Below, piece by piece: positions 1-64,000 of a stretch of DNA of 64,000 nucleotides. Origin of the DNA: Rhizobium leguminosarum (GTDB lineage Bacteria > Pseudomonadota > Alphaproteobacteria > Rhizobiales > Rhizobiaceae). Numbering within the stretch: position 1 is the first letter of the stretch; the number at the start of each line of letters is the position of its first letter. The notes under the pieces were generated by a model. It was not told the origin of the DNA, ran no database searches, and saw only the letters and a program-made list of their open reading frames with translations. A program made the translations under genes and the position numbers. The DNA is taken from the NCBI RefSeq assembly GCF_001652265.1, contig NZ_LWBS01000044.1, positions 80,710 through 144,709 of the forward strand, read 5' to 3'.

Positions 1-169
1 TCTGGGTGACGTTGACCTTGTCGGAGTGCGATGCGTTGTATTTGTCGGCCAGTCCCTGAAGGACGGCGCCGGAGGACGTGCGCACCCATAGGGTGATTTC
101 TTCGGCGCTGGCGAGAGAAGAGCTTGCTAGCAGCGCAAGAGCAGTGATCGTTGTTTTCAGTCGAAGCAT
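1..169 (-). CDS. Sugar ABC transporter substrate-binding protein, N-terminal part (cut by window edge)
   Basis: Only the first 56 codons are present; the gene runs off the left edge. The start ATG is at 169, with GGGGACC just upstream. The peptide begins with a basic, hydrophobic signal peptide ending near ASA (about residue 22), followed by EEITLWVRTSSG and a stretch like the first lobe of family 1 extracellular sugar-binding proteins. It is divergent from the LacI regulator that follows, so it is probably the first gene of a sugar importer operon controlled by that regulator. Family membership is inferred from a short segment. Confidence 0.7.
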   Translation of the reverse strand, partial: MLRLKTTITALALLASSSLASAEEITLWVRTSSGAVLQGLADKYNASHSDKVNVTQ

Positions 170-280
170 GCTTGGTCCCCTTTTTCTCGTTCAGGCCTCA
201 GGCCTTCGGACGAAACGGACGTTAAATCAGAATTTTTTTGGTGTCGACAGTCTGTGTGCATAAATCTGGTGTGCGATTGA

Positions 281-292
281 TAAAACCTTTTA
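281..292. promoter_or_regulatory. Operator-like palindrome TAAAA-CC-TTTTA
   Basis: TAAAACCTTTTA lies in the divergent promoter between the sugar-binding protein and the LacI regulator. Its centre is 31 bp, about three helical turns, from a second palindrome at 310-325 with the same AAAA/TTTT arms. Paired sites on one helix face are typical of LacI-family dimers. The assignment is from symmetry only. Confidence 0.5.
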
Positions 293-309
293 ACAGCACG
301 ATTTTTTCT

Positions 310-325
310 GCTAAAAGCTTTTAGC
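310..325. promoter_or_regulatory. Operator-like perfect 16-bp palindrome
   Basis: GCTAAAAGCTTTTAGC is a perfect 16-bp palindrome ending just before the regulator gene. With the site at 281-292 it forms a pair suited to repression of both divergent genes, including autoregulation. Confidence 0.55.
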
Positions 326-348
326 ATGAATTGAAGACGAGGCGTAGC

Positions 349-1365
349 TTGAAGAATACCGGTGATCGGAGACGGACGATCTACGACGTGGCGAAGGCTG
401 CGGGCGTCAGCATTTCGACGGCGTCGAACGCGCTGAACGGCACTGGCCGGACGAATGCGGAGACGCGCGAACGGGTCCGGCGCGTGGCAGAAGAGATCGG
501 GTTTCGGCCCAATGCACTCGCGCGTGGGTTGCTAAGCAAGCGAAGCCATGCGATCGGCATGCTGACCAACGACACCTATGGCAGACTGACGCTGCCGATG
601 GCGGCCGGGGTGTCGGAAGTGCTCGTCGATCACGGCGTGTCCGTCTTCCTCTGCGCGACGAACAATGATCCGAGGCTCGCCCAGCTGCACCTGGAGGCGC
701 TGCTCGACAGGCAGGTCGACGGCATCATATTCACCGCGACGCGCCTTGACCTCGAGCCGCCGGTCCAGCTGTCCCGCTTGCCGATACCTGTCGTCTACGT
801 CTTTGCCGAGGGGCCAGCCGACAGCGTAACCTTCTTTCCCGACGACGAACAGGGCGCGCGCCTCGCCGTCGACCATCTCAAGGAACTGGGCCGGTCGCGG
901 ATCCTGCACATCACCGGCCCGCGGGATTACCTGGCCGCTCGCATCCGCGCCCAATCCTATCTCGACGCCTGCGGCGACGGTGCCGAAGCGATGTTCGGCA
1001 AGTGGTCGGAGGAATGGGGTCACGAAGCCGTCCAGACGGTCTTTGCCCGGCCCGGCGCAAAGCCCGACGCCATCTTCTGCGGCAGCGACGAGATCGCCCG
1101 CGGCGTCATCGACGCGCTGCGCGACCTCAATGTGGAGATTCCCACGGATGTCGCCGTGGTCGGGTTCGACAATTGGGAGGTCGTCGCACGGCAAACGCGC
1201 CCGCCGCTGACCACCATCGACATGGAGTTGAAGGAACTGGGCCATCGCGCCGGCCTGGCAATCCTCAGCCTCTCCAAGGGTGAACCGGTCCCTGCCGGCA
1301 TCACCAGATTGCCGTGTCGCCTGGTCGTGCGCCAGTCGTGCGGCAGCCCCCTTCAATCCGACTGA
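349..1365 (+). CDS. LacI-family transcriptional regulator
   Basis: A DNA-binding repressor or activator of sugar-uptake genes. The N-terminal helix-turn-helix and hinge helix (TIYDVAKAAGVSISTASNAL, then RPNALARGL) are typical, and a periplasmic-binding-protein-like effector domain follows (VVGFDNWEVVARQTRPPLTT near the C-terminus). At 338 aa it has the usual family length. No ATG starts this frame; TTG at 349 has GAGG six bases upstream, while TTG at 331 would add six residues but lacks a ribosome-binding site. It is divergent from the sugar-binding protein at the left edge and probably controls it through the two palindromes at 281-325. The effector is unknown, most likely a sugar. Confidence 0.9.
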   Translation: MKNTGDRRRTIYDVAKAAGVSISTASNALNGTGRTNAETRERVRRVAEEIGFRPNALARGLLSKRSHAIGMLTNDTYGRLTLPMAAGVSEVLVDHGVSVFLCATNNDPRLAQLHLEALLDRQVDGIIFTATRLDLEPPVQLSRLPIPVVYVFAEGPADSVTFFPDDEQGARLAVDHLKELGRSRILHITGPRDYLAARIRAQSYLDACGDGAEAMFGKWSEEWGHEAVQTVFARPGAKPDAIFCGSDEIARGVIDALRDLNVEIPTDVAVVGFDNWEVVARQTRPPLTTIDMELKELGHRAGLAILSLSKGEPVPAGITRLPCRLVVRQSCGSPLQSD

Positions 1366-1405
1366 AAACGACAGCAAGCAACAGGCAAGCCGGCCGTCGT
1401 CGCTA

Positions 1406-2464
1406 TTATCTGTCGGTGGAATTGCCGGAACGGGTCAGGCTGTTGCGGCTGACCAGCGACGGTGTCTGGAAAATATGCTCGGAAGCGGTGCGGCCTTCTA
1501 TTCTGGAAATGAGGGCCCGGGTAGCGATCTGGCCGAGCTCCCTGCCCGACTGGTCGATGCTTGCGAGATTGACGAGGCCGAGTGCTGCGGTCGACGAATT
1601 GTCGTATCCGATGACGGCGAGGTCTTCGGGCACGCGCACCCCCATCTCCATAGCCAGGCTGAGAAGGGTGATCGCGTCGAGATCGCTCCAGCAGAACACG
1701 GCGCGCGGCCTGTCCTTCCTCGATAGGAACTTTCGCATCGCCTCTTCCCGCTTTGGCGAAGCAATGGGAATTTTGCCGATCGCTGGCGAGGAGCCAAGGC
1801 CGCCACGCTGCATCGCCCGGCGGAACCCGATCTCACGCTGGCGGACAACGGAGACCGCGTGCCCCTGGCGCTCGCCAAGGCTCAGCATTTCGATGTCGCG
1901 ATAGCCGCAGGCCAGAAGCGCTTCCACGGCAATCTCGGCGCCGCGCTGATCGTCGGCATTGACGGTATCGAAGGCCGTGGCGCTGGCATCGTGGTAACCG
2001 ACCGCGACGATCGGTATCTGGACGGCGAAGGTTGCGAGGATCTCCGAGGGCAAACGCGGCGCAACGAGGATAAGGCCGTCCATCTTGTAGTCGATCATCG
2101 ACTCGATCAACGACGTCTCCAGCTGCACGCGCGCATCGCTGACGCCGATCATCGCCTGGTAGTGCGAAGGCCCAAGCACCTCGTTTACGCCGGCAATCAC
2201 CTCCGGAAGGAAGGGATTGCGGATATCGATCAGGAGCACTCCGATGGTAAAACTCCGGCCACGCAGCCCTCGTGCCGCCCGCGAGGGGCGATATGCGAGT
2301 GCCTCGATGGCATCAGTCACCCTTGCGCGCAGCGCATCACTGACGCCGTAGGCATTTCGCATCACCTTGGAAACCGCTGCGACCGATACGCCTGCGTGAG
2401 TTGCCACGGTCCGGATCGTCACGCGATCGTTTCGTTGCGGCTTTTGTTTTTCTTCGATTGACAT
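1406..2464 (-). CDS. LacI-family transcriptional regulator of the rhamnoside operon
   Basis: A 352-aa repressor-type protein. The helix-turn-helix (VTIRTVATHAGVSVAAVSKVM) and hinge (RPSRAARGLRG) lie in the first 70 residues, followed by a sugar-binding-like domain with the usual VIGYDNSSTAAL segment. The ATG at 2464 is preferred because the 21 codons upstream of it do not resemble the family and the HTH then begins at the normal distance. It is transcribed away from the alpha-L-rhamnosidase operon; the shared promoter holds a 15-bp inverted repeat whose arms contain AACGTT, the central CpG form common in LacI-family operators. It probably senses rhamnose or a rhamnoside and represses that operon. 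Confidence 0.9.
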   Translation of the reverse strand: MSIEEKQKPQRNDRVTIRTVATHAGVSVAAVSKVMRNAYGVSDALRARVTDAIEALAYRPSRAARGLRGRSFTIGVLLIDIRNPFLPEVIAGVNEVLGPSHYQAMIGVSDARVQLETSLIESMIDYKMDGLILVAPRLPSEILATFAVQIPIVAVGYHDASATAFDTVNADDQRGAEIAVEALLACGYRDIEMLSLGERQGHAVSVVRQREIGFRRAMQRGGLGSSPAIGKIPIASPKREEAMRKFLSRKDRPRAVFCWSDLDAITLLSLAMEMGVRVPEDLAVIGYDNSSTAALGLVNLASIDQSGRELGQIATRALISRIEGRTASEHIFQTPSLVSRNSLTRSGNSTDR

Positions 2465-2552
2465 GAAATCTCTGGCTTGCTGCGGGTCGTCAACATCGCC
2501 CGCAGAACCACCATGGCAGACTGGCAACGAAAATTCTATTGCACTTCCGAAG

Positions 2553-2590
2553 AAAATGTAGAACGTTATATGGAGAACGTTCTACATTTT
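2553..2590. promoter_or_regulatory. Perfect 15-bp inverted repeat with two AACGTT cores
   Basis: AAAATGTAGAACGTT and its exact reverse complement are separated by the 8 bp ATATGGAG. The repeat ends four bases before the GGGAGGA ribosome-binding site of the rhamnosidase gene. Each arm holds an AACGTT core, and the right one is a perfect AGAACGTTCT palindrome. It may be a double LacI-type operator, or a leader hairpin if transcription starts upstream. Confidence 0.65.
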
Positions 2591-2604
2591 GTCGGGAGGA
2601 CTTG

Positions 2605-4926
2605 ATGAACTTTCAGCCGGCAGCCATCAGCGGCAACCTCGTTTCGCGTGCCTGGTCCGGGGAAATGATCGCGCCACTGTCGGATGGCGGCCAGGGAACG
2701 GCCGCAAGCTTCGTCTCCAAGACTTTCGAACATGACCGCGCCAAGCTTCCCGTCGAGCTCTTTATCTCCGCACTTGGCCTCTACCGCTGCTTCGTCAACG
2801 GCGTTCGTGTCGGCAACGACCTGTTGACCCCAGGCTGGACGAACTACGACGATCGCCTTGCCTATCAGCGATACGACGTCTCCAACCTGCTCAAGCCGGG
2901 CCTCAACCGGATCGAGATCTGGCTTGCCGACGGATGGTACCGGTCGCCTTTGATGTGGGGCGCCCAGGCAATCCCAAATTGCTGGGGCGACAGGATCGGC
3001 GCCATTGCGGAACTGATCGGACCGGATGGCACCGTCCTTTCCACCGACACCACATGGCGAAGCGGCCTTCTGCCAATCCTGAGGTCGGGGATCTACTTCG
3101 GCGAAGTCTATGATGCCCGCCAGGAAAACTACTTGGAGAGCCACGGCACCGAACGATTGCTCTTCGACAAGGAACTGCTTGTCGCGCATGAAACGGCTGC
3201 GGTGCGCGAGTTGCGGCCACTCGCCCCGGTCGACAGCTGGAGCGACGATGAGGGCAGGACGGTCTATGATTTCGGCCAGAATGCCGGCGGCTATGTCAGA
3301 TATACGGTCCGCGGCACCGCCGGCGCTGAAGTCCGGGTGGAGCATTCGGAAGTACTCGGCCCCGATCGTCATTTCGACAATCGCAACTATCGCACGGCTG
3401 CGGCACATACCGTCTACACGCTGCGCGGAGACGGCGATGAAACCTACGCCCCGCATTTCACCTTTCACGGCTTCCGTTATGCCCGGGTAACGATCAAGGG
3501 CGATGCGAAGATCCTTGCAATCGCGTCCATCCCGATCTCGTCGGTGCCCGAGCCCGCCGGCGGTTTCACCTCGGGCAATGCGCTGGTCAATCGCCTCGTC
3601 GAGAATACCATCTGGTCGCAGCGCGCCAATTTCGTCGAAGTACCGACCGATTGCCCGCAACGCGACGAGCGCTTGGGCTGGACGGGCGACGCCCAGGTAT
3701 TTGCCGCAACCGCATGCTGGCTGAGCGACAGCCAATCCTTCCTGAGGAAGTATCTGCGGGATGTGATGGCCGATCAGCGCGAGGATGGCGCCGTCTCACA
3801 TTTTTCGCCGGATCCGACGCGTCTGCATCCGGCCAATTTCCCGGGCTATGCCGGCTCGACCGGCTGGGGCGACGCGATCGTCGTGATCCCCTGGGTACTC
3901 TACACGCATTACGGCGACCGGGCCGTCCTGTCGGAGTGCCTGGATTCCATGGTGCGCTGGGTCGATTTCGTCTGGTCGATCTCGGATGGTCCGCTCGTGC
4001 GTCCGCCCTCGCATTGGGGTGCCCGAGGCTTCACCTTCGGCGACTGGCTGCAGCCGGTCGGCGACAATCGAAAGCCTCGTCCGACGATCGCCGATGATTG
4101 CGCGGCGACGCTCTACCACTTCATCTCGACCGATCTTCTGGCAAGGATCGCAGCCACTCTCGGCGAGCATGCGCTTGAAGAGAAGATGAAACAGCGCGCA
4201 AACGAGATCCGGCCGGCATTCACCAACGAGTTCATCACGCCGGCGGGACGGCTCGCACACAATGACCAGACGTCCTATGCGTTGGCCTTCCTCCACGACC
4301 TGATACCGGCGGAGCACACGCAAGCCGCACAGCAGCATTTCCGGCAGGTGATCACCGATGCCGACTACAAGATCGGCACCGGCTTTATCGGCACGCCCGC
4401 CCTGCTGCCGGCGCTGACGAAACTCGGCATGGACGATCTGGCCGAAAAGGTCTTCCTGCAGGAGGATGTGCCGGGCTGGCTCTACCAAGTGTCGAAGGGG
4501 GCGACGACGATCTGGGAGCGCTGGGATTCCATGGCGCCTGACGGCACCATCTACGAACCCGACATGAACAGCTACAACCACTATGCCTATGGCGCTGTCT
4601 GCCAGTGGCTGTTCGAAAGCGTCGCCGGAATTTCGCCGAGCCCGAGCGCGCCCGGATTTGCCGAGGTGATCGTCGATCCGGCGCCGATTCCGGCCCTTTC
4701 GCCCGTTTCGGCCTATCATGATATCAGCCAGGGACGCATCGAGGCCGGCTGGCAGTGCGACGGCAACAAGGTCACCTATGTGCTGACGCTTCCGGAAGGC
4801 TGCATCGGCCGGTTCCGGCCCGGAAAACGGCATCAAAACCCGTCGCTCAACGGAGAACCTGTCGTCGCGGAAGCCATTCTTCCCTCCGGGACGCACCAGC
4901 TGGTCTTTTCCCTACCCAATTCTTGA
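2605..4926 (+). CDS. Alpha-L-rhamnosidase (GH78), cytoplasmic
   Basis: Hydrolyses terminal alpha-L-rhamnose from rhamnosides or oligosaccharides. The 773-aa protein follows the bacterial GH78 layout: N-terminal beta domains (GLYRCFVNGVRVGNDLLTPG; YDFGQNAGGYV), an alpha/alpha-barrel catalytic domain with VPTDCPQRDERLGWTGDAQ carrying the conserved acidic residues (E355, D362), a GFTFGDW motif, and a C-terminal beta domain. There is no signal peptide, so cleavage happens inside the cell after import. The ATG at 2605 follows GGGAGGA. It is the first gene of an operon with a complete carbohydrate ABC importer, which implies that intact rhamnosides are taken up. Plant flavonoid rhamnosides or rhamnose-containing polysaccharide fragments are plausible substrates; that is inference. 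Confidence 0.9.
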   Translation: MNFQPAAISGNLVSRAWSGEMIAPLSDGGQGTAASFVSKTFEHDRAKLPVELFISALGLYRCFVNGVRVGNDLLTPGWTNYDDRLAYQRYDVSNLLKPGLNRIEIWLADGWYRSPLMWGAQAIPNCWGDRIGAIAELIGPDGTVLSTDTTWRSGLLPILRSGIYFGEVYDARQENYLESHGTERLLFDKELLVAHETAAVRELRPLAPVDSWSDDEGRTVYDFGQNAGGYVRYTVRGTAGAEVRVEHSEVLGPDRHFDNRNYRTAAAHTVYTLRGDGDETYAPHFTFHGFRYARVTIKGDAKILAIASIPISSVPEPAGGFTSGNALVNRLVENTIWSQRANFVEVPTDCPQRDERLGWTGDAQVFAATACWLSDSQSFLRKYLRDVMADQREDGAVSHFSPDPTRLHPANFPGYAGSTGWGDAIVVIPWVLYTHYGDRAVLSECLDSMVRWVDFVWSISDGPLVRPPSHWGARGFTFGDWLQPVGDNRKPRPTIADDCAATLYHFISTDLLARIAATLGEHALEEKMKQRANEIRPAFTNEFITPAGRLAHNDQTSYALAFLHDLIPAEHTQAAQQHFRQVITDADYKIGTGFIGTPALLPALTKLGMDDLAEKVFLQEDVPGWLYQVSKGATTIWERWDSMAPDGTIYEPDMNSYNHYAYGAVCQWLFESVAGISPSPSAPGFAEVIVDPAPIPALSPVSAYHDISQGRIEAGWQCDGNKVTYVLTLPEGCIGRFRPGKRHQNPSLNGEPVVAEAILPSGTHQLVFSLPNS

Positions 4927-4963
4927 GGAGCATACACGTCACACCGTTCAGAGGAGGAACGTC

Positions 4964-6247
4964 ATGACACATCGGATAAAACTCGCTCTTGCGGGCGCGT
5001 CCGCGCTTTTGGCACTGGTCGCGGCTGGTCCGTCGCATGCAGAAACCACGCTGTCATTCCTGATCGACAACAACCCGGACACCGTCGCGGCGGCCGAGGC
5101 ACTGGTTGCCGCCTATCAGGCCAAGGCACCCGACGTGACGATTGAAATCGAGCCGCGGGCCGGCGGCGGCGAAGGCGACAACATCATCAAGACGCGCCTG
5201 GCGACGGGAGAGATGTCCGATGTGTTTCTCTACAATTCCGGCTCGCTGCTACAGGCGCTGAAGCCGACACAGACGCTTGTCGATCTCAGCGGCCTGTCGT
5301 CGCAGGCGAAGGTCGACGACGGTTTCAAATCGGTCGTCCGTGCCGATGGCAAGCTCTACGGCGTCCCCTTCGGCACGGCGATGGCGGGCGGGATACTCTA
5401 CAACAGGAAAATCTACCAGGAGCTTGGCCTCTCCGTCCCGAAGACATGGGCGGACTTCATGGCGAACAACGCGAAGGTCAAAGCATCAGGAAAGGTCGCC
5501 GTGGCGCAGACCTATCGCGATACCTGGACCTCGCAGCTGTTCGTTCTGGCTGACTATTACAACCTGCACGCCGCCGTGCCGAACTTCGCCGCAGACTATA
5601 CCGCCAACAAGGCAAAATACGCCGAGACGCCTGCGGCCCTGAAGGGCTTCGAACGGCTGAAGGACGTTCACGACGCCGGTCTGATGAACGACGATTTCGG
5701 CGCGGCAAGCTACGACGATGGCCTGAGAATGGTGGCAACCGGCGAGGCAGCGCATTATCCGATGCTGAGCTTCGCGGTCGGCGCGCTCAAACAGAATTAT
5801 CCCGAAAACCTCAACGATGTCGGCTTTTTCGCGCAGCCGAGCGACGACGCCGCAACCAACGGCTTGACGGTCTGGATGCCGCCAGCCCTTTACATTCCCT
5901 TGACCAGCCAGCACGCCGAGGAAGCGCGGAAATTCGTCGATTTCGCCGGAAGCGTCGAGGCCTGCAAGATCATGGTGGAAACCAATGCCGTTCAGGGGCC
6001 GTCTCTGATCGACGGCTGCGACCTGCCAGCCGACGTGCCGCCTGCGATAAAGGACATGCTCCCGTATTTCGAGGCCAAGGACAAGACGACCCCGGCGCTG
6101 GAATTCGTTTCGCCGATCAAGGGACCGGCTCTCGAGCAGATCACCGTCGAGGTCGGCTCCGGTATTCGCCAGCCTGCCGAGGCGGCAAAGCTCTATGACG
6201 ACGATGTGCGCAAGCAGGCCAAGCAGCTTGGCCTGCCCAACTGGTAG
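4964..6247 (+). CDS. Carbohydrate ABC transporter substrate-binding protein
   Basis: Periplasmic receptor for the sugar importer of the rhamnosidase operon. The 427-aa protein has a signal peptide (MTHRIKLALAGASALLALVA, cleavage near SHA-ET at residue 26/27) and a family 1 binding fold with TRLATGEMSDVFLYNSGSL and VPFGTAMAGGILYNRKIYQE. The start is preceded by GAGGAGG. A perfect 9-bp hairpin follows the stop codon and precedes the permease genes. The substrate is inferred from the adjacent alpha-L-rhamnosidase to be a rhamnose-containing oligosaccharide or glycoside. Confidence 0.9.
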   Translation: MTHRIKLALAGASALLALVAAGPSHAETTLSFLIDNNPDTVAAAEALVAAYQAKAPDVTIEIEPRAGGGEGDNIIKTRLATGEMSDVFLYNSGSLLQALKPTQTLVDLSGLSSQAKVDDGFKSVVRADGKLYGVPFGTAMAGGILYNRKIYQELGLSVPKTWADFMANNAKVKASGKVAVAQTYRDTWTSQLFVLADYYNLHAAVPNFAADYTANKAKYAETPAALKGFERLKDVHDAGLMNDDFGAASYDDGLRMVATGEAAHYPMLSFAVGALKQNYPENLNDVGFFAQPSDDAATNGLTVWMPPALYIPLTSQHAEEARKFVDFAGSVEACKIMVETNAVQGPSLIDGCDLPADVPPAIKDMLPYFEAKDKTTPALEFVSPIKGPALEQITVEVGSGIRQPAEAAKLYDDDVRKQAKQLGLPNW

Positions 6248-6267
6248 CGGTCGTTCGGGCCAGTTAT

Positions 6268-6289
6268 CCTCGCTCCTGATGGAGCGAGG
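6268..6289 (+). other. Intra-operon hairpin after the binding-protein gene
   Basis: CCTCGCTCC-TGAT-GGAGCGAGG forms a perfect 9-bp stem with a 4-base loop in the 66-bp gap between the binding protein and the first permease. There is no T-run. Hairpins at this place commonly stabilise the binding-protein mRNA and reduce downstream expression. Confidence 0.65.
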
Positions 6290-6313
6290 TTCCACCCGAT
6301 CGAAGAGATTGAT

Positions 6314-7192
6314 ATGACCGAGATACTCCGCCGCTCGCGCAAATCGCCCTACCCGCTGTGGTTTTTCATTCCCGCCGCCATCATCTACGGCGTGCTGTTT
6401 CTGTTTCCGACGATATCGTCTCTCTGGTTCAGCCTCACACGCTGGGATCTTTCGACCGCCGAATTCATCGGGCTTGAAAACTTTCAGCAGTTCTTTTCCG
6501 AACCCTTCCTGGTCAAGGGACTGCTCAACACGCTGATCTATGCCGTGACGACATCCGGCCTGAAGACGGTCTGCGGGTTGCTGCTTGCCGTGCTGCTGAC
6601 CAGCAATATCTTCGCCCGCGGCTTCCTGCGCACGCTGGTCTTCTTTCCCGTCCTGGTCTCGACGATCGGCATCGGCATCACCTTCACGGTGATGATGCAT
6701 CCGACCAGGGGCATCATCAATGTCACGCTCGAGACGCTCGGCATTCCGGGACCTGGATGGCTCACCAATCCGGCGCTGGCGCTTTTTTCGGTGGCTTTGG
6801 TCGATGTCTGGAAGGGTGTCGGCCTCGCCACATTGATCTTCATCGCCGGGCTTGCCGCGATCAGCCCCGATTATTATGAGGCAGCAAGGATTGACGGGGC
6901 CACGCGTCTCCAGCAATTTTTCCGGATCACCCTGCCGCTCGTGCGTCCCGCCACTGTCATCGTGGTGACATTGTCGCTGATCGGAGGGCTTCGATCCTTC
7001 GATCTGATATGGGCCATGACCCGCGGCGGGCCTGGTTTCTCCTCCGACGTGATCGCCTCGGTCATCTATAAGCAATACCAGGCGGGTTTCTACGGCCTGT
7101 CGACGGCCGGAAACGTCATTCTGTTCGCGCTGATCGCCGTAATCATCCTGCCATTCACCCTGTGGTTCAACCGGCGCGAGGTCGAGGAATGA
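6314..7192 (+). CDS. Sugar ABC transporter permease (MalF/UgpA type)
   Basis: Inner-membrane subunit of the rhamnoside importer, 292 aa with about six membrane segments starting at residue 16 (WFFIPAAIIYGVLFLFPTIS). The cytoplasmic EAA loop is visible as YYEAARIDGATRLQQFFRITLPL, the docking site for the ATPase. Its stop overlaps the ATG of the next permease by 4 bp (ATGA), showing translational coupling. Confidence 0.9.
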   Translation: MTEILRRSRKSPYPLWFFIPAAIIYGVLFLFPTISSLWFSLTRWDLSTAEFIGLENFQQFFSEPFLVKGLLNTLIYAVTTSGLKTVCGLLLAVLLTSNIFARGFLRTLVFFPVLVSTIGIGITFTVMMHPTRGIINVTLETLGIPGPGWLTNPALALFSVALVDVWKGVGLATLIFIAGLAAISPDYYEAARIDGATRLQQFFRITLPLVRPATVIVVTLSLIGGLRSFDLIWAMTRGGPGFSSDVIASVIYKQYQAGFYGLSTAGNVILFALIAVIILPFTLWFNRREVEE

Positions 7193-8016
7193 GAAGCGTC
7201 CGTCCTTACGTGACCGGCGCGATAGCCCTTGCGGTGGCGGCCGTCATCTTCGTCATGCCCTTTGTTTTCGTCGCTCTCCAGGCGGTCAAATCGAAATCCG
7301 AAGCGTCTCGCCTCGATTTCGAATTGCCCGAGCAGTGGCTGTTCTGGGATAATCTGATCGCCGTCTTCACGGCGCGCGACTACCAGCTCGCGCTCGCCTA
7401 TTTCAACTCCACGCTGATCACCGTGGTTTCCGTCACGATCCTGATCCTGCTGTCGGCAATGGTCGGATATGTCATGCAGCGCCGCAAGACCGTCTGGAAC
7501 AGGGTGGCCTTCATTGCCCTGTTCATGGGTCTGATGATGCCGCCAGCCGTGGTCCCCACCATCGGCCTCTTGCAGGAGATCGGTCTCTTCAAGACCATGA
7601 CCGGGATGATCCTGATCCAGGTCGCCTATAACCTTTCGTTCTCGACCTTGCTCTACCGGTCGTTCATTTCGACCATACCACGCGACCTCGACGAGGCGGC
7701 GCTGATCGATGGCGCCAAGCCCCGGCAGATTTTCTTCAGAGTGATCCTGCCGCTGCTGAAGCCGGTGACCGTCACCAACATCGTCGTGCAGTCGATCGCG
7801 ATCTTCAACGATTTCACCAACCCGCTCTACTACCTTCCCGGCAAGGAGAACGTGACCGTGCAGCTGACGCTCTATAATTTCCAGAGCATGTACACGAGCC
7901 AGTACAATCTCCTCTTCATGAATATCCTCCTGGTGACGATCCCACCGCTGGTCGTCTTCATCTTCTTCAACCGGCAGATCGTCGCCGGCATGACGGCCGG
8001 CGCAGTAAAAGGGTAA
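7189..8016 (+). CDS. Sugar ABC transporter permease (MalG/UgpE type)
   Basis: Second membrane subunit of the importer, 275 aa. An N-terminal membrane segment (residues about 8-30) is followed by a periplasmic loop and five further segments. The EAA loop reads LDEAALIDGAKPRQIFFRVILPLL, and the short C-terminal tail (NRQIVAGMTAGAVKG) is typical of MalG-like permeases. The ATG at 7189 overlaps the stop of the upstream permease; a longer frame starting at 7162 would lie inside that gene. Confidence 0.9.
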   Translation: MRSVRPYVTGAIALAVAAVIFVMPFVFVALQAVKSKSEASRLDFELPEQWLFWDNLIAVFTARDYQLALAYFNSTLITVVSVTILILLSAMVGYVMQRRKTVWNRVAFIALFMGLMMPPAVVPTIGLLQEIGLFKTMTGMILIQVAYNLSFSTLLYRSFISTIPRDLDEAALIDGAKPRQIFFRVILPLLKPVTVTNIVVQSIAIFNDFTNPLYYLPGKENVTVQLTLYNFQSMYTSQYNLLFMNILLVTIPPLVVFIFFNRQIVAGMTAGAVKG

Positions 8017-8020
8017 CCGA

Positions 8021-8998
8021 ATGGCTGAGCTCACTCTCAAGCAAGTTCGCAAGAGTTTTGGCGCCCTTGAAGTCATCAAGGGGATCGATCTGGAGGTTGC
8101 CTCCGGCGAATTTGTGGTTTTCGTCGGCCCGTCCGGATGCGGAAAGTCGACGCTGCTGCGGATCATCGCCGGTCTGGAAGAAACAACCTCAGGCGCGCTG
8201 ACCATCGGCGGCAAGGACGTGACCTATGCCGAACCCTCCGAGCGCGGCATTGCCATGGTGTTCCAGAGCTACGCGCTCTACCCGCATATGACCGTTGCCG
8301 AGAATATCGGCTTCGGACTTTCGCTCGCCCGCCGCCCAAAGGCGGAAATCGCCGCCAAGGTCGCGGCGACGGCCGAAACGCTGCAGCTCACCCAGTTGCT
8401 GGAGAGAAAGCCGAAAGCACTCTCCGGCGGCCAGAGGCAGCGCGTCGCCATCGGCCGCGCGATCATCCGCGATCCCAAGGTCTTCCTGTTCGACGAGCCA
8501 CTCTCCAATCTCGACGCTTCGCTCCGCGCCCAGATGCGCCTTGAGATCGCAGATCTGCACGCCCGCCTGAAATCGACGATGATCTATGTCACCCACGACC
8601 AGGTCGAAGCAATGACGATGGCGGACAAGATCGTTGTCCTGAAGGGCGGCGCGGTCGAACAGATCGGCAGTCCGATGGAGCTCTACCGCAATCCCGCGAC
8701 ACCCTTCGTCGCCGGCTTCATCGGCAGCCCGAAGATGAACCTCTATGGCGGCGAGATAGCGCGGCGAATGAACTGCACGACCTACGGCATTCGCCCGGAA
8801 CATATCAGGCTTTCGGAAGGGGCCGGGCAATGGCAGGGCAGGATCCGGCATGTGGAGCGGCTTGGCGCCGACGCGATCCTCTACCTCGACATCTCCGAGC
8901 TTGGCGAGATGGTCGTGCGCGCCGAAGGCGAGACGCCGTTTGCGCCGGGTATGACGGTCTGGGCAAATCCGGTCGAGGGAGCGGAACATCGGTTCTGA
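8021..8998 (+). CDS. Sugar ABC transporter ATP-binding protein (MalK/UgpC type)
   Basis: Energises the rhamnoside importer. The 325-aa protein has Walker A (GPSGCGKST, about residues 36-44), the Q-loop (MVFQSYALYPHMT), signature LSGGQRQR, Walker B (VFLFDEPLSNLDA) and the H-loop (YVTHDQVEAM). A C-terminal regulatory domain (YGIRPEHIRL onward) is present but about 35 residues shorter than in typical 360-aa relatives. It begins 4 bp after the permease stop and is the last gene of the operon. Such ATPases can serve several importers. Confidence 0.9.
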   Translation: MAELTLKQVRKSFGALEVIKGIDLEVASGEFVVFVGPSGCGKSTLLRIIAGLEETTSGALTIGGKDVTYAEPSERGIAMVFQSYALYPHMTVAENIGFGLSLARRPKAEIAAKVAATAETLQLTQLLERKPKALSGGQRQRVAIGRAIIRDPKVFLFDEPLSNLDASLRAQMRLEIADLHARLKSTMIYVTHDQVEAMTMADKIVVLKGGAVEQIGSPMELYRNPATPFVAGFIGSPKMNLYGGEIARRMNCTTYGIRPEHIRLSEGAGQWQGRIRHVERLGADAILYLDISELGEMVVRAEGETPFAPGMTVWANPVEGAEHRF

Positions 8999-9078
8999 GG
9001 CGAACGCCCGCCCCGTCGTCTCAGCGTTGAAAAGCTTGCAGCCGCTCAGCATCGACCCGCTCATGAGCCTGCGGAATT

Positions 9079-9477
9079 TCAGGCGAGAAGACGCGCGGGT
9101 TGGCCTTGGCGGATTACGAGTTCGACCGCGTGCTTGTCGAAAGATACGAAGCTCTCGCCGCCAAGCCATGCTCCTTCATGGGCAATCACGCCATCGGCGA
9201 AATCGCCACCTGCCTCCAGCGTGGCCAGCCCTGCTTCGACCGCAGGACGGTTCATCGCCACATTGCCCGCGTTGAGCAGGTCGTGGATCGTCTGTGAAAC
9301 ATCTTCCTTTGATAGCCTGGCTCCTCGACGCAGTATCCAGACCAGTTCACATAAGCTCGGCAGGGAAACCGCGATCAGCGATGCTTCCTTGAGGAGCTTT
9401 GCCGCGGCCCTGCCCTGCTCAGCATCATCCTGCAGGACAGCTCGAGCAAGAATGTTGGTATCGACTGAAACTTTCAT
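9079..9477 (-). CDS. PIN-domain ribonuclease toxin (VapC-like)
   Basis: Toxin of a type II toxin-antitoxin pair, predicted to cleave RNA in a metal-dependent way. The 132-aa protein shows the PIN fold with acidic metal ligands: D6 in VDTNIL, E44 in SLCELVW, D92/D95 in GGDFADGVIA and D114 in FVSFDKHA. Its ATG overlaps the antitoxin stop by 4 bp. It lies between two unrelated transport loci, the usual scattered location of such modules. Confidence 0.85.
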   Translation of the reverse strand: MKVSVDTNILARAVLQDDAEQGRAAAKLLKEASLIAVSLPSLCELVWILRRGARLSKEDVSQTIHDLLNAGNVAMNRPAVEAGLATLEAGGDFADGVIAHEGAWLGGESFVSFDKHAVELVIRQGQPARLLA

Positions 9478-9725
9478 TCCTCGCCGGCCCAGCCCGAAGC
9501 CGCGATTTCGTTCATCTCTTCGATGGTCAGCGCCCGTTTCATCTTGCCCGCATGCCGACCGATAAAGTCGTCGATTGTCCCCGCTGGACGAGCAGCCTTT
9601 ACCCGCAGCTCGCCCCCAGGCAGCTTGTCGAATTCGATGCGCTCCCCCGGCTTGACCCCAAGGTGCGTCAGCAAATCCCGTCTCAGTGTGATTTGCCCTT
9701 TCATTGTGACGGCAAGGGAAGCCAT
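9474..9725 (-). CDS. AbrB/MazE-type antitoxin
   Basis: An 83-aa antitoxin that should neutralise the downstream PIN toxin and repress the pair. Residues 1-50 form a SpoVT/AbrB swapped-hairpin DNA-binding domain (MASLAVTMKGQITLRRDLL, then GVKPGERIEFDKLPGGELRV); the C-terminal tail (IDDFIGRHAGKMKRALTIEE) would wrap the toxin. The ATG at 9725 is chosen because AGGAGAT precedes it and the AbrB fold begins there. Confidence 0.85.
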   Translation of the reverse strand: MASLAVTMKGQITLRRDLLTHLGVKPGERIEFDKLPGGELRVKAARPAGTIDDFIGRHAGKMKRALTIEEMNEIAASGWAGEE

Positions 9726-9851
9726 GGAAAATCTCCTATCTCCAATCAATACAAAAGTAATGGAATTTGTCCTTACATTCAAGGTTCGCGCGCGTAATAC
9801 GGACTTTGCCTTCACCGGCCTTGTTCGTGCGTGGCTCACTCCAACCGAAGA

Positions 9852-9875
9852 AAGAAGCCCGACAAGGCCCTTCTT
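9852..9875 (-). terminator. Probable terminator of the D-amino-acid dehydrogenase transcript
   Basis: On the minus strand, AAGAAG-GGCC pairs with GG-GCTTCTT and is followed by TTCTT, overlapping the stop of the flavoenzyme gene. The stem carries a one-base bulge and the T-tract is short. Confidence 0.45.
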
Positions 9876-11166
9876 AGAACCGGTCGGGACGCAGGGGCAT
9901 CAGATCGACCGCCGGGCGCTGTCCTGCGACCAGCTGGGAAACGAGATAGCCGGTCAAAGCCGACAGCGTCAGACCAAGATGGCCGTGGCCGAAGGCATAG
10001 GTGACGCGGGGCAAACGGCGGGAGCTGCCGATCGCCGGAAGTGAATCCGGCATGGACGGGCGAAAGCCCAGCCACTCGTCGCTGCCTTGCCCGGCTGCCG
10101 GCAGGAGCAATTTCACGCCGCCACGGATTATCGCGGTCCGCCTTGGGTTCAAGGGAGCGGCAAGCCCGCCGAGTTCGACCGTTCCGGCTGCGCGCAATCC
10201 ATCTGCCATCGGCACCATGTAAAAGCCGTGTTCGGGATAGCAGACCGGGCGCGACAGCAGATGGCCCGCTTGCGGGAACAGGACGTGATAACCGCGCTCG
10301 GTGTCGAGCAGGACGCGATCGCCTATCGATGCGGTGAGCTTGCGCGAATGGGCGCCGGCGGCGACGACGGCGTGGTCCGCAGGGATTTGATTGTCAGCGG
10401 TCCGCAGGCAGATGCCATTGTCACGCGGCTCGATCGCCGAGACTTCGCCGCGGATGATCTCCCCTCCGCCGTTTATGACAGCCTGGGCGAGCGCGAAAGC
10501 AAGTTGCCTGGGGCTGGAAAACACATAGGCGTCACGAAACAGCACGCCCTTGTGGTAGAGCGGCGCAAGATTAGGCTCCATGTTCTGGACATCAGCGCGG
10601 TCCAGCCGGTCCATGGCGACGCCATGATGCTCACGCAGCGCGTTCTCAGCGTCAGCCGCCCGGAATTGCGCTTCGGTCTTATAGAGATACAGGCAGCCGT
10701 CATGCCGCTTCAGCCGTTCGGCCCCTGCCTGCATCACAAGCGGTTGCCAGGCCGCATCGGCGTGGGAAAGCAGCACCGCCAGTGTGCCGGCGATCCGCTC
10801 GACCTCGGCTTTCGTGCTCGATGCCAGGAAGGCGCGCAGCCACGGGATCAATTGCGGCAGATATCTCCAGACGATCGCCAGCGGACCGAGCGGATTGAGC
10901 AGCATTCCCGGCACACGCCAGATGACCCCTGGCGTCGCGACGGGAACGACGCCGTGCGGCGCAAAGGTGCAGGCATTTCCGTAGGAGCAGGCCTGCCTGT
11001 AGGATGCATCGCCCAAGGGCGGCGCCGGATCGATAATCGTGACCCGGTGCCCCATTCTCTGCAGCCAAAGCGCCGTGCAGAGGCCGACCAATCCGGCACC
11101 GACCACAGCCACATGCCGGCGCTCGGCGTCGGGTAAGGGCTGAAGCTCCGGCAGCGGCGTGTTCAT
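9874..11166 (-). CDS. FAD-dependent D-amino-acid dehydrogenase-like oxidoreductase (DadA family)
   Basis: A 430-aa flavoenzyme of the DAO/DadA family, predicted to oxidise an amine or D-amino acid to an imine. An N-terminal Rossmann motif (VAVVGAGLVGLCTALWLQRMG) and second glycine-rich features (SYGNACTFAPHG) bind FAD; the C-terminal YAFGHGHLGLTLSALTG segment is typical of DadA. There is no signal peptide, so it acts in the cytoplasm or at the membrane face. It starts 3 bp after the MocR regulator on the same strand, forming an operon. The divergent ABC importer and RidA suggest the imine product is deaminated in the same pathway. The true substrate is unknown; hydroxyproline or other secondary amines are possible. 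Confidence 0.8.
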   Translation of the reverse strand: MNTPLPELQPLPDAERRHVAVVGAGLVGLCTALWLQRMGHRVTIIDPAPPLGDASYRQACSYGNACTFAPHGVVPVATPGVIWRVPGMLLNPLGPLAIVWRYLPQLIPWLRAFLASSTKAEVERIAGTLAVLLSHADAAWQPLVMQAGAERLKRHDGCLYLYKTEAQFRAADAENALREHHGVAMDRLDRADVQNMEPNLAPLYHKGVLFRDAYVFSSPRQLAFALAQAVINGGGEIIRGEVSAIEPRDNGICLRTADNQIPADHAVVAAGAHSRKLTASIGDRVLLDTERGYHVLFPQAGHLLSRPVCYPEHGFYMVPMADGLRAAGTVELGGLAAPLNPRRTAIIRGGVKLLLPAAGQGSDEWLGFRPSMPDSLPAIGSSRRLPRVTYAFGHGHLGLTLSALTGYLVSQLVAGQRPAVDLMPLRPDRF

Positions 11167-11169
11167 CGG

Positions 11170-12567
11170 CTAGACCATGCCGGCCAGAGCGCGGGGACGA
11201 TCGTTCAGCGTGGCGGCGATGATGCGAAGCGCCGTTGCAAGTTCGTCACGCGACGATGCGCAGCCGACATTGACGCGAACGGCGTGCTCGACCGGCTGAC
11301 GGTCGCAGGCAAAGGCGGTGGCGGCCATGACGGCAACGCCATGGGCGCGCAGATTGGCGGCAAAATCCTCGCATCGCCATGGCGCCGGCAGCCGGAGCCA
11401 TAAAAACATGCAGCGCGGATCGGCGGAGAAGGAATGGCCGGCAAGGATCGTCGCGACAATCGCATGGCGGGCGCGCAGCTCGGCAAGCTGGGCCTTCAGG
11501 ATCGCTTCGGCCGTGCCGTCTTCCAGCCAGCGGGTCGCAAGCAGCAGCGGCAGCGGCGAGGGCATCCAGGCGGTCGTGCGGACCGCCTCGGCAGACAGCA
11601 GCGCCCGGCCGGGCGGGCACAAGAGATAGCCGACGCGCAGACCCGGCGCCAGCGCCTTGGAGAGCGCTGATATATGGTAGGTTCTGGTCGGCGCAAGCGT
11701 GATCAGGGCGCTTGCCCGGGTCCCGAGCATCGGTCCATAGACATCGTCCTCGATGATGACGAGATCGTGCTTTTCCGCGACGTCGACCAATTCCCGCCGG
11801 CGAGCCTCGCTCATGGTGACGACGGTCGGATTGTGCATCGAGGGAACCGTGAAGACGGCGCGCACGGTCTCCCGGCGGCAGATATCGTCGAGCTCCTCCG
11901 CCGACATGCCCTGATCGTCACTTCCGATGCCGATGATGCGGAAGCGGAACATTTGGGCAAGCGCGATCAGGCCGTAATAGGTCAGCCGATCGCAGACGAT
12001 GGTGTCGCCGGGCTCTATCAGGCTGCTGATCACCGCCAGCAAAGCATGCTGGGCGCCGCTGGTGACGACGATATCGTCTTCGGACGGATCGAAGCCGTTG
12101 AGCGATATCCATTTTCTCGCGGCGTGGCGCGCCCAGGCCGGGCCTTCCGGCGGCTGGTATTCCTGCATCTGGCGAAAGCGCCGGTCGGATGACAGGTCAG
12201 GCAAAGACTGCGCCAAGCGCTGCTGGAAATCGTCGACGGCCGGCCGGTTGACCGTCAGATCGATGATACCGGCCGGGCTCGCTGCCCGGTCAACCCGCGG
12301 CATGGCGCCGTCGGCCATCACGATCGTGCCGCGCCGGGTGCTGCCCATCACAAGGTTGAGGTTTTGTAATTCGCGGTAGGCGCGCGTGACTGTGGAGACG
12401 TTGAGCGACCGCTCCCGCGCGAGGTCACGCTGCGGCGGGAGCTGACTGCCGGGAGGCAAGGCGCCCGAGCGGATCTTCGCCTCGAGCTCGCTTGCGAGCT
12501 CCAGATAGGCCGGTATCCGCGCTTCCCGCTCCTGATTTGTCCGGGTCACTTCCGATCTTTCAGACAT
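11170..12567 (-). CDS. MocR-type transcriptional regulator (GntR HTH fused to aminotransferase domain)
   Basis: A 465-aa fusion of an N-terminal GntR winged helix (AKIRSGALPPGSQLPPQRDL, NVSTVTRAYRELQNLNLV, residues about 30-95) and a fold-type I aminotransferase-like domain (residues about 120-460) binding PLP through the lysine in ISALSKALAPGLRVGYL. Such regulators sense amino compounds or PLP. The start at 12567 (MSERSEV) is preferred over an in-frame start 51 bp upstream, whose extra residues do not resemble the family. It heads an operon with the DadA-like oxidase and faces a polyamine-type ABC operon across a promoter holding two palindromes. Confidence 0.9.
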   Translation of the reverse strand: MSERSEVTRTNQEREARIPAYLELASELEAKIRSGALPPGSQLPPQRDLARERSLNVSTVTRAYRELQNLNLVMGSTRRGTIVMADGAMPRVDRAASPAGIIDLTVNRPAVDDFQQRLAQSLPDLSSDRRFRQMQEYQPPEGPAWARHAARKWISLNGFDPSEDDIVVTSGAQHALLAVISSLIEPGDTIVCDRLTYYGLIALAQMFRFRIIGIGSDDQGMSAEELDDICRRETVRAVFTVPSMHNPTVVTMSEARRRELVDVAEKHDLVIIEDDVYGPMLGTRASALITLAPTRTYHISALSKALAPGLRVGYLLCPPGRALLSAEAVRTTAWMPSPLPLLLATRWLEDGTAEAILKAQLAELRARHAIVATILAGHSFSADPRCMFLWLRLPAPWRCEDFAANLRAHGVAVMAATAFACDRQPVEHAVRVNVGCASSRDELATALRIIAATLNDRPRALAGMV

Positions 12568-12700
12568 ACAATTCCTGTAACAGCGGCGTAAATTCCATAA
12601 GCCGGACGCACACATCAATCCCCGAGGCGCTGCGATTCAGCTCGCTTTCGTGCGACATAGCACGCTTTCCCAATGTTTTCGAGACCCTGCCACTGCCGCG

Positions 12701-12718
12701 ACACAAAATTATTTGTGT
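12701..12718. promoter_or_regulatory. Palindrome ACACAAA-ATTA-TTTGTGT in divergent promoter
   Basis: Perfect 7-bp arms with a 4-bp spacer in the 239-bp gap between the MocR regulator and the ABC operon. It is directly followed by a second palindrome at 12719-12731. It is a candidate operator for the MocR regulator. Confidence 0.5.
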
Positions 12719-12731
12719 GGCTTGACAAGCC
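12719..12731. promoter_or_regulatory. Palindrome GGCTTG-A-CAAGCC
   Basis: Perfect 6-1-6 inverted repeat abutting the previous palindrome. TTGACA inside it could also be a -35 element for the ABC operon, which would place a bound repressor on the promoter. Confidence 0.45.
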
Positions 12732-12806
12732 GAAGTAGACCGAGACAATATGGCCCAGCATCGAGACAAAGAGGCAGGGACCCGCCGATGCAAACAGGAG
12801 GACTTC

Positions 12807-13889
12807 ATGAGCGAGCGCTTCATTGCTTTCGAGGGCGTGCGTAAATCCTATGACGGCGTCAGCTATGTCGTGCGCGGCCTGGACCTCGACGTCGCCAAAG
12901 GGGAATTTCTGACCCTTCTCGGCCCGTCCGGATCCGGCAAGACCACGACGCTGATGATGCTGGCCGGCTTCGAAGCGCCGAGCGACGGGACGATCACGCT
13001 TGCCGACAACAGGATCGACAGCGTTCCGCCGCATCGCCGCAATATCGGCGTGGTCTTCCAGAATTACGCGCTGTTTCCGCATATGACCGTCGGCGAGAAC
13101 GTCGCTTTCCCGCTGAAAATGCGCCGGCTCGGCAAGGCTGAGATCACCGAGCGGGTGCGCCGCGCGCTTGACATGGTGCGTATGGCGAGCTTCGAAACGC
13201 GGCGGCCCAACCAGCTTTCCGGCGGACAGCAGCAGCGCATCGCGCTTGCCCGGGCTCTCGTCTTCGAGCCGCAGCTCGTACTGATGGACGAGCCGCTCGG
13301 TGCGCTCGACAAGCAGCTTCGCGAACATATGCAGCTCGAGATCAAGCACCTGCATGCCCGCCTCGGCATCAACGTCGTCTACGTCACCCACGACCAGAGC
13401 GAGGCTCTGACCATGTCGGATCGGGTCGGCGTGTTCAATGACGGCATCCTGCAGCAGATCGCACCCCCGCATGCGCTCTACGAGACGCCGGCAAACCCCT
13501 TCGTCGCAACCTTCATCGGCGAGAACAATGCGATATCGGGCGAAGTCGTTGCGATCGAAAATGCCGTCTGCCGGATTCGCGCGCCCGATGGTTCGATCAT
13601 CACCGGCCATGCCGGAGAGGGGTTAAAGGAAGGCGCGCGGGCAACGCTGGTGTTGCGGCCCGAGCGGATTCAGCTGGCGCCCGCAGCCGAGATTCCGAAC
13701 CGGTTCACCGCCATGCTGAAGGAAATCATCTATCACGGCGACCATGTCAGGCTGCGCGTCTCAGCCTGCGGCTGCGACGACATTTTCATCAAAGTCGCCG
13801 CGGCCCAGGATATTCCGGTTCAGTCGCTAGGCTCCACTGCCGTCATCGGCTGGGCGCCGGAGGATTGCCGCGCGCTCGCGCTCTCCTGA
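12807..13889 (+). CDS. Polyamine-type ABC transporter ATP-binding protein (PotA family)
   Basis: ATPase of a spermidine/putrescine-type importer, 360 aa. Walker A (GPSGSGKTT), Q-loop (VVFQNYALFPHMT), signature ([15 protein letters not shown]), Walker B (LVLMDEPLGALD) and H-loop (YVTHDQSEAL) are intact, and a TOBE-type C-terminal domain follows from about residue 275 (ATLVLRPERIQL). The ATG at 12807 follows AGGAGG. It is the first gene of a five-gene operon (ATPase, binding protein, two permeases, RidA) divergent from MocR/DadA-like genes. Importers of this family carry amino acids, opines or betaines as well as polyamines. Confidence 0.9.
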   Translation: MSERFIAFEGVRKSYDGVSYVVRGLDLDVAKGEFLTLLGPSGSGKTTTLMMLAGFEAPSDGTITLADNRIDSVPPHRRNIGVVFQNYALFPHMTVGENVAFPLKMRRLGKAEITERVRRALDMVRMASFETRRPNQLSGGQQQRIALARALVFEPQLVLMDEPLGALDKQLREHMQLEIKHLHARLGINVVYVTHDQSEALTMSDRVGVFNDGILQQIAPPHALYETPANPFVATFIGENNAISGEVVAIENAVCRIRAPDGSIITGHAGEGLKEGARATLVLRPERIQLAPAAEIPNRFTAMLKEIIYHGDHVRLRVSACGCDDIFIKVAAAQDIPVQSLGSTAVIGWAPEDCRALALS

Positions 13890-13937
13890 CCGGGCGCTCA
13901 TTCTTTCGCAAACGCAGCTACAAAAAGGGGAACCGCC

Positions 13938-14987
13938 ATGATGCGTTTAAACTGCATGCTTCTCAGTTCCGTCATGACTCTTGCCATCGCAGGAGCAGCT
14001 TTCGCCGAGGATACGCTGACCGTCACATCCTGGGGCGGCGCCTATACGAAGAGCCAGGAGGAGGCCTTTTTCAAGCCCTTCGCCAAGGAAACCGGCACCA
14101 AGATTCTCCAGGATGAATGGGATGGCTCGACCGCCAAACTGAAAGGCATGGTCGAAACCGGCCAGGTGACCTGGGATGTCGTCGATGTCGAACCCAGCCA
14201 TGCGCTGCAAGGCTGCGACGAAGGCTGGCTCGAAACGATCGACTATTCGAAGCTCGGCGGCAAGGACGCCTTCATCGACGGCGCCGCGATGGATTGCGCG
14301 GTCGCGACGATCGTCTTCGGCACCATCTATGCCTATGATGCCGCCAAGTTCCCGAATGGCGGACCGACGACCATGGCCGATCTGTTCGATACGGCCAAGT
14401 TCCCCGGGCCGCGCGCCCTGCGCAAGTCACCGAAGACCACACTGGAATTCGCGCTGATTGCCGATGGCGTCAAACCCGCCGAGGTCTACGACGTGCTCGG
14501 GACGCCGGAGGGCGTCGACCGCGCCTTCAAGAAGCTCGACACCATCAAGAAGGATGTGAAGGTCTGGTGGACGGCCGGCGCGCAGCCGCCGCAGCTTCTC
14601 GCCGACGGCGAAGTCGTGATGACCACGGCATGGAACGGCCGTATCTACGATGCCGTCAAGAACAGCGGCAAGAACTTCAAGATCGTCTGGGACGGCCAGG
14701 GAATGGACTTCAATCTCTGGGCCGAGCCGAAAGGCTCGAAGAACAAGGAACTGGCGGACAAATTCGTCGCCTTCACCGTCAATCCCGACGTGATGGCGCA
14801 GCAGTCCAAATATATCTCCTATGGCCCGACCCTGAAAGCGGCCATCGCCAAGGTTCCGCCGGATATTCTCGTCGATCTGCCGACCGCGCCTGACAATACG
14901 AAGACGGCCTTTGTCGTCTCCTCCGAGTTCTGGGCCGACCATGATGAGGAGTTGACCGAACGCTTCAACAAGTGGCTCGCACAATAA
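13938..14987 (+). CDS. Polyamine-type ABC transporter substrate-binding protein (PotD-like)
   Basis: Periplasmic receptor, 349 aa, with a signal peptide (cleavage near AFA-ED, about residue 23) and PotD-like motifs: LTVTSWGGAYTKSQEEAF, VETGQVTWDVVDVEPSHAL and MTTAWNGRIYDAV. It closely resembles the second PotD-like protein at 21893-22903 in layout. The substrate is not readable from sequence; the divergent amine oxidase and downstream RidA point to an amino compound. Confidence 0.88.
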   Translation: MMRLNCMLLSSVMTLAIAGAAFAEDTLTVTSWGGAYTKSQEEAFFKPFAKETGTKILQDEWDGSTAKLKGMVETGQVTWDVVDVEPSHALQGCDEGWLETIDYSKLGGKDAFIDGAAMDCAVATIVFGTIYAYDAAKFPNGGPTTMADLFDTAKFPGPRALRKSPKTTLEFALIADGVKPAEVYDVLGTPEGVDRAFKKLDTIKKDVKVWWTAGAQPPQLLADGEVVMTTAWNGRIYDAVKNSGKNFKIVWDGQGMDFNLWAEPKGSKNKELADKFVAFTVNPDVMAQQSKYISYGPTLKAAIAKVPPDILVDLPTAPDNTKTAFVVSSEFWADHDEELTERFNKWLAQ

Positions 14988-15056
14988 CCTCGTCGGGCGG
15001 GCGGGTGTCCCCCTGGCCTCGTTCGCCCCTTTCTCTACCTCAGGAAGGCATGAGCG

Positions 15057-16313
15057 ATGGTGATCGCGACAATGAATGATGGCGACGAGGCAAGGATTGC
15101 CGCTCGCACGCGGGTGAAAAGGCTCGGCAGTGCGAAAAGCAAGGCGCAGTTGAGGGCGCTGCTGCTGATCGCGCCTCTGTTGATCTTCCTGCTGCTCGTC
15201 TTCGTCCTGCCCATTGCCCTGTTGTTGACGCGCGCCGTCGACAACAGGGCGGCCTCCGCCGCGCTGCCCTACACGATGTCGGCTCTATCAGCCTGGGATG
15301 AACAATCCCCGCCCGACGAAGCGCTGTTTGCCGCCTTTGCTACCGATCTGAAGCAATCGCCGCGCGACCAGATCGCCGAGGTGGCCAAGCGTCTCAACTA
15401 CTACGAGACGGGCATGCGCTCGATGCTGTTGAAAACCGCACGCACGATCCGCAACGCGGAGCCGCCCTACAAGACCGCCTTCGTTGCCATCGATCCCAAG
15501 TGGGAGACGCAGCACTACTGGACGATCATCAAGAATGCGTCGCCACCCTTCACCGATTATTACCTGCTCGCCGCGCTCGACCTCGAGCGCGACGCCTCAG
15601 GCGACATCGGCAGGGTCTCGGCGGAGAATGCGGTGCATGTCGATGTCCTGATCCGCACATTCGTCGTCAGTGCTTCGGTGACCCTGATCTGCCTGTTCCT
15701 CGGTTATCCCCTCGCCGCGCTGATCGCCCGGTCGAAAGGGGCGGTTGCCAATACGCTGCTGATCCTGGTGCTCCTGCCGTTCTGGACCTCGCTTCTGGTC
15801 CGCACCAGCGCCTGGGTCGTGTTGCTGCAGGGACGCGGGGTGATCAACTCGGCGCTCATCTGGTTGGGCCTGATCGACCCAGCGCATCCCCTCGACCTGA
15901 TCTACAATCGCATCGGCGTGCTGATTGCCATGACGCATATTCTGCTGCCCTTCATGGTGCTGCCGATCTACAGCGTCATGAAGAGCATCCCTCCGGTCTA
16001 TTTGCGCGCCGCCTCGTCGCTTGGCGCGCCGCCGATGTCGGCCTTCTTGCGCATATACCTGCCGATGAGCATGCCTGGTGTCAGCGCCGGCGGGCTGCTC
16101 GTTTTCATCCTGGCGCTTGGCTACTACATCACCCCGGCTCTGGTCGGCGGACCGGGAGACCAGATGGTGAGCTATTTCATCGCCTATTACTCCAATCAGG
16201 TCACGAACTGGGGCATGGCGGCGGCTTTGAGCACGATCCTGCTGGTGGCGGTGCTGATCCTCTATGCCGTCTACAATCGCATTGTCGGCATCGACAGGCT
16301 GAGGATAGGCTGA
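15057..16313 (+). CDS. Polyamine-type ABC permease with long periplasmic insertion (PotB-like)
   Basis: Membrane subunit of 418 aa, about 120 longer than ordinary PotB. After the first membrane segment (residues about 35-62) there is a soluble region of roughly 130 residues (DNRAASAALPYTMSALSAW to VSAENAVH) before the five-segment permease core. The EAA loop reads LRAASSLGAPPMSAFLRIYLP. This insertion occurs in several alphaproteobacterial relatives. The stop overlaps the next ATG by one base. Confidence 0.88.
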   Translation: MVIATMNDGDEARIAARTRVKRLGSAKSKAQLRALLLIAPLLIFLLLVFVLPIALLLTRAVDNRAASAALPYTMSALSAWDEQSPPDEALFAAFATDLKQSPRDQIAEVAKRLNYYETGMRSMLLKTARTIRNAEPPYKTAFVAIDPKWETQHYWTIIKNASPPFTDYYLLAALDLERDASGDIGRVSAENAVHVDVLIRTFVVSASVTLICLFLGYPLAALIARSKGAVANTLLILVLLPFWTSLLVRTSAWVVLLQGRGVINSALIWLGLIDPAHPLDLIYNRIGVLIAMTHILLPFMVLPIYSVMKSIPPVYLRAASSLGAPPMSAFLRIYLPMSMPGVSAGGLLVFILALGYYITPALVGGPGDQMVSYFIAYYSNQVTNWGMAAALSTILLVAVLILYAVYNRIVGIDRLRIG

Positions 16314-17134
16314 TGACGAATTTCCTTTCTTTCCCGCGGCTGTTTTCGATCCTCTTGTGGCTGGCTGGCGGCCTGGTGATCCTTTTCCTGATCGCGCCGA
16401 TCGTGGCGATCGTGCCGCTCTCCTTCAATGCCGAGCCGTTCTTCACCTATCCGATGCCCGGCCTGTCGCTCCGCTGGTATCGTGAATTCTTCGATTCCAA
16501 CGTCTGGCAGCTGGCGCTGAAGAACAGCATCATCGTCGCCGTCTTTGCCACGCTTCTGTCGACCTTTCTCGGCACGCTTGCCGCGATCGGCCTCAGCCGG
16601 CCCTCCTGCCCAGCGCGGGCAACGCTGACCGCCATTCTGATTTCGCCGATGATCGTGCCGGTCATCGTTTCGGCAGTCGGCATCTATTATGCCTTTGCCG
16701 CCGTCGGGCTGCTCAACAGCCTGACCGGGCTGGTGCTGGCGCATACGGTGATCGGCGCCCCTTTCGTGGTGATCACCGTGACCGCCACGCTCGCAAGCTT
16801 CGATCATAATCTGATGCGGGCGGCATCCAGTCTCGGCGCAGCCCCGGTCGAAGCGACATTGCGCATCATGCTGCCGGTCATCGCGCCGGGGGTGGCGTCC
16901 GGCGCGCTCTTTGCCTTCGTGACATCATTCGACGAAGTGGTGATCGCACTCTTCATCGCCGGCTCCGAGGAGCGCACGCTGCCGCGCCAGATGTGGAGCG
17001 GCGTGCGCGAAACGCTGAGCCCGACGATCGCCGCCGTCGCCACGCTTCTCATCCTGTTTTCGACGCTGTTCCTCGCCACGATCCAATGGCTGCAGCGCCG
17101 CGCCGAACGCCAGAAGATTGCGCATAGGGATTAA
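16313..17134 (+). CDS. Polyamine-type ABC permease (PotC-like)
   Basis: Second membrane subunit, 273 aa, six membrane segments beginning at residue 8 (PRLFSILLWLAGGLVILFLI) and an EAA loop LMRAASSLGAAPVEATLRIML. The reading frame stays open far upstream inside the previous gene, but the ATG at 16313, which overlaps the preceding stop (TGATG), gives the family's normal length. Confidence 0.9.
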   Translation: MTNFLSFPRLFSILLWLAGGLVILFLIAPIVAIVPLSFNAEPFFTYPMPGLSLRWYREFFDSNVWQLALKNSIIVAVFATLLSTFLGTLAAIGLSRPSCPARATLTAILISPMIVPVIVSAVGIYYAFAAVGLLNSLTGLVLAHTVIGAPFVVITVTATLASFDHNLMRAASSLGAAPVEATLRIMLPVIAPGVASGALFAFVTSFDEVVIALFIAGSEERTLPRQMWSGVRETLSPTIAAVATLLILFSTLFLATIQWLQRRAERQKIAHRD

Positions 17135-17149
17135 TTCAGGGGGTTGAGC

Positions 17150-17506
17150 ATGCAGATCGAACGCTATGAAACCGGAAAACGGATGAGCCAGGGCGTGACC
17201 GATGGCGGCTTCGTGTTCCTCGCAGGCCAGGTCGCAATCGACGCGCCGGGCGCGCCCGTGCGCGAACAGACGACCAACATCCTGGCGCGGATCACCCGGC
17301 TTCTGGAAGGCACGGGCAGCAATCCGACACGGATCCTCAGTGCGACGATCTGGCTTGCCGATATCTCCAGCTTCGAAGAAATGAATACCGTGTGGGACGC
17401 CTGGGTGCCCGCGGGCCATGCGCCGGCGCGCGCCACGGTCGAAACAAGGCTCGCCGCACCGGAATTCGCCGTTGAGATCGGCATCATCGCGGCGATCGGG
17501 AGCTGA
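17150..17506 (+). CDS. RidA/YjgF-family enamine/imine deaminase
   Basis: RidA proteins hydrolyse reactive enamines and imines released by PLP enzymes or amine oxidases to keto acids and ammonia. The 118-aa protein has the compact family fold (GFVFLAGQVAIDA near the N-terminus; RATVETRLAAPEFAVEIGIIA near the C-terminus). The conserved arginine of the RVEV-type motif corresponds to RATVET. The ATG at 17150 is chosen because AGGGGG lies six bases upstream; a TTG at 17144 is in frame. It closes the ABC operon, and its likely job is to clear the imine made by the divergent DadA-like oxidase. Confidence 0.85.
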   Translation: MQIERYETGKRMSQGVTDGGFVFLAGQVAIDAPGAPVREQTTNILARITRLLEGTGSNPTRILSATIWLADISSFEEMNTVWDAWVPAGHAPARATVETRLAAPEFAVEIGIIAAIGS

Positions 17507-17524
17507 CGGTCCGCGCCGACCGTC
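17505..17524. terminator. Hairpin between convergent genes
   Basis: GACGGTC-CGCGCC-GACCGTC, a perfect 7-bp stem, overlaps the RidA stop codon in the 57-bp gap between convergent RidA and the aldehyde dehydrogenase. The following ATTT is short, so termination strength is uncertain. Confidence 0.45.
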
Positions 17525-17563
17525 ATTTCGCCGGTGCGGATAAACCGCAAGCATCGATCAAGG

Positions 17564-19018
17564 TTAGGCGATACCGCCCAGGCACACATATTTAAGCTCG
17601 GTATATTCGTCTAATCCGTGCCTCGACCCTTCGCGACCGAGACCCGACATCTTCACGCCGCCGAACGGAGCCTCGGCCGTCGAGACAAGACCGGTATTGA
17701 CGCCGACCATCCCATATTCGAGCGCTTCGGCCACGCGAAATACCCGCGACAGATCGCGAGCGTAAAAATACGAAGCAAGCCCGAACTCGGTGTCGTTTGC
17801 CTGTTCGATGACGTCCTCTTCGTCGCGGAAGCGAAAAAGCGGTGCAAGCGGCCCGAAGGTTTCCTCGCGGGCGACCTGCATGCCGGCAGCGACATCGCGC
17901 AGGATCGTCGGCTCGAAGAAATGGCCGCCAAGCGCGTGGCGCTTGCCGCCTAAGACGATCCCAGCACCCTTTGAAACGGCATCGCTGATATGGCTTTCGA
18001 CCTTGGCGACGGCATTGTCGTCGATCAGCGGGCCAAGCACGACGTCACGGTCGAGACCGTTGCCAACCTTCAAGGCCGAAACGGCCACGGCGAGCTTGGC
18101 GGCAAATGCCTCATAGACGCCGTCCTGGACATAAAGCCGGTTGGCGCAAACGCAGGTCTGGCCATTGTTGCGGAACTTGGCGATGAGCGCGCCTTCGACC
18201 GCAGCGTCGAGATCGGCGTCGTCGAACACGATGAAGGGTGCATTGCCGCCAAGCTCGAGGCCGAGCTTTTTGATCGTCGGCGCGCATTGCCGGTAAAGCA
18301 GCTCGCCCGTCCGGGTGGAGCCGGTGAAGGTCAGGACCCGAACGTCACGGCTTGCCGTCAGCGCCCCGCCAATTGCCGCTGCGTCACCCGTGACGATGTT
18401 GAGAAGCCCCGGCGGCAGGCCGGCACGCTCACCGAGAACGGCGATCGCGATGGCGGAGAATGGCGTCTGTAGCGCCGGCTTCAGAACGACGGCACAGCCG
18501 GCGGCAAGCGCGGGGCCAATCTTGCGGGTGATCATCGCGTTCGGAAAATTCCAGGGCGTGATGGCGGCCACGACGCCCGCCGGCTGGCGCAGGACGAGGA
18601 TCCGCTTGTCGGCCTGATGTCCCGATACGACCTCGCCGTTGATGCGTCTCGCCTCTTCGGCGAACCATTCGATGAAACTCGCACCATAGGTGATCTCCCC
18701 CTTAGCCTCGGCCAGGGGTTTTCCCTGCTCGAGCGTCAGGATCATCGCCAGATCGTCGCGGTTTTCGATCATCAGGCGGTGCCATGCCTTGAGAACGGCG
18801 GCGCGCTCGCCGGCGGTCTTCTTTGCCCAAAGCTTCTGGGCAATCACCGCGGCGCGGATGGCATCTTCCGTTTCCGCCGCACCGAGGTCAGGCACCACCC
18901 CCAGCGGCTCGCCGGTGGCCGGATTGCGGACGGTCGCCGCCTTGCGGCCTTCCGCTTCGATCCAGCGATCGGCGATGGGGCATGCCTGACGGAACAGCGA
19001 GGGATCATTGAGCTTCAT
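17564..19018 (-). CDS. NAD(P)-dependent succinate-semialdehyde dehydrogenase-like aldehyde dehydrogenase
   Basis: Oxidises an aldehyde, probably succinic semialdehyde, to the acid. The 484-aa protein matches GabD in length and motifs: TPWNFPNAMITRKIGPALAAG, GSTRTGELLYRQ, catalytic glutamate in LELGGNAPFIVFDDADLD, catalytic cysteine in NNGQTCVCANRLYV, and the C-terminal GVKMSGLGREGSRHGLDEY. The ATG at 19018 is chosen over an in-frame start 33 bp upstream because family similarity begins there. It is the last gene of the eleven-gene run starting at 28181. In trigonelline breakdown the final step is succinate-semialdehyde dehydrogenase (TgnE), which fits this position. Confidence 0.85.
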   Translation of the reverse strand: MKLNDPSLFRQACPIADRWIEAEGRKAATVRNPATGEPLGVVPDLGAAETEDAIRAAVIAQKLWAKKTAGERAAVLKAWHRLMIENRDDLAMILTLEQGKPLAEAKGEITYGASFIEWFAEEARRINGEVVSGHQADKRILVLRQPAGVVAAITPWNFPNAMITRKIGPALAAGCAVVLKPALQTPFSAIAIAVLGERAGLPPGLLNIVTGDAAAIGGALTASRDVRVLTFTGSTRTGELLYRQCAPTIKKLGLELGGNAPFIVFDDADLDAAVEGALIAKFRNNGQTCVCANRLYVQDGVYEAFAAKLAVAVSALKVGNGLDRDVVLGPLIDDNAVAKVESHISDAVSKGAGIVLGGKRHALGGHFFEPTILRDVAAGMQVAREETFGPLAPLFRFRDEEDVIEQANDTEFGLASYFYARDLSRVFRVAEALEYGMVGVNTGLVSTAEAPFGGVKMSGLGREGSRHGLDEYTELKYVCLGGIA

Positions 19019-19028
19019 ATGACAACTT

Positions 19029-20108
19029 TCAACAGAACACGTGAGCGGCACCGGGATCGAAATTCAGATGGACTATATCGCCACGGCTGAGCCCCGCGAT
19101 AGCCTCATGACCAAACGGAAGGCGAACCGCCAGCGCCTCACCCGTCGCCGTCTCGGTCGAGACGTGAATATTGTTGCCGAGGAAGGTAATGTCGCTGACG
19201 GTTGCGGCAAGACCCGCTCCCGCCACCTGGTTTCGCGACAACCGAATGCGCTCAGGCCTCAGCATCAGGGCTGCCCTCGTCCCGGAGGTTCCTTTTCCAT
19301 GCACCGGAATATGATTGAAGACGCTCTCGCCGCCAAGCGAAATGGTGGCCTGCCCATCGGAGGATGACAGCAGGTCGCATGAAATGAAGTCGCTGTCGCC
19401 GATGAATTCGGCAACGAAGCGGGTCCGTGGATTGGCGTAAAGTTCCGGCCCCGTGCCGATCTGATCGATGACGCCCTTGGAAAAGACGGCGATCCGGTCG
19501 GAAAGCCGCAACGCCTCCTCCTGGTCATGCGTGACATAGAGGATCGTCACTTCGGTCTGCTGATGGATCCGGCGTATCTCATGCTGGATTTCCTCGCGCA
19601 GCTTCTTGTCGAGCGCCGACAGCGGCTCGTCCATCAGAAGCACCGGCGGATCATAGGCAAGGGCTCTGGCAAGGGCGACTCGCTGCTGCTGGCCGCCGGA
19701 CATCTGCGCAGGCTTGCGATCCTCGAAGCCTTCGAGCCGGACGAGGCGCAGCATCTCCTTCACCTTGCTGTCGACCTCGGCCTTGGACTTGCGCCGGACC
19801 TTCAGCGGGAAAGCGATATTTTCGCCCACCGTCAGATGCGGAAACAGGGTGTAGCGCTGGAACACCATGCCGATGTTGCGCTTGTGCGACGGCGTGGCGA
19901 GCAGGGTCTTGCCCTCCAGCGTGATGTCGCCTTTCGTCGGAGTTTCAAACCCGGCCAGGATATAGAGGGTCGTGCTTTTCCCGGATCCGGACGGTCCGAG
20001 AAAGGTCAAGAACTCCCCGCGCCGGACGTCGAGATTGACATCGTGGACGGCGACGACAGGGCCGTATTCCTTGCGTATTCCCCGGATCTGAAGGAATGGT
20101 TCTCTCAT
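19029..20108 (-). CDS. Polyamine-type ABC transporter ATP-binding protein
   Basis: ATPase of 359 aa with Walker A (GPSGSGKST), Q-loop (MVFQRYTLFPHLT), signature ([15 protein letters not shown]), Walker B (VLLMDEPLSALD) and H-loop (YVTHDQEEAL), then a TOBE-type regulatory domain. Its ATG overlaps the stop of the upstream permease by 4 bp. It energises the importer that presumably brings in the substrate of the catabolic genes in the same run. Confidence 0.9.
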   Translation of the reverse strand: MREPFLQIRGIRKEYGPVVAVHDVNLDVRRGEFLTFLGPSGSGKSTTLYILAGFETPTKGDITLEGKTLLATPSHKRNIGMVFQRYTLFPHLTVGENIAFPLKVRRKSKAEVDSKVKEMLRLVRLEGFEDRKPAQMSGGQQQRVALARALAYDPPVLLMDEPLSALDKKLREEIQHEIRRIHQQTEVTILYVTHDQEEALRLSDRIAVFSKGVIDQIGTGPELYANPRTRFVAEFIGDSDFISCDLLSSSDGQATISLGGESVFNHIPVHGKGTSGTRAALMLRPERIRLSRNQVAGAGLAATVSDITFLGNNIHVSTETATGEALAVRLPFGHEAIAGLSRGDIVHLNFDPGAAHVFC

Positions 20109-20905
20109 TGTTTCAGTACCTTACGCACGACGGCAACCAGCGCCATCAAGAGGATCGTCAAAAGGATGAGAAGGGTCGACGCCGCAGCGACAACGGGCGT
20201 CAGATCTTGCCGCAGCGTCGCCCATACCTTCACCGGCAGCGTCTGCAGGGTCGGGCTGGACATGAAGATCGCCACCACCACCTCGTCCCAGGATGTCAGG
20301 AACGAGAAGACGGCCGCCGAAAACAGCCCATGGCTGATCGCCGGCAGGGTGACCCTGATCTTTGCTTCCAGAGGCGAGGCACCGCACAGAACGGCCGCAT
20401 CCTCGATCGACTTGTCGAAGCCCTCCAGCGCACTTGAGATGGAGAGGATCGAGAAGGGCAGCGCGAGAACGAGGTGCGAAATGACGAAGCCTACCAACGT
20501 GCCGCCAAGACCGATCCTCAGGAAGAAGGCATAAAGGGCGACCGCAAGGACCACGACGGGGAGGATCATCGGCGTCAGGAACAGCGCTTTCAGCGCATCG
20601 CGGAACAGGAACGAACCGCGCACCAGCCCGAAGGAGGTCACGAGCCCGAGCAGCACCGACAGGATCGTCACGATGACCGCGATCTTGAAGCTCGTCCAGG
20701 CCGATTCCAGCCAGCGCGGATCGGCAAAGAGGTCGCTGTACCACTGAAGCGTCCAGCCGGGCGGCGGAAAGATCAGCCATTGCGAGGAGCCGAAGGAGAG
20801 CGCCGCGATAAAGACGATCGGCAGCAGCAGAAAGGCCGCAGTCAGAAGCGTGATCGCCAGCAGGATGTATTTCCACCAGCCGATCCGGTCGAAGTTGAGC
20901 AACAT
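20105..20905 (-). CDS. ABC transporter permease (PotC-like)
   Basis: Inner-membrane subunit, 266 aa, with six predicted segments and the EAA loop IEDAAVLCGASPLEAKIRVTLP. The ATG at 20905 is one base downstream of the preceding permease stop; a longer frame would start inside that gene. It is part of the importer at 19029-22903. Confidence 0.9.
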   Translation of the reverse strand: MLLNFDRIGWWKYILLAITLLTAAFLLLPIVFIAALSFGSSQWLIFPPPGWTLQWYSDLFADPRWLESAWTSFKIAVIVTILSVLLGLVTSFGLVRGSFLFRDALKALFLTPMILPVVVLAVALYAFFLRIGLGGTLVGFVISHLVLALPFSILSISSALEGFDKSIEDAAVLCGASPLEAKIRVTLPAISHGLFSAAVFSFLTSWDEVVVAIFMSSPTLQTLPVKVWATLRQDLTPVVAAASTLLILLTILLMALVAVVRKVLKQ

Positions 20906-20906
20906 G

Positions 20907-21779
20907 TCAACGCCCTCCCGGGTTCTGGTTGCCGAGGAAGCGCAGCTGCACGGCATAAAGCAACAGGGTCACCACGAGGAGAACCAGCGCTGCGGCACCT
21001 CCCATCCCCCAGTTGACCAGCGACTGCACGAATTGAGCGATCAGCTCTGCGAGCATCATGTTCGCGGTGCCGCCGAGAAGCGACGGCGTGACGAAATAGC
21101 CAAGCGACATGACGAAGACCATGAGGGCACCGGCCGCCATGCCCGGCATGGCCAAGGGCAGCAGAACGCGGGTCAGGCACTGCCACCGGTTGGCGCCGCA
21201 AAGTGCTGCTGCCTGCAGGGTCGACGGGTCGATCTTCTTGATCACGCCGTAGAGCGGCAGGATGATGAAGGGTAGCATGATATAGGTCATGCCGATCGTC
21301 ACCCCGGTCAGGTTGTTGACCAGTGCTAAAGGCTTGTCGATCAGCCCCATTCCGATCAGCATCTTGTTGATCAGCCCCGTCCGCTGCAAAAGCACCATCC
21401 AGGCATAGGTGCGCGCAAGCAGGTTGGTCCACATCGACAGGAGCAGGATCGCAAAGATCACCGACGTCAGGCGCCCGGGCATGATTGCCAGCGCCCAGGC
21501 AACGGGAAATCCGATCAGCAGCGAAATCACCGTGACGAGACCCGAGACGATGAAGGTATTGGCGAAGATCTTGAGATAGGTCGCGGACCCGATCAGCTGC
21601 GCATAGTTTCCAAAGCCCGGAACCGGTTCCAGCACGCTGCGCAACAAGAGGACCGCTACCGGCGCGATGAAAAAGATCGTCACGAAGGCGAGAGCCGGAA
21701 GGACCCCGCCGAACCCTGTTGCCCTGCGCACTTTTGGCAGGGGCACAATTGCCCCGGAGGCATCGCTGTATGTCGACAT
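20907..21779 (-). CDS. ABC transporter permease (PotB-like)
   Basis: Inner-membrane subunit, 290 aa, first segment at about residues 23-45 (FGGVLPALAFVTIFFIAPVAV), EAA-type loop STLQAAALCGANRWQCLTRVLLPLAMP. Unlike the PotB-like protein at 15057-16313 it lacks the long periplasmic insertion. MSTYSDASG at 21779 is taken as the start; five more codons are open upstream. Confidence 0.88.
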   Translation of the reverse strand: MSTYSDASGAIVPLPKVRRATGFGGVLPALAFVTIFFIAPVAVLLLRSVLEPVPGFGNYAQLIGSATYLKIFANTFIVSGLVTVISLLIGFPVAWALAIMPGRLTSVIFAILLLSMWTNLLARTYAWMVLLQRTGLINKMLIGMGLIDKPLALVNNLTGVTIGMTYIMLPFIILPLYGVIKKIDPSTLQAAALCGANRWQCLTRVLLPLAMPGMAAGALMVFVMSLGYFVTPSLLGGTANMMLAELIAQFVQSLVNWGMGGAAALVLLVVTLLLYAVQLRFLGNQNPGGR

Positions 21780-21848
21780 GACAGTCCTTCCCACCCGTCA
21801 ATTTCCGCAGGCGCCGAGGTCCAACAAACGGGCACCGACGCTGCGGGA

Positions 21849-21872
21849 GGCACGGCGAACATTCGCCGTGCC
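21849..21872 (-). other. Intra-operon hairpin after the binding-protein gene
   Basis: GGCACGGCGAA-CA-TTCGCCGTGCC is a perfect 11-bp inverted repeat in the 113-bp gap between the binding-protein stop and the first permease. It lacks a T-run and probably stabilises the binding-protein message. Confidence 0.65.
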
Positions 21873-21892
21873 CGTTCATCTCAAGTTTCAGG

Positions 21893-22903
21893 CTATTTCG
21901 CCTGCCAGGCGTACCACTTCTCGCCGATGGCATCGCGATTATCAGCCCAGTAGGTCATGTCGGCATTCACCTGGCTGGCCGTCTGCTGATCCGGCAGGGT
22001 CTTGGCCGTCTCCGGATCCATCAGCTTGGCCGAGTCAACGTTGATTGGTGCATATCCGGTGGCTTTTGCAAGAGCGGCCTGTGGTTCGGCCGCGGTTGCC
22101 ATTGCAATGAACTTCATTGCGGCTTCCGCGTTCGGCGAACCCTTCGGCACGACGAGCGAATCCGCAGCGGTGATGTTCTGTTCCCATGAGGTCTCGGTCT
22201 TGATACCGCTCGCCGCAAGCGCGGTCATGCGGCCGTTCCAGATGCTGCCGAAGGGAGCCTCGGCGGATGCGAGAAGCTGCTGCGACTGTGCGCCGCCCGA
22301 CCACCAGACGATATCCGATTTGATCGTATCGAGCTTCTTGAAGGCGCGGTCGAGATCAAGCGGATAGAGCTTGTCGGCAGCCACGCCGTCGGCAAGCAGC
22401 GCCGCTTCGATCACGCCGGGAGCCGACCACTTGTAGAATGTGCGCTTTCCCGGAAACTTAGTCGTGTCGAACAGGTCCGCCCAGGTCTTCGGGCAGGCGC
22501 TGACGGCATCGGCATTGCAGCCGATCACGAAGGAGTAATAGAAACTGCCGACCGAATAGTCGGTCACGAAGCGCGGATCGAGCTTGGATTTGTCGATGAC
22601 GGAGAAATCGAGCTTCTCGAGCTGGCCATTCTTGCCGGCCTGGGCGGCATAGTCGCCTTCGACGTCGACAACGTCCCAGGTAACCTGGCCAGCCTCGACC
22701 ATCGCCTTGAGCTTGCCGTAGTCCGTCGGCCCGTCCTGTACGACGGTAATGCCGGTCTTCTCCGTGAACGGGCTTGCCCATGCAGCCTTCTGCGCGTCCT
22801 GGGTCGTTCCTCCCCAGCTTGAGAAGACCATGTTGTCGGCGTGTGCCGGTACGGACACAGCCACGAATGCGGCAACTGCCGCGAAAGCAAATGTTGTTTT
22901 CAT
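21893..22903 (-). CDS. PotD-like ABC transporter substrate-binding protein
   Basis: Periplasmic receptor, 336 aa, with a clear signal peptide (MKTTFAFAAVAAFVAVSVPAH, then ADNMVF) and PotD-like motifs (MVFSSWGGTTQDAQKAAW, VEAGQVTWDVVDVEGDYA, FGSIWNGRMTALA). Because it lies inside the catabolic run it probably binds that pathway's growth substrate; a cationic N-methyl heterocycle such as trigonelline or another betaine would suit a PotD-like pocket. That ligand is inference. Confidence 0.88.
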   Translation of the reverse strand: MKTTFAFAAVAAFVAVSVPAHADNMVFSSWGGTTQDAQKAAWASPFTEKTGITVVQDGPTDYGKLKAMVEAGQVTWDVVDVEGDYAAQAGKNGQLEKLDFSVIDKSKLDPRFVTDYSVGSFYYSFVIGCNADAVSACPKTWADLFDTTKFPGKRTFYKWSAPGVIEAALLADGVAADKLYPLDLDRAFKKLDTIKSDIVWWSGGAQSQQLLASAEAPFGSIWNGRMTALAASGIKTETSWEQNITAADSLVVPKGSPNAEAAMKFIAMATAAEPQAALAKATGYAPINVDSAKLMDPETAKTLPDQQTASQVNADMTYWADNRDAIGEKWYAWQAK

Positions 22904-22951
22904 GTTCCCTTATCCTTGTTCTGGTTTGTCCTACGGGTATGCCTTATGCCG

Positions 22952-23275
22952 TCAGTGCGCCTCGCTCCTGGGAGAAAAGTTAGCTGGCTTCATAACCTTG
23001 TTTTCCGCTACTTCGATCAGATCGCGAATCTTGGGCAGGAAGGCCTGCCACCGGGGATCGGCCAGAAGTCTCTGGCGCCTCGCCTCTCGGTCGTCCAGGC
23101 TCGCAAAGGCCCAGATGTGAACGATCTCGTTGATCGTCCCGATCTCCGAGAAAAAATAGCCGACGAGCGTGCCGAGATGGCTCTTCTGGATCTCGATCCC
23201 CTCTTCCTCGACGACCTTGAGATATTGCGGGATGGTGCCGTTCTTCAGCCGATAGGTGCGGATTTCGTAAAACAT
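22952..23275 (-). CDS. NIPSNAP-family protein
   Basis: A 107-aa ferredoxin-like alpha-beta barrel protein: MFYEIRTYRLKNGTIPQYLK at the start and HIWAFASLDDREARRQRLLAD in the middle are typical NIPSNAP features. NIPSNAP proteins belong to the dimeric alpha/beta barrel group, whose members often bind small ligands or catalyse isomerisation or oxygenation, but this family's reaction is mostly unknown. It follows the aldehyde dehydrogenase by 5 bp and so is likely part of the same catabolic pathway. Confidence 0.85.
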   Translation of the reverse strand: MFYEIRTYRLKNGTIPQYLKVVEEEGIEIQKSHLGTLVGYFFSEIGTINEIVHIWAFASLDDREARRQRLLADPRWQAFLPKIRDLIEVAENKVMKPANFSPRSEAH

Positions 23276-23280
23276 CGGCG

Positions 23281-24744
23281 CTACCTCATCACGAAGGGAT
23301 CGGGGATCGGATCGTCCGATGTCCTGAGCCAGATCGTCTTGGTACGGGTATAGTCGAGCGCCGCGGCCATGCCGCCTTCCCTGCCATGGCCCGACAGGCC
23401 GAAACCGCCGAACGGCGCGATCGGCGAGACCACGCGGTAGGTGTTGACCCAGACGATCCCGGCGCGGAGCCCCTTCATCAGCCGGTGCGCCCGGGTCAGG
23501 TTCTGGGTGAAGACGCCGGAAGCCAGGCCATAACGGGTATCGTTGGCAAGCCGCAGCGCCTCGGCCTCCGTCTCGAACGACACGACGGACAAGACCGGCC
23601 CGAAGAATTCCTCGATCAGCGACGGCGAGGCGACATCGTCGCAGTCGAGAATCGTCGGCGGGAAATAATAGCCTTCGCCGTCGATCTTGCTGCCACCCGT
23701 GACGAGACGGGCGCCGCTTTCGATCGACTTGGCGACGAGGGCGCCGATATTGTCCTGCTGGCGCTTGGTGGCAAGCGGGCCGACTTCGGTCGCCATATCG
23801 AGCGGCGCACCGATCCGGATCGCCTCCGCCTTATCCCGTAGCAGGGCGACGAATTTATCCTTGACGCTGCGTTCGACGATCAGCCGTGACCCGGCAACAC
23901 AGCTCTGCCCTGTCGCGGCGAAGATGCCCGCGACCTGGGCGTTGGCCGCGCTCTCGAGGTCTGCATCGGCAAAGACGATGAACGGCGACTTGCCGCCAAG
24001 TTCAAGCGAGGTGGAGGCGAGGTTTTCGGCCGAGTTGCGTACGACGTGCCGGGCGGTTTCAGGGCCGCCGGTGAAGGCGACATGCGCGACCTTCGGGTGC
24101 CGGCCGAGGGCGGCGCCGCAGGAGGCGCCAAAACCGGTGATGATGTTGACGACGCCGGCGGGAAAGCCTGCCTCGTGCACGAGCCGTGCAAATTCGAGAA
24201 GCGGCGCCGGCCCGTCTTCAGAGGCCTTGACCACCATCGTGCAGCCGGCCGCGAGCGCCGGGCCGATCTTCACCGCGGACAGGAAGAGCTGGCTGTTCCA
24301 CGGCACGACCATCGCAACGACGCCGATCGGCTCGCGGCGAAGCCAGACATCCATGTCGGGCTTGTCGATCGGCAGGTAGGCGCCTTCGATCTTGTCGGCG
24401 ATGCCGGCATAGTAGCGATAGTATTCGGCGACATAAGCGATCTGCGCCGATGTTTCGCGGATGATCTTGCCGGTGTCGCGCGTCTCCAGTTCAGCCAGCA
24501 CCTGCGCGTTGGCAGCAACCAGGTCGGCCAGCTTGTAAAGCAGCTTGCCGCGTTGGGTGGCCGTCATTTTCGGCCAGGCGCCGTCGTAAAGCGCCCTGTC
24601 GGCCGCGTTGACAGCCCGATCGACATCGCCCTCGCGCGCTTCGGGCATCTCAGCCCAGACCGCGCCGGAGGCGGGATCAATGCTCGGATAGCTGGCCTCG
24701 CCATCTGAGAATTCGCCGTCGATATAGTGCTGGAAACGCCGCAT
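23281..24744 (-). CDS. Aldehyde dehydrogenase (TgnC-like role proposed)
   Basis: NAD(P)-dependent aldehyde oxidation, 487 aa. Motifs seen: MVVPWNSQLFLSAVKIGPALAAG, FTGGPETARHVV, catalytic glutamate in LELGGKSPFIVFADADLE, catalytic cysteine in ATGQSCVAGSRLIVE, and C-terminal FGGFGLSGHGREGG. It lies next to the luciferase-like monooxygenase with 4 bp between them. In the trigonelline pathway an aldehyde-dehydrogenase-family enzyme (TgnC) oxidises the ring-opened hydroxybutyrolactone to a methylformamido-methylene succinate; gene order supports that role here but does not prove it. Confidence 0.88.
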   Translation of the reverse strand: MRRFQHYIDGEFSDGEASYPSIDPASGAVWAEMPEAREGDVDRAVNAADRALYDGAWPKMTATQRGKLLYKLADLVAANAQVLAELETRDTGKIIRETSAQIAYVAEYYRYYAGIADKIEGAYLPIDKPDMDVWLRREPIGVVAMVVPWNSQLFLSAVKIGPALAAGCTMVVKASEDGPAPLLEFARLVHEAGFPAGVVNIITGFGASCGAALGRHPKVAHVAFTGGPETARHVVRNSAENLASTSLELGGKSPFIVFADADLESAANAQVAGIFAATGQSCVAGSRLIVERSVKDKFVALLRDKAEAIRIGAPLDMATEVGPLATKRQQDNIGALVAKSIESGARLVTGGSKIDGEGYYFPPTILDCDDVASPSLIEEFFGPVLSVVSFETEAEALRLANDTRYGLASGVFTQNLTRAHRLMKGLRAGIVWVNTYRVVSPIAPFGGFGLSGHGREGGMAAALDYTRTKTIWLRTSDDPIPDPFVMR

Positions 24745-24748
24745 GGTC

Positions 24749-25789
24749 TCACTCCTGAAATGCTGGCATGACCTCGGTGATGAAGCGCCCGAGCGACGCC
24801 TTCTTGCGCTCGAAGCTCATGCCGGTGTCGATCCAGAAAGAATATTCGTCATAGCCCAGCGCTTCATACGCCTTGAGCCGGGCGATGACGGTCTCAGCGT
24901 CGCCAACGACATTGTTGGTGCGCATGACCTGGTCCGACAGCATCGCGTTTGCTCTGACCTGTTCGTCCGGGATCCGTTCGATCAGACCCTGGGTAACCGG
25001 CTTCTCATTCTTGAACCAGGCGAAGAAATAATTGTAGTAGACGCTGAGTTCATGGGCGGCCTGGGCGACATCGTCCTCTGACGAGCCGACATAGGTATGG
25101 CGCAGCAGCATGATCTTGGGGCGCTCGATATCGGGATTCTTGGCGCAGGCATCGTTGAAGCGCTCCATCAACGACTGAACCTCGTCGTCGCCCTGCCAGA
25201 GCGGCGTCACCTGAACGTTGCAGCCGTTGGCGACGGCAAATTCGTGCGAGTTCGGATCGCGCGCCGCCACCCATATGGGCGGGTTCGGCTGCTGCAGCGG
25301 TTTCGGCGCCGACGTGGTCGACGGAAACTTGAAGAATTCGCCGTCATGCGCGTAATCGCCGGCCCATATCCCCTTGACCGCCGGGATGAGCTCACGCATG
25401 CGCTGGCCAGCACCCCAGGCATCGAGACCGGGCAGCAGACGCTCGTATTCGAAGGAATAGGCCCCGCGCGCGATACCGATATCGAGCCTCCCATCGCAGA
25501 TGATGTCGGCCATGGCGGCCTCGCCGGCAAGCTTGATCGGATGCCAGAAGGGGGCAATCACCGTTCCAGTTCCAAGCCGCGCCCGCGATGTGCGGCGCGC
25601 CAGATCGGCAATGGTCACGAACGGATTGGGCGCAATGGTGAAATCCATGCCATGGTGCTCGCCCGTCCAGATCGCGTGCATGCCGCCCTTGTCGGCGATC
25701 TCGCAGAGCGCGACGAATTCCTCGTAGAGGCTCTTATGGCTTTGGCTGGCGTCGAGCCGTTCCATATGGACGAAGAGGGAGAACTTCAT
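24749..25789 (-). CDS. Luciferase-like flavin-dependent monooxygenase (large component)
   Basis: A 346-aa bacterial-luciferase-fold oxygenase that would use reduced flavin supplied by the adjacent reductase. Typical features: ADKGGMHAIWTGEHHGMDFT, RTSRARLGTGTVIAPFWHPI, DGRLDIGIARGAYSFEYERL and NPPIWVAARDPNSHEFA. It overlaps the flavin reductase stop by 4 bp, so the two should be made in a fixed ratio as a two-component monooxygenase. TgnA, the ring-cleaving oxygenase for trigonelline, is of this class and is likewise coupled to a flavin reductase. The substrate is inferred only from neighbours. Confidence 0.88.
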   Translation of the reverse strand: MKFSLFVHMERLDASQSHKSLYEEFVALCEIADKGGMHAIWTGEHHGMDFTIAPNPFVTIADLARRTSRARLGTGTVIAPFWHPIKLAGEAAMADIICDGRLDIGIARGAYSFEYERLLPGLDAWGAGQRMRELIPAVKGIWAGDYAHDGEFFKFPSTTSAPKPLQQPNPPIWVAARDPNSHEFAVANGCNVQVTPLWQGDDEVQSLMERFNDACAKNPDIERPKIMLLRHTYVGSSEDDVAQAAHELSVYYNYFFAWFKNEKPVTQGLIERIPDEQVRANAMLSDQVMRTNNVVGDAETVIARLKAYEALGYDEYSFWIDTGMSFERKKASLGRFITEVMPAFQE

Positions 25790-26721
25790 GCTTTTGCGTC
25801 CTTGGCTGGAATTGGGTGAACAGTGCCGCCGGTCTCGTCGCCGAAATAGACGCCGAAATTGCCGATCGAGCTTTCCATCGCGAAACGGTTGACGATATCG
25901 GCAGTCGAACTGGTCTTGAACTTTGCCGCAACCAATGCGTCAGGCTTCAGGAACCTGCCGCCGGCAGGCTCGCCCTCTCCGGCAACGGCGTGATAGACGA
26001 TGTGCTGCTTGCCGTCGCTCTTGCCCTCATAAACCGAATAGAGAAAGCCGATGCTGACTTTCAACCCGGTGAGCGTTTCCAGGTATTTTTGCAGCGTCTC
26101 GGTCGGGTTGCCGTCATGGGCGTCGACGCTCGGCAGGGAGAGCACATCCTCGCCGAGCAGCAGAACTTCCCCGCGGCGTTCGACAACGGCTGCAAGTTCC
26201 ATATTGCCTTCGCTTGCCGCGGACACTGCCTTGCTTGCGAGCGTCGGCGTGAAATAGCCGCCACGCGCATAGCCGAGACCGTTGCGGCCGCTATTGTCGA
26301 AAGCTTCGATGCGTCCCATCAAGATGACGTGGTCGCCAGCCTCGATGACCTCTTCCATGGCACATTCGAACCAGGCCGCAACGTTCGAGAATATCGGGCA
26401 GCCTGCCGATCCCCTCGCCCATTCGACCGCCGCAAACCTGTCCTCGACCGGGCGAGCAAAAGTGTTCGACACGTCTTTCTGCATTTCCGAAAGCACGTTG
26501 ATCGCAAAATGCTGCGCTCCGGTCATGGTGGCGAAATTGCGCGACGTCCTGGCAAGGCAGACGAGGAGAAGCGGTGGATTGAGCGAGACCGAGGTGAAGG
26601 AGTTCGCTGTGAAGCCGATCGGATGTCCTTCCCCGTCGCAGGCGGTGACGACAGTCACCCCGGTCGGAAAAGCCCCGAATGCATCTCGCAGTGCTCTTGG
26701 GTCGACAGTCTGGATTGTCAT
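25786..26721 (-). CDS. Flavin reductase with extra C-terminal Nudix-like region (small component)
   Basis: Reduces FMN or FAD with NAD(P)H for the neighbouring monooxygenase. Residues 1-165 are a flavin reductase domain (FPTGVTVVTACDGEGHPIGF, SFTSVSLNPPLLLVCLARTS, FAINVLSEMQ). The remaining 145 residues are unusual: MELAAVVERRGEVLLLGEDV, then GNPTETLQKYLETLTGLKVS and IVYHAVAGEGEPAGGRFLKP. This order of strand, helix and strand resembles a Nudix fold, but the REXXEE catalytic signature is lost, so the region may bind a nucleotide or effector without hydrolysing it. Gene overlaps on both sides (4 bp) show tight coupling. The Nudix reading is by eye. Confidence 0.82.
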   Translation of the reverse strand: MTIQTVDPRALRDAFGAFPTGVTVVTACDGEGHPIGFTANSFTSVSLNPPLLLVCLARTSRNFATMTGAQHFAINVLSEMQKDVSNTFARPVEDRFAAVEWARGSAGCPIFSNVAAWFECAMEEVIEAGDHVILMGRIEAFDNSGRNGLGYARGGYFTPTLASKAVSAASEGNMELAAVVERRGEVLLLGEDVLSLPSVDAHDGNPTETLQKYLETLTGLKVSIGFLYSVYEGKSDGKQHIVYHAVAGEGEPAGGRFLKPDALVAAKFKTSSTADIVNRFAMESSIGNFGVYFGDETGGTVHPIPAKDAKA

Positions 26722-27563
26722 CGTTCATCCTCCCCGAACGATAGCCACTCAGCGAGCAGCGAATTGACGATATCAGGTGCGGTCAGGTTCACCATATGAC
26801 GATGCCCTTCGACGATGCGGGCGTAGCCCCGCGGCGCAAGCTCTGCCATTTGCGTCGCCATCAAGGGCGTCGAGTTCGGATCATCGGACCCCGTCAGAAA
26901 CAGCGCCGGACCAGCCACGTCTTTCCAGCCGTCAGCATAGGTCTCGTCTCCTCCAGCGAAGGCGGCGTAAGCGACGGCATATCCCTGGGGATCGACGAGG
27001 TTCAGCCATTTTCGCGTCAATTCACGCGCAGTGACGCTGTCCGCATCTTCACCGAACCAGCGGGCCAGCGGACCTTCCTTGTCGACGCCCGATACCGGAA
27101 TGGCCGCGGCCCGCGAAAGCACGGCAGCCTTTGCTTCGGGGTCACGCCTGTAGACGCCGTTGAGGTAAGCCACGCGGCTGATCCGCTCGCCAAAGGTCGC
27201 GGCCACCCCTCCTGAAACCAGTGCGCCCATCGAGTGCCCGGCAACATTTGCGGTGTCGATTGCCATCTCGTCGAGAAAGCGTCCGAACCAGGCGACGAAC
27301 TCCTCGAGCCGACTGCCCGCCGGCAGCATTGCGCTCTCCCCATGTCCCGGCATATCGACAGCGATGACGCGATGGCCTGCAGACAGAAATGCGATCTGCG
27401 GAGCCCAGGCCTCGAGCCGCATGCCGACGCCATGAATGAGAACCAGCGGCTCGCCGCTGCCGGCCTCATGATAGGCCGTTCCGCTTGCCGTCTTCTTTCG
27501 GGGCAAGGCACCGGCGGCGTTTGTTGCTGCAGCGGTGCGTGTCGTCGATCCGGCTGTCAGCAT
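26718..27563 (-). CDS. Alpha/beta hydrolase (TgnD-like role proposed)
   Basis: A 281-aa soluble hydrolase. The oxyanion region LVLIHGVGMRLEAW, the DMPGHGES motif and the nucleophile elbow VAGHSMGALVS (Ser111) are intact, with a C-terminal candidate histidine in VEGHRHMVNL. The first 25 residues are a low-complexity Ala/Thr stretch that may be over-extended, since no internal start is clearly better. In trigonelline degradation an alpha/beta hydrolase (TgnD) splits methylformamido-methylene succinate into succinic semialdehyde, methylamine, formate and CO2; this gene fills that slot by position and family. Confidence 0.85.
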   Translation of the reverse strand: MLTAGSTTRTAAATNAAGALPRKKTASGTAYHEAGSGEPLVLIHGVGMRLEAWAPQIAFLSAGHRVIAVDMPGHGESAMLPAGSRLEEFVAWFGRFLDEMAIDTANVAGHSMGALVSGGVAATFGERISRVAYLNGVYRRDPEAKAAVLSRAAAIPVSGVDKEGPLARWFGEDADSVTARELTRKWLNLVDPQGYAVAYAAFAGGDETYADGWKDVAGPALFLTGSDDPNSTPLMATQMAELAPRGYARIVEGHRHMVNLTAPDIVNSLLAEWLSFGEDER

Positions 27564-27578
27564 CTCAGAGCCGCTCCC

Positions 27579-28181
27579 TCAAACGCCCGCAGGATTGGCA
27601 ACGTCCTGCCCCAGGTCTTTCAGATCCTGGTAGCGGTCGCCGATACGGTGATGCGGGCGCCCGCCTATCGAAGCACCGAGGGCAACGACGATCTCGTCGG
27701 CAGCAGGCGCGTCGGAGATCGACGTCTGGATGGTCAGATAGTGCGAACGGCGGCCCTCATCGTTCTTGTCCATCAGCGGGATCATGATCGGCGCATTGGC
27801 CGGACCGCGTGTGTTGCAGAAGGCGAGATAGGACTTGGCGCCGACGGCCTGGCGATAAAAATTGCCGAAACGCAGCGTGTGGATAAGCGCGGACCCGTGT
27901 TCGATCTCGCCGTCCAGGCCGACGACAGCGGACTTTCCATATCCCTCGACAGCCTCGCCGGACCCGACCGCATCAATGATCATCTTGGTCAGCAACTCGC
28001 CGAGCACTGGAGCGCCTGCGTGAATTTCGGGCTTGAGGTCGTCGACGAAGCCGCGACCGGCCCAGGGATTCTTCACGACCGCGAAGGCGGTAAACAGCTT
28101 CAGCGGAACCGGCGCGGCCTTGCCGCCTTCGATCAGCGTCGTTTCGATCTGCAGTCCCGTCTTGCGAATTTGAATGGCCAT
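27579..28181 (-). CDS. DUF1185 'amino acid synthesis' family protein
   Basis: A 200-aa protein of the PF06684 type: FTAFAVVKNPWAGRGFVDDL, GEAVEGYGKSAVVGLDGEIEHGSALIHTL and ADEIVVALGASIGGRPHHRIGDR are family hallmarks. The family name is historical and no reaction is established. It is the first gene of the eleven-gene run, 25 bp downstream of a perfect 20-bp palindrome. The ATG at 28181 follows GAGGTGC and is preferred over a start four codons upstream. Its position implies an early step, such as ring opening or uptake-linked modification. Confidence 0.82.
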   Translation of the reverse strand: MAIQIRKTGLQIETTLIEGGKAAPVPLKLFTAFAVVKNPWAGRGFVDDLKPEIHAGAPVLGELLTKMIIDAVGSGEAVEGYGKSAVVGLDGEIEHGSALIHTLRFGNFYRQAVGAKSYLAFCNTRGPANAPIMIPLMDKNDEGRRSHYLTIQTSISDAPAADEIVVALGASIGGRPHHRIGDRYQDLKDLGQDVANPAGV

Positions 28182-28205
28182 CGAGCACCTCATTTCTCAA
28201 TATCG

Positions 28206-28225
28206 TATTATGGTATACCATAATA
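28206..28225. promoter_or_regulatory. FadR/GntR-type operator 1 (perfect 20-bp palindrome)
   Basis: TATTATGGTATACCATAATA is a perfect palindrome 25 bp before the DUF1185 start, containing the core TGGTATACCA. Related cores occur at 28441-28453 and before the GntR gene at 29356-29370. Confidence 0.7.
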
Positions 28226-28596
28226 TATTGGTGTCAAGTTGGTTGCTGCGAGAACGCAGTTCAGGCCGAGGCGGAGTTTTCAATTTGGCGCGCGCGCACT
28301 CTCGACCCACCGGGCAGCGCTTTCTTCCCGTCAGCGCGTTGTCAGCTGACAAACGACATGGCGGCGCCCCGCGGGGGCCGGCCGAGTCCAGAAGTCATAC
28401 GGTCACCCCAGTTCATGATGCCGCCTTATATATTACTTAATATGGCATACCATCACATTGGACAAAGTTGGGTGTCAAGCGCGGAGTATGGATTCCGCTG
28501 AATTGCGCGGAACATTATCGCGAATGGAGTGATATCGACAGCTGAGATGAGCGCTTTGCCAGGGCCTGCGGGGAAGCGGCAGGGGCCTGTTCGTGC
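28226..28596. other. Intergenic region with no gene seen
   Basis: About 370 bp between the catabolic operon promoter and the end of the GntR gene. Apart from the operator-like site at 28441-28453, nothing convincing was found. The open frame crossing it on the plus strand has no ribosome-binding site and no recognisable family. Confidence 0.5.
28441..28453. promoter_or_regulatory. FadR/GntR-type operator 2
   Basis: TATGGCATACCAT matches operator 1 at 12 of 13 positions and keeps the TGG-N3-ACCA arms. It lies about 260 bp upstream of the operon and could support DNA looping with operator 1. Confidence 0.55.
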
Positions 28597-29289
28597 CTAT
28601 CCGGCAGGCTTCTTCGCCGACAGCACCGCTTCAGCGATAGCGCTTGCGGCGGCGACGTGATCCATCGCGGCCCGGTAAGCGCCCTCGCCGTCACCGCGGC
28701 GGATGGCGTCGACGATCTTCGACATCTGCAGCGGTCCTTCGATGCCGCGTCTCTCAGTCTTGATCGTCATCGAGCGCAGATGGTTGATGCGCACGGTGAG
28801 GAGATTGACGACACCCCAGGCAACATTCCTGTCAACCATCGTGAACAGCGTGTGATAGAAGGAAGAGGTGTTCGTCAGCACAGCCGACATGTCATTGTCA
28901 CGGTAGCTGTTGCGGATCCCGGCCAGAGATTCCTCCAGCGCGGCGACGATCTCCGGGCTGCGGCGCTCCGCGCATAGCCGCGCCGCCATGCCTTCCAGCG
29001 CGCCGCGGATCTCATAGATTTGCTTGGCTTCGTCGATGTCGAGCTGCGCGACGATCGGCCCCTTGTTCGGCAGATTGGCGACAAGCCCTTCCGATTCCAA
29101 ATGCCTCAGAACCTCGCGCACGACTGTTCGGCTGACGCCGAGCTGGGCGCAGAGGTCACGCTCGACAAGGCGATCTCCGGGACGAAAATATCCGTTGACG
29201 ATGGCTTCGCGGACCTTGTCGAGCGCCAATTCCCGCAAGGTCTTTGCAGGACGCTCGACTCGAATTGCGTCCTTCAGAGCACCGCTCAT
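28597..29289 (-). CDS. GntR-family transcriptional regulator, FadR subfamily (FCD domain)
   Basis: A 230-aa regulator with an N-terminal winged helix (VREAIVNGYFRPGDRLVERD, GVSRTVVREVLRHLESEGLV) and an all-helical FCD ligand domain (IYEIRGALEGMAARLCAERR; HTLFTMVDRNVAW). It lies on the same strand as, and upstream of, the catabolic run, separated by 415 bp. Three sites with consensus TGGYRTACCA flank it and the operon, arguing for autoregulation and control of the catabolic genes. FCD regulators usually bind carboxylate effectors, probably the substrate or an intermediate. Confidence 0.9.
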   Translation of the reverse strand: MSGALKDAIRVERPAKTLRELALDKVREAIVNGYFRPGDRLVERDLCAQLGVSRTVVREVLRHLESEGLVANLPNKGPIVAQLDIDEAKQIYEIRGALEGMAARLCAERRSPEIVAALEESLAGIRNSYRDNDMSAVLTNTSSFYHTLFTMVDRNVAWGVVNLLTVRINHLRSMTIKTERRGIEGPLQMSKIVDAIRRGDGEGAYRAAMDHVAAASAIAEAVLSAKKPAG

Positions 29290-29355
29290 TGTCTACCTCA
29301 GTGTTGGACTTTGCACGCTCAACTTCCGCCGCCGCGGCCGAATGCAAGAATCGTA

Positions 29356-29370
29356 TTATGGCGTACCAGA
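29356..29370. promoter_or_regulatory. FadR/GntR-type operator 3, before the regulator's own gene
   Basis: TTATGGCGTACCAGA carries the TGG-N3-ACCA core about 70 bp upstream of the GntR start. It is less symmetric than operator 1, as expected for a weaker autoregulatory site. Confidence 0.55.
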
Positions 29371-29488
29371 TACTGTAGCTGGCGGCGGCCGGCAATTCAA
29401 CAAGCGCTGTGCCGACCTATGGCGCCGCCCGTCTTGTCAGACGCGCAAAGGACGCTGTAGCTTTGATCTGCTGCCTAAACGTCGGGAG

Positions 29489-30850
29489 CTAGCCTCTAGA
29501 AACAATCTCCTCGACCACGACTTTGGCCTGCACCCGGATATCCGGTACGGCCGTGATCTCCCAGAATTGTCCTGCCGTCAGGGCGCCGACCGCAAATAGT
29601 CGGGCCGGCGAGATACGGGACGGGGCTATCACCTCGGAAGCGGCATCCACCTGGATCCCGAGGCCAAGAGGATCGGGGACAATCAACTCAAAGCGGCTCA
29701 TTTCCTTCAAAAGCGGTGAATGACTGATCCCGGCCCGCTCCATTCCCGTGCAGTTGACGAGCCAGTCCGCCCTGATCTCGGCGATCTCGCGCGTCGCTCT
29801 GACCCTGTAGCTGGCAACGAGCCGGCCCTCCTCGGCCCCGACCGATTTCAGGAAGCCCGCGTGGAAACGAACGGTTCCGTCTAAGACCAGCTTCTCAAAC
29901 CTGTCGAACACGTCAGGCGCGACCCGGTGACGATGGATGTTCCACCAGGGAAGCGCATGCCTGAGGAAGCGTGCCCGCTCCTTGCTCGAAAGCCGTTGCC
30001 AGAGAGCCTGCGTTGCAGGCCTCAGACCGTCCATCACGGCTCGCCAGTCGGCAACCGTCCTACTCTTTCCCCGCAGGGTCTTCAATATGCCGCTGATCGT
30101 ATCCGGAAGCGTCTCGACGTCGATCGGCAGAGGCGCCGGCGGCTTCCACGCGTGCCCGAGCGGCGCAAGCCCACGCCGCGAAAGCACATCGATCTTGCCG
30201 GCGTGGCCATGGGCGCGAAGCGCCAGCACCTGATCGATCATCGTCAGGCCGGATCCGAGGATACACACCGCATCGGATGGTGCGACGCGCCTCAGCCACG
30301 AAAGCCGCCACGGGTTCTCGATGATGCGCGATCGCAGCAATGGCGGGACCTCGTCCGGAGCGACCGGCAGGGTCGCGTTCCCGACGCCGAGGCAAAGCAC
30401 CACGTTCTTTCCGGCAATCTCGTCACCATTGCCGAGATGGAAGGCCAGCGTGCTGCTGTAACGTTCCACGCATCCCGCCGCCTTGGCCTTGATGAAATCG
30501 ACCCGGCAACGGCCGTCCCGCTTTCGAAGCAGCCGAGCAAGCGTATCGCGGACATAAAGACCGTAATCGCTGCGCGAAGCGAAATCGCCGGCCTTCAACG
30601 GGCGTCCATGGCTTTTCAGCCAGTCGACAAAGTCGTCGGGTTGATGCGGCAGCAGGCTCATGCGGCCGGCGGGAACATTGAGGCGATGGAGATAGAGTTC
30701 CGTCCGGTAGGCCGTCCCGCGGCCGAAGCCAGGATCGTCGCCGACGACGGCGATCTTCGCCGAAGCGGGAAGCTGCTCGATGAGATTGCAGGTAACCGCG
30801 ATCGCTGAAAAACCGGAACCGACCACGATAACATCATATGTCAAATGCAT
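29489..30850 (-). CDS. FAD/NAD(P)-binding protein (PF13454-type flavoprotein)
   Basis: A 453-aa flavoprotein with an N-terminal dinucleotide motif (YDVIVVGSGFSAIAVTCNLIE), a second one (DAVCILGSGLTMIDQVLAL) and FGRGTAYRTELYLHRLNVPAGRM typical of the FAD/NAD(P)-binding group annotated as HydR/YdhS-like. No catalytic reaction can be assigned. It is divergent from tauABC across a 217-bp promoter carrying a weak copy of the sulfur-island GTCTA element, so it may act in organosulfur use, for example as an oxidoreductase on imported sulfonates. That is inference from position. Confidence 0.75.
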   Translation of the reverse strand: MHLTYDVIVVGSGFSAIAVTCNLIEQLPASAKIAVVGDDPGFGRGTAYRTELYLHRLNVPAGRMSLLPHQPDDFVDWLKSHGRPLKAGDFASRSDYGLYVRDTLARLLRKRDGRCRVDFIKAKAAGCVERYSSTLAFHLGNGDEIAGKNVVLCLGVGNATLPVAPDEVPPLLRSRIIENPWRLSWLRRVAPSDAVCILGSGLTMIDQVLALRAHGHAGKIDVLSRRGLAPLGHAWKPPAPLPIDVETLPDTISGILKTLRGKSRTVADWRAVMDGLRPATQALWQRLSSKERARFLRHALPWWNIHRHRVAPDVFDRFEKLVLDGTVRFHAGFLKSVGAEEGRLVASYRVRATREIAEIRADWLVNCTGMERAGISHSPLLKEMSRFELIVPDPLGLGIQVDAASEVIAPSRISPARLFAVGALTAGQFWEITAVPDIRVQAKVVVEEIVSRG

Positions 30851-30959
30851 TCTCCCTGAAGCTCAGAACGTCATCGAGACATTTCGTCATTCAAGCCCCG
30901 TGTCGCTCGCCGGTCCCTGCTGATCGCACGAGCGGCAGAATCACGAAAACAATTATCTT

Positions 30960-30981
30960 TATAGTCTATAAATATAGTTTG
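30960..30981. promoter_or_regulatory. Candidate sulfur-regulon element (weak copy)
   Basis: TATAGTCTATAAATATAG matches the left half of the elements at 36715-36743 and 46131-46159 (GTCTAYAAA), but its right half is degenerate. It lies between the divergent flavoprotein gene and tauA. Confidence 0.4.
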
Positions 30982-31034
30982 TTATTTCTCCCGCTAGCCC
31001 CTCCCCAACCATTACGCTTTTGAGGGTGAGATCA

Positions 31035-31050
31035 AGGGCCATGCGGCCCT
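31035..31050 (+). other. Leader hairpin before tauA
   Basis: AGGGCC-ATGC-GGCCCT is a perfect 6-bp stem 18 bp before the tauA start, just upstream of the AAAGGGG ribosome-binding site. It may affect translation initiation; there is no attenuator peptide in view. Confidence 0.4.
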
Positions 31051-31067
31051 GAACAAAGGGGCTCAAA

Positions 31068-32081
31068 ATGAATTTCAGGAATTTGGTTGCCGCAATCGCC
31101 GTCGGCGTCGGCACTCTTACAACGGCTGTTGTCGCTGAAGCGGCGGACAAGAAGGTCGTCGTCGCCTATCAAACCGATGCCTTGCCGTCTTCCGTAGGGA
31201 TCGCCAATGCCGAATTCGCCAAGGAGACGGGATACGAGATCGATTTCCGCAGGTTCAATTCGGGCGCTGAAATCTTTGCGGCCATTGCATCCGGCGATGT
31301 CCAGGTCGGCTATGTCGGCTCCAGCCCGTTTGCGGCTGCGGTGTCACGCGGGCTCGAGGTCAAGGCCTTTTACCTCGCCTCCATCTCGGGCATCGACGAG
31401 GCTCTCGTCGTTCGCAACGGTTCCGGTATCGAAAGCCTGAATGATCTGAAGGGCAAGAAGCTCGCTGCCGCACCGGTATCCACGGACCACTATCAGCTCC
31501 TGGCGCTGATCAAATCGCTGGGCCTGACCGAAAAGGACGTTCAGGTCTTCGCAATCCCTCAGCCTGAGATCGTCGCCAGCTATAATCGCGGCGACATCGA
31601 CGGCGGCTTCGTCTGGGATCCGGCGCTGACCGAACTGAAGAAGAACGGAAAGGTTCTGGTCACCTCCAAGGAGGTGGCAGACAAGGGTGCGCCAACATTC
31701 TCGGCCTGGGTCGCGACCTCGACGTTTGCCGCCGACAACCCGGACTTTCTGAAGGGTTTCGCTTCGGTCATCAACAAATACTACGCGTCCTTCGCGTCGG
31801 ACAAATCCGCCTGGGGGCCCGACAGCGACAATGCCAAGTCGCTTGCCAAGCTTCTCGGCGGAACACCCGACCAGCAGGCCTCGGCCCTGAAGAACCTGAC
31901 GCTGCTGACGCCTGAAGTTCAGGCATCGGATGCCTGGCTCGGCGGCGGCGAAAAGGCGGGTGCCGGCAAAATCCTCAAGGACACGGCATCGTTCCTGAAG
32001 GAACAGGGCAAGGTTTCCGACGTGCTGGCGAATTACGGCGCCTTCGTCACCGCAGATGCCCTCACCGGCGTCAGCAACTGA
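31068..32081 (+). CDS. tauA: Taurine/sulfonate ABC transporter substrate-binding protein TauA
   Basis: Periplasmic receptor for taurine or related sulfonates, 337 aa with a signal peptide (cleavage near AEA-AD, about residue 26). It follows E. coli TauA closely in motif order: VVVAYQTDALPS, FNSGAEIFAAIASGDVQVGYVGSSPFA, ISTTHY-like VSTDHYQLLALIKSLG, YNRGDIDGGFVWDPAL and TASFLKEQGKV. It is the first gene of tauABC. There is no tauD dioxygenase here, so the imported sulfonate must be desulfonated by an enzyme encoded elsewhere or by one of the island's flavin monooxygenases. Confidence 0.9.
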   Translation: MNFRNLVAAIAVGVGTLTTAVVAEAADKKVVVAYQTDALPSSVGIANAEFAKETGYEIDFRRFNSGAEIFAAIASGDVQVGYVGSSPFAAAVSRGLEVKAFYLASISGIDEALVVRNGSGIESLNDLKGKKLAAAPVSTDHYQLLALIKSLGLTEKDVQVFAIPQPEIVASYNRGDIDGGFVWDPALTELKKNGKVLVTSKEVADKGAPTFSAWVATSTFAADNPDFLKGFASVINKYYASFASDKSAWGPDSDNAKSLAKLLGGTPDQQASALKNLTLLTPEVQASDAWLGGGEKAGAGKILKDTASFLKEQGKVSDVLANYGAFVTADALTGVSN

Positions 32082-32088
32082 TCCTCCC

Positions 32089-32119
32089 TGACGCCGGCGC
32101 AGTCGTTGCGCCGGCGTCA
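32089..32119 (+). other. Intra-operon hairpin between tauA and tauB
   Basis: TGACGCCGGCGCA-GTCGT-TGCGCCGGCGTCA is a perfect 13-bp stem with a 5-base loop and no T-run, placed directly after the binding-protein gene. It probably stabilises tauA mRNA and sets the tauA:tauB ratio. Confidence 0.7.
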
Positions 32120-32136
32120 AACCTGCGAGCGGCAAC

Positions 32137-32925
32137 ATGCTTAAAGTCGATCACGCCAGCGTTTTCTTCGCAGCCCGCGACGGGCGGACCGTCCACGCGC
32201 TCGATCGCGTTTCCTTCGATATTCCCGAGCGGGGCTTCGTCGTCGCACTCGGGGCGTCGGGATGCGGCAAATCAACCCTTCTCAACGCGATTGCCGGTTT
32301 CCTTCCGCTTTCGGATGGCCGGATCACACTCGATGGCCGCGCGATCGAACAACCCGGCGCGGACCGTGGCGTCGTCTTTCAGAAAGACTCGCTGCTGCCC
32401 TGGAAATCCGTTGTCGACAATGTCGCACTCGGTTTGAAATTCGCCGGGGTCAAGCGCAAGGACCGCCAAGCGCGCGCGCTGGAGCTGCTCCGGGTCGTCG
32501 GCCTCGACGAATTCGCCGGCGCTTTTCCCTACGAGCTGTCGGGCGGCATGCGCCAGCGTGTCGGCATCGCACGCGCTCTGGCAACAAATCCCGACATCCT
32601 GCTGATGGACGAGCCGTTCGGCGCACTCGACAGCCTGACGCGCGAGCAGATGCAGGAACTGCTGGTTTCCATCTGGGATAAAACGGCAAAGAAGGTCTTC
32701 TTCATCACGCACTCGATCGAAGAGGCCTTGTTCCTGGGCACGCAGGTCCTGGTCATGTCGCCTCGACCGGGACGCGTCGTGGCACGCTTCGATCTGGATT
32801 TCGTTCGCCGCTTCGCCGAAACCGGCGACGCCCGATCGATCAAGGCGTCGCCGCAATTTGCCGAGCTGCGCGCGGAAATCCGCGCCATTCTCCACAGCAA
32901 TGAAGATCTGAGGAGCGCTGCATGA
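32137..32925 (+). CDS. tauB: Taurine ABC transporter ATP-binding protein TauB
   Basis: ATPase of the sulfonate importer, 262 aa. Walker A is GASGCGKST, the Q-loop region reads [14 protein letters not shown], the signature [15 protein letters not shown] and Walker [15 protein letters not shown], all typical of the nitrate/sulfonate/taurine ATPase group. The following tauC ATG overlaps its stop by 4 bp. Confidence 0.9.
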
Positions 32926-33776
32926 GCGATATAGTGCAGGCCCCGCCGATTGCGGCGGGTAGAGAGGACCATCAGGTCAAGCTGGTGAAAATGGCGGGCT
33001 TCGGCGCCGGCGAGAAATCGACGGTGGCCATCAGCGTTGCCACGGCGCTGGCCATACTGCTGCTGTGGTGGCTCGTCTCTGCGCTCGGTGTCGTTCCACA
33101 CTTGTTTCTGCCGCGTCCAGACGAGGTGCTGACACAGATCGGCGCCATCTATCGCGACGGTTACGCCGGAGCGTCACTGTCCGAGCATGTTTTTGCGAGC
33201 CTGTTCCGCATCGTGGTCGCCGCCCTCATCGCCGTTTCCGCCGGCATTCCGCTCGGATTGCTCATGGGCCTGAACCGCTGGGCAAAAGGGGTGCTCGACG
33301 CGCCGATCGAGTTTTACTGGCCGCTTCCGCCACTCTCCTACCTGCCGCTGATGATCATCTGGCTCGGCATCGGCGAGACGTCGAAGATCACGCTGCTGGT
33401 CCTTGCGATGTTCGCACCGATCTGCCTCTCGGCCCAGGCCGGAGTTCGTTCGCTGCCGATCGAGCGGGTCAATGCCGCGCGTTCGCTGGGCGCGAGCCGG
33501 CTGCAGCTCTTCCTGGACATCGTCCTGCCATCCGCCCTGCCCGAGATCCTCACCGGCATTCGAATTGCGCTCGGCGTCGGCTGGGGTACGCTGGTTGCGG
33601 CTGAATTGATCGCGTCCACGCGCGGGATCGGTTTCATGATCATGTCGGCTTCACAGTTCCTGGCGACCGACGTCGTCTTCGTCGGCATCGGCATTATCGC
33701 GATCTGCGCGTTCACCTTCTCGGCCGCCATTCGTTTTCTGGAGGCGTTCCTCGTGCCCTGGAAGGGCAAGCTCTGA
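32922..33776 (+). CDS. tauC: Taurine ABC transporter permease TauC
   Basis: Inner-membrane subunit of 284 aa. After a short cytoplasmic N-terminus the first membrane segment begins near residue 33 ([20 protein letters not shown]). The EAA-like loop is [39 protein letters not shown] (shown in two parts: [16 protein letters not shown] and [12 protein letters not shown]), characteristic of SsuC/TauC permeases. It is the last gene of tauABC, convergent with the ChaC-like gene. Confidence 0.9.
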
Positions 33777-33784
33777 CCAGATGC

Positions 33785-33815
33785 GCAGGGGGAGCCATAT
33801 TCAATGGCTTCCTGC
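33785..33815. terminator. Hairpin between convergent tauC and chaC-like gene
   Basis: GCAGG and AGCCAT on the left pair with ATGGCT and CCTGC on the right around an ATTCA loop; the left arm has three extra G's. It could end both convergent transcripts, though no T-run follows. Confidence 0.4.
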
Positions 33816-34568
33816 CGCCGCGTTCAGCCCGTGTATGGCGACGAGCTCGGCTGCGACCAGCTTCTGAAGCCGCCATAAATTGCGGTCCCGGATGCCACGT
33901 TCCTCCAGATGTTTCACCGTCAGATAAAGATATTCGGCGCAGGAGCCCATGTGTCCGCAGGCTCTCGCAAGCACCTGCGCCACCGTCTCCAGCGGCAATT
34001 TGCGGGAAACGCGCTCGCCCTTCGGGCCAGCCCAAAAGACCAGCGCGCGCACCAGCCCATGCGCGGTCGCGACCGGAATCCAGCGAACCGTCGCAGCGTC
34101 TTCGATGGTGCCGACTTCACGGCGGATCAACCGGCGTATCTGGCCAAGGCGATCATCATCGGCAAGCCTGAAGACGACGCCGTTGCAACGTCCACCGCGG
34201 TCAAGTGCCATCATCAGGCCCGGCTGGGACCGCGTCCCCCGCCAGCGGGTCATCTGCAGGCAAAAGGAGCGATGCCACCCTCTTGCTGCGCCATGCTGCG
34301 ATTCGACGGCGTCGAAGTCCGGCTTCCAAATCAATGATCCATAGGCGAAGATCCAAAGCGGGGCGCCGGTAGACTCATGGAGAAGCCGGTTGGCGAGCAT
34401 CTCCACCTCCGCTTCGGTCAGCGGTTTTCGGTGTGGCTCCGGGCCGACATCGATCGCGGGGCGAAGGCTCAGCGATACGAGCTCGTCCGTCAGAGCCATT
34501 CTTGATCCGGTCATCAAAAATTTGCTTCCCCGGACCGTCACCAGCTTATGCTCCCGGATCTCCGTCAT
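33801..34568 (-). CDS. Gamma-glutamylcyclotransferase, ChaC family
   Basis: ChaC enzymes degrade glutathione to 5-oxoproline and Cys-Gly. The 255-aa protein has the family signature WIFAYGSLIWKPDF (residues about 72-85), followed by ARGWHRSFCLQMTRWRGTRS and GVVFRL. The N-terminal 65 residues are a family-variable extension. It ends a same-strand series beginning with the FMN reductase at 36686. Release of cysteine from glutathione fits a sulfur-limitation response, which agrees with the surrounding sulfonate and thioether genes. The start at 34568 lacks an obvious ribosome-binding site; coupling to the preceding stop, three bases away, is likely. Confidence 0.85.
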   Translation of the reverse strand: MTEIREHKLVTVRGSKFLMTGSRMALTDELVSLSLRPAIDVGPEPHRKPLTEAEVEMLANRLLHESTGAPLWIFAYGSLIWKPDFDAVESQHGAARGWHRSFCLQMTRWRGTRSQPGLMMALDRGGRCNGVVFRLADDDRLGQIRRLIRREVGTIEDAATVRWIPVATAHGLVRALVFWAGPKGERVSRKLPLETVAQVLARACGHMGSCAEYLYLTVKHLEERGIRDRNLWRLQKLVAAELVAIHGLNAAAGSH

Positions 34569-34571
34569 GCG

Positions 34572-34880
34572 TCAGTGAACCGTAAATCTGGCCGCATCGG
34601 CCTGGCGCCGCTGCAGGCTACGTATCAGCATCGCGGCCTCTCTGACGATTGCCGAAAACGTCGCATCATCGGCCTCTGCGATCCTTCCCGTCATCTCGCG
34701 GATGATCGTCGTCAAATGAATGATGGAATGGCGATGCTGCGGATCTTCCGATCCCATTTGGGCATCGGCCATGGCGAGCAGCGTCTGCACCAGCCGCTCC
34801 ATGGTTTGGCGGCGCCTGGTCCTCGGATCGGCATTCGGATCCTCGCTGAGGCGCAGCAGGTCGGAGACAATATCGGACAT
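34572..34880 (-). CDS. Small helical protein of unknown function
   Basis: A 102-aa protein, charged and almost entirely helical in appearance (RTRRRQTMERLVQTLLAMAD, FSAIVREAAMLIRSLQRRQ), without signal peptide or membrane segment. I do not recognise the family. The open frame continues upstream into the hydrolase gene in another frame; the ATG at 34880, 11 bp after the hydrolase stop, gives a sensible start. It sits between a hydrolase and the ChaC-like gene in the sulfur-island operon. Confidence 0.65.
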   Translation of the reverse strand: MSDIVSDLLRLSEDPNADPRTRRRQTMERLVQTLLAMADAQMGSEDPQHRHSIIHLTTIIREMTGRIAEADDATFSAIVREAAMLIRSLQRRQADAARFTVH

Positions 34881-34891
34881 TCCACTCTGTC

Positions 34892-35473
34892 TCACATTGC
34901 AAAAGCCGGCGGCATCGAAAAGCTTTGCCTTCGACCGCGTGCCTGCGTCTTCAAGCCCTCCAGCATCCGGTAGCCGTTGCGCCAGCGGCCAAAGCCGCTG
35001 GCGATATTGATGTGCCCGGCAAGGCCGATATTCCGGGTCTCGGCATTCCACAGGCGGCCGAACAGGGTCAGCCGATCGACCGTCATGTAGGCATCGTTCA
35101 TGCTGCCGATGACGATGCTTGGAAAAGGCAAAGGCGCCGTCGGCATGGCGCCAAACGAGATATGCCCGGGATGCAGGTTTTCGGTGGCCGGCAAATCGCA
35201 TGGAGCCACGAGCAATGCTCCCTTGACGCGCCGCGCTGCACTTCGCCCGGCCAAGCGGGCGGCAAGCAGGCATCCGAGACTATGGGCAACCAGATAGGCC
35301 TCGCCGGCCTCTTCAAGCGCGCCTTCCAGCCGCAGCAGCCAGTTGTCAAGATTCGGATGATCCCAGTCGTCCTGAGCCACGCAACGACTGCCCGGCTGAT
35401 CCTGCAGCCAGTGCTGTTGCCAATGCCCTTCTCCCGAGCCGAAAAGCCCGGGAAGAATAAGTACATCGATCAT
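34892..35473 (-). CDS. RBBP9/YdeN-type alpha/beta hydrolase
   Basis: A 193-aa small serine hydrolase: VLILPGLFGSGEGHWQQHW at the N-terminus, VAHSLGCLLAARLAG nucleophile elbow, and a late aspartate/histidine region (LAGHINIASGFGRWRNG). This is the usual length for RBBP9/YdeN proteins, whose natural substrates are mostly unknown. The ATG at 35473 follows GAGAGGATG. The same-strand operon context (FMN reductase, ChaC) suggests a thioester or ester hydrolysis role in sulfur salvage; this is speculation. Confidence 0.82.
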   Translation of the reverse strand: MIDVLILPGLFGSGEGHWQQHWLQDQPGSRCVAQDDWDHPNLDNWLLRLEGALEEAGEAYLVAHSLGCLLAARLAGRSAARRVKGALLVAPCDLPATENLHPGHISFGAMPTAPLPFPSIVIGSMNDAYMTVDRLTLFGRLWNAETRNIGLAGHINIASGFGRWRNGYRMLEGLKTQARGRRQSFSMPPAFAM

Positions 35474-35543
35474 CTGACGGCATCCTCTCTGAAGCTGCGC
35501 GTCGGTCTCTTTCCCGATCGGGGCAAACATCGGACATCACTCA

Positions 35544-35693
35544 TCAGATCCACCCGATCACCAGGGCGAAGAGGAATGTGAAGGAACTGACGATCGTGCA
35601 GATTCCGGCCGCATGCCTGAAATGCGACATGACGCTGCCTTCCGCTCTTCTCGCACCGTGCCGACGCAGGTCGGTCTCAACGACAATCACCAT
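35544..35693 (-). CDS. 49-residue membrane microprotein
   Basis: MVIVVETDLRRHG at the start and a C-terminal hydrophobic helix (CTIVSSFTFLFALVIGWI) suggest a single-pass membrane peptide. GAGGAG at 35703-35708 lies nine bases before this ATG and six before an in-frame GTG at 35696. That ribosome-binding site overlaps the stop codon of the preceding 58-residue gene, so the two are translationally coupled. No family recognised. Confidence 0.6.
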   Translation of the reverse strand: MVIVVETDLRRHGARRAEGSVMSHFRHAAGICTIVSSFTFLFALVIGWI

Positions 35694-35706
35694 CACGCCG
35701 TTCTCC

Positions 35707-35883
35707 TCAATACCAAAGGCCGGGCATGGTGCCCCAATAATGGAGTTCGTATTCGCGCGCAGACCGGTCACGTTCGTCGTCCCGCGCGAACAATCCGTTT
35801 ACAGGCTCCCGTGCAGCCGGCGGCTTCAGGCCGAGGAACCGGCCGATCGAAAGCTTCAGCCAGAACTGAAAATCAAGCTTCAT
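35707..35883 (-). CDS. 58-residue small protein
   Basis: The start at 35883 has a perfect AGGAGG six bases upstream. The product begins MKLDFQFWLKLSIGRFLGLK, continues with a charged middle, and ends in YELHYWGTMPGLWY. The amphipathic N-terminus and aromatic tail suggest membrane association or a small partner protein. Its TGA lies inside TTGAGGAG, the ribosome-binding site of the next gene. It is part of the run of small genes behind the FMN reductase. No family recognised. Confidence 0.6.
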   Translation of the reverse strand: MKLDFQFWLKLSIGRFLGLKPPAAREPVNGLFARDDERDRSAREYELHYWGTMPGLWY

Positions 35884-35916
35884 GCGAACCTCCTGTCAGG
35901 AACCGTTATTCTTCGG

Positions 35917-36114
35917 CTAGGAAATCAGCGAATGACGTTGTGCGTTGGCGAGAAGAACATGAAGCGATGCCGTTGGTCCGTAGAGCATCAGCAGGCGGTT
36001 CTCCTCGCGTTTGGCGAGATGATAGCGTCGGGCGAATTCGAAGACGCTCGACAATTGATCGCTTGGCCCCGGCCTTTCCGCATCGGTGATCGTTGCTTCC
36101 TGAGATCGAACCAT
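35917..36114 (-). CDS. 65-residue small protein
   Basis: Starts at ATG 36114, 11 bp after the FMN reductase stop, with AGGAG upstream (GTAGGAGTCGCCGCC). The product is soluble and helical (SVFEFARRYHLAKREENRLL, ASLHVLLANAQRHSLIS). The same frame is open upstream within the reductase gene, but that part is not protein-like. No family recognised; the position suggests co-expression with the reductase. Confidence 0.6.
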   Translation of the reverse strand: MVRSQEATITDAERPGPSDQLSSVFEFARRYHLAKREENRLLMLYGPTASLHVLLANAQRHSLIS

Positions 36115-36125
36115 GGCGGCGACTC

Positions 36126-36686
36126 CTACTCGGCCGCCGCCAGGGCCGGATTTGCGCCCGGAAAGAAGGCCGCCAATTCGCCGATCACTTCGTTGATGCG
36201 GGCCAATAGCGCGTCGGATGAGACCGCATAGTCCGTGAAATCGCGATCGGACGCATAGACGGCGGTCGGTAAAGTATGGGCCATGAAAAACCCGAACAGC
36301 GGCCGAAGCTGATGCTCGACCATCAACGCATGCCGGTCGCCGCCGCCGGTCGCCGTGATGATGATCGGCTTGCCCCGAAGTTCGTGGGGGTCGATCAGGT
36401 CGATGAGGTGCTTGAAATGGCCGGGATAAGAGCCCTTGTAGGTCGGCGAGCCGATGATCAGGGCATCGGCTTGCACGATCTCGTCGACGACATGCCTGGC
36501 CTGCGCGTCGAGATCCTTGCGCCACAAGGCGCTGCCCAGCGACGGACCGACATCATTGAGATCATAGCTCTTGCTGGTAAATCCGTAGCGAATGCTCGCA
36601 CGTTCGGAGACGTGCCGCACGAGTGCCAAAGTCTTCGATGGACGATTGAAGCTGCCAGCGATGCCGACGAGTTTGAAACCTGACAT
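36126..36686 (-). CDS. msuE: NADPH-dependent FMN reductase (MsuE/SsuE type)
   Basis: Supplies reduced FMN to flavin-dependent monooxygenases that cleave C-S bonds. The 186-aa protein has the flavodoxin-like FMN reductase layout: VGIAGSFNRPSKTLALVRHV (phosphate-binding loop), ALIIGSPTYKGSYPGHFKHL (isoalloxazine-binding) and PIIITATGGGDRHALMVEHQLRPLFGF. It is the first gene of a seven-gene series ending with the ChaC-like gene and has its own promoter region with a strong GTCTA-type element. The island contains three luciferase-like monooxygenases that could use its product. Confidence 0.87.
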   Translation of the reverse strand: MSGFKLVGIAGSFNRPSKTLALVRHVSERASIRYGFTSKSYDLNDVGPSLGSALWRKDLDAQARHVVDEIVQADALIIGSPTYKGSYPGHFKHLIDLIDPHELRGKPIIITATGGGDRHALMVEHQLRPLFGFFMAHTLPTAVYASDRDFTDYAVSSDALLARINEVIGELAAFFPGANPALAAAE

Positions 36687-36714
36687 GGTTTTTCCTCTCT
36701 TTGCGTTGCTCCAA

Positions 36715-36743
36715 CTATTGTCTACAAAATTGATAGATTAAAG
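36715..36743. promoter_or_regulatory. Candidate sulfur-regulon element before the FMN reductase operon
   Basis: GTCTACAAAATTGATAGAT, 30-55 bp upstream of the reductase start, has GTCTA and TAGAt arms nine bases apart. It matches the element at 46131-46159 in sequence and spacing. Confidence 0.6.
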
Positions 36744-36884
36744 GAACGTGCATCTCTCCTTCTTCGCCTGGTTGAAAAAAACGTTCGCCGCCGCTTCCGC
36801 ACGCATAAGCTGCAAGCCGATCGCCATCGACATCTCAGACCTCGGACACTGCAATTCATTGCGGTCACATTGCTTGATCCAAGT

Positions 36885-38105
36885 CTAAGGCTTGTCGCCG
36901 TGAAGGTGACGTTCGAGGAAGGGCAAATTGTCCTGTCCCCAATAGATCTCGCCATCATAGACATAGGTGGGAAAGCCGAAGACGCCGCTGTCGCGCGCAT
37001 GCACGCGGTCTGCCGACCATTTGTTCTGGACATCGTCGTCGGCTTGTCGTCTGAGGAGTGCTGCGCCATCGAAACCTGCTGATGTCACGATGGCCTCGCG
37101 CACATCGGGCTTGCCGATATCCCTCGCCTCGCTCCAGAAGGCATGCTGCAGGGCGCGGGCAGCGCCAATCCAATCCTGCCCGTCGAGATAGGCGGCAATC
37201 ACGAAGAGGGACGCCGGCGTCGGATCGCTCAGATCCGGGCGATGTTCGAGCTGCAGTTCCTTGCCGCGCACGCGCGCCCAGCGTTTGAGATCCCGCGTCC
37301 AGTAGGCGCGCCTGATCTCCGGGCGGTTGCGCGAAAAGATACCGCCATTTTCCTCGACCACCGTTGTCAGATAGGGCGTGATGACGCGCCCCAGCGCGAC
37401 CCGGCGCTGCGTGTCGGCGTCGCGATAGGTTTCGATCAATCGCGATTGCGCGATGAAGAAATCATCCGTCCCCTCACCCGTTATCACATTGCCGGTCAAA
37501 AGGTTGAAGCCATTGCGGCCGGCCCATGCGGCCGAGCGCTGCGATCCGCCGCCATACCAGATCCGGTCGATCAGCCCCTTGGCATAAGGCTGCAGCCTCG
37601 GCCGCTGCGGGCCGAAGGGCGTCTTGATCAAGGTCTGCTCGTCGCCGAGATAAGTGCCGCGCAGATTGTCGGCAAAGCGCAGCACGCGATCATGCGAGAA
37701 ATCGAAACCCGTCCAATCGCCGTCGAAGACAAGCGGAGCGATCAGCTCGGCGTGCAGCGGCCGGCCGGCACTGACGCCGACGTTCAGCCGCCCGCGCGAC
37801 AGAATATCAACTGTGGCGAGATCTTCGGCCAGCCGGTAAGGGCTCTCGTAACCGATCGGGATGACCGCGGTTCCAAGCTCGATCCGATTGGTTCGCTGCG
37901 TCGCCGCCGCCAGGAAGGCGCTGGCCGAAGAGATTCCAGGCTCCAGGTGCCGCTGGCGGATCCAGGCGCTGTCGAAGCCCAGATCCTCGCCATATTGCAG
38001 TTGCTGAAGCGTCTGCTCCAATCCCGACAACGGATCTTCGTCGGGATAATTGCCGGGGGTGAGGAAGCCTATATGGCTGATGGATATGTTGCCCACTCGT
38101 GCCAT
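36885..38105 (-). CDS. Chimeric luciferase-like monooxygenase / HCCA-isomerase-like protein
   Basis: Residues 1 to about 245 are a luciferase-like flavin monooxygenase (YGEDLGFDSAWIRQRHLEPG, RTNRIELGTAVIPIGYESPY, SRGRLNVGVSAGRP, RIWYGGGSQRSAAWAGRNGF). From about residue 255 the sequence switches to the 2-hydroxychromene-2-carboxylate isomerase/DsbA-like fold: NRPEIRRAYWTRDLKRWARV, AFWSEARDIGKPDVREAIVT, and GVFGFPTYVYDGEIYWGQDN with the cis-proline motif. The oxygenase lacks its last 80-100 residues and the isomerase its first 45 or so, including the glutathione-activating residue. A deletion joining two neighbouring genes in frame would explain this; a genuine fused enzyme is the alternative. 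Activity is doubtful. Confidence 0.75.
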   Translation of the reverse strand: MARVGNISISHIGFLTPGNYPDEDPLSGLEQTLQQLQYGEDLGFDSAWIRQRHLEPGISSASAFLAAATQRTNRIELGTAVIPIGYESPYRLAEDLATVDILSRGRLNVGVSAGRPLHAELIAPLVFDGDWTGFDFSHDRVLRFADNLRGTYLGDEQTLIKTPFGPQRPRLQPYAKGLIDRIWYGGGSQRSAAWAGRNGFNLLTGNVITGEGTDDFFIAQSRLIETYRDADTQRRVALGRVITPYLTTVVEENGGIFSRNRPEIRRAYWTRDLKRWARVRGKELQLEHRPDLSDPTPASLFVIAAYLDGQDWIGAARALQHAFWSEARDIGKPDVREAIVTSAGFDGAALLRRQADDDVQNKWSADRVHARDSGVFGFPTYVYDGEIYWGQDNLPFLERHLHGDKP

Positions 38106-38112
38106 CCGATGA

Positions 38113-39048
38113 TCAGTATTTCGGCAGGCCGGGCGGGTTGGTCTCGGATGCCGGCAAGGCTTCCTCGGAAAGATGCCAGTGGTCGAGGATTTTTGCGTAG
38201 GTGCCGTCTTTGATCAGGCCGTTGGTGGCGACAGTCAGCGCATCGGCCAGCCCGCTTCCCTTGCGGGTGGTGATCGCGACGTCCGCGCGATCCGGCCAGC
38301 CGGCGCTCAGCGTGCCGACACGCTTGATGTTCTTGTCGCGCGCGGCGATGAAGACGAGCTGCGCATGCGGCTGGACGATGACATCGGCCCGGCCGGACCG
38401 CAGCGCGAGAAGGCTTGCCGCCTCGTCGTCGTAATATTGCAGTTCGATCGGTTTCAGGCCCGCGGCAACATCTTTCTCGCTCCACTTCACCAGGATGCGC
38501 TCCTGGTTGGTGCCGGCCCCGACAATGATCCTGAGGCCTGCCGCATCCTTGGGCTCCTTGATCGAGGTGACCGGACTGTCGGATTTCACGAAGAAGCCAT
38601 GCAGGCCCTGGCGGTAGGTGGAGAAATCGAATTTCTCCTTGCGCTGCTCGGTGACCCCGACATTGGAGATGATGGCATCATACTTGCCCGAGGCGAGGCC
38701 GAGCGGCCAGTCGATCCAGGCGACCGGCACGATCTCCAGCGTCAGGCCAAGGCTGTCGGCGATGGCATAGGCATAGTCGGGATCTGCCCCGACCACGGTC
38801 TTGGCGTCGGTGGCATAGGTGGCAAGCGGCGGGCCGCCGGGACTGACGGCAATGGTGAACTTGCCAGGTGTGACGAACTTGAATTCCCTAGGGATTGCGG
38901 CAATCGCCGCATCGTTCTTGGCGGCGTGAAGCCGCGCCGGCTGCTCTGGGCTGAGGTCGAAATCCTCGGCTGCATGAGCTGCGCCAAAGGAAAGGGCTGA
39001 CGCCATGACGGCGATCAGCAGGGTCCGGGATGCCGGAAAGGCAATCAT
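38113..39048 (-). CDS. Amino-acid-type ABC transporter substrate-binding protein (copy 2)
   Basis: Periplasmic receptor, 311 aa, signal peptide to about residue 26 (ALSFGAAHAAEDF). Family 3 motifs: GADPDYAYAIADSLGLTLEIV, WPLGLASGKYDAIISNVGVT, RKEKFDFSTYRQG and VGAGTNQERIL. It is a close paralogue of the protein at 39117-40061 with the same order and a near-identical C-terminus (NPPGLPK); their DNA shares an identical stretch of more than 20 bases at the 3' end. The pair resembles the double receptors (YtmJ/YtmK) of sulfur-compound importers in Bacillus. Start taken at 39048, where the signal peptide begins. Confidence 0.87.
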   Translation of the reverse strand: MIAFPASRTLLIAVMASALSFGAAHAAEDFDLSPEQPARLHAAKNDAAIAAIPREFKFVTPGKFTIAVSPGGPPLATYATDAKTVVGADPDYAYAIADSLGLTLEIVPVAWIDWPLGLASGKYDAIISNVGVTEQRKEKFDFSTYRQGLHGFFVKSDSPVTSIKEPKDAAGLRIIVGAGTNQERILVKWSEKDVAAGLKPIELQYYDDEAASLLALRSGRADVIVQPHAQLVFIAARDKNIKRVGTLSAGWPDRADVAITTRKGSGLADALTVATNGLIKDGTYAKILDHWHLSEEALPASETNPPGLPKY

Positions 39049-39080
39049 CGTCTTCAATCTCCAAATTGTCAGGCAGGAAT

Positions 39081-39103
39081 GGCCGGCAGCATTGCCGCCG
39101 GCC
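39081..39103 (-). other. Hairpin between the two binding-protein genes
   Basis: GGCCGGC and GCCGGCC form a 7-bp stem, extended by two more pairs after one mismatch around an ATT loop, in the 68-bp gap. It is the fourth binding-protein gene in the window followed by such a structure. Confidence 0.55.
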
Positions 39104-39116
39104 CAATAGGGATCGA

Positions 39117-40061
39117 TCAGGAGCCGCTCTTCGGCAGGCCGGGCGGGTTGGTCTGGGCTTTGTCGATCGCTTCGGGACCTAGGTTCCAGGTATCGAGGAT
39201 CTTCCGGTAGGCGCCGCTGGCGATCAGGTCGTTGACGACATCGGTCAAGGGCGCCGCCAGGCCGCTGCCCTTGCGTGTGGTGACGGCAATTTCGGCCGTG
39301 ATCGGCCAACCGCCGCTGACGGTGCCGACGAGCTTGGTCTTGCCGTTGATCCCTGCCGAATAGGCCTGCGTCGCGTTCACGCTGAAGACGGTGTCGGCTC
39401 TGCCGGACTGAACGGCGAGATCCTTGACCGCGTCGTCGTCATAATATTGCACCTCGATCGGCTTCAGGCCGGCGGCGACGTTCTCACGATCCCATTCCAG
39501 CAGGATCTTCTCCTGGTTGGTGCCGGCATCGGTGATGACCTTCAGGCCGGCAATATCCTTAGGCTGCTTGATCGAGGTGATCGGGCTGTCGGCCTTGACG
39601 TAGAAGCCAAGCTCGTCCTTGCGGTAGGTCGAAAAGTCGAATTTCTCCTTGCGTTCTTCGGTGACGGTTACGTTGGAGATCACCGCGTCGAACTTTCCGG
39701 AGGTCAGCCCCAACGGCCAATCGGCCCAGGCGACGGAAACCAATTCGAGCTTCAGGCCGAGGCTATCGGCAATGGCCTGCGCCAGATCGACGTCATAGCC
39801 GATGACGGTCTTGGAATCGGAGGCATAGTCATGCAGCGGCAGATTGCCGCTCGAGCTGATGCCGACGGTGAAGACACCATTTTCGACGAACTTGAAGTCC
39901 TTGACTTCGGCAATGCGCTTCTCGTTCTTTTCCACCCGCAGCCGGTTCGGCTGCTCGGGGCTGAGATCGAACTTCTGCTGCGCCTGCGCGGATCCGAAAC
40001 CGATCGCGGCCATGGTGACGGCTCCCGCTATCAGAAGCCTTGCCCTATCTGTAAATGTCAT
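39117..40061 (-). CDS. Amino-acid-type ABC transporter substrate-binding protein (copy 1)
   Basis: Periplasmic receptor, 314 aa, with signal peptide (cleavage near AQA-QQ, about residue 28). Motifs: VIGYDVDLAQAIADSLGLKL, WPLGLTSGKFDAVISNVTVT, TDAGTNQEKILLEW. The ATG at 40061 follows GAGAAGGGG and is chosen over two starts upstream. It lies directly after the permease-ATPase fusion and with copy 2 forms a tandem duplication, so one importer may accept two ligands. Thioether amino acids such as S-(2-succino)cysteine are plausible from the neighbouring enzymes. Confidence 0.87.
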   Translation of the reverse strand: MTFTDRARLLIAGAVTMAAIGFGSAQAQQKFDLSPEQPNRLRVEKNEKRIAEVKDFKFVENGVFTVGISSSGNLPLHDYASDSKTVIGYDVDLAQAIADSLGLKLELVSVAWADWPLGLTSGKFDAVISNVTVTEERKEKFDFSTYRKDELGFYVKADSPITSIKQPKDIAGLKVITDAGTNQEKILLEWDRENVAAGLKPIEVQYYDDDAVKDLAVQSGRADTVFSVNATQAYSAGINGKTKLVGTVSGGWPITAEIAVTTRKGSGLAAPLTDVVNDLIASGAYRKILDTWNLGPEAIDKAQTNPPGLPKSGS

Positions 40062-40153
40062 GCCCCTTCTCAATTTCATCTTAAGGTTGTGGTTATTGTT
40101 ATTCGGCCGGAGCAGCCCGTCGCGGCCCGGCATTTCACCAGCGCTGTTTCGCG

Positions 40154-41929
40154 CTAGAGAACCTTGGCGAGGAATTCCCGCGTGCGGGGATGTTCCGCTT
40201 GTGTGAAGATGCGGGCCGGCGGGCCAGCCTCCAGAATGCGGCCGCTGTCCATGAAGACGACCGTGTCGGCGACTTCGCGGGCAAAACCGACCTCATGGGT
40301 GACGATGACGAGCGTCGTGCCGGTGCGGGCAAGTTCCTTGATGACGTCGAGCACTTCGCCGACGAGCTCCGGATCGAGCGCCGAGGTCGGCTCGTCGAAG
40401 AGCAGCACCTTCGGGCGGAGCGCCAGTGCGCGGGCGATCGCCACACGCTGCTGCTGGCCGCCGGAAAGCTGGCGCGGATAGGCGTTGATCTTGTCGCTGA
40501 GGCCGATGCGTGCCAGCAGCTCCTGCGCCAGCTGCACGGCGTCCTCACGGCCGACGCCGCGAACCTGGATTGGTGCCTCGATGAGGTTTTCGAGCACGGT
40601 CAGATGCGGGAAGAGATTGAAGCTCTGGAAGACCATGCCGATATCGGCGCGGCGTTTGAGGATATCCTTCTCCTTGAGCTCATAGAGCGTGTCGCCCTTC
40701 CGGCTGTAGCCGACGAAATCGCCGTCGACCGAGATGAAGCCCTCATCGACACGCTCCAGATGGTTGATGGCGCGCAACAGCGTCGACTTGCCGGAACCGG
40801 ACGGGCCGAGGATGGCAGTCACGCTGCCGGAGGGAAGGTTGAGTTCGACATCATCGAGCACTTTCAGCGAACCGAAGCTTTTCGAGATACCGTGGATGCG
40901 CACCGCGCCGCCTGCGGCCTGCAGCGTCGCCGCATCCCGGAAGCCGATCTTGCGCACACTGTCGGTTGCCGTCTCGAGGACAGGCAGCGGACGGCGGAAA
41001 CGCTCGAAGAATGGCTGGAAGGGCAACGGCGTCGGGTTGCGCACGGCACCCTTGGAGAAATAGCGCTCGATATAGCGCTGAGCGATCGACAGCACCGTCA
41101 TGATGATCAGGTACCAGACGGTCGCGACCATCAGCAGCGGAATGACTTCGAGATTGCGGCGGTAGATCACCTGGACCGTATAGAAGAGCTCCGGCAGCGC
41201 CAGCACGTAGACCATGGAGGTGCTCTTCGCCAGTCCGATGAGTTCGTTGAAGCCGGTCGGCAGGATCGAGCGCATGGCCTGCGGCAACACGATGCGGAAG
41301 GCCTGGCGGCGGCGCGGCAGACCAAGTGCTGCGGCTGCCTCCAACTGTCCGTGATCCACCGAGAGAATACCGCCGCGCACGATCTCGGCGAAGAAGGCCG
41401 ACTGGTTGAGCGTCAGGCCGAGAAAGGCAGCGGCAAAGGGTGTCAACAACTGCACTGTGGGATAGTCGAGGAACACGGTATCGGTGAAGGGAATGCCGAT
41501 CTTGATCGTCTCGTAGAGGTAGCCGAGATTGTTTAAGATCAGCAGCAGCACGATGACGGGGATCGAGCGCAGCAGCCAGATATAGCCCCAGGAAAGACCG
41601 GAGAGCAGCGGCGACTTGGAAACGCGGGCGAGCGCCAGAGCCGTTCCGAGGATGGAGCCGGATATGGCGGCAAGCACGGTCAAAAGCAGCGTCCTGCCGA
41701 GACCGACGAGCACTGGTTCGGCAAAGAACCATTCAGCAAAGACGCCCCAACCCCAGCGCGGATTGGTGAAGATGGAATAGAGCACGGCGACGATGACGAC
41801 GGCGGCAAAGATCGTGCCTGCCAGGCGGCCCGGATGGCGCGCCGGCACGATGCGGTAACGGGAATAATCCTTCGATCCTGCCGCCCTGCTGCCGGGGTCG
41901 ATGCCCACGAAATCCGTCGTCAGTGCCAT
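40154..41929 (-). CDS. Amino-acid ABC transporter, permease and ATPase fused in one chain
   Basis: A 591-aa fusion. Residues about 35-320 are a polar-amino-acid permease ([56 protein letters not shown] with the EAA loop). After a linker of about 40 residues comes a complete ATPase: Walker [11 protein letters not shown]-loop [13 protein letters not shown], signature [15 protein letters not shown], Walker [16 protein letters not shown]-loop [11 protein letters not shown]. Both halves look functional. It serves the two downstream binding proteins. In Bacillus yxe/ytm sulfur operons these functions are separate genes. Confidence 0.9.
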
Positions 41930-41966
41930 TGTGCTTCCCTTTTATGATTGTCGGTCTTTGCCGTTT

Positions 41967-42518
41967 TCAGAAATTTGCGCCGGCCACGCGCAGGCGCGGT
42001 TCGGCATCTTCGTGAGCAGGCTGAGCGAGATGGGTGATGTCCTTCTCGAAGGGCAGGCTCTTGTAGATTTCGGGATCGGCGGAGGTGTCGAAGAGGGCGG
42101 TGTAGCCATAGTTCAGATAGAGGCCGACGGCTTCGGGCTGGCGAAAGCCGGTCGTCAGGTAGATGCGGGAATAACCTTGGCGGGCGGCCTGTGCCTCCAG
42201 TTCCACCAGCACCTTGCGGGCAAGGCCCTGGCGGCGCAGATCGGAACGCGTCCAGATGCGTTTGAACTCGGCCGTGCGTTCGTCATAGTTCTTGAAGGCG
42301 CCGCCGCCGATGGTTTCGCCACCACGGGTCAACAGGAGAAAATTGCCGTCAGGCGGCGCAAAGGCTTCGGGAGGATAGCGGTTGAGCTCGGCTGCGGCCC
42401 CTTCGGCATTGAAATAGTTGCCGTAGCGGCTGTCGTATTCGTGGATCAATTCATCGATCAGCGGCTTGGCGCGCGGGTCGAGAGGGCTGGTATAGAGAAA
42501 CGTATCGCTCATATTCAT
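41967..42518 (-). CDS. GNAT-family N-acetyltransferase
   Basis: Transfers an acetyl group from acetyl-CoA to an amine. The 183-aa protein has the GNAT core with the CoA-binding loop DLRRQGLARKVLVELE and a YLNYGYTALFD strand-helix near the C-terminus. Its ATG overlaps the stop of the M20 deacylase (TGATG), so the acetylating and deacetylating enzymes are translationally coupled. The pairing matches YxeL/YxeP in the B. subtilis S-(2-succino)cysteine pathway, where the thioether is N-acetylated before oxygenation. A start at ATG 42512 is also possible. Confidence 0.83.
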   Translation of the reverse strand: MNMSDTFLYTSPLDPRAKPLIDELIHEYDSRYGNYFNAEGAAAELNRYPPEAFAPPDGNFLLLTRGGETIGGGAFKNYDERTAEFKRIWTRSDLRRQGLARKVLVELEAQAARQGYSRIYLTTGFRQPEAVGLYLNYGYTALFDTSADPEIYKSLPFEKDITHLAQPAHEDAEPRLRVAGANF

Positions 42519-43717
42519 CACCCGTTGTCATCAGTGAGGAAGGTTTCGGCGAGCCGCACCCAGTAACGGGCGGCCGGCGCAATGATAGCGTCGTTGAAAT
42601 TGTAGTGGGCGCTGTGGAGAGGAGCACTGTCGCCATTCCCGACGAAGAGGTAGCTGCCGGGATTTGCCTGGAGCATGAAGGCGAAATCCTCGCTCGCGGT
42701 TCTCGGCCGGAAATCCTTCTCGATCGCCGCCGGGCCGAGTGCGTCATGGGCGACGTCGCGGGCAAAGGCCGTCTCCGCCGCATGGTTGATCAGCGCCGGA
42801 AAGCCGAGGCGGTAGTTCACATCCGCCTCGGCGCCGAAGCTTTCGGCCTGGGCCCGAGCAAGTGCGGGAATGCGCTCTCGCAACAGCTGGCGGACCGTCT
42901 CGCTGAAGGCCCGCATGGTGAGCTTCATCTCGACGCTTTCCGGGATAACGTTCGAGGCGGAGCCGGCATGGATCGAGCCGACGGTGGCGACCGCCATGTC
43001 CTGCGGGTCGACATTGCGCGAGACGACGCTCTGCAGGGCGGTGATGAAGGAGGCCGAGGCGAGTACCGGATCGACGGCCCGGTGCGGCTCGGCACCGTGG
43101 CCGCCCTTGCCGATGATCTTGATCACCGCCTGATCGACCGAAGCCATGGCCGGTCCGGTGACGAAGCCGAATTGACCCGCGGGAACACCCGGCCAGTTGT
43201 GCAGCCCGAAGACCGCGTCGACAGGAAAACGTTCGAACAAGCCTTCCGAGATCATCTTGCGGGCGCCGGCGCCGATTTCCTCGGCGGGCTGGAAGATCAG
43301 CCGCAGCATGCCGCTGAAATTGCCACTTTCGGCGAGATAACGCGCGGCGGCGAGCAGGATCGACGTATGCCCGTCATGGCCGCAGGCATGCATGACGCCC
43401 GGATTGCTGCTGGCATAGGCAAGGCCGGTCGCCTCCTCGATCGGCAGGGCATCCATGTCGGCGCGGATGCCGATTCGCTTTTTGCCGTCGCCGCGCCTGA
43501 GGGTGGCGACGATGCCGGTCCCGGCAATGCCCGTCGCCACCTCATAGCCCCAGGAGGAAAGGCGAGATGCCACAAGCTTGCTGGTTCTGAGCTCCTGGAA
43601 CGCAAGCTCCGGATATTGGTGCAGGTCGTGGCGAAGCGCGATGATCTCGTCGAGATAGGTGGCGATACCCTTCTCGACCGGATCGTTGCTGTGCGGGTTC
43701 TGAGCGATGATGTTCAT
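42518..43717 (-). CDS. M20-family amidohydrolase / N-acyl-amino-acid deacylase
   Basis: A 399-aa zinc or manganese peptidase-fold deacylase. Metal-binding motifs are intact: RADMDALPIEEATGL, MHACGHDGHTSILLAAARYL, QPAEEIGAGARKMI with the catalytic glutamate, and a dimerisation domain (KIIGKGGHGAEPHRAVDPV). Predicted to remove the acetyl group from an N-acetylated cysteine product, as YxeP does in B. subtilis. It lies between the acetyltransferase and the NtaA-type monooxygenase. Auxin-conjugate or hippurate hydrolysis is an alternative for this broad family. Confidence 0.87.
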   Translation of the reverse strand: MNIIAQNPHSNDPVEKGIATYLDEIIALRHDLHQYPELAFQELRTSKLVASRLSSWGYEVATGIAGTGIVATLRRGDGKKRIGIRADMDALPIEEATGLAYASSNPGVMHACGHDGHTSILLAAARYLAESGNFSGMLRLIFQPAEEIGAGARKMISEGLFERFPVDAVFGLHNWPGVPAGQFGFVTGPAMASVDQAVIKIIGKGGHGAEPHRAVDPVLASASFITALQSVVSRNVDPQDMAVATVGSIHAGSASNVIPESVEMKLTMRAFSETVRQLLRERIPALARAQAESFGAEADVNYRLGFPALINHAAETAFARDVAHDALGPAAIEKDFRPRTASEDFAFMLQANPGSYLFVGNGDSAPLHSAHYNFNDAIIAPAARYWVRLAETFLTDDNG

Positions 43718-43734
43718 GACGGTTCGTCGGCGCT

Positions 43735-45084
43735 TCAGGCGCCGACAGCCTTTCCGCGTTCGACCTGATCGGCGCCCGCCGCATAGCGGCTTTCGCGGAA
43801 GGGAAGGCCCAGATGATCGCGTAGCGTCTCGCCCTTCAGGACGGGATCGAAATAGCCACGCTCCGTGAGGATCGGCAGAACATATGTGGAGAAGTCGTCG
43901 AAGCCCTCGGCGATGACAGGGAAACCGAGGATGAAGCCGTCGGCGGCGCCATGATCCACCCAGCGGATGATCTCGTCGGCGATATGCTCGGCCGTGCCGA
44001 TGAAGGCGGTGCGAGGCGTTGCCGAATCGAGCGCGACCTGGCGGAGCGTCAGGCCCTTCTCCCGCGCCGTCTTCTTGATGCGGTCGGTGGTGGCGCGGAA
44101 ATTGTTCCTGCCGATATCGCCGAGTTCCGGGAATGGCGCGTCGAGCGGATAGACGCTGAAATCATGATGATCGAAGAAACGGCCGAGATAGAGCAGAGCC
44201 TCCTCTGTCGTGACGAGGTTGCGGATCGCCTGATACTTGGCGTCCGCCTCTTCCTGCGTCGCACCGACGATCGGTCCGATACCCGGATAGATACCGACTT
44301 CCGCGGCACTGCGGCCATGGGCAATCACGCTGTCCTTGAGCTGCCGGTAGAAGACCTTCGCCTCCTCGAACGGTCCGCCATTGGTGAAGACCGCGTCGGC
44401 ATGCTTGCCGGCGAGCCTGATGCCGGAATCCGAGGCGCCTGCCTGGAAAACGACGGGTTGGCCCTGCTTGGAGCGGCCGATATTGAGCGGCCCCTCGACG
44501 CGGAAGAAACGGCCCTTGTGGTTGAGGCGATGCATCTTCGTCTTGTCGACAAAGACGCCGGTCTCACGGTTGCGGACGAAGGCGTCGTCGTCCCAGGAAT
44601 CCCACAGGCCCTTGATCGCATCGATATAGTCCTCGGCGATCTCGTAGCGCAGTTCGTGCTCGGGATGTTCGCGGCTGTAGTTGCGGCCCGAACCCTCGAG
44701 CGGCGAGGTCACGGCATTCCACCCTGCCCGGCCGCCGCTGATGAGATCGATCGAGGCGAACTGGCGGGCGATGGTGAAGGGATCGCTGTAGGAGGTCGAG
44801 ACCGTGCCGACGAGGCCGATTTTCGAGGTCGAGGCGGCGAGCGCCGACAAAATGGCGATCGGCTCGAACCGGTTGAGGAAATGCGGAATGGACTGTTCGT
44901 TGATGTAGAGCCCGTCGGCAACGAAGGCGAAAGCGATGCCGGCCGCCTCCGCCTTGCGCGCTGTCTTGACGAAGAACTCGAAATTGACGCTGGCATCGGC
45001 CGGTCCGCTTGGATGTTTCCAGGCATTCATGTGACCGCCGGGACCCTGCAGCATGATGCCGAACGTGACGTGTTTTTGAGCCAT
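43735..45084 (-). CDS. NtaA/SnaA/DszA-family FMN-dependent monooxygenase
   Basis: A 449-aa luciferase-fold oxygenase of the large NtaA/DszA type: GIMLQGPGGHMNAWKHPSGP at the N-terminus, LVGTVSTSYSDPFTIARQFA, DLISGGRAGWNAVTSPLEGS and YIDAIKGLWDSWDDDAFVRN are family hallmarks. It uses reduced FMN from a separate reductase, probably the MsuE-like protein in the same island. The yxeK product of B. subtilis, which splits N-acetyl-S-(2-succino)cysteine, is in this family and has the same neighbours (acetyltransferase, deacylase, ABC importer). Confidence 0.88.
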   Translation of the reverse strand: MAQKHVTFGIMLQGPGGHMNAWKHPSGPADASVNFEFFVKTARKAEAAGIAFAFVADGLYINEQSIPHFLNRFEPIAILSALAASTSKIGLVGTVSTSYSDPFTIARQFASIDLISGGRAGWNAVTSPLEGSGRNYSREHPEHELRYEIAEDYIDAIKGLWDSWDDDAFVRNRETGVFVDKTKMHRLNHKGRFFRVEGPLNIGRSKQGQPVVFQAGASDSGIRLAGKHADAVFTNGGPFEEAKVFYRQLKDSVIAHGRSAAEVGIYPGIGPIVGATQEEADAKYQAIRNLVTTEEALLYLGRFFDHHDFSVYPLDAPFPELGDIGRNNFRATTDRIKKTAREKGLTLRQVALDSATPRTAFIGTAEHIADEIIRWVDHGAADGFILGFPVIAEGFDDFSTYVLPILTERGYFDPVLKGETLRDHLGLPFRESRYAAGADQVERGKAVGA

Positions 45085-45108
45085 GGGATCAATCCTCCTT
45101 GGAAACGG

Positions 45109-46101
45109 TCAGGCGACGAGGGAAAGCCGCTCTTTGGCAAGCAGTTCGATGGAGGCCAGGCGCTCGGCAACCGAAAGCGCCGGCGTGTCGAGCACGAACT
45201 CCTTGACCCCGTAGCGGCGGTGAAATTCGTCCAGCTCCTTGCGGATCTGCTCCGCCGTGCCATGCAGCACGCTCGGCACCTTTTCCTCGATGCGGTAATC
45301 GGTGACGCCGGCCTGGCGGGCAAATTCGGCCGCCTGCTCCTCGCTGCCGACATTGACGGTCTGGCCGTTCGGCAGGAACACCTTGACGATCCGCAACTTG
45401 CCGACGCGCTCGCGGGCATAGTCCTCGCTTTCGGCGGCAAAGGCTGCGAGCGCCAGGATCGGGCGCTTGCCGCCGGATGCCCGCTCATAGGCCTCGAAGG
45501 TCCTGCGCAGATTGTCGGGATCACCGTTTAGGTGACCGGCGAAAACAAGCTCCCAGCCCTTCTCGGCAGCGAGCTCGGCGCTTTCGACGCTGGCGCCGAG
45601 CAGGAAACGTTCAGGCGCAGTCGGCGGGAAAGGTGTTGCCTGGGCGCCATCGTAATTCGGGTCGGCGGCGAGATAGATGTTGAGATCTGAAAGCTGGCTC
45701 GCGAAATCCGGCTTCCTGGCCGGATCGACGGCAAGCTGCAGGGCGCGCGTCGAGAGCGGAAAGCCGCCCGGCGCCTTGCCGACGCCGAGGTCGACGCGGC
45801 CGGGCGCAAGCGATGCCAGAAGATTGAAGGTCTCGGCAACCTTATACGCACTGTAGTGTTGCAGCATGACGCCGCCGGAGCCGATGCGGATCCTCGAGGT
45901 CCTGGCGAGAAGATAGGCGATCAGCGCCTCCGGCGCCGAGCTCGCCAGATTGGACATGTTATGATGCTCGGCGACCCAGAAACGGTGATAACCGAGTTCC
46001 TCGGCCCGGGCAGCAATCTTGACCGTCGCCCGTAGCGCGTCCGCCGCGGTGAGACCCTGTTCGATCGGGCTTTTGTCGAGAAGACTGAGGAGGTAGGTCA
46101 T
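45109..46101 (-). CDS. Luciferase-like monooxygenase (MsnO8-type)
   Basis: A 330-aa flavin-dependent oxygenase: YHRFWVAEHHNMSNLASSAP, LIAYLLARTSRIRIGSGGVM, GRVDLGVGKAPGGFPLSTRA and FLLGASVESAELAAEKGWEL are typical. The substrate is unknown. It is the first gene of a same-strand series running to 36885 and has the GTCTA-type element about 30-58 bp upstream. With the NtaA-type enzyme and the chimeric one it is one of three oxygenases in the island, possibly for different C-S substrates. Confidence 0.87.
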   Translation of the reverse strand: MTYLLSLLDKSPIEQGLTAADALRATVKIAARAEELGYHRFWVAEHHNMSNLASSAPEALIAYLLARTSRIRIGSGGVMLQHYSAYKVAETFNLLASLAPGRVDLGVGKAPGGFPLSTRALQLAVDPARKPDFASQLSDLNIYLAADPNYDGAQATPFPPTAPERFLLGASVESAELAAEKGWELVFAGHLNGDPDNLRRTFEAYERASGGKRPILALAAFAAESEDYARERVGKLRIVKVFLPNGQTVNVGSEEQAAEFARQAGVTDYRIEEKVPSVLHGTAEQIRKELDEFHRRYGVKEFVLDTPALSVAERLASIELLAKERLSLVA

Positions 46102-46130
46102 GGCACCACGATCCGATCCCTGGTTGCAAA

Positions 46131-46159
46131 GTTTAGTCTATAAAATCAGTAGACAAACG
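46131..46159. promoter_or_regulatory. Candidate sulfur-regulon element before the monooxygenase operon
   Basis: GTCTATAAAATCAGTAGAC is a 5-9-5 inverted repeat (GTCTA/TAGAC) flanked by TTTA and AAAC. It matches the element before the FMN reductase operon in both arms and spacing. Confidence 0.6.
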
Positions 46160-46320
46160 TGATTATAAGAAATGGCATTCTCTTTCGAACGCGTTGCGTG
46201 AAAAAAGCGGCCGCGGCCAAGATGGGAAATCGGATGCCGGAAACGTGCCCGGAGCCACCGAAAGGCTTCTTTCAATCGACCACTTGATGGTCTATATTCT
46301 GGTCGAAAGGGAGTAACCGC

Positions 46321-46602
46321 ATGAAGCTGTCAGAACAGGTGAAGCCGATCAGCTATCTCAAGGCGCACGCGCCGGAGATCATCCGGACATTGAAGGATAA
46401 CCCGCAGCCGGTCGTCATTACGCTTCACGGCGAGGCGAAAGCCATCCTTCAGGACGTCGGCCAATACGAAGAAACACAGGAGACGCTGGCGCTCCTGAAG
46501 GTGCTGGCGCTCACCAACCGGCAAGTCGAGGAGGGCAAACTGCGCCCCGCTGCAGAATCCTTCGCGCGTATCCGCAAACGTCTGGCCGACAGCCAATCCT
46601 GA
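46321..46602 (+). CDS. Phd/YefM-type antitoxin
   Basis: A 93-aa antitoxin with an N-terminal DNA-binding fold (VKPISYLKAHAPEIIRTLKD, PVVITLHGEAKAILQDVGQY) and a C-terminal toxin-binding helix. It should neutralise the RelE/ParE-type toxin whose ATG overlaps its stop by one base, and repress the pair. AAGGGAG precedes the start. Confidence 0.88.
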   Translation: MKLSEQVKPISYLKAHAPEIIRTLKDNPQPVVITLHGEAKAILQDVGQYEETQETLALLKVLALTNRQVEEGKLRPAAESFARIRKRLADSQS

Positions 46603-46925
46603 TGCCATATCGTGTTCTTTTCGCTGAGGACGCGGAACGGGACATCGAGGATCTCTATCGCTTCATCGCTGGCCGCGACGGCGCCGAGACGGCAGAGCGC
46701 ATCCTGACGGACATCGAGAGCGCATGCGTCGAGCTTGAAGAATTCCCCGCCCGCGGAAATATTCCTAAGGAGTTGGCGGGGATCGGAATTTCCGAATATC
46801 GGGAACTGCACCATAAGCCGTGGCGCATGATCTATCGCATCCTGGGCACGGACGTCGTCGTCTACTGCGTCGTAGACGGACGTCGCGACATGCAGAGCTT
46901 TCTGGAGCGAAGGCTCATCCGCTGA
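46602..46925 (+). CDS. RelE/ParE-family toxin
   Basis: A 107-aa toxin of the RelE/ParE fold: YRVLFAEDAERDIEDLYRFI, LEEFPARGNIPKELAGIGIS and KPWRMIYRILGTDVVVYCVV are typical. Whether it is a ribosome-dependent RNase or a gyrase poison cannot be told by eye. It completes the module at 46321-46925, which lies between the sulfur island and the envelope module. Confidence 0.88.
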   Translation: MPYRVLFAEDAERDIEDLYRFIAGRDGAETAERILTDIESACVELEEFPARGNIPKELAGIGISEYRELHHKPWRMIYRILGTDVVVYCVVDGRRDMQSFLERRLIR

Positions 46926-47187
46926 CGTCCGGCATATCGTTCTTGAGCGCTTCGGATCTACGGCTTGTGCCGGTCAAGCGCTGCCATAATCTTGCCCGTA
47001 TACCGGTCTGGGAAAGAGACAACCTGGATTTCCGCGAAACCAAATACAACATGATGCCGGAACATTTAGAGAACAGAAGTTCGGGCATCAAGTCGGCGAT
47101 GCCTGTTCGTTTCCGGTGAATCGAGGCGACTGGCCTTCCAGCGGAAATCTCCGGCATGAGATGGGTTTCGCTAGCCTATGCAACGAG

Positions 47188-47224
47188 AAATCTGCCGCGG
47201 CCGAAGACGCGGCCTGCCAGATTT
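47188..47224 (-). terminator. Hairpin at the end of the ion-channel-like gene
   Basis: On the minus strand AAATCTG and GCCGCG pair with CGCGGC and CAGATTT around a TCTTCGG-type loop, with a few unpaired bases in one arm. It overlaps the stop codon. The 297-bp gap at 46926-47222 holds nothing else that I can support. Confidence 0.45.
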
Positions 47225-47765
47225 ACCCGCTTTCTGGAAATCTCGCGACGTCGTGATCGAGAGGGCGAGCATCCTGATACTCCGCTTTTGCCTCTATCAC
47301 ACGCTCCTGCCTCGCCCGCAGGCGGTCGAACTTACCGAAATCGGTCATGACGCTGACCAGGACGCTACCCGTCCAACCGAAGGTGAAGAGGCCCGACATG
47401 CCAATGATCGGGCCGAGCAGACGCCAGCGATCCGGGAGGGTGACGGTTCCCTCGCCCAGCGTCGTATAGCACTCAAGCACGTAGTAGTAGCTGTCACGCA
47501 TCGAGGGGATGATGGCCCTGACATAGAGAGGCATCGCCCAGATCAGCGTTTCTGCGAAATGCAGAATCGCCAGCGCGGCGATCGTCGCGGCCAGCATCAA
47601 GTTCAGACGCCAGTGCGGCGTGGCCTTCGTGACGCCTGCCCATGACTTGCTGAATTGAAGGCTGATGCTCCGGATACCAGCGCCGTGTACGAAGATGACC
47701 ATAACCAGAAACACAGTGCCGACGAGTATTTCCAGAACTGGATCAGGATTCGATAGATGGTCCAA
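47223..47765 (-). CDS. Two-segment ion-channel-like membrane protein
   Basis: A 180-aa protein with membrane segments at about residues 11-30, 50-72 and 115-140 and a re-entrant pore-like stretch YYYVLECYTTLGEGTVTLP (residues about 93-111). The layout matches the Ion_trans_2 channel domain, but the filter is TTLGEG rather than the potassium TVGYG. A charged cytoplasmic tail follows (DFGKFDRLRARQERVIEAKA). No ATG fits; the TTG at 47765 is preceded by GAGGA. It probably conducts an ion, with potassium selectivity doubtful. Confidence 0.75.
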   Translation of the reverse strand: MDHLSNPDPVLEILVGTVFLVMVIFVHGAGIRSISLQFSKSWAGVTKATPHWRLNLMLAATIAALAILHFAETLIWAMPLYVRAIIPSMRDSYYYVLECYTTLGEGTVTLPDRWRLLGPIIGMSGLFTFGWTGSVLVSVMTDFGKFDRLRARQERVIEAKAEYQDARPLDHDVARFPESG

Positions 47766-47856
47766 TTGCTACGTCCTCGGTCTTGCGACGCCCGTTGGAA
47801 GGGCAGTTAGCCTTCCAACCCGCCGAAACCCGCACTGGCATGTTGCTACCCTAGTG

Positions 47857-48549
47857 CTAGTAGCAGGGTGGATACGGGTAATATCCGCAAACCGGAGGCG
47901 GATAATAGCGACGATCCTCTGCGACTGCGGCACCGATTGCCGCCCCCGCAACAACGCCCGCTCCGTAATATGCACCGGGATGGGCATACCATCCGCCACG
48001 CCAGACGGGGGCGCGAAAACCAGCGCCCCCGACGGCGACGCCCCCGTAAGGACCGCGGGCCGCAAACCAGTCGATGAACAGCGATGCGGGGCCGTCGGCT
48101 CCGGCGAGATCACCTTCGAGCACAGCCACCTCGAAGGTGAGATTTGTTCCCTCGAGCTTCGGTGTCTTCAAGACGACGACCGCATCAGCGACTGTGTCGC
48201 CCTTGCCGCTCAGGACCGATATCGTCGCATTGGGAGGATCCTTGGCGAAGCTATCTGCCCCCTCGCCCCACTGCTTGATGAACTCGGAGGTCAGCACGTG
48301 ACCGGCAGAGCGCACCGGGCGGTCGGCAAACACGATAGACACGGCCGAGATGCCGCTCATCGTCAGTTTGCCGTTCTCAAGCCTCGCCCCTCCGGAGTTG
48401 AGGACGGCCAGCGACGGCACCATTTTTGACTTAGGCGCGCCGATGGTCTTCTGAGCGGGCGCCGAGATGGCGTCCTGCGCGAGAACCGGCGTTGACGATA
48501 GAAGGCCTGCTGCGATTGCGATCAGGCACATATCGGAGATTCTAAGCAT
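47857..48549 (-). CDS. Exported protein of unknown function with Gly/Tyr-rich tail
   Basis: A 230-aa protein with a signal peptide (MLRISDMCLIAIAAGLLSSTPVLAQ, cleavage near residue 25). The middle 130 residues are a soluble beta-rich domain (GISAVSIVFADRPVRSAGHV, ATISVLSGKGDTVADAVVVL). The C-terminal 60 residues are rich in Gly, Ala, Tyr and Pro and contain a hydrophobic GAGVVAGAAIGAAVAEDRRY stretch, like small envelope proteins that insert in the outer membrane. A GGAGGAAGC site precedes the start. No family recognised. Confidence 0.7.
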   Translation of the reverse strand: MLRISDMCLIAIAAGLLSSTPVLAQDAISAPAQKTIGAPKSKMVPSLAVLNSGGARLENGKLTMSGISAVSIVFADRPVRSAGHVLTSEFIKQWGEGADSFAKDPPNATISVLSGKGDTVADAVVVLKTPKLEGTNLTFEVAVLEGDLAGADGPASLFIDWFAARGPYGGVAVGGAGFRAPVWRGGWYAHPGAYYGAGVVAGAAIGAAVAEDRRYYPPPVCGYYPYPPCY

Positions 48550-48580
48550 CTGCTTCCTCCCGTTTTTCCACTGAGTGGCG

Positions 48581-49150
48581 TTATTTCAACAGTCCCAGAT
48601 TGATCAGTTGAACCCGCCGATTGTCTGCCGACTCCGGGTGACCCGGATCGATCGGCCATTCCTCGCCGGCTCCGACTGAAAAAAGGCGATCTGGCGAAAC
48701 CGCAAAGGTGCTCGACAGCGCTTCGTTGATCGCGTCGGCGCGTTTCTGGCTGAGTTCGAGATTGTGCTTGGCGGTTCCCGTTGCGCTCGAGTGTCCGACG
48801 ATCAGGAACTTGTACCGGAACAGGTCCGGATGGTGCAGGGCGTCCGCGATGAGCCCGACGGTTCGGTAGGATTTTGGCTCGATGGCAGTCGAGTTGTTTT
48901 CGAAGTCGATCTCGACGATCAACTGCGAGAGCTCTGACAACTTGTTCCAGTTGGGCAGGGTGGCGACGCCCTTCCCGACATTGGCGTTGGCTTCCTCCAC
49001 AAGCAGAGCGACGTCGACGGCGGGAGCCGCCGCCTTGACCTGTCCGAGAGTGGTCATGATTTGCGTGTTGTCGAGCTGCTGGGCCGAGGCGATGCACGGA
49101 GCCATTAGCAGGCCGAGTGCCAGCGAAATGCGATGGCCGTGAAAGATCAT
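48581..49150 (-). CDS. OmpA-family peptidoglycan-associated protein
   Basis: A 189-aa exported protein. A signal peptide (to about residue 24) is followed by a short helical region and an OmpA-like C-terminal domain from about residue 75: VEIDFENNSTAIEPKSYRTV, FLIVGHSSATGTAKHNLELS and ALSQKRAD-type helix, then AGEEWPIDPGHPESADNRRV. This domain binds peptidoglycan non-covalently. The ATG at 49150 follows AAGGAAG. It lies in the envelope module between two exported proteins. Confidence 0.85.
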   Translation of the reverse strand: MIFHGHRISLALGLLMAPCIASAQQLDNTQIMTTLGQVKAAAPAVDVALLVEEANANVGKGVATLPNWNKLSELSQLIVEIDFENNSTAIEPKSYRTVGLIADALHHPDLFRYKFLIVGHSSATGTAKHNLELSQKRADAINEALSSTFAVSPDRLFSVGAGEEWPIDPGHPESADNRRVQLINLGLLK

Positions 49151-49177
49151 CTTGTTCTTCCTTTTTCCGGTCATGGT

Positions 49178-49606
49178 TCACCGCCATCCAGCGTCGGTGA
49201 TTGCCTGGTTGCAAGCCTTGTTGTCCACCCGCTTCGTCTCGACGAGGCAGGAGAGGATGTTCCCGTCGCCCTTCACGCTGTTGCAGTATTGGGAGATGTC
49301 ATGCTGGCAGACCTTGAACGCCGACGCCTGCGCCTCCTGGCGCTGGGCGATCGATGACATGACGCTGCCGAGGGTCGCCGTGCAGGTCGGGGAGACCTTC
49401 GACGCATTCTTCTCGAGGCAGGCCTGTATGCGGCCGTTCCCGAGGTTCTCGCCGTTGCAGAGCTTCTTGATGTCCGGCCCACACTCCTTGGCAAGAGTCG
49501 TGACCGCATCGGCGTAACTCATAGTGTCGGCGCGCCCGATCGCGGTGAGCGCGAGGAAGCCGGCGAGCGCCGCGCCTGCGAAGATACCAAGTCTGTTCAT
49601 CATCAT
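49178..49606 (-). CDS. Exported cysteine-rich repeat protein
   Basis: A 142-aa exported protein with a signal peptide (cleavage near GRA-DT, about residue 27). The mature part has eight cysteines in two repeats resembling the eukaryotic Golgi-complex cysteine-rich (GLG1) repeat: CGPDIKKLCNGENLGNGRIQ...CLEKN and CQHDISQYCNSVKGDGNILS...CLVET. The cysteines are likely disulfide-bonded in the periplasm. GGAGGG precedes the ATG. Function unknown; such repeats occur in several proteobacterial periplasmic proteins. Confidence 0.75.
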   Translation of the reverse strand: MMMNRLGIFAGAALAGFLALTAIGRADTMSYADAVTTLAKECGPDIKKLCNGENLGNGRIQACLEKNASKVSPTCTATLGSVMSSIAQRQEAQASAFKVCQHDISQYCNSVKGDGNILSCLVETKRVDNKACNQAITDAGWR

Positions 49607-49665
49607 TGTCCCTCCTGAAGCGATTGATCTGAAGTAGTGAATTTACATCGAATGCTTGGTGGCGG

Positions 49666-49935
49666 TTATCGTCGTCGCGGTTTGAATGGGACGACTGCGG
49701 CTCTATCGAGGGACTGCTCGATCTCGGTCCGCATGCTGTCGATTAGCTCCCTATATTCGGCGAGGCGCTCGTCGCGCTCTGGAGCGGTTGACTGTTGCCA
49801 TCTCACTTCCTCGTTGTTCGCGATCTCGAAGTCGTCGCAAAGGTCGCGAAACCCCTCGCTGCGCAAAGCGAACTCCTCGATCGCATCAGCGCGGTCCTTG
49901 AAGCAGCTCTTTACGAATCCAACACCGTTTGCCAT
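49666..49935 (-). CDS. Small hypothetical protein, 89 residues
   Basis: A soluble, acidic protein with likely long helices (RADAIEEFALRSEGFRDLCD, ERDERLAEYRELIDSMRTEI). It resembles small proteins found beside DUF1254-type clusters in rhizobia, but I cannot name a family. It is the first gene of the 49935-47223 series, 80 bp downstream of the GTTAC-N-GTAAC box at 50015-50033. Confidence 0.6.
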   Translation of the reverse strand: MANGVGFVKSCFKDRADAIEEFALRSEGFRDLCDDFEIANNEEVRWQQSTAPERDERLAEYRELIDSMRTEIEQSLDRAAVVPFKPRRR

Positions 49936-50014
49936 CCGGTTTCATCCATTCGCGTGGATCGTCTGACAGCAGTCGATCCCAGGGCATGATGATACAAATC
50001 TCTCCTATCGGGGC

Positions 50015-50033
50015 GTATGTTACTGTAACCAAC
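50015..50033. promoter_or_regulatory. GTTAC-N-GTAAC box 1
   Basis: GTATGTTACTGTAACCAAC contains a perfect GTTAC-T-GTAAC inverted repeat, 80 bp before the 89-residue gene. Matching sites lie at 59007-59025 and 59174-59192. Confidence 0.6.
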
Positions 50034-50056
50034 GGCCCCGTGGCCGACGCACCGGC

Positions 50057-51082
50057 TTAGAACGCCGCTACGCGCTCCACCAACCAGAAGGCCGCCACCG
50101 CTCCGATCGCGTAGGTCGCCGTCGTGAAGGCATGACGACCAAACCAGGCCGGATATCTCACCAACCTCACAATTGCGATCAGGCCGATCACCGCGGTAAT
50201 GAACATCAACTGGCCGATCTCGACGCCGACATTGAAGAACAGCAGGGCGAGTGGAATGTCTCCGGCAGGAAGTGCCAGCTCCGACAGCGCCCCCGCGAAG
50301 CCCAGCCCATGCAGCAGTCCGAACGTGAAGGCGACCATCCAAGGCCGCTCGGCGGTGATGCTGGACTGACCGTTCTGGATGCGGATGATCTCGCAGGCGA
50401 GCAGCAGAATGCTGAAGGCGATTGCGGCTTCGACGGGCGGTCCGGGCACGTGCACGAACCCGAGGGTCGCCAGGGTGAGCGTGATGGAATGCGCCGCGGT
50501 GAATGCCGTCACCGTTAATAGCAGCGCCCGCCAGCTCCGCGCGATGAACATCAAGGCGAGGACGAACAGCAAATGATCGTAGCCGAACAGGATGTGCTCG
50601 ACGCCGTGAACGACGAACGTCTTTGCCACGTCGATGCGCTCCGGCCGGGTGGCAATCTCGGCCCAGGGCTGGGACGGATGGACCATCATGGTCGTGACCG
50701 AGCCGTCCAGCAGATGAACCCGAACCAGCACGTCGGTGATCGTCGCCTGAAGACCGACGAAGTCGACGCGTTTGCCAGCAAGGCTTCCATCCATCGTTTC
50801 GATGACACGTGTCTCGATCAGCGAATCCGGAAGATCGCGCTCCGCAGGCGTCGTCACATTGCGAACGCTGTCCGGGAACCGCAGGGCGATCGGAAGCCGC
50901 ATGCCTGACAGCATGGGCATCCGCCAAACGACCTTGTAGCGGTTGGCGCCCATCTCGTCGATCTGCAGATAGGCAGGCCGTATTTCGTGGGCGGCAGCGT
51001 CCGAAACGAGCGCCAGCAGAGTAAGGACAGCGACAAGGAAAGAGCGCCAGAGCGACGGGGACATAATCATCCGGGCGCTCAT
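50057..51082 (-). CDS. HupE/UreJ-like membrane protein with N-terminal exported domain
   Basis: A 341-aa protein. A signal peptide (to about residue 31, DAAAH) leads into a roughly 125-residue extracytoplasmic domain (EIRPAYLQIDEMGANRYKVV), followed by six membrane segments. The membrane part has the histidine-rich HupE/UreJ pattern: VVHGVEHILFGYDHLLFVLA, FTAAHSITLTLATLG, FGLLHGLGFAGAL and FFNVGVEIGQL. HupE/UreJ proteins are nickel or cobalt permeases, but this longer subfamily is uncharacterised. The ATG at 51082 overlaps the isomerase stop by 4 bp; the frame is open far upstream within that gene. Confidence 0.8.
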   Translation of the reverse strand: MSARMIMSPSLWRSFLVAVLTLLALVSDAAAHEIRPAYLQIDEMGANRYKVVWRMPMLSGMRLPIALRFPDSVRNVTTPAERDLPDSLIETRVIETMDGSLAGKRVDFVGLQATITDVLVRVHLLDGSVTTMMVHPSQPWAEIATRPERIDVAKTFVVHGVEHILFGYDHLLFVLALMFIARSWRALLLTVTAFTAAHSITLTLATLGFVHVPGPPVEAAIAFSILLLACEIIRIQNGQSSITAERPWMVAFTFGLLHGLGFAGALSELALPAGDIPLALLFFNVGVEIGQLMFITAVIGLIAIVRLVRYPAWFGRHAFTTATYAIGAVAAFWLVERVAAF

Positions 51083-52053
51083 TGTGCGGACAACTCGATC
51101 TGGGCGCTCGCTCCCGCGGGGACCTGCAGGTCCTGTAGGTCGTCCGCGGTAACGGTGGGCAGGTTGACGACATAGCGAGAGCGCATTTCCTTGAGGGCGT
51201 TGCTTTTCACCTCGGCGTAGCGCTCGTCGAGCCATGCGGCTTTGACGGCCGGCGCGACCTCCTCGAAGGCAGGAACGCGTCCTGGCTCGATCGAATCGAC
51301 CCATATCAGATGCCAGCCGTAGCCGGACTGCACGGGCCCTTGCCACGATCGCGGCTTCAGGTGGAAGAGCGCCTTGGCAAAGTCCGGTCCGAACTCCTTC
51401 GCCATTTGCTCGGGCGTCACGTCGCCATAGTAGTTCCGGAACATGAACGGGTCGGCGACCGACGCGACCGCCGGCGAATCCTTGGGCTTTCCCGAGACGA
51501 GAGCGATCGCGGCGGCCGCAGTCTCGCGGGTGGCCTGGCCGTGCTTGTCGAACGAGAAATAGAGGTGCCGAAAGCTTAGGTGCGGCGAAAGTGCGAAGCG
51601 GTCCGAGCGTTTCGAATACCATTCCTTCAGTTGGGCATTGTTCGGCTCGTCGAGGGTCGCAAGATCCGCAGCTAGAAAGTCCATCTTCTGGGCAAGCCTT
51701 CGCTTGATGATCTCGTCGTCGCGATCGAGACCGAGGGAGATGGCCTCGCGAAACAGGATCTCCTCCGTGACCTTCTGATCCATGAGACTGCGCATCTCGT
51801 CCGGCGTCGGTGGCGGGCGGCCTTGTGCCAGCCATGTCACCGCAAGCTGGCGGACGTCGTCCTTGGTCAGATCGATCTTCTGCTGGTCGACGTGTTCTTC
51901 CGGCGCGGGGGTGAGAAGGCGGTAGGCACCGAACAGAACGGCGCCGACCACGACGAAGTGCAAGAGCGGCTCTCCCAGGAGCCGCTGCCATTTCATTTTC
52001 GGGTCATGATCCGTGGCTGTGGAAGCTTTCGGCGCTATCGGCAGCAATTTCAT
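51079..52053 (-). CDS. Membrane-anchored parvulin-type peptidyl-prolyl isomerase
   Basis: Predicted periplasmic folding factor, 324 aa. One N-terminal membrane anchor (LLHFVVVGAVLFGAYRLL, about residues 29-46) precedes a helical SurA/PpiD-like region and a parvulin (PpiC) domain (LSFRHLYFSFDKHGQATRET, WQGPVQSGYGWHLIWVDSIE). The start at 52053 gives the natural anchor; upstream codons of the same frame overlap the previous gene. Such isomerases often accompany HupE-like proteins and DUF3604 genes, probably helping fold the module's exported products. Confidence 0.82.
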   Translation of the reverse strand: MKLLPIAPKASTATDHDPKMKWQRLLGEPLLHFVVVGAVLFGAYRLLTPAPEEHVDQQKIDLTKDDVRQLAVTWLAQGRPPPTPDEMRSLMDQKVTEEILFREAISLGLDRDDEIIKRRLAQKMDFLAADLATLDEPNNAQLKEWYSKRSDRFALSPHLSFRHLYFSFDKHGQATRETAAAAIALVSGKPKDSPAVASVADPFMFRNYYGDVTPEQMAKEFGPDFAKALFHLKPRSWQGPVQSGYGWHLIWVDSIEPGRVPAFEEVAPAVKAAWLDERYAEVKSNALKEMRSRYVVNLPTVTADDLQDLQVPAGASAQIELSAQ

Positions 52054-52061
52054 GGACACAC

Positions 52062-53258
52062 CTATTCCCGTTGATCGGTCGAGGGCAGTGACGCCGTCTG
52101 GGCCGTGGTAAGCGGGCTGAGCTTGAGATAGCTGAGGATTGCAAACAGCTCGGCGGGATCCCTGACGCTTTTCGACCGGATGATGGCGACATAATCCGCG
52201 GTCGCGTCCCAGGCTTCCCAATCGGCCAGCTCCGTGGCGACGAATCCGGCCATCGGCTGGCGAGCCTTGATGAAGTAGAGGTAGGCATCGACCACCCGTC
52301 GGCGCGGCACCGTGCCTTCCGCGCCTCCGTGAACGCTCAGGGCGAGCAAGGCGGCCTGGATTTCGGGCAGCGTGCGCTGGCGATCGGCGAAGTACGTTTG
52401 TTCAATCCAGTCGACCCGCGCAGGACCGCGCAGTTCCAGATCGGCCGCGAGCATTGCCGAAAGGTTGGTCGCGTCCCGCGTCCTCATGGCGGCATCGATC
52501 TGCCGTTCCAGTGCGACAGTGGTATCGGGACCGCCCGCGATGCCCAGAAGAAGAGTGTAGGCCGCCCGCCGTAAAGCAAGTTTCGGATCGTTGATCCAGG
52601 TCGCGATCCGGCCGGCGTCAAGGCTTGGCTTGAGTAGCCGGGTGATGGCGTACGGCGCCCGAGACAGCTCGCCATATGCGATTGCGGCGACCAGCGGTTC
52701 GGGGCTTTCAAACTGGGGGGCGACGACAGCAATGCGCACGCGCCATTCGGCGTCGGACAGATACGACGAAGTCAGCGTCAGTTGCGGCCAGATCCTCTTC
52801 GGACGCTCCCCGCTGAGCTTTGTCTCGGCGAGCTGTCGCAACCATCCCGCATATTCGGCGGGCATCGCCCCGAGGCTCGTCCACGTCTCGGAAACCTTGT
52901 CGCGAAGGAGCAGGAGAGGCTTCTCTTCGAGTTTCGACGGCTCCCTGTCGCCTTCTGTCAGGCCGTCGACGGACATCACCGCGTCTGCGATCGGGATCGC
53001 CAGTCCGGGCTGGACGATGATGTTTCCGACCGCCCCGGCGCCCTTGACGATTTCGATGACGCGGAAGTGCCCCTGGCTGCCGAAAGGAGCGGCCAGTATC
53101 GCCTCGTCCGCGGCGTCGAGTTTCTGTCCCGGAGTGACTGCCAACCCCGAGAAGCAGATAGCACATGCTCGGGCATCGCTGGCGAAGGCAAGAAGCATCA
53201 AGCCGAGTCCAAGGAGCATCCGGACCGATCTGTGTATGGACACCAATGTCGTTACCAT
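52062..53258 (-). CDS. Exported protein of unknown function with CAICFSG motif
   Basis: A 398-aa exported protein. After a signal peptide (LLGLGLMLLAFASDARA, cleavage near residue 31) the mature protein starts CAICFSGLAVTPGQKLDAAD; the CxxC close to the mature N-terminus suggests a disulfide, metal or redox site. The rest contains helical repeats (LRRAAYTLLLGIAGGPDTTV, DLELRGPARVDWIEQTYFAD) resembling HEAT-like solenoids. No family recognised. GGAGATC precedes the ATG at 53258. It lies between the DUF3604 protein and the isomerase and probably belongs to the same exported complex or pathway. Confidence 0.65.
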   Translation of the reverse strand: MVTTLVSIHRSVRMLLGLGLMLLAFASDARACAICFSGLAVTPGQKLDAADEAILAAPFGSQGHFRVIEIVKGAGAVGNIIVQPGLAIPIADAVMSVDGLTEGDREPSKLEEKPLLLLRDKVSETWTSLGAMPAEYAGWLRQLAETKLSGERPKRIWPQLTLTSSYLSDAEWRVRIAVVAPQFESPEPLVAAIAYGELSRAPYAITRLLKPSLDAGRIATWINDPKLALRRAAYTLLLGIAGGPDTTVALERQIDAAMRTRDATNLSAMLAADLELRGPARVDWIEQTYFADRQRTLPEIQAALLALSVHGGAEGTVPRRRVVDAYLYFIKARQPMAGFVATELADWEAWDATADYVAIIRSKSVRDPAELFAILSYLKLSPLTTAQTASLPSTDQRE

Positions 53259-53334
53259 CAGGCGATCTCCATTATTCGCGTCCGGCAGTAAACCGCGGCC
53301 GTCTTCCGGCGACGCGGTTGCCGCATCCTTCGAC

Positions 53335-55578
53335 CTAGAACGGCGCCTTTTGTTGTGCCAAGGGATCGAGAGCCTGTGGCGTCGGAACGACCTCGTAGTT
53401 CGCGTAGCCGAACTCGTTGCTCCTGGCGGCGTAGTATTTGTCGCCGAGCTTGTAGACAGTCGCTTCGTATGGCGCGTCGTTGAGAGTGGTGACGATGGCT
53501 CCATCCTTGATGGCGTAGGCGGTGCCCTGCCCCGTCAGACCGCCGTGAAACACGTCGCCGACCTCGCTCGGCTTGGGGACCGAGCCGTTGACGTTGCTGA
53601 CGAGACGCTGGCCGGACGCCGTCCAGACTATGCTGAAGACTTCGCCGGTTACGTTGTTGCGAACCCAACTCGACTTGCCGACGACGAGGTCGGTGAGCGC
53701 TGAATTGTCCAGCGCAGTCGCACCCTGTTGCTTAAGGTCGGCTACCGTCATGCCTTTGTCGGCGGCGGCCCTCAGCTCCTGGGTCGGCGTGTACCAGATC
53801 GGCGAACTCCATGCCCGCTCCTGGACCGTCGCAGCTACATTGTCGGGAGGCGCGATGCCGAGCTCCTTGGCCTGGATCGTCGTCCAGCGCGGCGTGGGAA
53901 TTTCCAACGTGCGTAGATAATAGAAGGCATCGAGGCTGGGATCGAACTCGGGATCCGTCCAGGAACCCTTTAGTTCGACGGAGCCGATGGTATTGGTGTA
54001 GCTGGCCTCGGATATGTTCACGGTGCTGGCGATCGGTGGGACGATGCCGGTAATGGCGTCGGGCGTACGGTTTCCAGCCCATGCGACGTCATATACCTTC
54101 TCGAAGCTCTGGCCATGCTTCGACCATCCCTTGACGATCTGAATGCGGTCGAGATTGCCTGATGTCGGGTCCTTCACCGCCCAGACGGCAAAGGACGGCG
54201 CTCTGGCTTCACCAAGCGGCGGCAGGTCGCCGCCCATCGGCACCCCGCCAGCATATGCGGTCTTCACCCAGTCTGACGTCGCAACATCGGTTGCATTAGC
54301 TCCCCCGAAGAACCGCACCTTGATGTGGGGTCCACTGGTGGCAAAGGTCTCCTTACGCTGCATCGCATCGAACAGAGATGCTCGCGTGTTCTCTTCGGCC
54401 CAGATGCCGGTGAGGCCGGCGGGGTTCTCGAGGCGGACGTCGAGACCGGCAAAGACGTGGCCCGACATGCGCTCCTTGATGTCGCCGTCATTAAGGCCAT
54501 GGCCGCCGTAGAAATTGTCCTGGCGGTAAGGAACACCGGTGTTGTGGGAGTCCGACCCGCCGACGAAACCGGTCTTGTAGGGATTGTAGCCGCGCGCTTC
54601 CATGATTGAGAGGCCATCCTTGAGGGCCTGGCGGACGTAGCTGCCCGACACCTGGGGGATGCGGCCGGCCGGGTCGCCGAGCAGGTAGGTCAGGATTTCG
54701 AAACTGGCGAATTCGTCGTTTGGCGAAAGCGTCGGGTGGGTTTCCGACGCGCCTTTGATCTGCTTGATCTCCGTCAGTCTTTCATTGCGGTCGCGCGACG
54801 CCGCCCAGGCGGCGTCGATCGGTCGGCCCTTCTCATCGACATCCGTCGGGAACATGTGGCCGTCGGAGAGATTGGCGTTATGCGAGATGGCGAGAAGCTC
54901 GTTGCCGGCTTTGCGCTGACCGTCCATCCAGTCCCAGAGATCTTCGGGCTTCGTCGTGTCGATCGAACTTAAGGGCAGCTCCGGGACTTTGGCGCAATCC
55001 TTGAAGAAGACATTCCGGTGCATGTTGCGGTTGTTTGGCGTCGACGTCCATTCATACGAGCAAAACGCCGTGAACTTCCCTGGCTCATTGGCTGCGTCAG
55101 CCATGTCATTGTTCTGCTTCCAGACCGAGCCCGCCACCTCTGGTGAGAGCAGCTCCTTCACCGGCTTGCCGTCGATCATTGACGTGCCGAGCCAAAGGTA
55201 GACTCTCTGAATGTCCGCGGGCTCCTTGACAATCAGCTTTTGCGCGATCGGCAGCTTGCTAATCGCCGAACCAGGCGTGTTGGCAAGCGCGACAGTCCCG
55301 ACATATTCGGAATGGTCTGTGACCCCCATCCAGTCGAGCGGCGTGTCGATCTTGATGTCGTAGCCGGCCGGGTGCTTGATGGTTTCGCCCTTCGCATATC
55401 TGTAGGCGTCTGCAGGCGTGGTCTTGTGGTTGCCGAAGATGTAGGCGTCGAACGACCAGCCGGTGTGGACGTGCGTTTCGCCGAAGTATGCCTGCCGCTC
55501 TTGAGAATGTGCCGGCGCTTGCATCAGCAAGAAGGCCGTCGAGGCCAGCAATCCCGTACGTCCAGTCCAACTGCGCAT
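53335..55578 (-). CDS. DUF3604 protein, PHP-like metal-dependent hydrolase fold
   Basis: A 747-aa exported protein: signal peptide to about residue 25 (LMQAPAHS), then a DUF3604 domain throughout. Metal-ligand motifs of a PHP-type barrel are visible: GETHVHTGWSFDAY (H36, H38), LDWMGVTDHSEYVG (D88, H89), ISHNANLSDGHMFP and GFVGGSDSHNTG. These suggest a phosphoesterase-like or hydrolytic active site, but no substrate is known for the family. GAGGGGG precedes the ATG at 55578. It follows two DUF1254 genes and precedes exported and membrane proteins, forming the core of the uncharacterised module. Confidence 0.85.
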   Translation of the reverse strand: MRSWTGRTGLLASTAFLLMQAPAHSQERQAYFGETHVHTGWSFDAYIFGNHKTTPADAYRYAKGETIKHPAGYDIKIDTPLDWMGVTDHSEYVGTVALANTPGSAISKLPIAQKLIVKEPADIQRVYLWLGTSMIDGKPVKELLSPEVAGSVWKQNNDMADAANEPGKFTAFCSYEWTSTPNNRNMHRNVFFKDCAKVPELPLSSIDTTKPEDLWDWMDGQRKAGNELLAISHNANLSDGHMFPTDVDEKGRPIDAAWAASRDRNERLTEIKQIKGASETHPTLSPNDEFASFEILTYLLGDPAGRIPQVSGSYVRQALKDGLSIMEARGYNPYKTGFVGGSDSHNTGVPYRQDNFYGGHGLNDGDIKERMSGHVFAGLDVRLENPAGLTGIWAEENTRASLFDAMQRKETFATSGPHIKVRFFGGANATDVATSDWVKTAYAGGVPMGGDLPPLGEARAPSFAVWAVKDPTSGNLDRIQIVKGWSKHGQSFEKVYDVAWAGNRTPDAITGIVPPIASTVNISEASYTNTIGSVELKGSWTDPEFDPSLDAFYYLRTLEIPTPRWTTIQAKELGIAPPDNVAATVQERAWSSPIWYTPTQELRAAADKGMTVADLKQQGATALDNSALTDLVVGKSSWVRNNVTGEVFSIVWTASGQRLVSNVNGSVPKPSEVGDVFHGGLTGQGTAYAIKDGAIVTTLNDAPYEATVYKLGDKYYAARSNEFGYANYEVVPTPQALDPLAQQKAPF

Positions 55579-55696
55579 TGAAACCCCCTCATCTGAATTG
55601 TGCCGATTTGAGCGGTAATCGCTTACCGCAGTCACTGAGCCTTTGCCTGAAGATCGAATCGAGCGGATGGAGATTCACTCGATTCGACTTTTTGCT

Positions 55697-57322
55697 CTAT
55701 TGCACCAGTTCGACCTCGCTTGGCCTCCACGCCTTCGTGAAAAATGATTCGAGCGGGCCGTAAAGACGCATGCACGGGATAAAACCTTTGCCAGGCATGG
55801 TCTGGATCCAATTGCCCCGAGCGACGCCTTCAGGTTGTTCCGGCGAGAACCAGACTGTCGTCGTGCCATCGGCGGCCGCTTCCGCGGCCGGCGACGGATA
55901 GCTCTGACTGCCCGCGCGCGGATAGCGCTGCGGCGTGTCGAGCATCGAGCGCGTCTGGGTGTCGTAGGCAATGAACGACCAGAAGTTCGCGTAGGGAATG
56001 TCCTTCGGCAGCGTCACCTTGTAGGTCTTGGCGCCGTCAAAGGGTTGCTTGTCCGCATCGACTATCGTCCACAGGTACTGCGAGCCAATGCCGGGCACAC
56101 GCATGGCCATGCCGGGCGTGATGCCGGTGACGCCGTAGAAGAAGGATGTTCGCGAGTCCAGCAAGCGGTAGCCGGTGGACGGGAATGGCTTGACGCCTTC
56201 GGGCGTAATTTCCGGGATCGGCGTCTCGAACTCGTAGCCGCTGACAAACAGCTGGTTCACCCACCCCGAACCGGGGTAGTAGTACCAGTCCGCCGCGCGA
56301 GGAGCCATAAACAGGGTGCGCGAGGTAGCGTTGGCCAAGGCGACAGCCTCGGTGAGAATTTTCTTCATCCGCGCATCGGGTGCAAATGGCTTGCCTTTGA
56401 CGATGCCGACGGCGGCGATCGGGGCCATCAACTCGGCGTCGAGCGCCGTTGCAGGCTCCTGCTGCACGACTTCGTTGAGCCACTCGTAATAGGAGTAGTC
56501 GTTGGGCGCGATGGTGTTCATCACCTTACCGGAGCCTTCGTGGAACACAGTCGGCGGCGGCGGGGTGATCGGCCCGAGTTTGGTTTTGCCGGCAAGGAAT
56601 TCGGCGACGGGCGTGCCGTAGCCGCCGGCTTGGTACGGATAGACCTTCAGTGTTTTCTTGATCTGTTCGACGACCGGCTTGGGGTCGTTGTTCTCCATGA
56701 ACGCGCGAGCGAACCAGATAACGAAGTTGGTGCGCGCGCGGGCCACAAAATACCCGCCCTCGGGAACGTTACCCTCGTAGCCGGGTGGCAGGATGAGATA
56801 CTTACCTCCTTCACCGCGATCAGCCCCGGGCGCGCCCAGATCAATAACCCAGCGGAACCACTGGTCGTCGATGGCGCCCAACATCTTCGGGCCTATCTCC
56901 AGCACCATCGGCCCCTTGGAGAGGTCGAGCATTCCCAAAGTGTAGATCGTGTCCGCGTTGGCGGTCAGGAACAAGGAACTGGCGTCCATCAGATCGGAAA
57001 AAATGAGGACCTCGTTGTCCTTCACCCCGGCGTCCTGAAATCCTTTGTGAAGGGCCGCTATGCTGACACCCTGGTAAGTGTTCACGAACGCCTCGAAGGC
57101 GTGCGTGAAGTCCAGATTGTCATAGACCTTTTCGATGGTTTCCTTGCTCGGCATGCCGTCCTTGAAGTCGAGTGTGCCGATGCGCGTCTCGACTTTGTCC
57201 GGCGTCAGGATCGATGCAGGTGGGGCCGCCGTTTGGGCGCCTGCTGCAATCGTGCCGGCGAGGAAGATCGATGCCGCGAGGGCGATCTTCAGTCCGCGGA
57301 GCCTGCTATGGATCGGTTTCAT
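55697..57322 (-). CDS. DUF1254/DUF1214 exported protein A
   Basis: A 541-aa exported protein. A signal peptide (ALAASIFLAGTIAAGAQ) is followed by a DUF1254 domain (YQGVSIAALHKGFQDAGVKD, FLTANADTIYTLGMLDLSKG, DQWFRWVIDLGAPGADRGEG) and a C-terminal DUF1214 beta domain (YKVTLPKDIPYANFWSFIAY, TTVWFSPEQPEGVARGNWIQ). The first codon used is the ATG at 57322, where the signal peptide begins and AGGACG lies upstream. The function of the family is unknown. It is a distant paralogue of the next protein upstream. Confidence 0.85.
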   Translation of the reverse strand: MKPIHSRLRGLKIALAASIFLAGTIAAGAQTAAPPASILTPDKVETRIGTLDFKDGMPSKETIEKVYDNLDFTHAFEAFVNTYQGVSIAALHKGFQDAGVKDNEVLIFSDLMDASSLFLTANADTIYTLGMLDLSKGPMVLEIGPKMLGAIDDQWFRWVIDLGAPGADRGEGGKYLILPPGYEGNVPEGGYFVARARTNFVIWFARAFMENNDPKPVVEQIKKTLKVYPYQAGGYGTPVAEFLAGKTKLGPITPPPPTVFHEGSGKVMNTIAPNDYSYYEWLNEVVQQEPATALDAELMAPIAAVGIVKGKPFAPDARMKKILTEAVALANATSRTLFMAPRAADWYYYPGSGWVNQLFVSGYEFETPIPEITPEGVKPFPSTGYRLLDSRTSFFYGVTGITPGMAMRVPGIGSQYLWTIVDADKQPFDGAKTYKVTLPKDIPYANFWSFIAYDTQTRSMLDTPQRYPRAGSQSYPSPAAEAAADGTTTVWFSPEQPEGVARGNWIQTMPGKGFIPCMRLYGPLESFFTKAWRPSEVELVQ

Positions 57323-57446
57323 AGGTCGTCCTTTGTTTGGTTTCTCAGGCGTGGTGGTCGCAGCTCGACGGTTTGGTAGAAGACCGTCGCCTAGATGAGG
57401 GGCTCGCCAATCGCGGCGAGCCACCTCAGGCGGTCGGGGCAAAACG

Positions 57447-58883
57447 CTAAGTCGCGGCCACAACGATACCGGGCGGCTGCCACGTCCCTGCGCCGGCCGG
57501 CAGGATCGACGGCGCTTCGGTCTTCGGCCAGTACAGGCGCAACACGAGATAGATTTTGTCATCGGGCGCCGGAAGCCAGTTTGCTTCCTTGTCCGCGCCG
57601 GGGCTGTCTTTCTGGAGATAAAGGGTGAGCGAACCATCCTCGTTCTTTTTCATCCCCAGCAACATCGGCGAGTTGATGAGGTAGCGGTTGATCGGGTTCT
57701 TGATCAGGAGCTGGCTCTTGCCGTCGTACATCGTAACCGACCAGAACGCATTTACCGGCGGCAACTGGTCGGGTGCGAAGGTGATAGTGTAATTGTGCTT
57801 GCTGCCGTCGAGCGTCGCACCGGTCGCGTCCGTTCTTGTATAGGGGTACATCGCTTCTACGGCATCGTTGCCATAGATACCGCCCTTGGCAGCCCCGGCC
57901 CGCATCGCCCAATCGCCGTTATAGAAGGCCTCGTCGCCAAAGAACGAGCCGACGTTCCAGCCGTTGATGACCTTGTTTCCGGTGGCCAGCCACTTGTCGA
58001 CCTTGTCGTCACCCTGCTTCATGCCCACCAGGATTTCGGCTTTGTGTTCGAGCGATAGTTCCTTGAAATCGAAGGTCTTGCCGGGACCGATGCCAATCCT
58101 TGCGAGTTTCGCACGGATCGCCATGTCCTTTGGCGTCTCGGGGACGAATTGCAGGGCTGCGTCGAGATATTGGAAGAAGTTCTCCTTGATCCCGGCGGTG
58201 GTGGCAGGAAGGAAATCGATCTTCGGCGCGGTAGGCGGAGCGGGCTGGTTGAGGAAAGCGGACAGCGGACGCAGCTTGTAGCCGGCCTGAATCTTCTCGA
58301 CGTTCGGCATGTCGCCGGGATCGAAGAGTTGAGTGCGGATCAGCGCGAACGTGAACGGCGTCGTCGATTGGAAGACCTTCTTGATCCCGGCGGGCGTTTC
58401 ACCTTTCCAATCGGGGCCGACCACCAGATAGTCGCCCGGCTCGGTCCCGGTGGCGCGCGTGCCGATATAGCCGAAGTTGTAGGTGTTGCCGTCGATGAGC
58501 TGGACCGAGTAGTAGCGGTCCTTGTCGATCGCCGGCACCGAAATCACCATCGGTTCGGCGCGCAAATCCAGCCACATGATCGAGTAAGGGGTGTCGCTGT
58601 TCGGCGTGATGACCGCCGTATCCGCCGGGGTGGAGACGTGGTGCATGTTGTTGATTTCGTTGAACGGCGCCTTGAACTGCCCCGAGTTCCTGTCGACGGC
58701 GAACTCTTGCATGACCGCATAGTTCATCACGAGCGGCAGGCCGTAGATGAAGCCTTCCTCGGCGATGTCCTTGGCCTCGATGATGCCGGGGTAGCTTTGC
58801 GCCATCAGCAGGCTTGGCCTTGCAATCGCCGCGCCGGCGGCGATCGCCGCGGCGGAGCGAAGTAGATCTCGCTTCGTCAACAT
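57447..58883 (-). CDS. DUF1254/DUF1214 exported protein B
   Basis: A 478-aa exported protein starting MLTKRDLLRSAAAIAAGAAI; the KR pair followed by DLL could allow Tat export. The DUF1254 part (FIYGLPLVMNYAVMQEFAVD, TPNSDTPYSIMWLDLRAEPM, YYSVQLIDGNTYNFGYIGTR) and DUF1214 part (APDQLPPVNAFWSVTMYDGK, LYLQKDSPGADKEANWLPAP) are complete. It is the first gene of the minus-strand operon, 124 bp from box 2 at 59007-59025. Tandem DUF1254 genes with DUF3604 suggest related functions on a shared substrate. Confidence 0.85.
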   Translation of the reverse strand: MLTKRDLLRSAAAIAAGAAIARPSLLMAQSYPGIIEAKDIAEEGFIYGLPLVMNYAVMQEFAVDRNSGQFKAPFNEINNMHHVSTPADTAVITPNSDTPYSIMWLDLRAEPMVISVPAIDKDRYYSVQLIDGNTYNFGYIGTRATGTEPGDYLVVGPDWKGETPAGIKKVFQSTTPFTFALIRTQLFDPGDMPNVEKIQAGYKLRPLSAFLNQPAPPTAPKIDFLPATTAGIKENFFQYLDAALQFVPETPKDMAIRAKLARIGIGPGKTFDFKELSLEHKAEILVGMKQGDDKVDKWLATGNKVINGWNVGSFFGDEAFYNGDWAMRAGAAKGGIYGNDAVEAMYPYTRTDATGATLDGSKHNYTITFAPDQLPPVNAFWSVTMYDGKSQLLIKNPINRYLINSPMLLGMKKNEDGSLTLYLQKDSPGADKEANWLPAPDDKIYLVLRLYWPKTEAPSILPAGAGTWQPPGIVVAAT

Positions 58884-59006
58884 TTGCCGTACTCCTATTG
58901 TTCGATGAGTTGTCGAATCTCCTTCGGCAGCACTTCCGCCCCATCCAACCAGGAGACACGGGGTTGCCTGCGACCGCGATGGTGGCCAGGGCTTGTAAAA
59001 GCGCAA

Positions 59007-59025
59007 GTATGTAACTGTAACATAC
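59007..59025. promoter_or_regulatory. GTTAC-N-GTAAC box 2
   Basis: GTATGTAACTGTAACATAC is a 19-bp near-palindrome with perfect GTATGT/ACATAC outer arms, 124 bp upstream of the first DUF1254 gene. Confidence 0.6.
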
Positions 59026-59173
59026 CAGTATGGCGCCGGGCGGCGCGGACACATGGTGCGGTGATCGGGGCAGTACTACACAATATCTACCTGGATAGAG
59101 CACCGATGCAGGTTCGACGTGCGGCGACTACACCCGACGATCTTACTTCTATGGACGACATTCAATTTCTAGT

Positions 59174-59192
59174 GTAGGTTACAGTCCGTTGG
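59174..59192. promoter_or_regulatory. GTTAC-N-GTAAC box 3
   Basis: GTAGGTTACAGTCCGTTGG keeps the left half of boxes 1 and 2 (GTA-N-GTTAC-N-GT) and lies 56 bp before the TPR regulator gene. The right half is degenerate. Confidence 0.5.
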
Positions 59193-59247
59193 GGAAATAA
59201 AGCCACTTCGTGCATACGCGGCCTCAAGAGCGGGTGAGGAGAAGGCC

Positions 59248-61056
59248 ATGCAGAATCAATCGCCACCGGCGCGCGATGCAGCGCCGGGTTTGTCGCGTGC
59301 TCTACCGAACCAGGACGAGATTCGCGCGCAACTCGAACGTATCCTTTGCAGTCATGAATTTCCGAAGGTGGGCCGAAGCGCCGCCTTCCTTACCTATGTC
59401 ACGGAGGAGGCGCTTGCGGGGCGCGCCGAGCGCATCAAGGGCTACTCGATTGCCATCGAAGTGTTCAAGCGGCGCGAAGGGTTCAAGCAGGATGATCCCG
59501 TAGTCCGTATAGAGGCTGGCCGGCTGCGCCGCACGCTGGAGCGCTACTATTTGGTCGCCGGACAAAATGATCCGATCAGGATCGACATCCCCAAAGGCGG
59601 TTACGCGCCATCTTTCGTCTGGAATGAAGAGGTCCCGGCGTCTTCTGACGACCGGCTTGCGACACTGAGTCAGCGATTTCAGAAATTGATGCCGTTCGGT
59701 CTTGGAGCTGGCATTATGCTCGGTGTGGTCATGGTGGCGCTGGCCGTTTCTGCTTACTTGCTACCCATAAGGTTGGGCTCTACATCGCACGGATCCATCG
59801 AGGAAGGTCCGACGCTCGTCATCGCCCCGTTCGCCAATCTCGGAGACGGGCCGCAGGCTGCCCTTTATACGGCGGGGCTGACCGAGGAGCTTCTGACCGC
59901 CCTTCCTCGCTTCAAGGAAATCAGGGTTTTTGGTCGTGAGACATCGAAGTCCTTGCCCTCCGGCGTCGAGGCGTCCCAGGTCCGTGGCGAGCTGGGCGCC
60001 CGCTTCCTCCTTGCGGGCGGCGTTCGTGTTTCGGGTGATCGCATTCGCGTGACGGCGCGCCTGCTTGATACCGACAATGACGAAATCCTGTGGTCGCAGA
60101 CCTACGACGACGACATCAAGAGTGGCGATCTGTTCGGCATTCAGTCTGATGTCGCAAACAAGGTGGCGAGCGCAGTGGCCCAGCCCTACGGCATCATGGC
60201 TCAGGCGGACGTCTCCAATCCGCCCCCTGACGATCTTGGCGCCTACGCCTGCACGCTGAGCTTCTATGGATACCGTGCGGAATTGAGTGCCACACGGCAC
60301 TTGGACGTGCGGCAGTGCCTCGAAAGCGCCGTCGCCCGCTATCCATCCTTTGCCACCGCATGGGCGATGCTTTCCATCATCTATCTCGACGAGGACCGGT
60401 TCCGGTTCAATCCGAGCACCAACGGGTCGGCTCCGATTGATCGCAGCCTGCGGGCGGCCCGTCGCGCCGTGCAACTGGATCCGGACAACACGCGCGCCCA
60501 TCAGGCGCTGATGACGGCGTTGTTCTTCCATCAGGAGGTTTCCGAAGCCCTCCACGTCGGCGAACAGGCATTGGCGACCAATCCAAACGATACCGAACTG
60601 CTCGGAGAGTTTGGTACGCGTGTCGCGATGAGTGGGGAATGGCAACGTGGTGCCGAACTGCTCGACCGCGCTCTTGCCCTCAACCCAGGCGGCGGCGGCT
60701 ACTACCATGGCACCCGCGCGCTCGCCGCCTACATGCTGCATGACGACGAGACTGCGGTCATCGAGATCAAGCAGGCGAATCTACAGAAGTTTCCGCTCTA
60801 CCATGCCGTCGCCGCGGTCATCTACGTGAATGCGGGAATGATGGACGACGCCCGCCGCGAGGCTTCCAGTTTCAACGCGATGCGGCCGGATTTCATTCCC
60901 AACGTGGTTGCCGAACTCAAGGCGAGAAACTTCCGACCCGCCGACAGGGCAAGACTGATCGCGGACATCAGAAAGGCTGGCCTTGCCGCGTCCGACGAGG
61001 TGGAGGCCTCTATGCTCTGGCGGCCTCAAGGATCGCTCGTGCTTGCGCCGCGGTAG
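59248..61056 (+). CDS. Membrane-spanning TPR signalling protein with N-terminal regulatory domain
   Basis: A 602-aa protein in four parts. Residues 22-125 form a conserved cytoplasmic domain (IRAQLERILCSHEFPKVGRS, RIKGYSIAIEVFKRREGFKQ, DPVVRIEAGRLRRTLERYY) often found fused to TPR or adenylate-cyclase-like sensors. One membrane segment follows (about 149-173), then a FlgO/TolB-N-like domain (APFANLGDGPQAALYTAGLT, FLLAGGVRVSGDRIRVTARL), then TPR-type helices to the end. It is divergent from the DUF1254 operon and heads the plus-strand genes, so it is the best local candidate regulator. DNA binding by the first domain is unproven. Confidence 0.78.
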   Translation: MQNQSPPARDAAPGLSRALPNQDEIRAQLERILCSHEFPKVGRSAAFLTYVTEEALAGRAERIKGYSIAIEVFKRREGFKQDDPVVRIEAGRLRRTLERYYLVAGQNDPIRIDIPKGGYAPSFVWNEEVPASSDDRLATLSQRFQKLMPFGLGAGIMLGVVMVALAVSAYLLPIRLGSTSHGSIEEGPTLVIAPFANLGDGPQAALYTAGLTEELLTALPRFKEIRVFGRETSKSLPSGVEASQVRGELGARFLLAGGVRVSGDRIRVTARLLDTDNDEILWSQTYDDDIKSGDLFGIQSDVANKVASAVAQPYGIMAQADVSNPPPDDLGAYACTLSFYGYRAELSATRHLDVRQCLESAVARYPSFATAWAMLSIIYLDEDRFRFNPSTNGSAPIDRSLRAARRAVQLDPDNTRAHQALMTALFFHQEVSEALHVGEQALATNPNDTELLGEFGTRVAMSGEWQRGAELLDRALALNPGGGGYYHGTRALAAYMLHDDETAVIEIKQANLQKFPLYHAVAAVIYVNAGMMDDARREASSFNAMRPDFIPNVVAELKARNFRPADRARLIADIRKAGLAASDEVEASMLWRPQGSLVLAPR

Positions 61057-61181
61057 CGCCGCGAGAGGGCCGTGCACCGAGCCGTTTCGGCACAGATGCT
61101 ACCAGATGTTACGGGCGTTTGCCGTCGCCCGACTGTAGAGTTCGTCGGATTGCAACGATCCGCTCGGGAGGGCATGCATCG

Positions 61182-61988
61182 ATGACCAGACCATCAGGAA
61201 GATCTCAGAGTCAGTTCGCGATCGTACTCGCGGCCGGGGCGCTCGCCATGTTTGTGTCCGGGTCTTTGTCGGCAACCCTTGCCGACGAAACCGATGCCAA
61301 GAAGCTGGTGAAGGCGATGTCCGACTATCTCGCCTCTCAGAAGGCGATCTCATTCGACTACGACACCAATCTCGAGGTCGTAACCGCCGACCATCAGAAG
61401 ATCCTGCTTGCAAGCTCCGGCAAGATGGAGATGGGCCGACCCGACAAGCTCCGCGTCACCCGGCATGGCGGGTTTGCCAATGTCGAGATGACATTCGATG
61501 GCAAGACGGCGACCATGTTCGGCAAGGACGCCAATCTCTATGCGCAAGCCGAGGTGCCAGGCACGATCGATCACCTGGTGGACGAAATGCGGGACAAGCT
61601 GCATCGGCCCGTTCCCGGTGCAGACCTCCTGATGCCCGACGTCTACGGCACGTTGATGGACGGCGTGAGCGACGTGAAGGATCTCGGCAGCGGTGTCATC
61701 GGCGGCGTCGAATGCGATCACCTGGCCTTTCGCACCAAGGAGGTGGACTGGCAAATCTGGATCGCCCAGGGCGACCATCCCTATCCCTGCCGCTACGTGA
61801 TCACCGCGAACCAGGTCGACCAGGGGCCGCAGTACAGCATCCAGATCAGCGACTGGAAGACGGGCGCCGACGTCCTGGCAGCGGACTACACGTTCAAAAA
61901 TACGACGGACGCGAAGAAGGTCGATCTGTCGAAGCTCAAGGACACCGACGAGCTTCCCGATCACCTCGCAAAAGGAGCGAAACAATGA
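61182..61988 (+). CDS. DUF2092 exported protein
   Basis: A 268-aa exported protein: signal peptide to about residue 34 (MFVSGSLSATLADE), then a beta-rich DUF2092 domain (KAISFDYDTNLEVVTADHQK, MEMGRPDKLRVTRHGGFANV, CDHLAFRTKEVDWQIWIAQG) reminiscent of LolA/RseB half-barrels that bind lipid or hydrophobic ligands. GGGAGGG precedes the ATG at 61182; 21 upstream codons of the same frame do not look coding. Its stop overlaps the next gene (ATGA). The lipoprotein-carrier idea is inference from fold resemblance. Confidence 0.8.
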   Translation: MTRPSGRSQSQFAIVLAAGALAMFVSGSLSATLADETDAKKLVKAMSDYLASQKAISFDYDTNLEVVTADHQKILLASSGKMEMGRPDKLRVTRHGGFANVEMTFDGKTATMFGKDANLYAQAEVPGTIDHLVDEMRDKLHRPVPGADLLMPDVYGTLMDGVSDVKDLGSGVIGGVECDHLAFRTKEVDWQIWIAQGDHPYPCRYVITANQVDQGPQYSIQISDWKTGADVLAADYTFKNTTDAKKVDLSKLKDTDELPDHLAKGAKQ

Positions 61989-62197
61989 CCCTGTTCAGAC
62001 GCGTGAGAGTGCTCCTGATTGCCGCGGTCGTTGGCATTTCCGGGCTTGAGGTCGCCGAGAAATTTTCAATTCCTGTGCCAGACGGCATCGTAACCCCGGC
62101 CGAAGCCCGGATCGGCCGACCGCTGACGCCGGTCAGCGTCGCCGGAGTGGCACGGCGCACGGTCCGGCGCTGCGCGGTGGGCGTCTACTACTGTTAG
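61985..62197 (+). CDS. 70-residue secreted small protein with conserved Cys/Tyr tail
   Basis: Starts within the stop of the DUF2092 gene (ATGA). The N-terminus is a signal-like segment (FRRVRVLLIAAVVGISGLEV); the mature part carries IGRPLTPVSVAGVARRTVRR and ends CAVGVYYC. Two C-terminal cysteines could form a disulfide. I recognise it only as a short companion of DUF2092-type genes. Translational coupling and position make it a credible gene despite its size. Confidence 0.65.
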   Translation: MTLFRRVRVLLIAAVVGISGLEVAEKFSIPVPDGIVTPAEARIGRPLTPVSVAGVARRTVRRCAVGVYYC

Positions 62198-62248
62198 GAC
62201 GAGGCGAGCGAGGGGCTGTCGGTAGGCATTTTTTGATGAGGGCGATCT

Positions 62249-63586
62249 GTGGGCAGTCAGAGTAGCGTAGGGTGCGCGTCGGCTCAAATAAGCTGGCTTC
62301 GTTGGTTTCTTATATGTTCAATGATCATGGCACTACCCGGATGTGGCGGCCATCCAAAGGACGTGCTGACGCCCGTGGCCGACACGTCGCCGCAGTCACC
62401 GAAGGTCGACATGCTGATCGCGACGACCCGCACCCGGTCGACCGTTCCAGGTGAGATGTTCAACGGAGAACGTGCGCTGGCCCCGGCCTTCGCCGACATG
62501 ACGATCTCGATTCCGCCCAGCAAGGTTCGCAAGGAAGGACAGGTCGCCTGGCCGAAGAGGTTGCCGTCCAATCCGGCGACGGATTTCGCCACCGTGAAGG
62601 CCGACGATCTCAACGTCGACGAAGCCAAGAAGTGGCTGAGCGCGACCGTCAGGAAGACTCCTGACGGCAGCGTTCTCGTGTTCATTCACGGTTTCAACAA
62701 CCGGTTCGAGGATGCGGTCTACCGTTTCGCGCAGATCGTTCACGACTCCGGCGTCCATAGTGCGCCCATCCTGGTGACATGGCCGTCGCGCGGAAGCCTG
62801 CTAGCCTACGGCTATGACCGTGAGAGCACCAACTATACCCGCAACGCGCTCGAGACGCTTTTCCAGTATCTGGCAAAGGATCCCGAGGTGAAGGAAGTCT
62901 CGATCCTCGCGCACTCAATGGGCAACTGGCTGGCTCTGGAATCCTTGCGCCAGATGGCTATCCGCAACGGCCGGCTGCCGGAGAAATTCAAGAACGTCAT
63001 GCTGGCGGCTCCCGACGTCGACGTCGACGTGTTCCGGCAGCAGATTGCGGATATGGGAAAGCAGCACCCACAGTTCACGCTGTTTGTCTCCCGTGACGAC
63101 AAGGCGCTGGCGTTTTCGCGCCGGGTCTGGGGCGACGTCTCCCGCCTCGGCGCCATCGACCCGGAGCAGGCTCCGTATAAGAAGGAGCTCGCGGACAACA
63201 AGATCATGGTGATCGACCTTACCAAGATCAAATCCGGCGACAGCATGAACCACGGCAAGTTCGCGGAATCGCCACAAATCGTGCAGCTCATTGGCCAGCG
63301 CATTTCGGAGGGGCAGACGCTGACCGACAGTCACGTCGGACTTGGCGATCAGATCTTGGTTGCGACCACCGGGGCGGCGACCGCCGCGGGCAACGTCGCT
63401 GGTCTGGTTCTAGCCGCGCCCGTTGCCGTGCTCGATCAGGATACGCGAGACAACTATGCGAGCCACGTCAACAACCTGGCGGGCCCGAATGGGGCGCAGC
63501 CAGCAGTCAAACACTGCGAGGAAGGACGACCGACGCCGAACTGCGGACGGCAATATCCAAGGCCTTCAGGGGATGGCATCAAATGA
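62249..63586 (+). CDS. Alpha/beta-hydrolase (DUF900-type) lipoprotein
   Basis: A 445-aa exported hydrolase. GTG at 62249 with GAGGG six bases upstream starts a signal ending in a lipobox-like ALPGCGG (Cys at residue 32), so it is probably lipid-anchored. The DUF900 esterase motifs are clear: VLVFIHGFNNRFEDAVYRFA, ILVTWPSRGSLLAYGYDRES and the nucleophile elbow ILAHSMGNWLALESL, then AAPDVDVDVFRQQI. Substrate unknown; family members are annotated as esterase/lipase superfamily. It overlaps the next gene by 4 bp. Confidence 0.85.
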   Translation: MGSQSSVGCASAQISWLRWFLICSMIMALPGCGGHPKDVLTPVADTSPQSPKVDMLIATTRTRSTVPGEMFNGERALAPAFADMTISIPPSKVRKEGQVAWPKRLPSNPATDFATVKADDLNVDEAKKWLSATVRKTPDGSVLVFIHGFNNRFEDAVYRFAQIVHDSGVHSAPILVTWPSRGSLLAYGYDRESTNYTRNALETLFQYLAKDPEVKEVSILAHSMGNWLALESLRQMAIRNGRLPEKFKNVMLAAPDVDVDVFRQQIADMGKQHPQFTLFVSRDDKALAFSRRVWGDVSRLGAIDPEQAPYKKELADNKIMVIDLTKIKSGDSMNHGKFAESPQIVQLIGQRISEGQTLTDSHVGLGDQILVATTGAATAAGNVAGLVLAAPVAVLDQDTRDNYASHVNNLAGPNGAQPAVKHCEEGRPTPNCGRQYPRPSGDGIK

Positions 63587-64000
63587 ATAGTATAGCTTAT
63601 CGGACGGCGATGCTCCTCACGGCGCTGGGGCTCGGTACTGAGCTGGCAGCCGCCCAGTCGAGTGAAGACCTGGCGAAGAAGCTTTCCAATCCGATCGCCT
63701 CGCTCATCAGCGTCCCGTTCCAGTTCAACTACGATCACGGCTATGGTCCAGACGACGGCGACAAGGCGACGCTGAACATTCAGCCGGTCATTCCGTTCGA
63801 GATAAACGAGGACTGGAACGTCATCTCGCGCACCATCCTGCCAGTCACATGGCAAAACGACATCGCCGGACCGTCGGGAACGCAGTTCGGCCTGGGCGAC
63901 ACCACGCAAAGCTTCTTCTTCTCGCCATCGAAGCCGACCGAAAGTGGTATCGTCTGGGGCGTCGGCCCGGTGTTCCTGTTGCCGACGGCGACGGACGAGC
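63583..64000 (+). CDS. Outer-membrane channel-like protein, partial (cut by window edge)
   Basis: The first 139 codons of a gene that runs off the right edge. The ATG at 63583 overlaps the hydrolase stop by 4 bp. A signal peptide (MLLTALGLGTELAAAQ) is followed by beta-strand-like sequence (ISVPFQFNYDHGYGPDDGDK, LNIQPVIPFEINEDWNVISR, GIVWGVGPVFLLPTATDE) typical of outer-membrane transporter proteins often mislabelled as neuromedin U. It probably forms a barrel that passes the module's substrate or product. Confidence 0.75.
   Translation, partial: MNSIAYRTAMLLTALGLGTELAAAQSSEDLAKKLSNPIASLISVPFQFNYDHGYGPDDGDKATLNIQPVIPFEINEDWNVISRTILPVTWQNDIAGPSGTQFGLGDTTQSFFFSPSKPTESGIVWGVGPVFLLPTATDE

Follow-up and report, generated by a model that had tools for sequence, protein, structure and literature searches.

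Gene content of the locus

The window, a 64,000-nucleotide stretch of Rhizobium leguminosarum DNA, carries on its minus strand, at positions 17564-29289, an operon that includes a luciferase-like monooxygenase (LLM), an ABC importer with its substrate-binding protein (SBP), and a regulator. The gene cluster of the original prediction held up, as every gene on its list was present as an open frame at the place given and matched the family claimed (Aldedh twice, NIPSNAP, Bac_luciferase, Flavin_Reduct, alpha/beta hydrolase, PF06684 or DUF1185, GntR with FCD, and SBP_bac_8), and the ABC ATPase, two permeases and succinate-semialdehyde dehydrogenase (SSADH) matched their families too. The starts of DUF1185, SSADH and both permeases are shifted slightly below, following the annotation of a close relative.

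28597-29289, minus strand: GntR/FCD (FadR-type) regulator, proposed TgnR; 80% identity to the regulator of the Atu4243 locus, 45% to the Acinetobacter regulator
27579-28181, minus strand: DUF1185 (PF06684), TgnF homolog; family match, Acinetobacter comparison, relative's annotation
26718-27563, minus strand: alpha/beta hydrolase, TgnD homolog; family match, Acinetobacter comparison
25786-26721, minus strand: flavin reductase, TgnA homolog, carrying a further domain at its C-terminus (about residues 165-311); family match, Acinetobacter comparison
24749-25789, minus strand: LLM, homolog of the oxygenase component TgnB; family match, identity, clade
23281-24744, minus strand: aldehyde dehydrogenase (ALDH), TgnC homolog; family match, Acinetobacter comparison
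22952-23275, minus strand: NIPSNAP-family protein; family match
21893-22903, minus strand: SBP, ortholog of the GABA-binding protein Atu4243; sequence and pocket residues
20907-21779, minus strand: ABC permease 1; family match, relative's annotation
20105-20905, minus strand: ABC permease 2; family match, relative's annotation
19029-20108, minus strand: ABC ATPase; family match
17564-19018, minus strand: SSADH, TgnE homolog; family match, Acinetobacter comparison, relative's annotation

With the reductase as query, 54 loci were found in Rhizobium, Allorhizobium or other Rhizobiales, and since the core genes (DUF1185, hydrolase, reductase, LLM, ALDH, SBP, both permeases and ATPase) occur together in 54/54, the gene order of the operon is not due to chance. 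NIPSNAP is present at 53 of these loci, GntR at 51, and a separate SSADH at 30; contig ends or the 10 kb flank truncate some of the loci.

Comparison with the Acinetobacter tgn cluster

The LLM of the window and an Acinetobacter LLM share 69% identity, and the two are joined in a clade of 31 rows (support 100/98) that includes rows named by NCBI; relatives at 93-94% identity to the Acinetobacter LLM carry the NCBI name 'flavin-dependent trigonelline monooxygenase oxygenase component'. By identity and clade, the window LLM is an ortholog of TgnB, which we take to be the oxygenase component, the labels TgnA and TgnB having apparently been swapped in the original prediction. Adjoining it are homologs of TgnA, TgnC, TgnD, TgnE and TgnF, with 42, 70, 52, 57 and 72% identity, respectively, to A. 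baumannii (L056). The six Tgn homologs follow the Acinetobacter order at identities of 42-72%, the 42% of the reductase being the lowest figure against the assignment. The Acinetobacter cluster shares the order DUF1185-hydrolase-reductase-LLM-ALDH, an SSADH gene further down, a GntR/FCD regulator, and a palindrome described below, which there stands ahead of both tgnF and the SSADH gene, each copy with 1 mismatch. It differs in that its regulator gene is divergent, a CMD-family gene follows SSADH, and a PF02133 (cytosine/purine-type) permease stands where the window has the ABC importer.

The proposed trigonelline assignment is therefore supported by identity, clade and collinear order, and so are two of its proposed departures from Acinetobacter, as the Acinetobacter locus, searched over 25 kb, yielded neither NIPSNAP nor an ABC importer. 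The third, DUF1185, is not a departure, since its 72% identical counterpart sits in that locus; in PMC7913881, the A. baylyi homolog is named TgnF. Gene content, orthology and collinearity are direct observations. Judged by sequence, no gene of the trigonelline (tgn) set is missing from the operon, which is collinear with the Acinetobacter cluster and very likely serves a legume-nodulating bacterium for the import and consumption of trigonelline, the substrate that we infer.

A conserved palindrome at the operon and at nodD

Candidate control elements lie around the DUF1185 and regulator genes.

28208-28223, no strand: perfect palindrome TTATGGTATACCATAA, proposed TgnR operator; sequence
29356-29371, no strand: operator-like palindrome with 3 mismatches, ahead of the regulator gene; sequence
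28440-28455, no strand: distal operator-like palindrome with 2-3 mismatches, in the gap that separates regulator and DUF1185; sequence
28210-28237, minus strand: sigma-70-like promoter TTGACA-16-TACCAT, overlapping the operator; consensus match only, 2 in the region against 0.4 expected

The palindrome is conserved ahead of the operon: TTATGGYATACCATAA stands upstream of DUF1185, with at most 2 mismatches, at 75 of 82 loci, and upstream of four other operon genes it was found within 2 mismatches at no locus. Across 120 Rhizobium genomes, it occurs with no more than 1 mismatch in 71 places, comprising 64 operons, 3 nodD copies, 3 second TgnA-like genes and 1 other. A neighbouring GntR gene and the palindrome are both present at 72 of the 82 loci and both missing at 3; a further 4 have GntR without a close site, and 3 have the site without GntR in the fetched stretch. 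The operon of the window has both, but the two are not invariably paired, which counts against the proposed pairing. The idea that loci lacking GntR also lack the palindrome was set aside, being true in three of six (L160, L161 and L205) and false in L007, L013 and L032.

The candidate operator was also found in nodD promoters, with 0 mismatches in one (L195), at most 1 in six of six others (L206-L211), and 2 at a further nodD (L212). At the nodD that adjoins nodABC (L213), no operator was found within 3 mismatches. The predicted switch of the operon is thus also found ahead of a nodulation-regulator gene, and a link of plant food with symbiosis signalling is possible. One nodD copy is predicted to belong to the TgnR regulon, with trigonelline or a metabolite as both inducer and transport substrate.

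We think it unlikely that the palindrome instead serves another regulator or acts chiefly as a promoter element, and that the nodD copies were carried along by rearrangement and are functionless. Part of the conservation of the palindrome region may indeed be that of a promoter, because the shared stretch includes one (TTGACA...CATAAT); moreover, some of the nodD copies have insertion sequences or a group II intron around them, and half of the six loci without GntR in the fetched stretch keep the site. Against this, the dyad symmetry is for the most part preserved across Rhizobiaceae, Acinetobacter, Pantoea and Pseudomonas-like genomes, and appears also before the SSADH gene in Acinetobacter and before an SBP unit, while 72 of the 76 loci with GntR have the palindrome and the other half of the GntR-less loci are without it. 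The reading that we prefer is one in which TgnR would bind the palindrome.

The importer and its ligand

An importer of this type has so far been studied as a GABA transporter. The window SBP is an ortholog of Atu4243 (structure 4EUO), with 84% identity over 313 residues (599 bits), and its pocket residues W30, T34, F121, Y123, W222, R225, D248 and Y284 correspond to the GABA contacts of Pf622 (W9, T13, F100, F102, W202, R205, D228 and Y264, with 102 being Y in iGABASnFR2). Among 104 distinct SBPs, seven of the eight contact positions are kept in 104/104, and the eighth is Y in 100 and F in 4. Atu4243 is described as highly specific for GABA, and the mechanism of its derepression as unknown, in PMC3907764.

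Atu4243 of Agrobacterium fabrum has a repressor, Atu4232. A genome with a 100% match to Atu4243 has the same operon as the window, with a regulator at 80% and an LLM at 88%, and by gene count Atu4232 is the GntR regulator of the tgn operon. The locus in that genome differs in that regulator and DUF1185 are separated by an SBP_bac_3-type ABC set plus an iron alcohol dehydrogenase, with a further operator in front. Pf622, which comes from P. fluorescens and binds GABA in iGABASnFR, likewise keeps the pocket residues. Two genomes have SBPs that match the engineered 9d57 chain at about 95% identity over 275 residues, at distances of 5.5 and 6.4 kb from a TgnB-like LLM. In these loci, however, the LLM is only about 50% identical to that of the window and is not part of the trigonelline clade, and the genes stand in another order.

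Perhaps, then, the importer and SSADH form a GABA module, with GABA as the main substrate and the oxygenase genes belonging to a neighbouring pathway that shares succinate semialdehyde. The closeness to Atu4243 and the conserved contacts speak for this, as does PA0222, a 33% identical GABA binder whose locus has been proposed to serve another use; it keeps or nearly keeps the Atu4243 GABA-contact residues (PMC6829864), so that the pocket does mark GABA binders. However, the importer genes lie inside the tgn operon, and we observed that every SBP-bearing genome also holds an LLM: 26/26 among 199 Rhizobiaceae genomes, 16/16 among 39 genomes of one genus, and 9/9 among 398 genomes of the phylum. 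In every pair the two genes are near each other on one contig, and in these three overlapping samples, at the limits used, the SBP was never met without a TgnB-like oxygenase. Nor was an aminotransferase, and hence a GABA transaminase, found among 41 annotated features around the operon of a close relative (L060). Because of the strict linkage of SBP to oxygenase, we judge a GABA-only operon less likely, indeed improbable, and infer that trigonelline is the transport ligand.

The pSymA counterpart and other candidate substrates

The same operon is present on pSymA of S. meliloti 2011, in a region that we take to be trc. It is collinear throughout at 62-87% identity, NIPSNAP and ABC importer included, and lies between nodD2-nodL-noeA and nifT-nifB-nifA; unlike the window, it has nodD2 flanked by two extra TgnA-like copies with operators. 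The wild type grows on trigonelline and a pSymA-less strain does not, according to PMC4207669.

This requirement for pSymA argues against another N-methylpyridinium or N-heterocyclic acid, such as homarine, as the substrate, and so do the clade and gene order that the window enzymes share with those of Acinetobacter that bear the trigonelline name. Sequence does not fix where the carboxyl group sits, and a 42%-identity paralog cluster adjoining a glycine-betaine-type importer suggests more than one use of the enzyme family. Action of TgnAB on homarine is deemed unlikely for steric reasons in PMC8269262, and the listings of our literature search yielded no gene set for a homarine pathway or for trc genetics. 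We therefore give such a substrate little chance, and trigonelline remains the preferred one.

Polyamine import, in line with the PotD-type label that the importer has in the original prediction, is suggested by the named families that its parts match best (ABC proteins for polyamines and aminoethylphosphonate) and by the name potABCD2 for SMa0799-803, given as a putrescine uptake system among symbiosis-essential transport genes in PMC7268258, but is hardly credible and was rejected on PotD score and structure matches, the SBP scoring 63.3 bits against a PotD cut-off of 582 and being far closer to Atu4243, its closest solved relative, than to solved spermidine/putrescine-binding proteins (58-109 bits).

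Proposed mechanism and implications

Taken together, we consider it quite probable that this is a repressed, substrate-inducible trigonelline (N-methylnicotinate) operon, with importer and TgnR control as proposed. Trigonelline, which legumes release, would enter through the ABC importer; TgnB with the reductase TgnA would open the pyridinium ring between C5 and C6, TgnC would oxidize the ring-opened product, TgnD would cleave it to methylamine, formate, CO2 and succinate semialdehyde, and TgnE, aided by TgnF, would form succinate. This pathway reportedly stems from work by Perchat in 2018. TgnR would sit on TTATGGYATACCATAA over the promoter until released by trigonelline or a metabolite.

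More tentatively, and in a reading that may well prove wrong, TgnR could be a trigonelline sensor through which diet and symbiosis are connected in rhizobia. It would relieve repression of the importer and of the ring-opening enzymes, as well as, in the R. leguminosarum group, of a separate nodD copy that has the same operator in its promoter. Atu4243 and Pf622 (in the iGABASnFR brain sensor), now known as GABA binders, could be importers that carry trigonelline or a close analogue and bind GABA as well. If so, the derepression of Atu4243 would be explained, giving one testable answer to the question raised in PMC3907764; S. meliloti potABCD2 (SMa0799-803) would be relabelled a trigonelline importer, putting in question the putrescine label of a symbiosis-essential transporter (PMC7268258); and iGABASnFR would be predicted to respond to trigonelline, a possible second ligand of the GABA sensor. 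An operator common to the catabolic operon and a nodD copy would also offer trigonelline a second route to nodulation control, besides the activation of S. meliloti NodD2 reported in PMC11771551 citing Phillips 1992. A literature search of limited coverage found no pairing of trigonelline with Atu4243, SMa0799, iGABASnFR or TgnR, and earlier work may say part of this.

Finally, the C-terminal domain of the reductase is modelled by AlphaFold with good confidence, at a pLDDT of 85, and at a guess the order of strands and helices in the model is Nudix-like.

Identity and setting of the operon

Read from 29289 to 17564 on the minus strand of the window, the operon encodes a GntR/FCD regulator (28597-29289; proposed name TgnR), a DUF1185 protein (TgnF homolog), an alpha/beta hydrolase, a flavin reductase, a luciferase-like monooxygenase (LLM; TgnB homolog), an aldehyde dehydrogenase (ALDH), a NIPSNAP protein, a binding protein (SBP, 21893-22903), two permeases, an ATPase and a succinate-semialdehyde dehydrogenase (SSADH). 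Several adjacent genes overlap by a few bases, the pattern of a single transcription unit. The original prediction of a trigonelline-type cluster was borne out by protein comparison with an Acinetobacter baumannii locus, in which six Tgn homologs (DUF1185 72%, ALDH 70%, LLM 69%, SSADH 57%, hydrolase 52%, reductase 42%) are collinear with those of the window; the regulator (45%) is divergently placed in Acinetobacter. Relatives of the Acinetobacter LLM at 93-94% identity carry the NCBI name 'flavin-dependent trigonelline monooxygenase oxygenase component', and when 39 LLMs are placed in a midpoint-rooted maximum-likelihood tree, the window LLM and the rows so named fall within a single clade of 31 rows (support 100/98). 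Three rows (L063, L162, L200) adjoin this clade; four rows at about 50% lie outside it, as does a 42% paralog encoded on an Agrobacterium pAt plasmid. Judged by these comparisons, the operon is a tgn operon, a further member and variant of the already known trigonelline system, whose reaction steps are reportedly those of Perchat 2018.

The entire operon is also present, collinear and at 62-87% identity, on pSymA of Sinorhizobium meliloti 2011, and in the annotated pSymA of another S. meliloti strain it is flanked by nodD2, nodL, noeA and nifT, nifB, nifA, fixAB. With 10 mM trigonelline as the only carbon source, wild-type S. meliloti is reported to grow and a pSymA-less strain to fail (PMC4207669). 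Regarding the DUF1185 protein, A. baylyi TgnE is described as stimulated by TgnF, and the same authors report no detectable stimulation of this kind for their own TgnF homolog (PMC7913881). The reductase of the S. meliloti 2011 operon is identical to structure 3rh7 (100%, 311 residues). The C-terminal domain of the window reductase (25786-26229, minus strand) has no Pfam match and looks Nudix-like by eye in an AlphaFold model of good confidence; Pseudomonas-like reductases can be aligned over approximately the first 134 residues only.

A paralogous cluster occurs at L061 6466-12255 and in L152 (pAt-type plasmid), with an LLM at 42% and, at L061, also a reductase, ALDH, hydrolase, CMD, NIPSNAP and DUF1185, adjoined by a ProXVW-type importer. 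Perhaps it serves another N-methylated heterocycle or betaine.

The importer and its GABA-binding relatives

The importer is closely tied to the monooxygenase. Among 199 Rhizobiaceae genomes the LLM was found in 29 and the SBP in 26, all 26 within the 29 and each pair on a common contig with less than 3 kb between (LLM without SBP: G039, G135, G164). In the genus of G190 (39 genomes) both occur in the identical 16, and in a phylum sample of 398 genomes the LLM occurs in 20 and the SBP in 9, all 9 within the 20 and at most 7.5 kb apart. These three samples overlap in some genomes, and because E-value limits were applied (LLM 1e-100 or 1e-60, SBP 1e-80), weaker relatives are uncounted.

The best solved match of the SBP is 4eq7/4euo (599 bits, 84% identity), and 4EUO is Atu4243 of Agrobacterium fabrum, a protein that according to PMC6829864 binds GABA specifically. 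In genome G204 the Atu4243 chain (100%, 313 residues; contig of 2,075,577 bases) is encoded inside the same type of operon (regulator 80%, DUF1185 89%, LLM 88%, SSADH 82% against the window), which differs in an SBP_bac_3-type ABC set and an iron alcohol dehydrogenase inserted between regulator and DUF1185 (L153 2411-6058). An operator-like site lies at that set (L153 position 2368). Two phylum-sample genomes that have both LLM and SBP encode SBPs that match the engineered P. fluorescens Pf622 chain of iGABASnFR2 at about 95% identity over 275 residues.

The window SBP retains all eight GABA-contact residues listed in PMC12999171 (W30, T34, F121, Y123, W222, R225, D248, Y284). Among 104 distinct SBPs, a set that takes in the window SBP, Atu4243 and engineered Pf622, seven are invariant, and at the Y123 position 100 have Y and 4 have F. 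Since the window's second SBP (38% identical) departs at T34, F121, Y123 and D248 in an alignment read by eye, the kept residues are not simply family residues. Counting against a trigonelline importer is PA0222, a GABA binder of 33% identity in which, according to PMC6829864, the contact residues are retained or nearly so.

Expression of Atu4243 is reported to be 'totally repressed' by the Atu4232 product, with derepression mechanisms described as so far unknown (PMC3907764). Counting genes backward from the SBP, and assuming consecutive locus tags and our frame choice, the regulator of the Atu4243 operon would be Atu4232; if Atu4232 is indeed TgnR, trigonelline or a metabolite of it would be the natural candidate for Atu4243 derepression. 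In S. meliloti, SMa0799-803 is listed as potABCD2, a putrescine uptake system, in symbiosis-essential transport genes, and fixABCX as SMa0816-0822 (PMC7268258). Because a single SBP-and-permease set is present from noeA to nifT in the annotated pSymA region, SMa0799-803 is very likely the importer of the pSymA tgn operon.

In genome G206 the SBP is split over two reading frames (L158 7260-8271), possibly by a frameshift. The window also holds a second PotD-type ABC set (12807-17506, plus strand; SBP 13938-14987, at 38% identity to the operon SBP, with two permeases and an ATPase upstream), accompanied by a RidA-family gene (17144-17506) and convergent with the SSADH gene. Beyond a FAD-NAD(P)-binding protein gene (29489-30850) lies an NMT1/TauA-type ABC importer (31068-33776, plus strand), and in R. 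leguminosarum 31B these neighbours likewise adjoin the operon.

A candidate operator

A perfect-repeat search upstream of DUF1185 and the regulator in 20 loci found a recurring inverted repeat with core ATGGTATACCAT. The copies in the window are as follows.

28208-28223, main copy of the candidate operator, TTATGGTATACCATAA
28440-28455, weaker operator-like copy
29356-29371, weaker operator-like copy

With each strand counted and up to 3 mismatches allowed, 5 matches are observed against 0.06 expected. Of 82 loci having LLM and DUF1185, a set containing many close relatives, 75 have a site with at most 2 mismatches upstream of DUF1185; best counts in the other seven are 3 (L062, L202), 4 (L063), 5 (L201, L205) and 7 (L160, L161). 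Among 1640 shuffles, four reached 3 mismatches and none fewer, and upstream of the ALDH, ATPase, permease and SBP genes no site below 3 mismatches was found in any locus tested. Acinetobacter has a site with 1 mismatch ahead of tgnF and another ahead of the SSADH gene. Where the fetched stretch includes a GntR gene (76/82), the site is present in 72 and absent in 4; of the six stretches without one, L007, L013 and L032 have the site, and their regulator may be broken or located elsewhere, and L160, L161 and L205 have none.

The exact 16-mer occurs at 8 places in 7 of the 199 Rhizobiaceae genomes, all 7 among the 29 with LLM, and is absent from the other 22. Allowing 1 mismatch in 120 Rhizobium genomes gave 71 places in 64 genomes, compared with 5 genomes for the reversed control pattern. 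Sorted by features within 1.5 kb, 64, one in each genome, lie at the operon DUF1185; nodD (L195, L279, L281) and a second TgnA-like gene (L225, L273, L282) account for 3 apiece, and 1 lies elsewhere (L248). Five non-Rhizobium loci from the exact search, all operons, bring the sorted loci to 76. The L248 site (position 1501; G734:C38:49318; 1 mismatch) has neither operon gene nor nodD nearby. Of the 120 Rhizobium genomes, 52 encode NodA and 41 of these have a sited operon; the 68 lacking NodA include 23 that have one (odds ratio 7.3, Fisher p 1e-6, with relatedness ignored and operons having a more divergent site excluded).

Sites at nodD and at a second TgnA-like gene

Three points are worth pursuit: the importer's kinship with GABA-binding Atu4243, the shared candidate operator, and the nodD copy behind that operator. 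The window's genome (8.18 Mb, 472 contigs) also encodes nodA, adjoining nodB, nodC and one nodD. One nodD site belongs to this genome, on a 3.5 kb contig (assembly contamination 5.4%), and the product of the sited nodD shares 76% identity with S. meliloti NodD2. This nodD promoter region occurs in 39 plasmid records, and in the six in which the site was read, all R. leguminosarum-group plasmids, it is conserved (0 or 1 mismatch) and, by eye, overlaps a TTGACT...CATAAT promoter. Two of these six, L209 and L206, duplicate the DNA of L279 and L281, and the nodD cases are therefore partly non-independent. WSM2304 has a nodD site with 2 mismatches, and the WSM1325 nodD adjoining nodABC has none with up to 3.

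In a genome assigned to R. mongolense, nodD2 on one side and nodL-noeA on the other enclose the second TgnA-like gene; in one assigned to R. tibeticum and in G730 the gene adjoins nodL-noeA, and in S. meliloti 2011 two such reductase copies flank nodD2 (L242 1467-2156 and 5770-6453). Every one of these copies has a site with at most 1 mismatch. As its promoter and leader start are similar to those of tgnF, the second TgnA-like gene may be a remnant of a duplicated operon.
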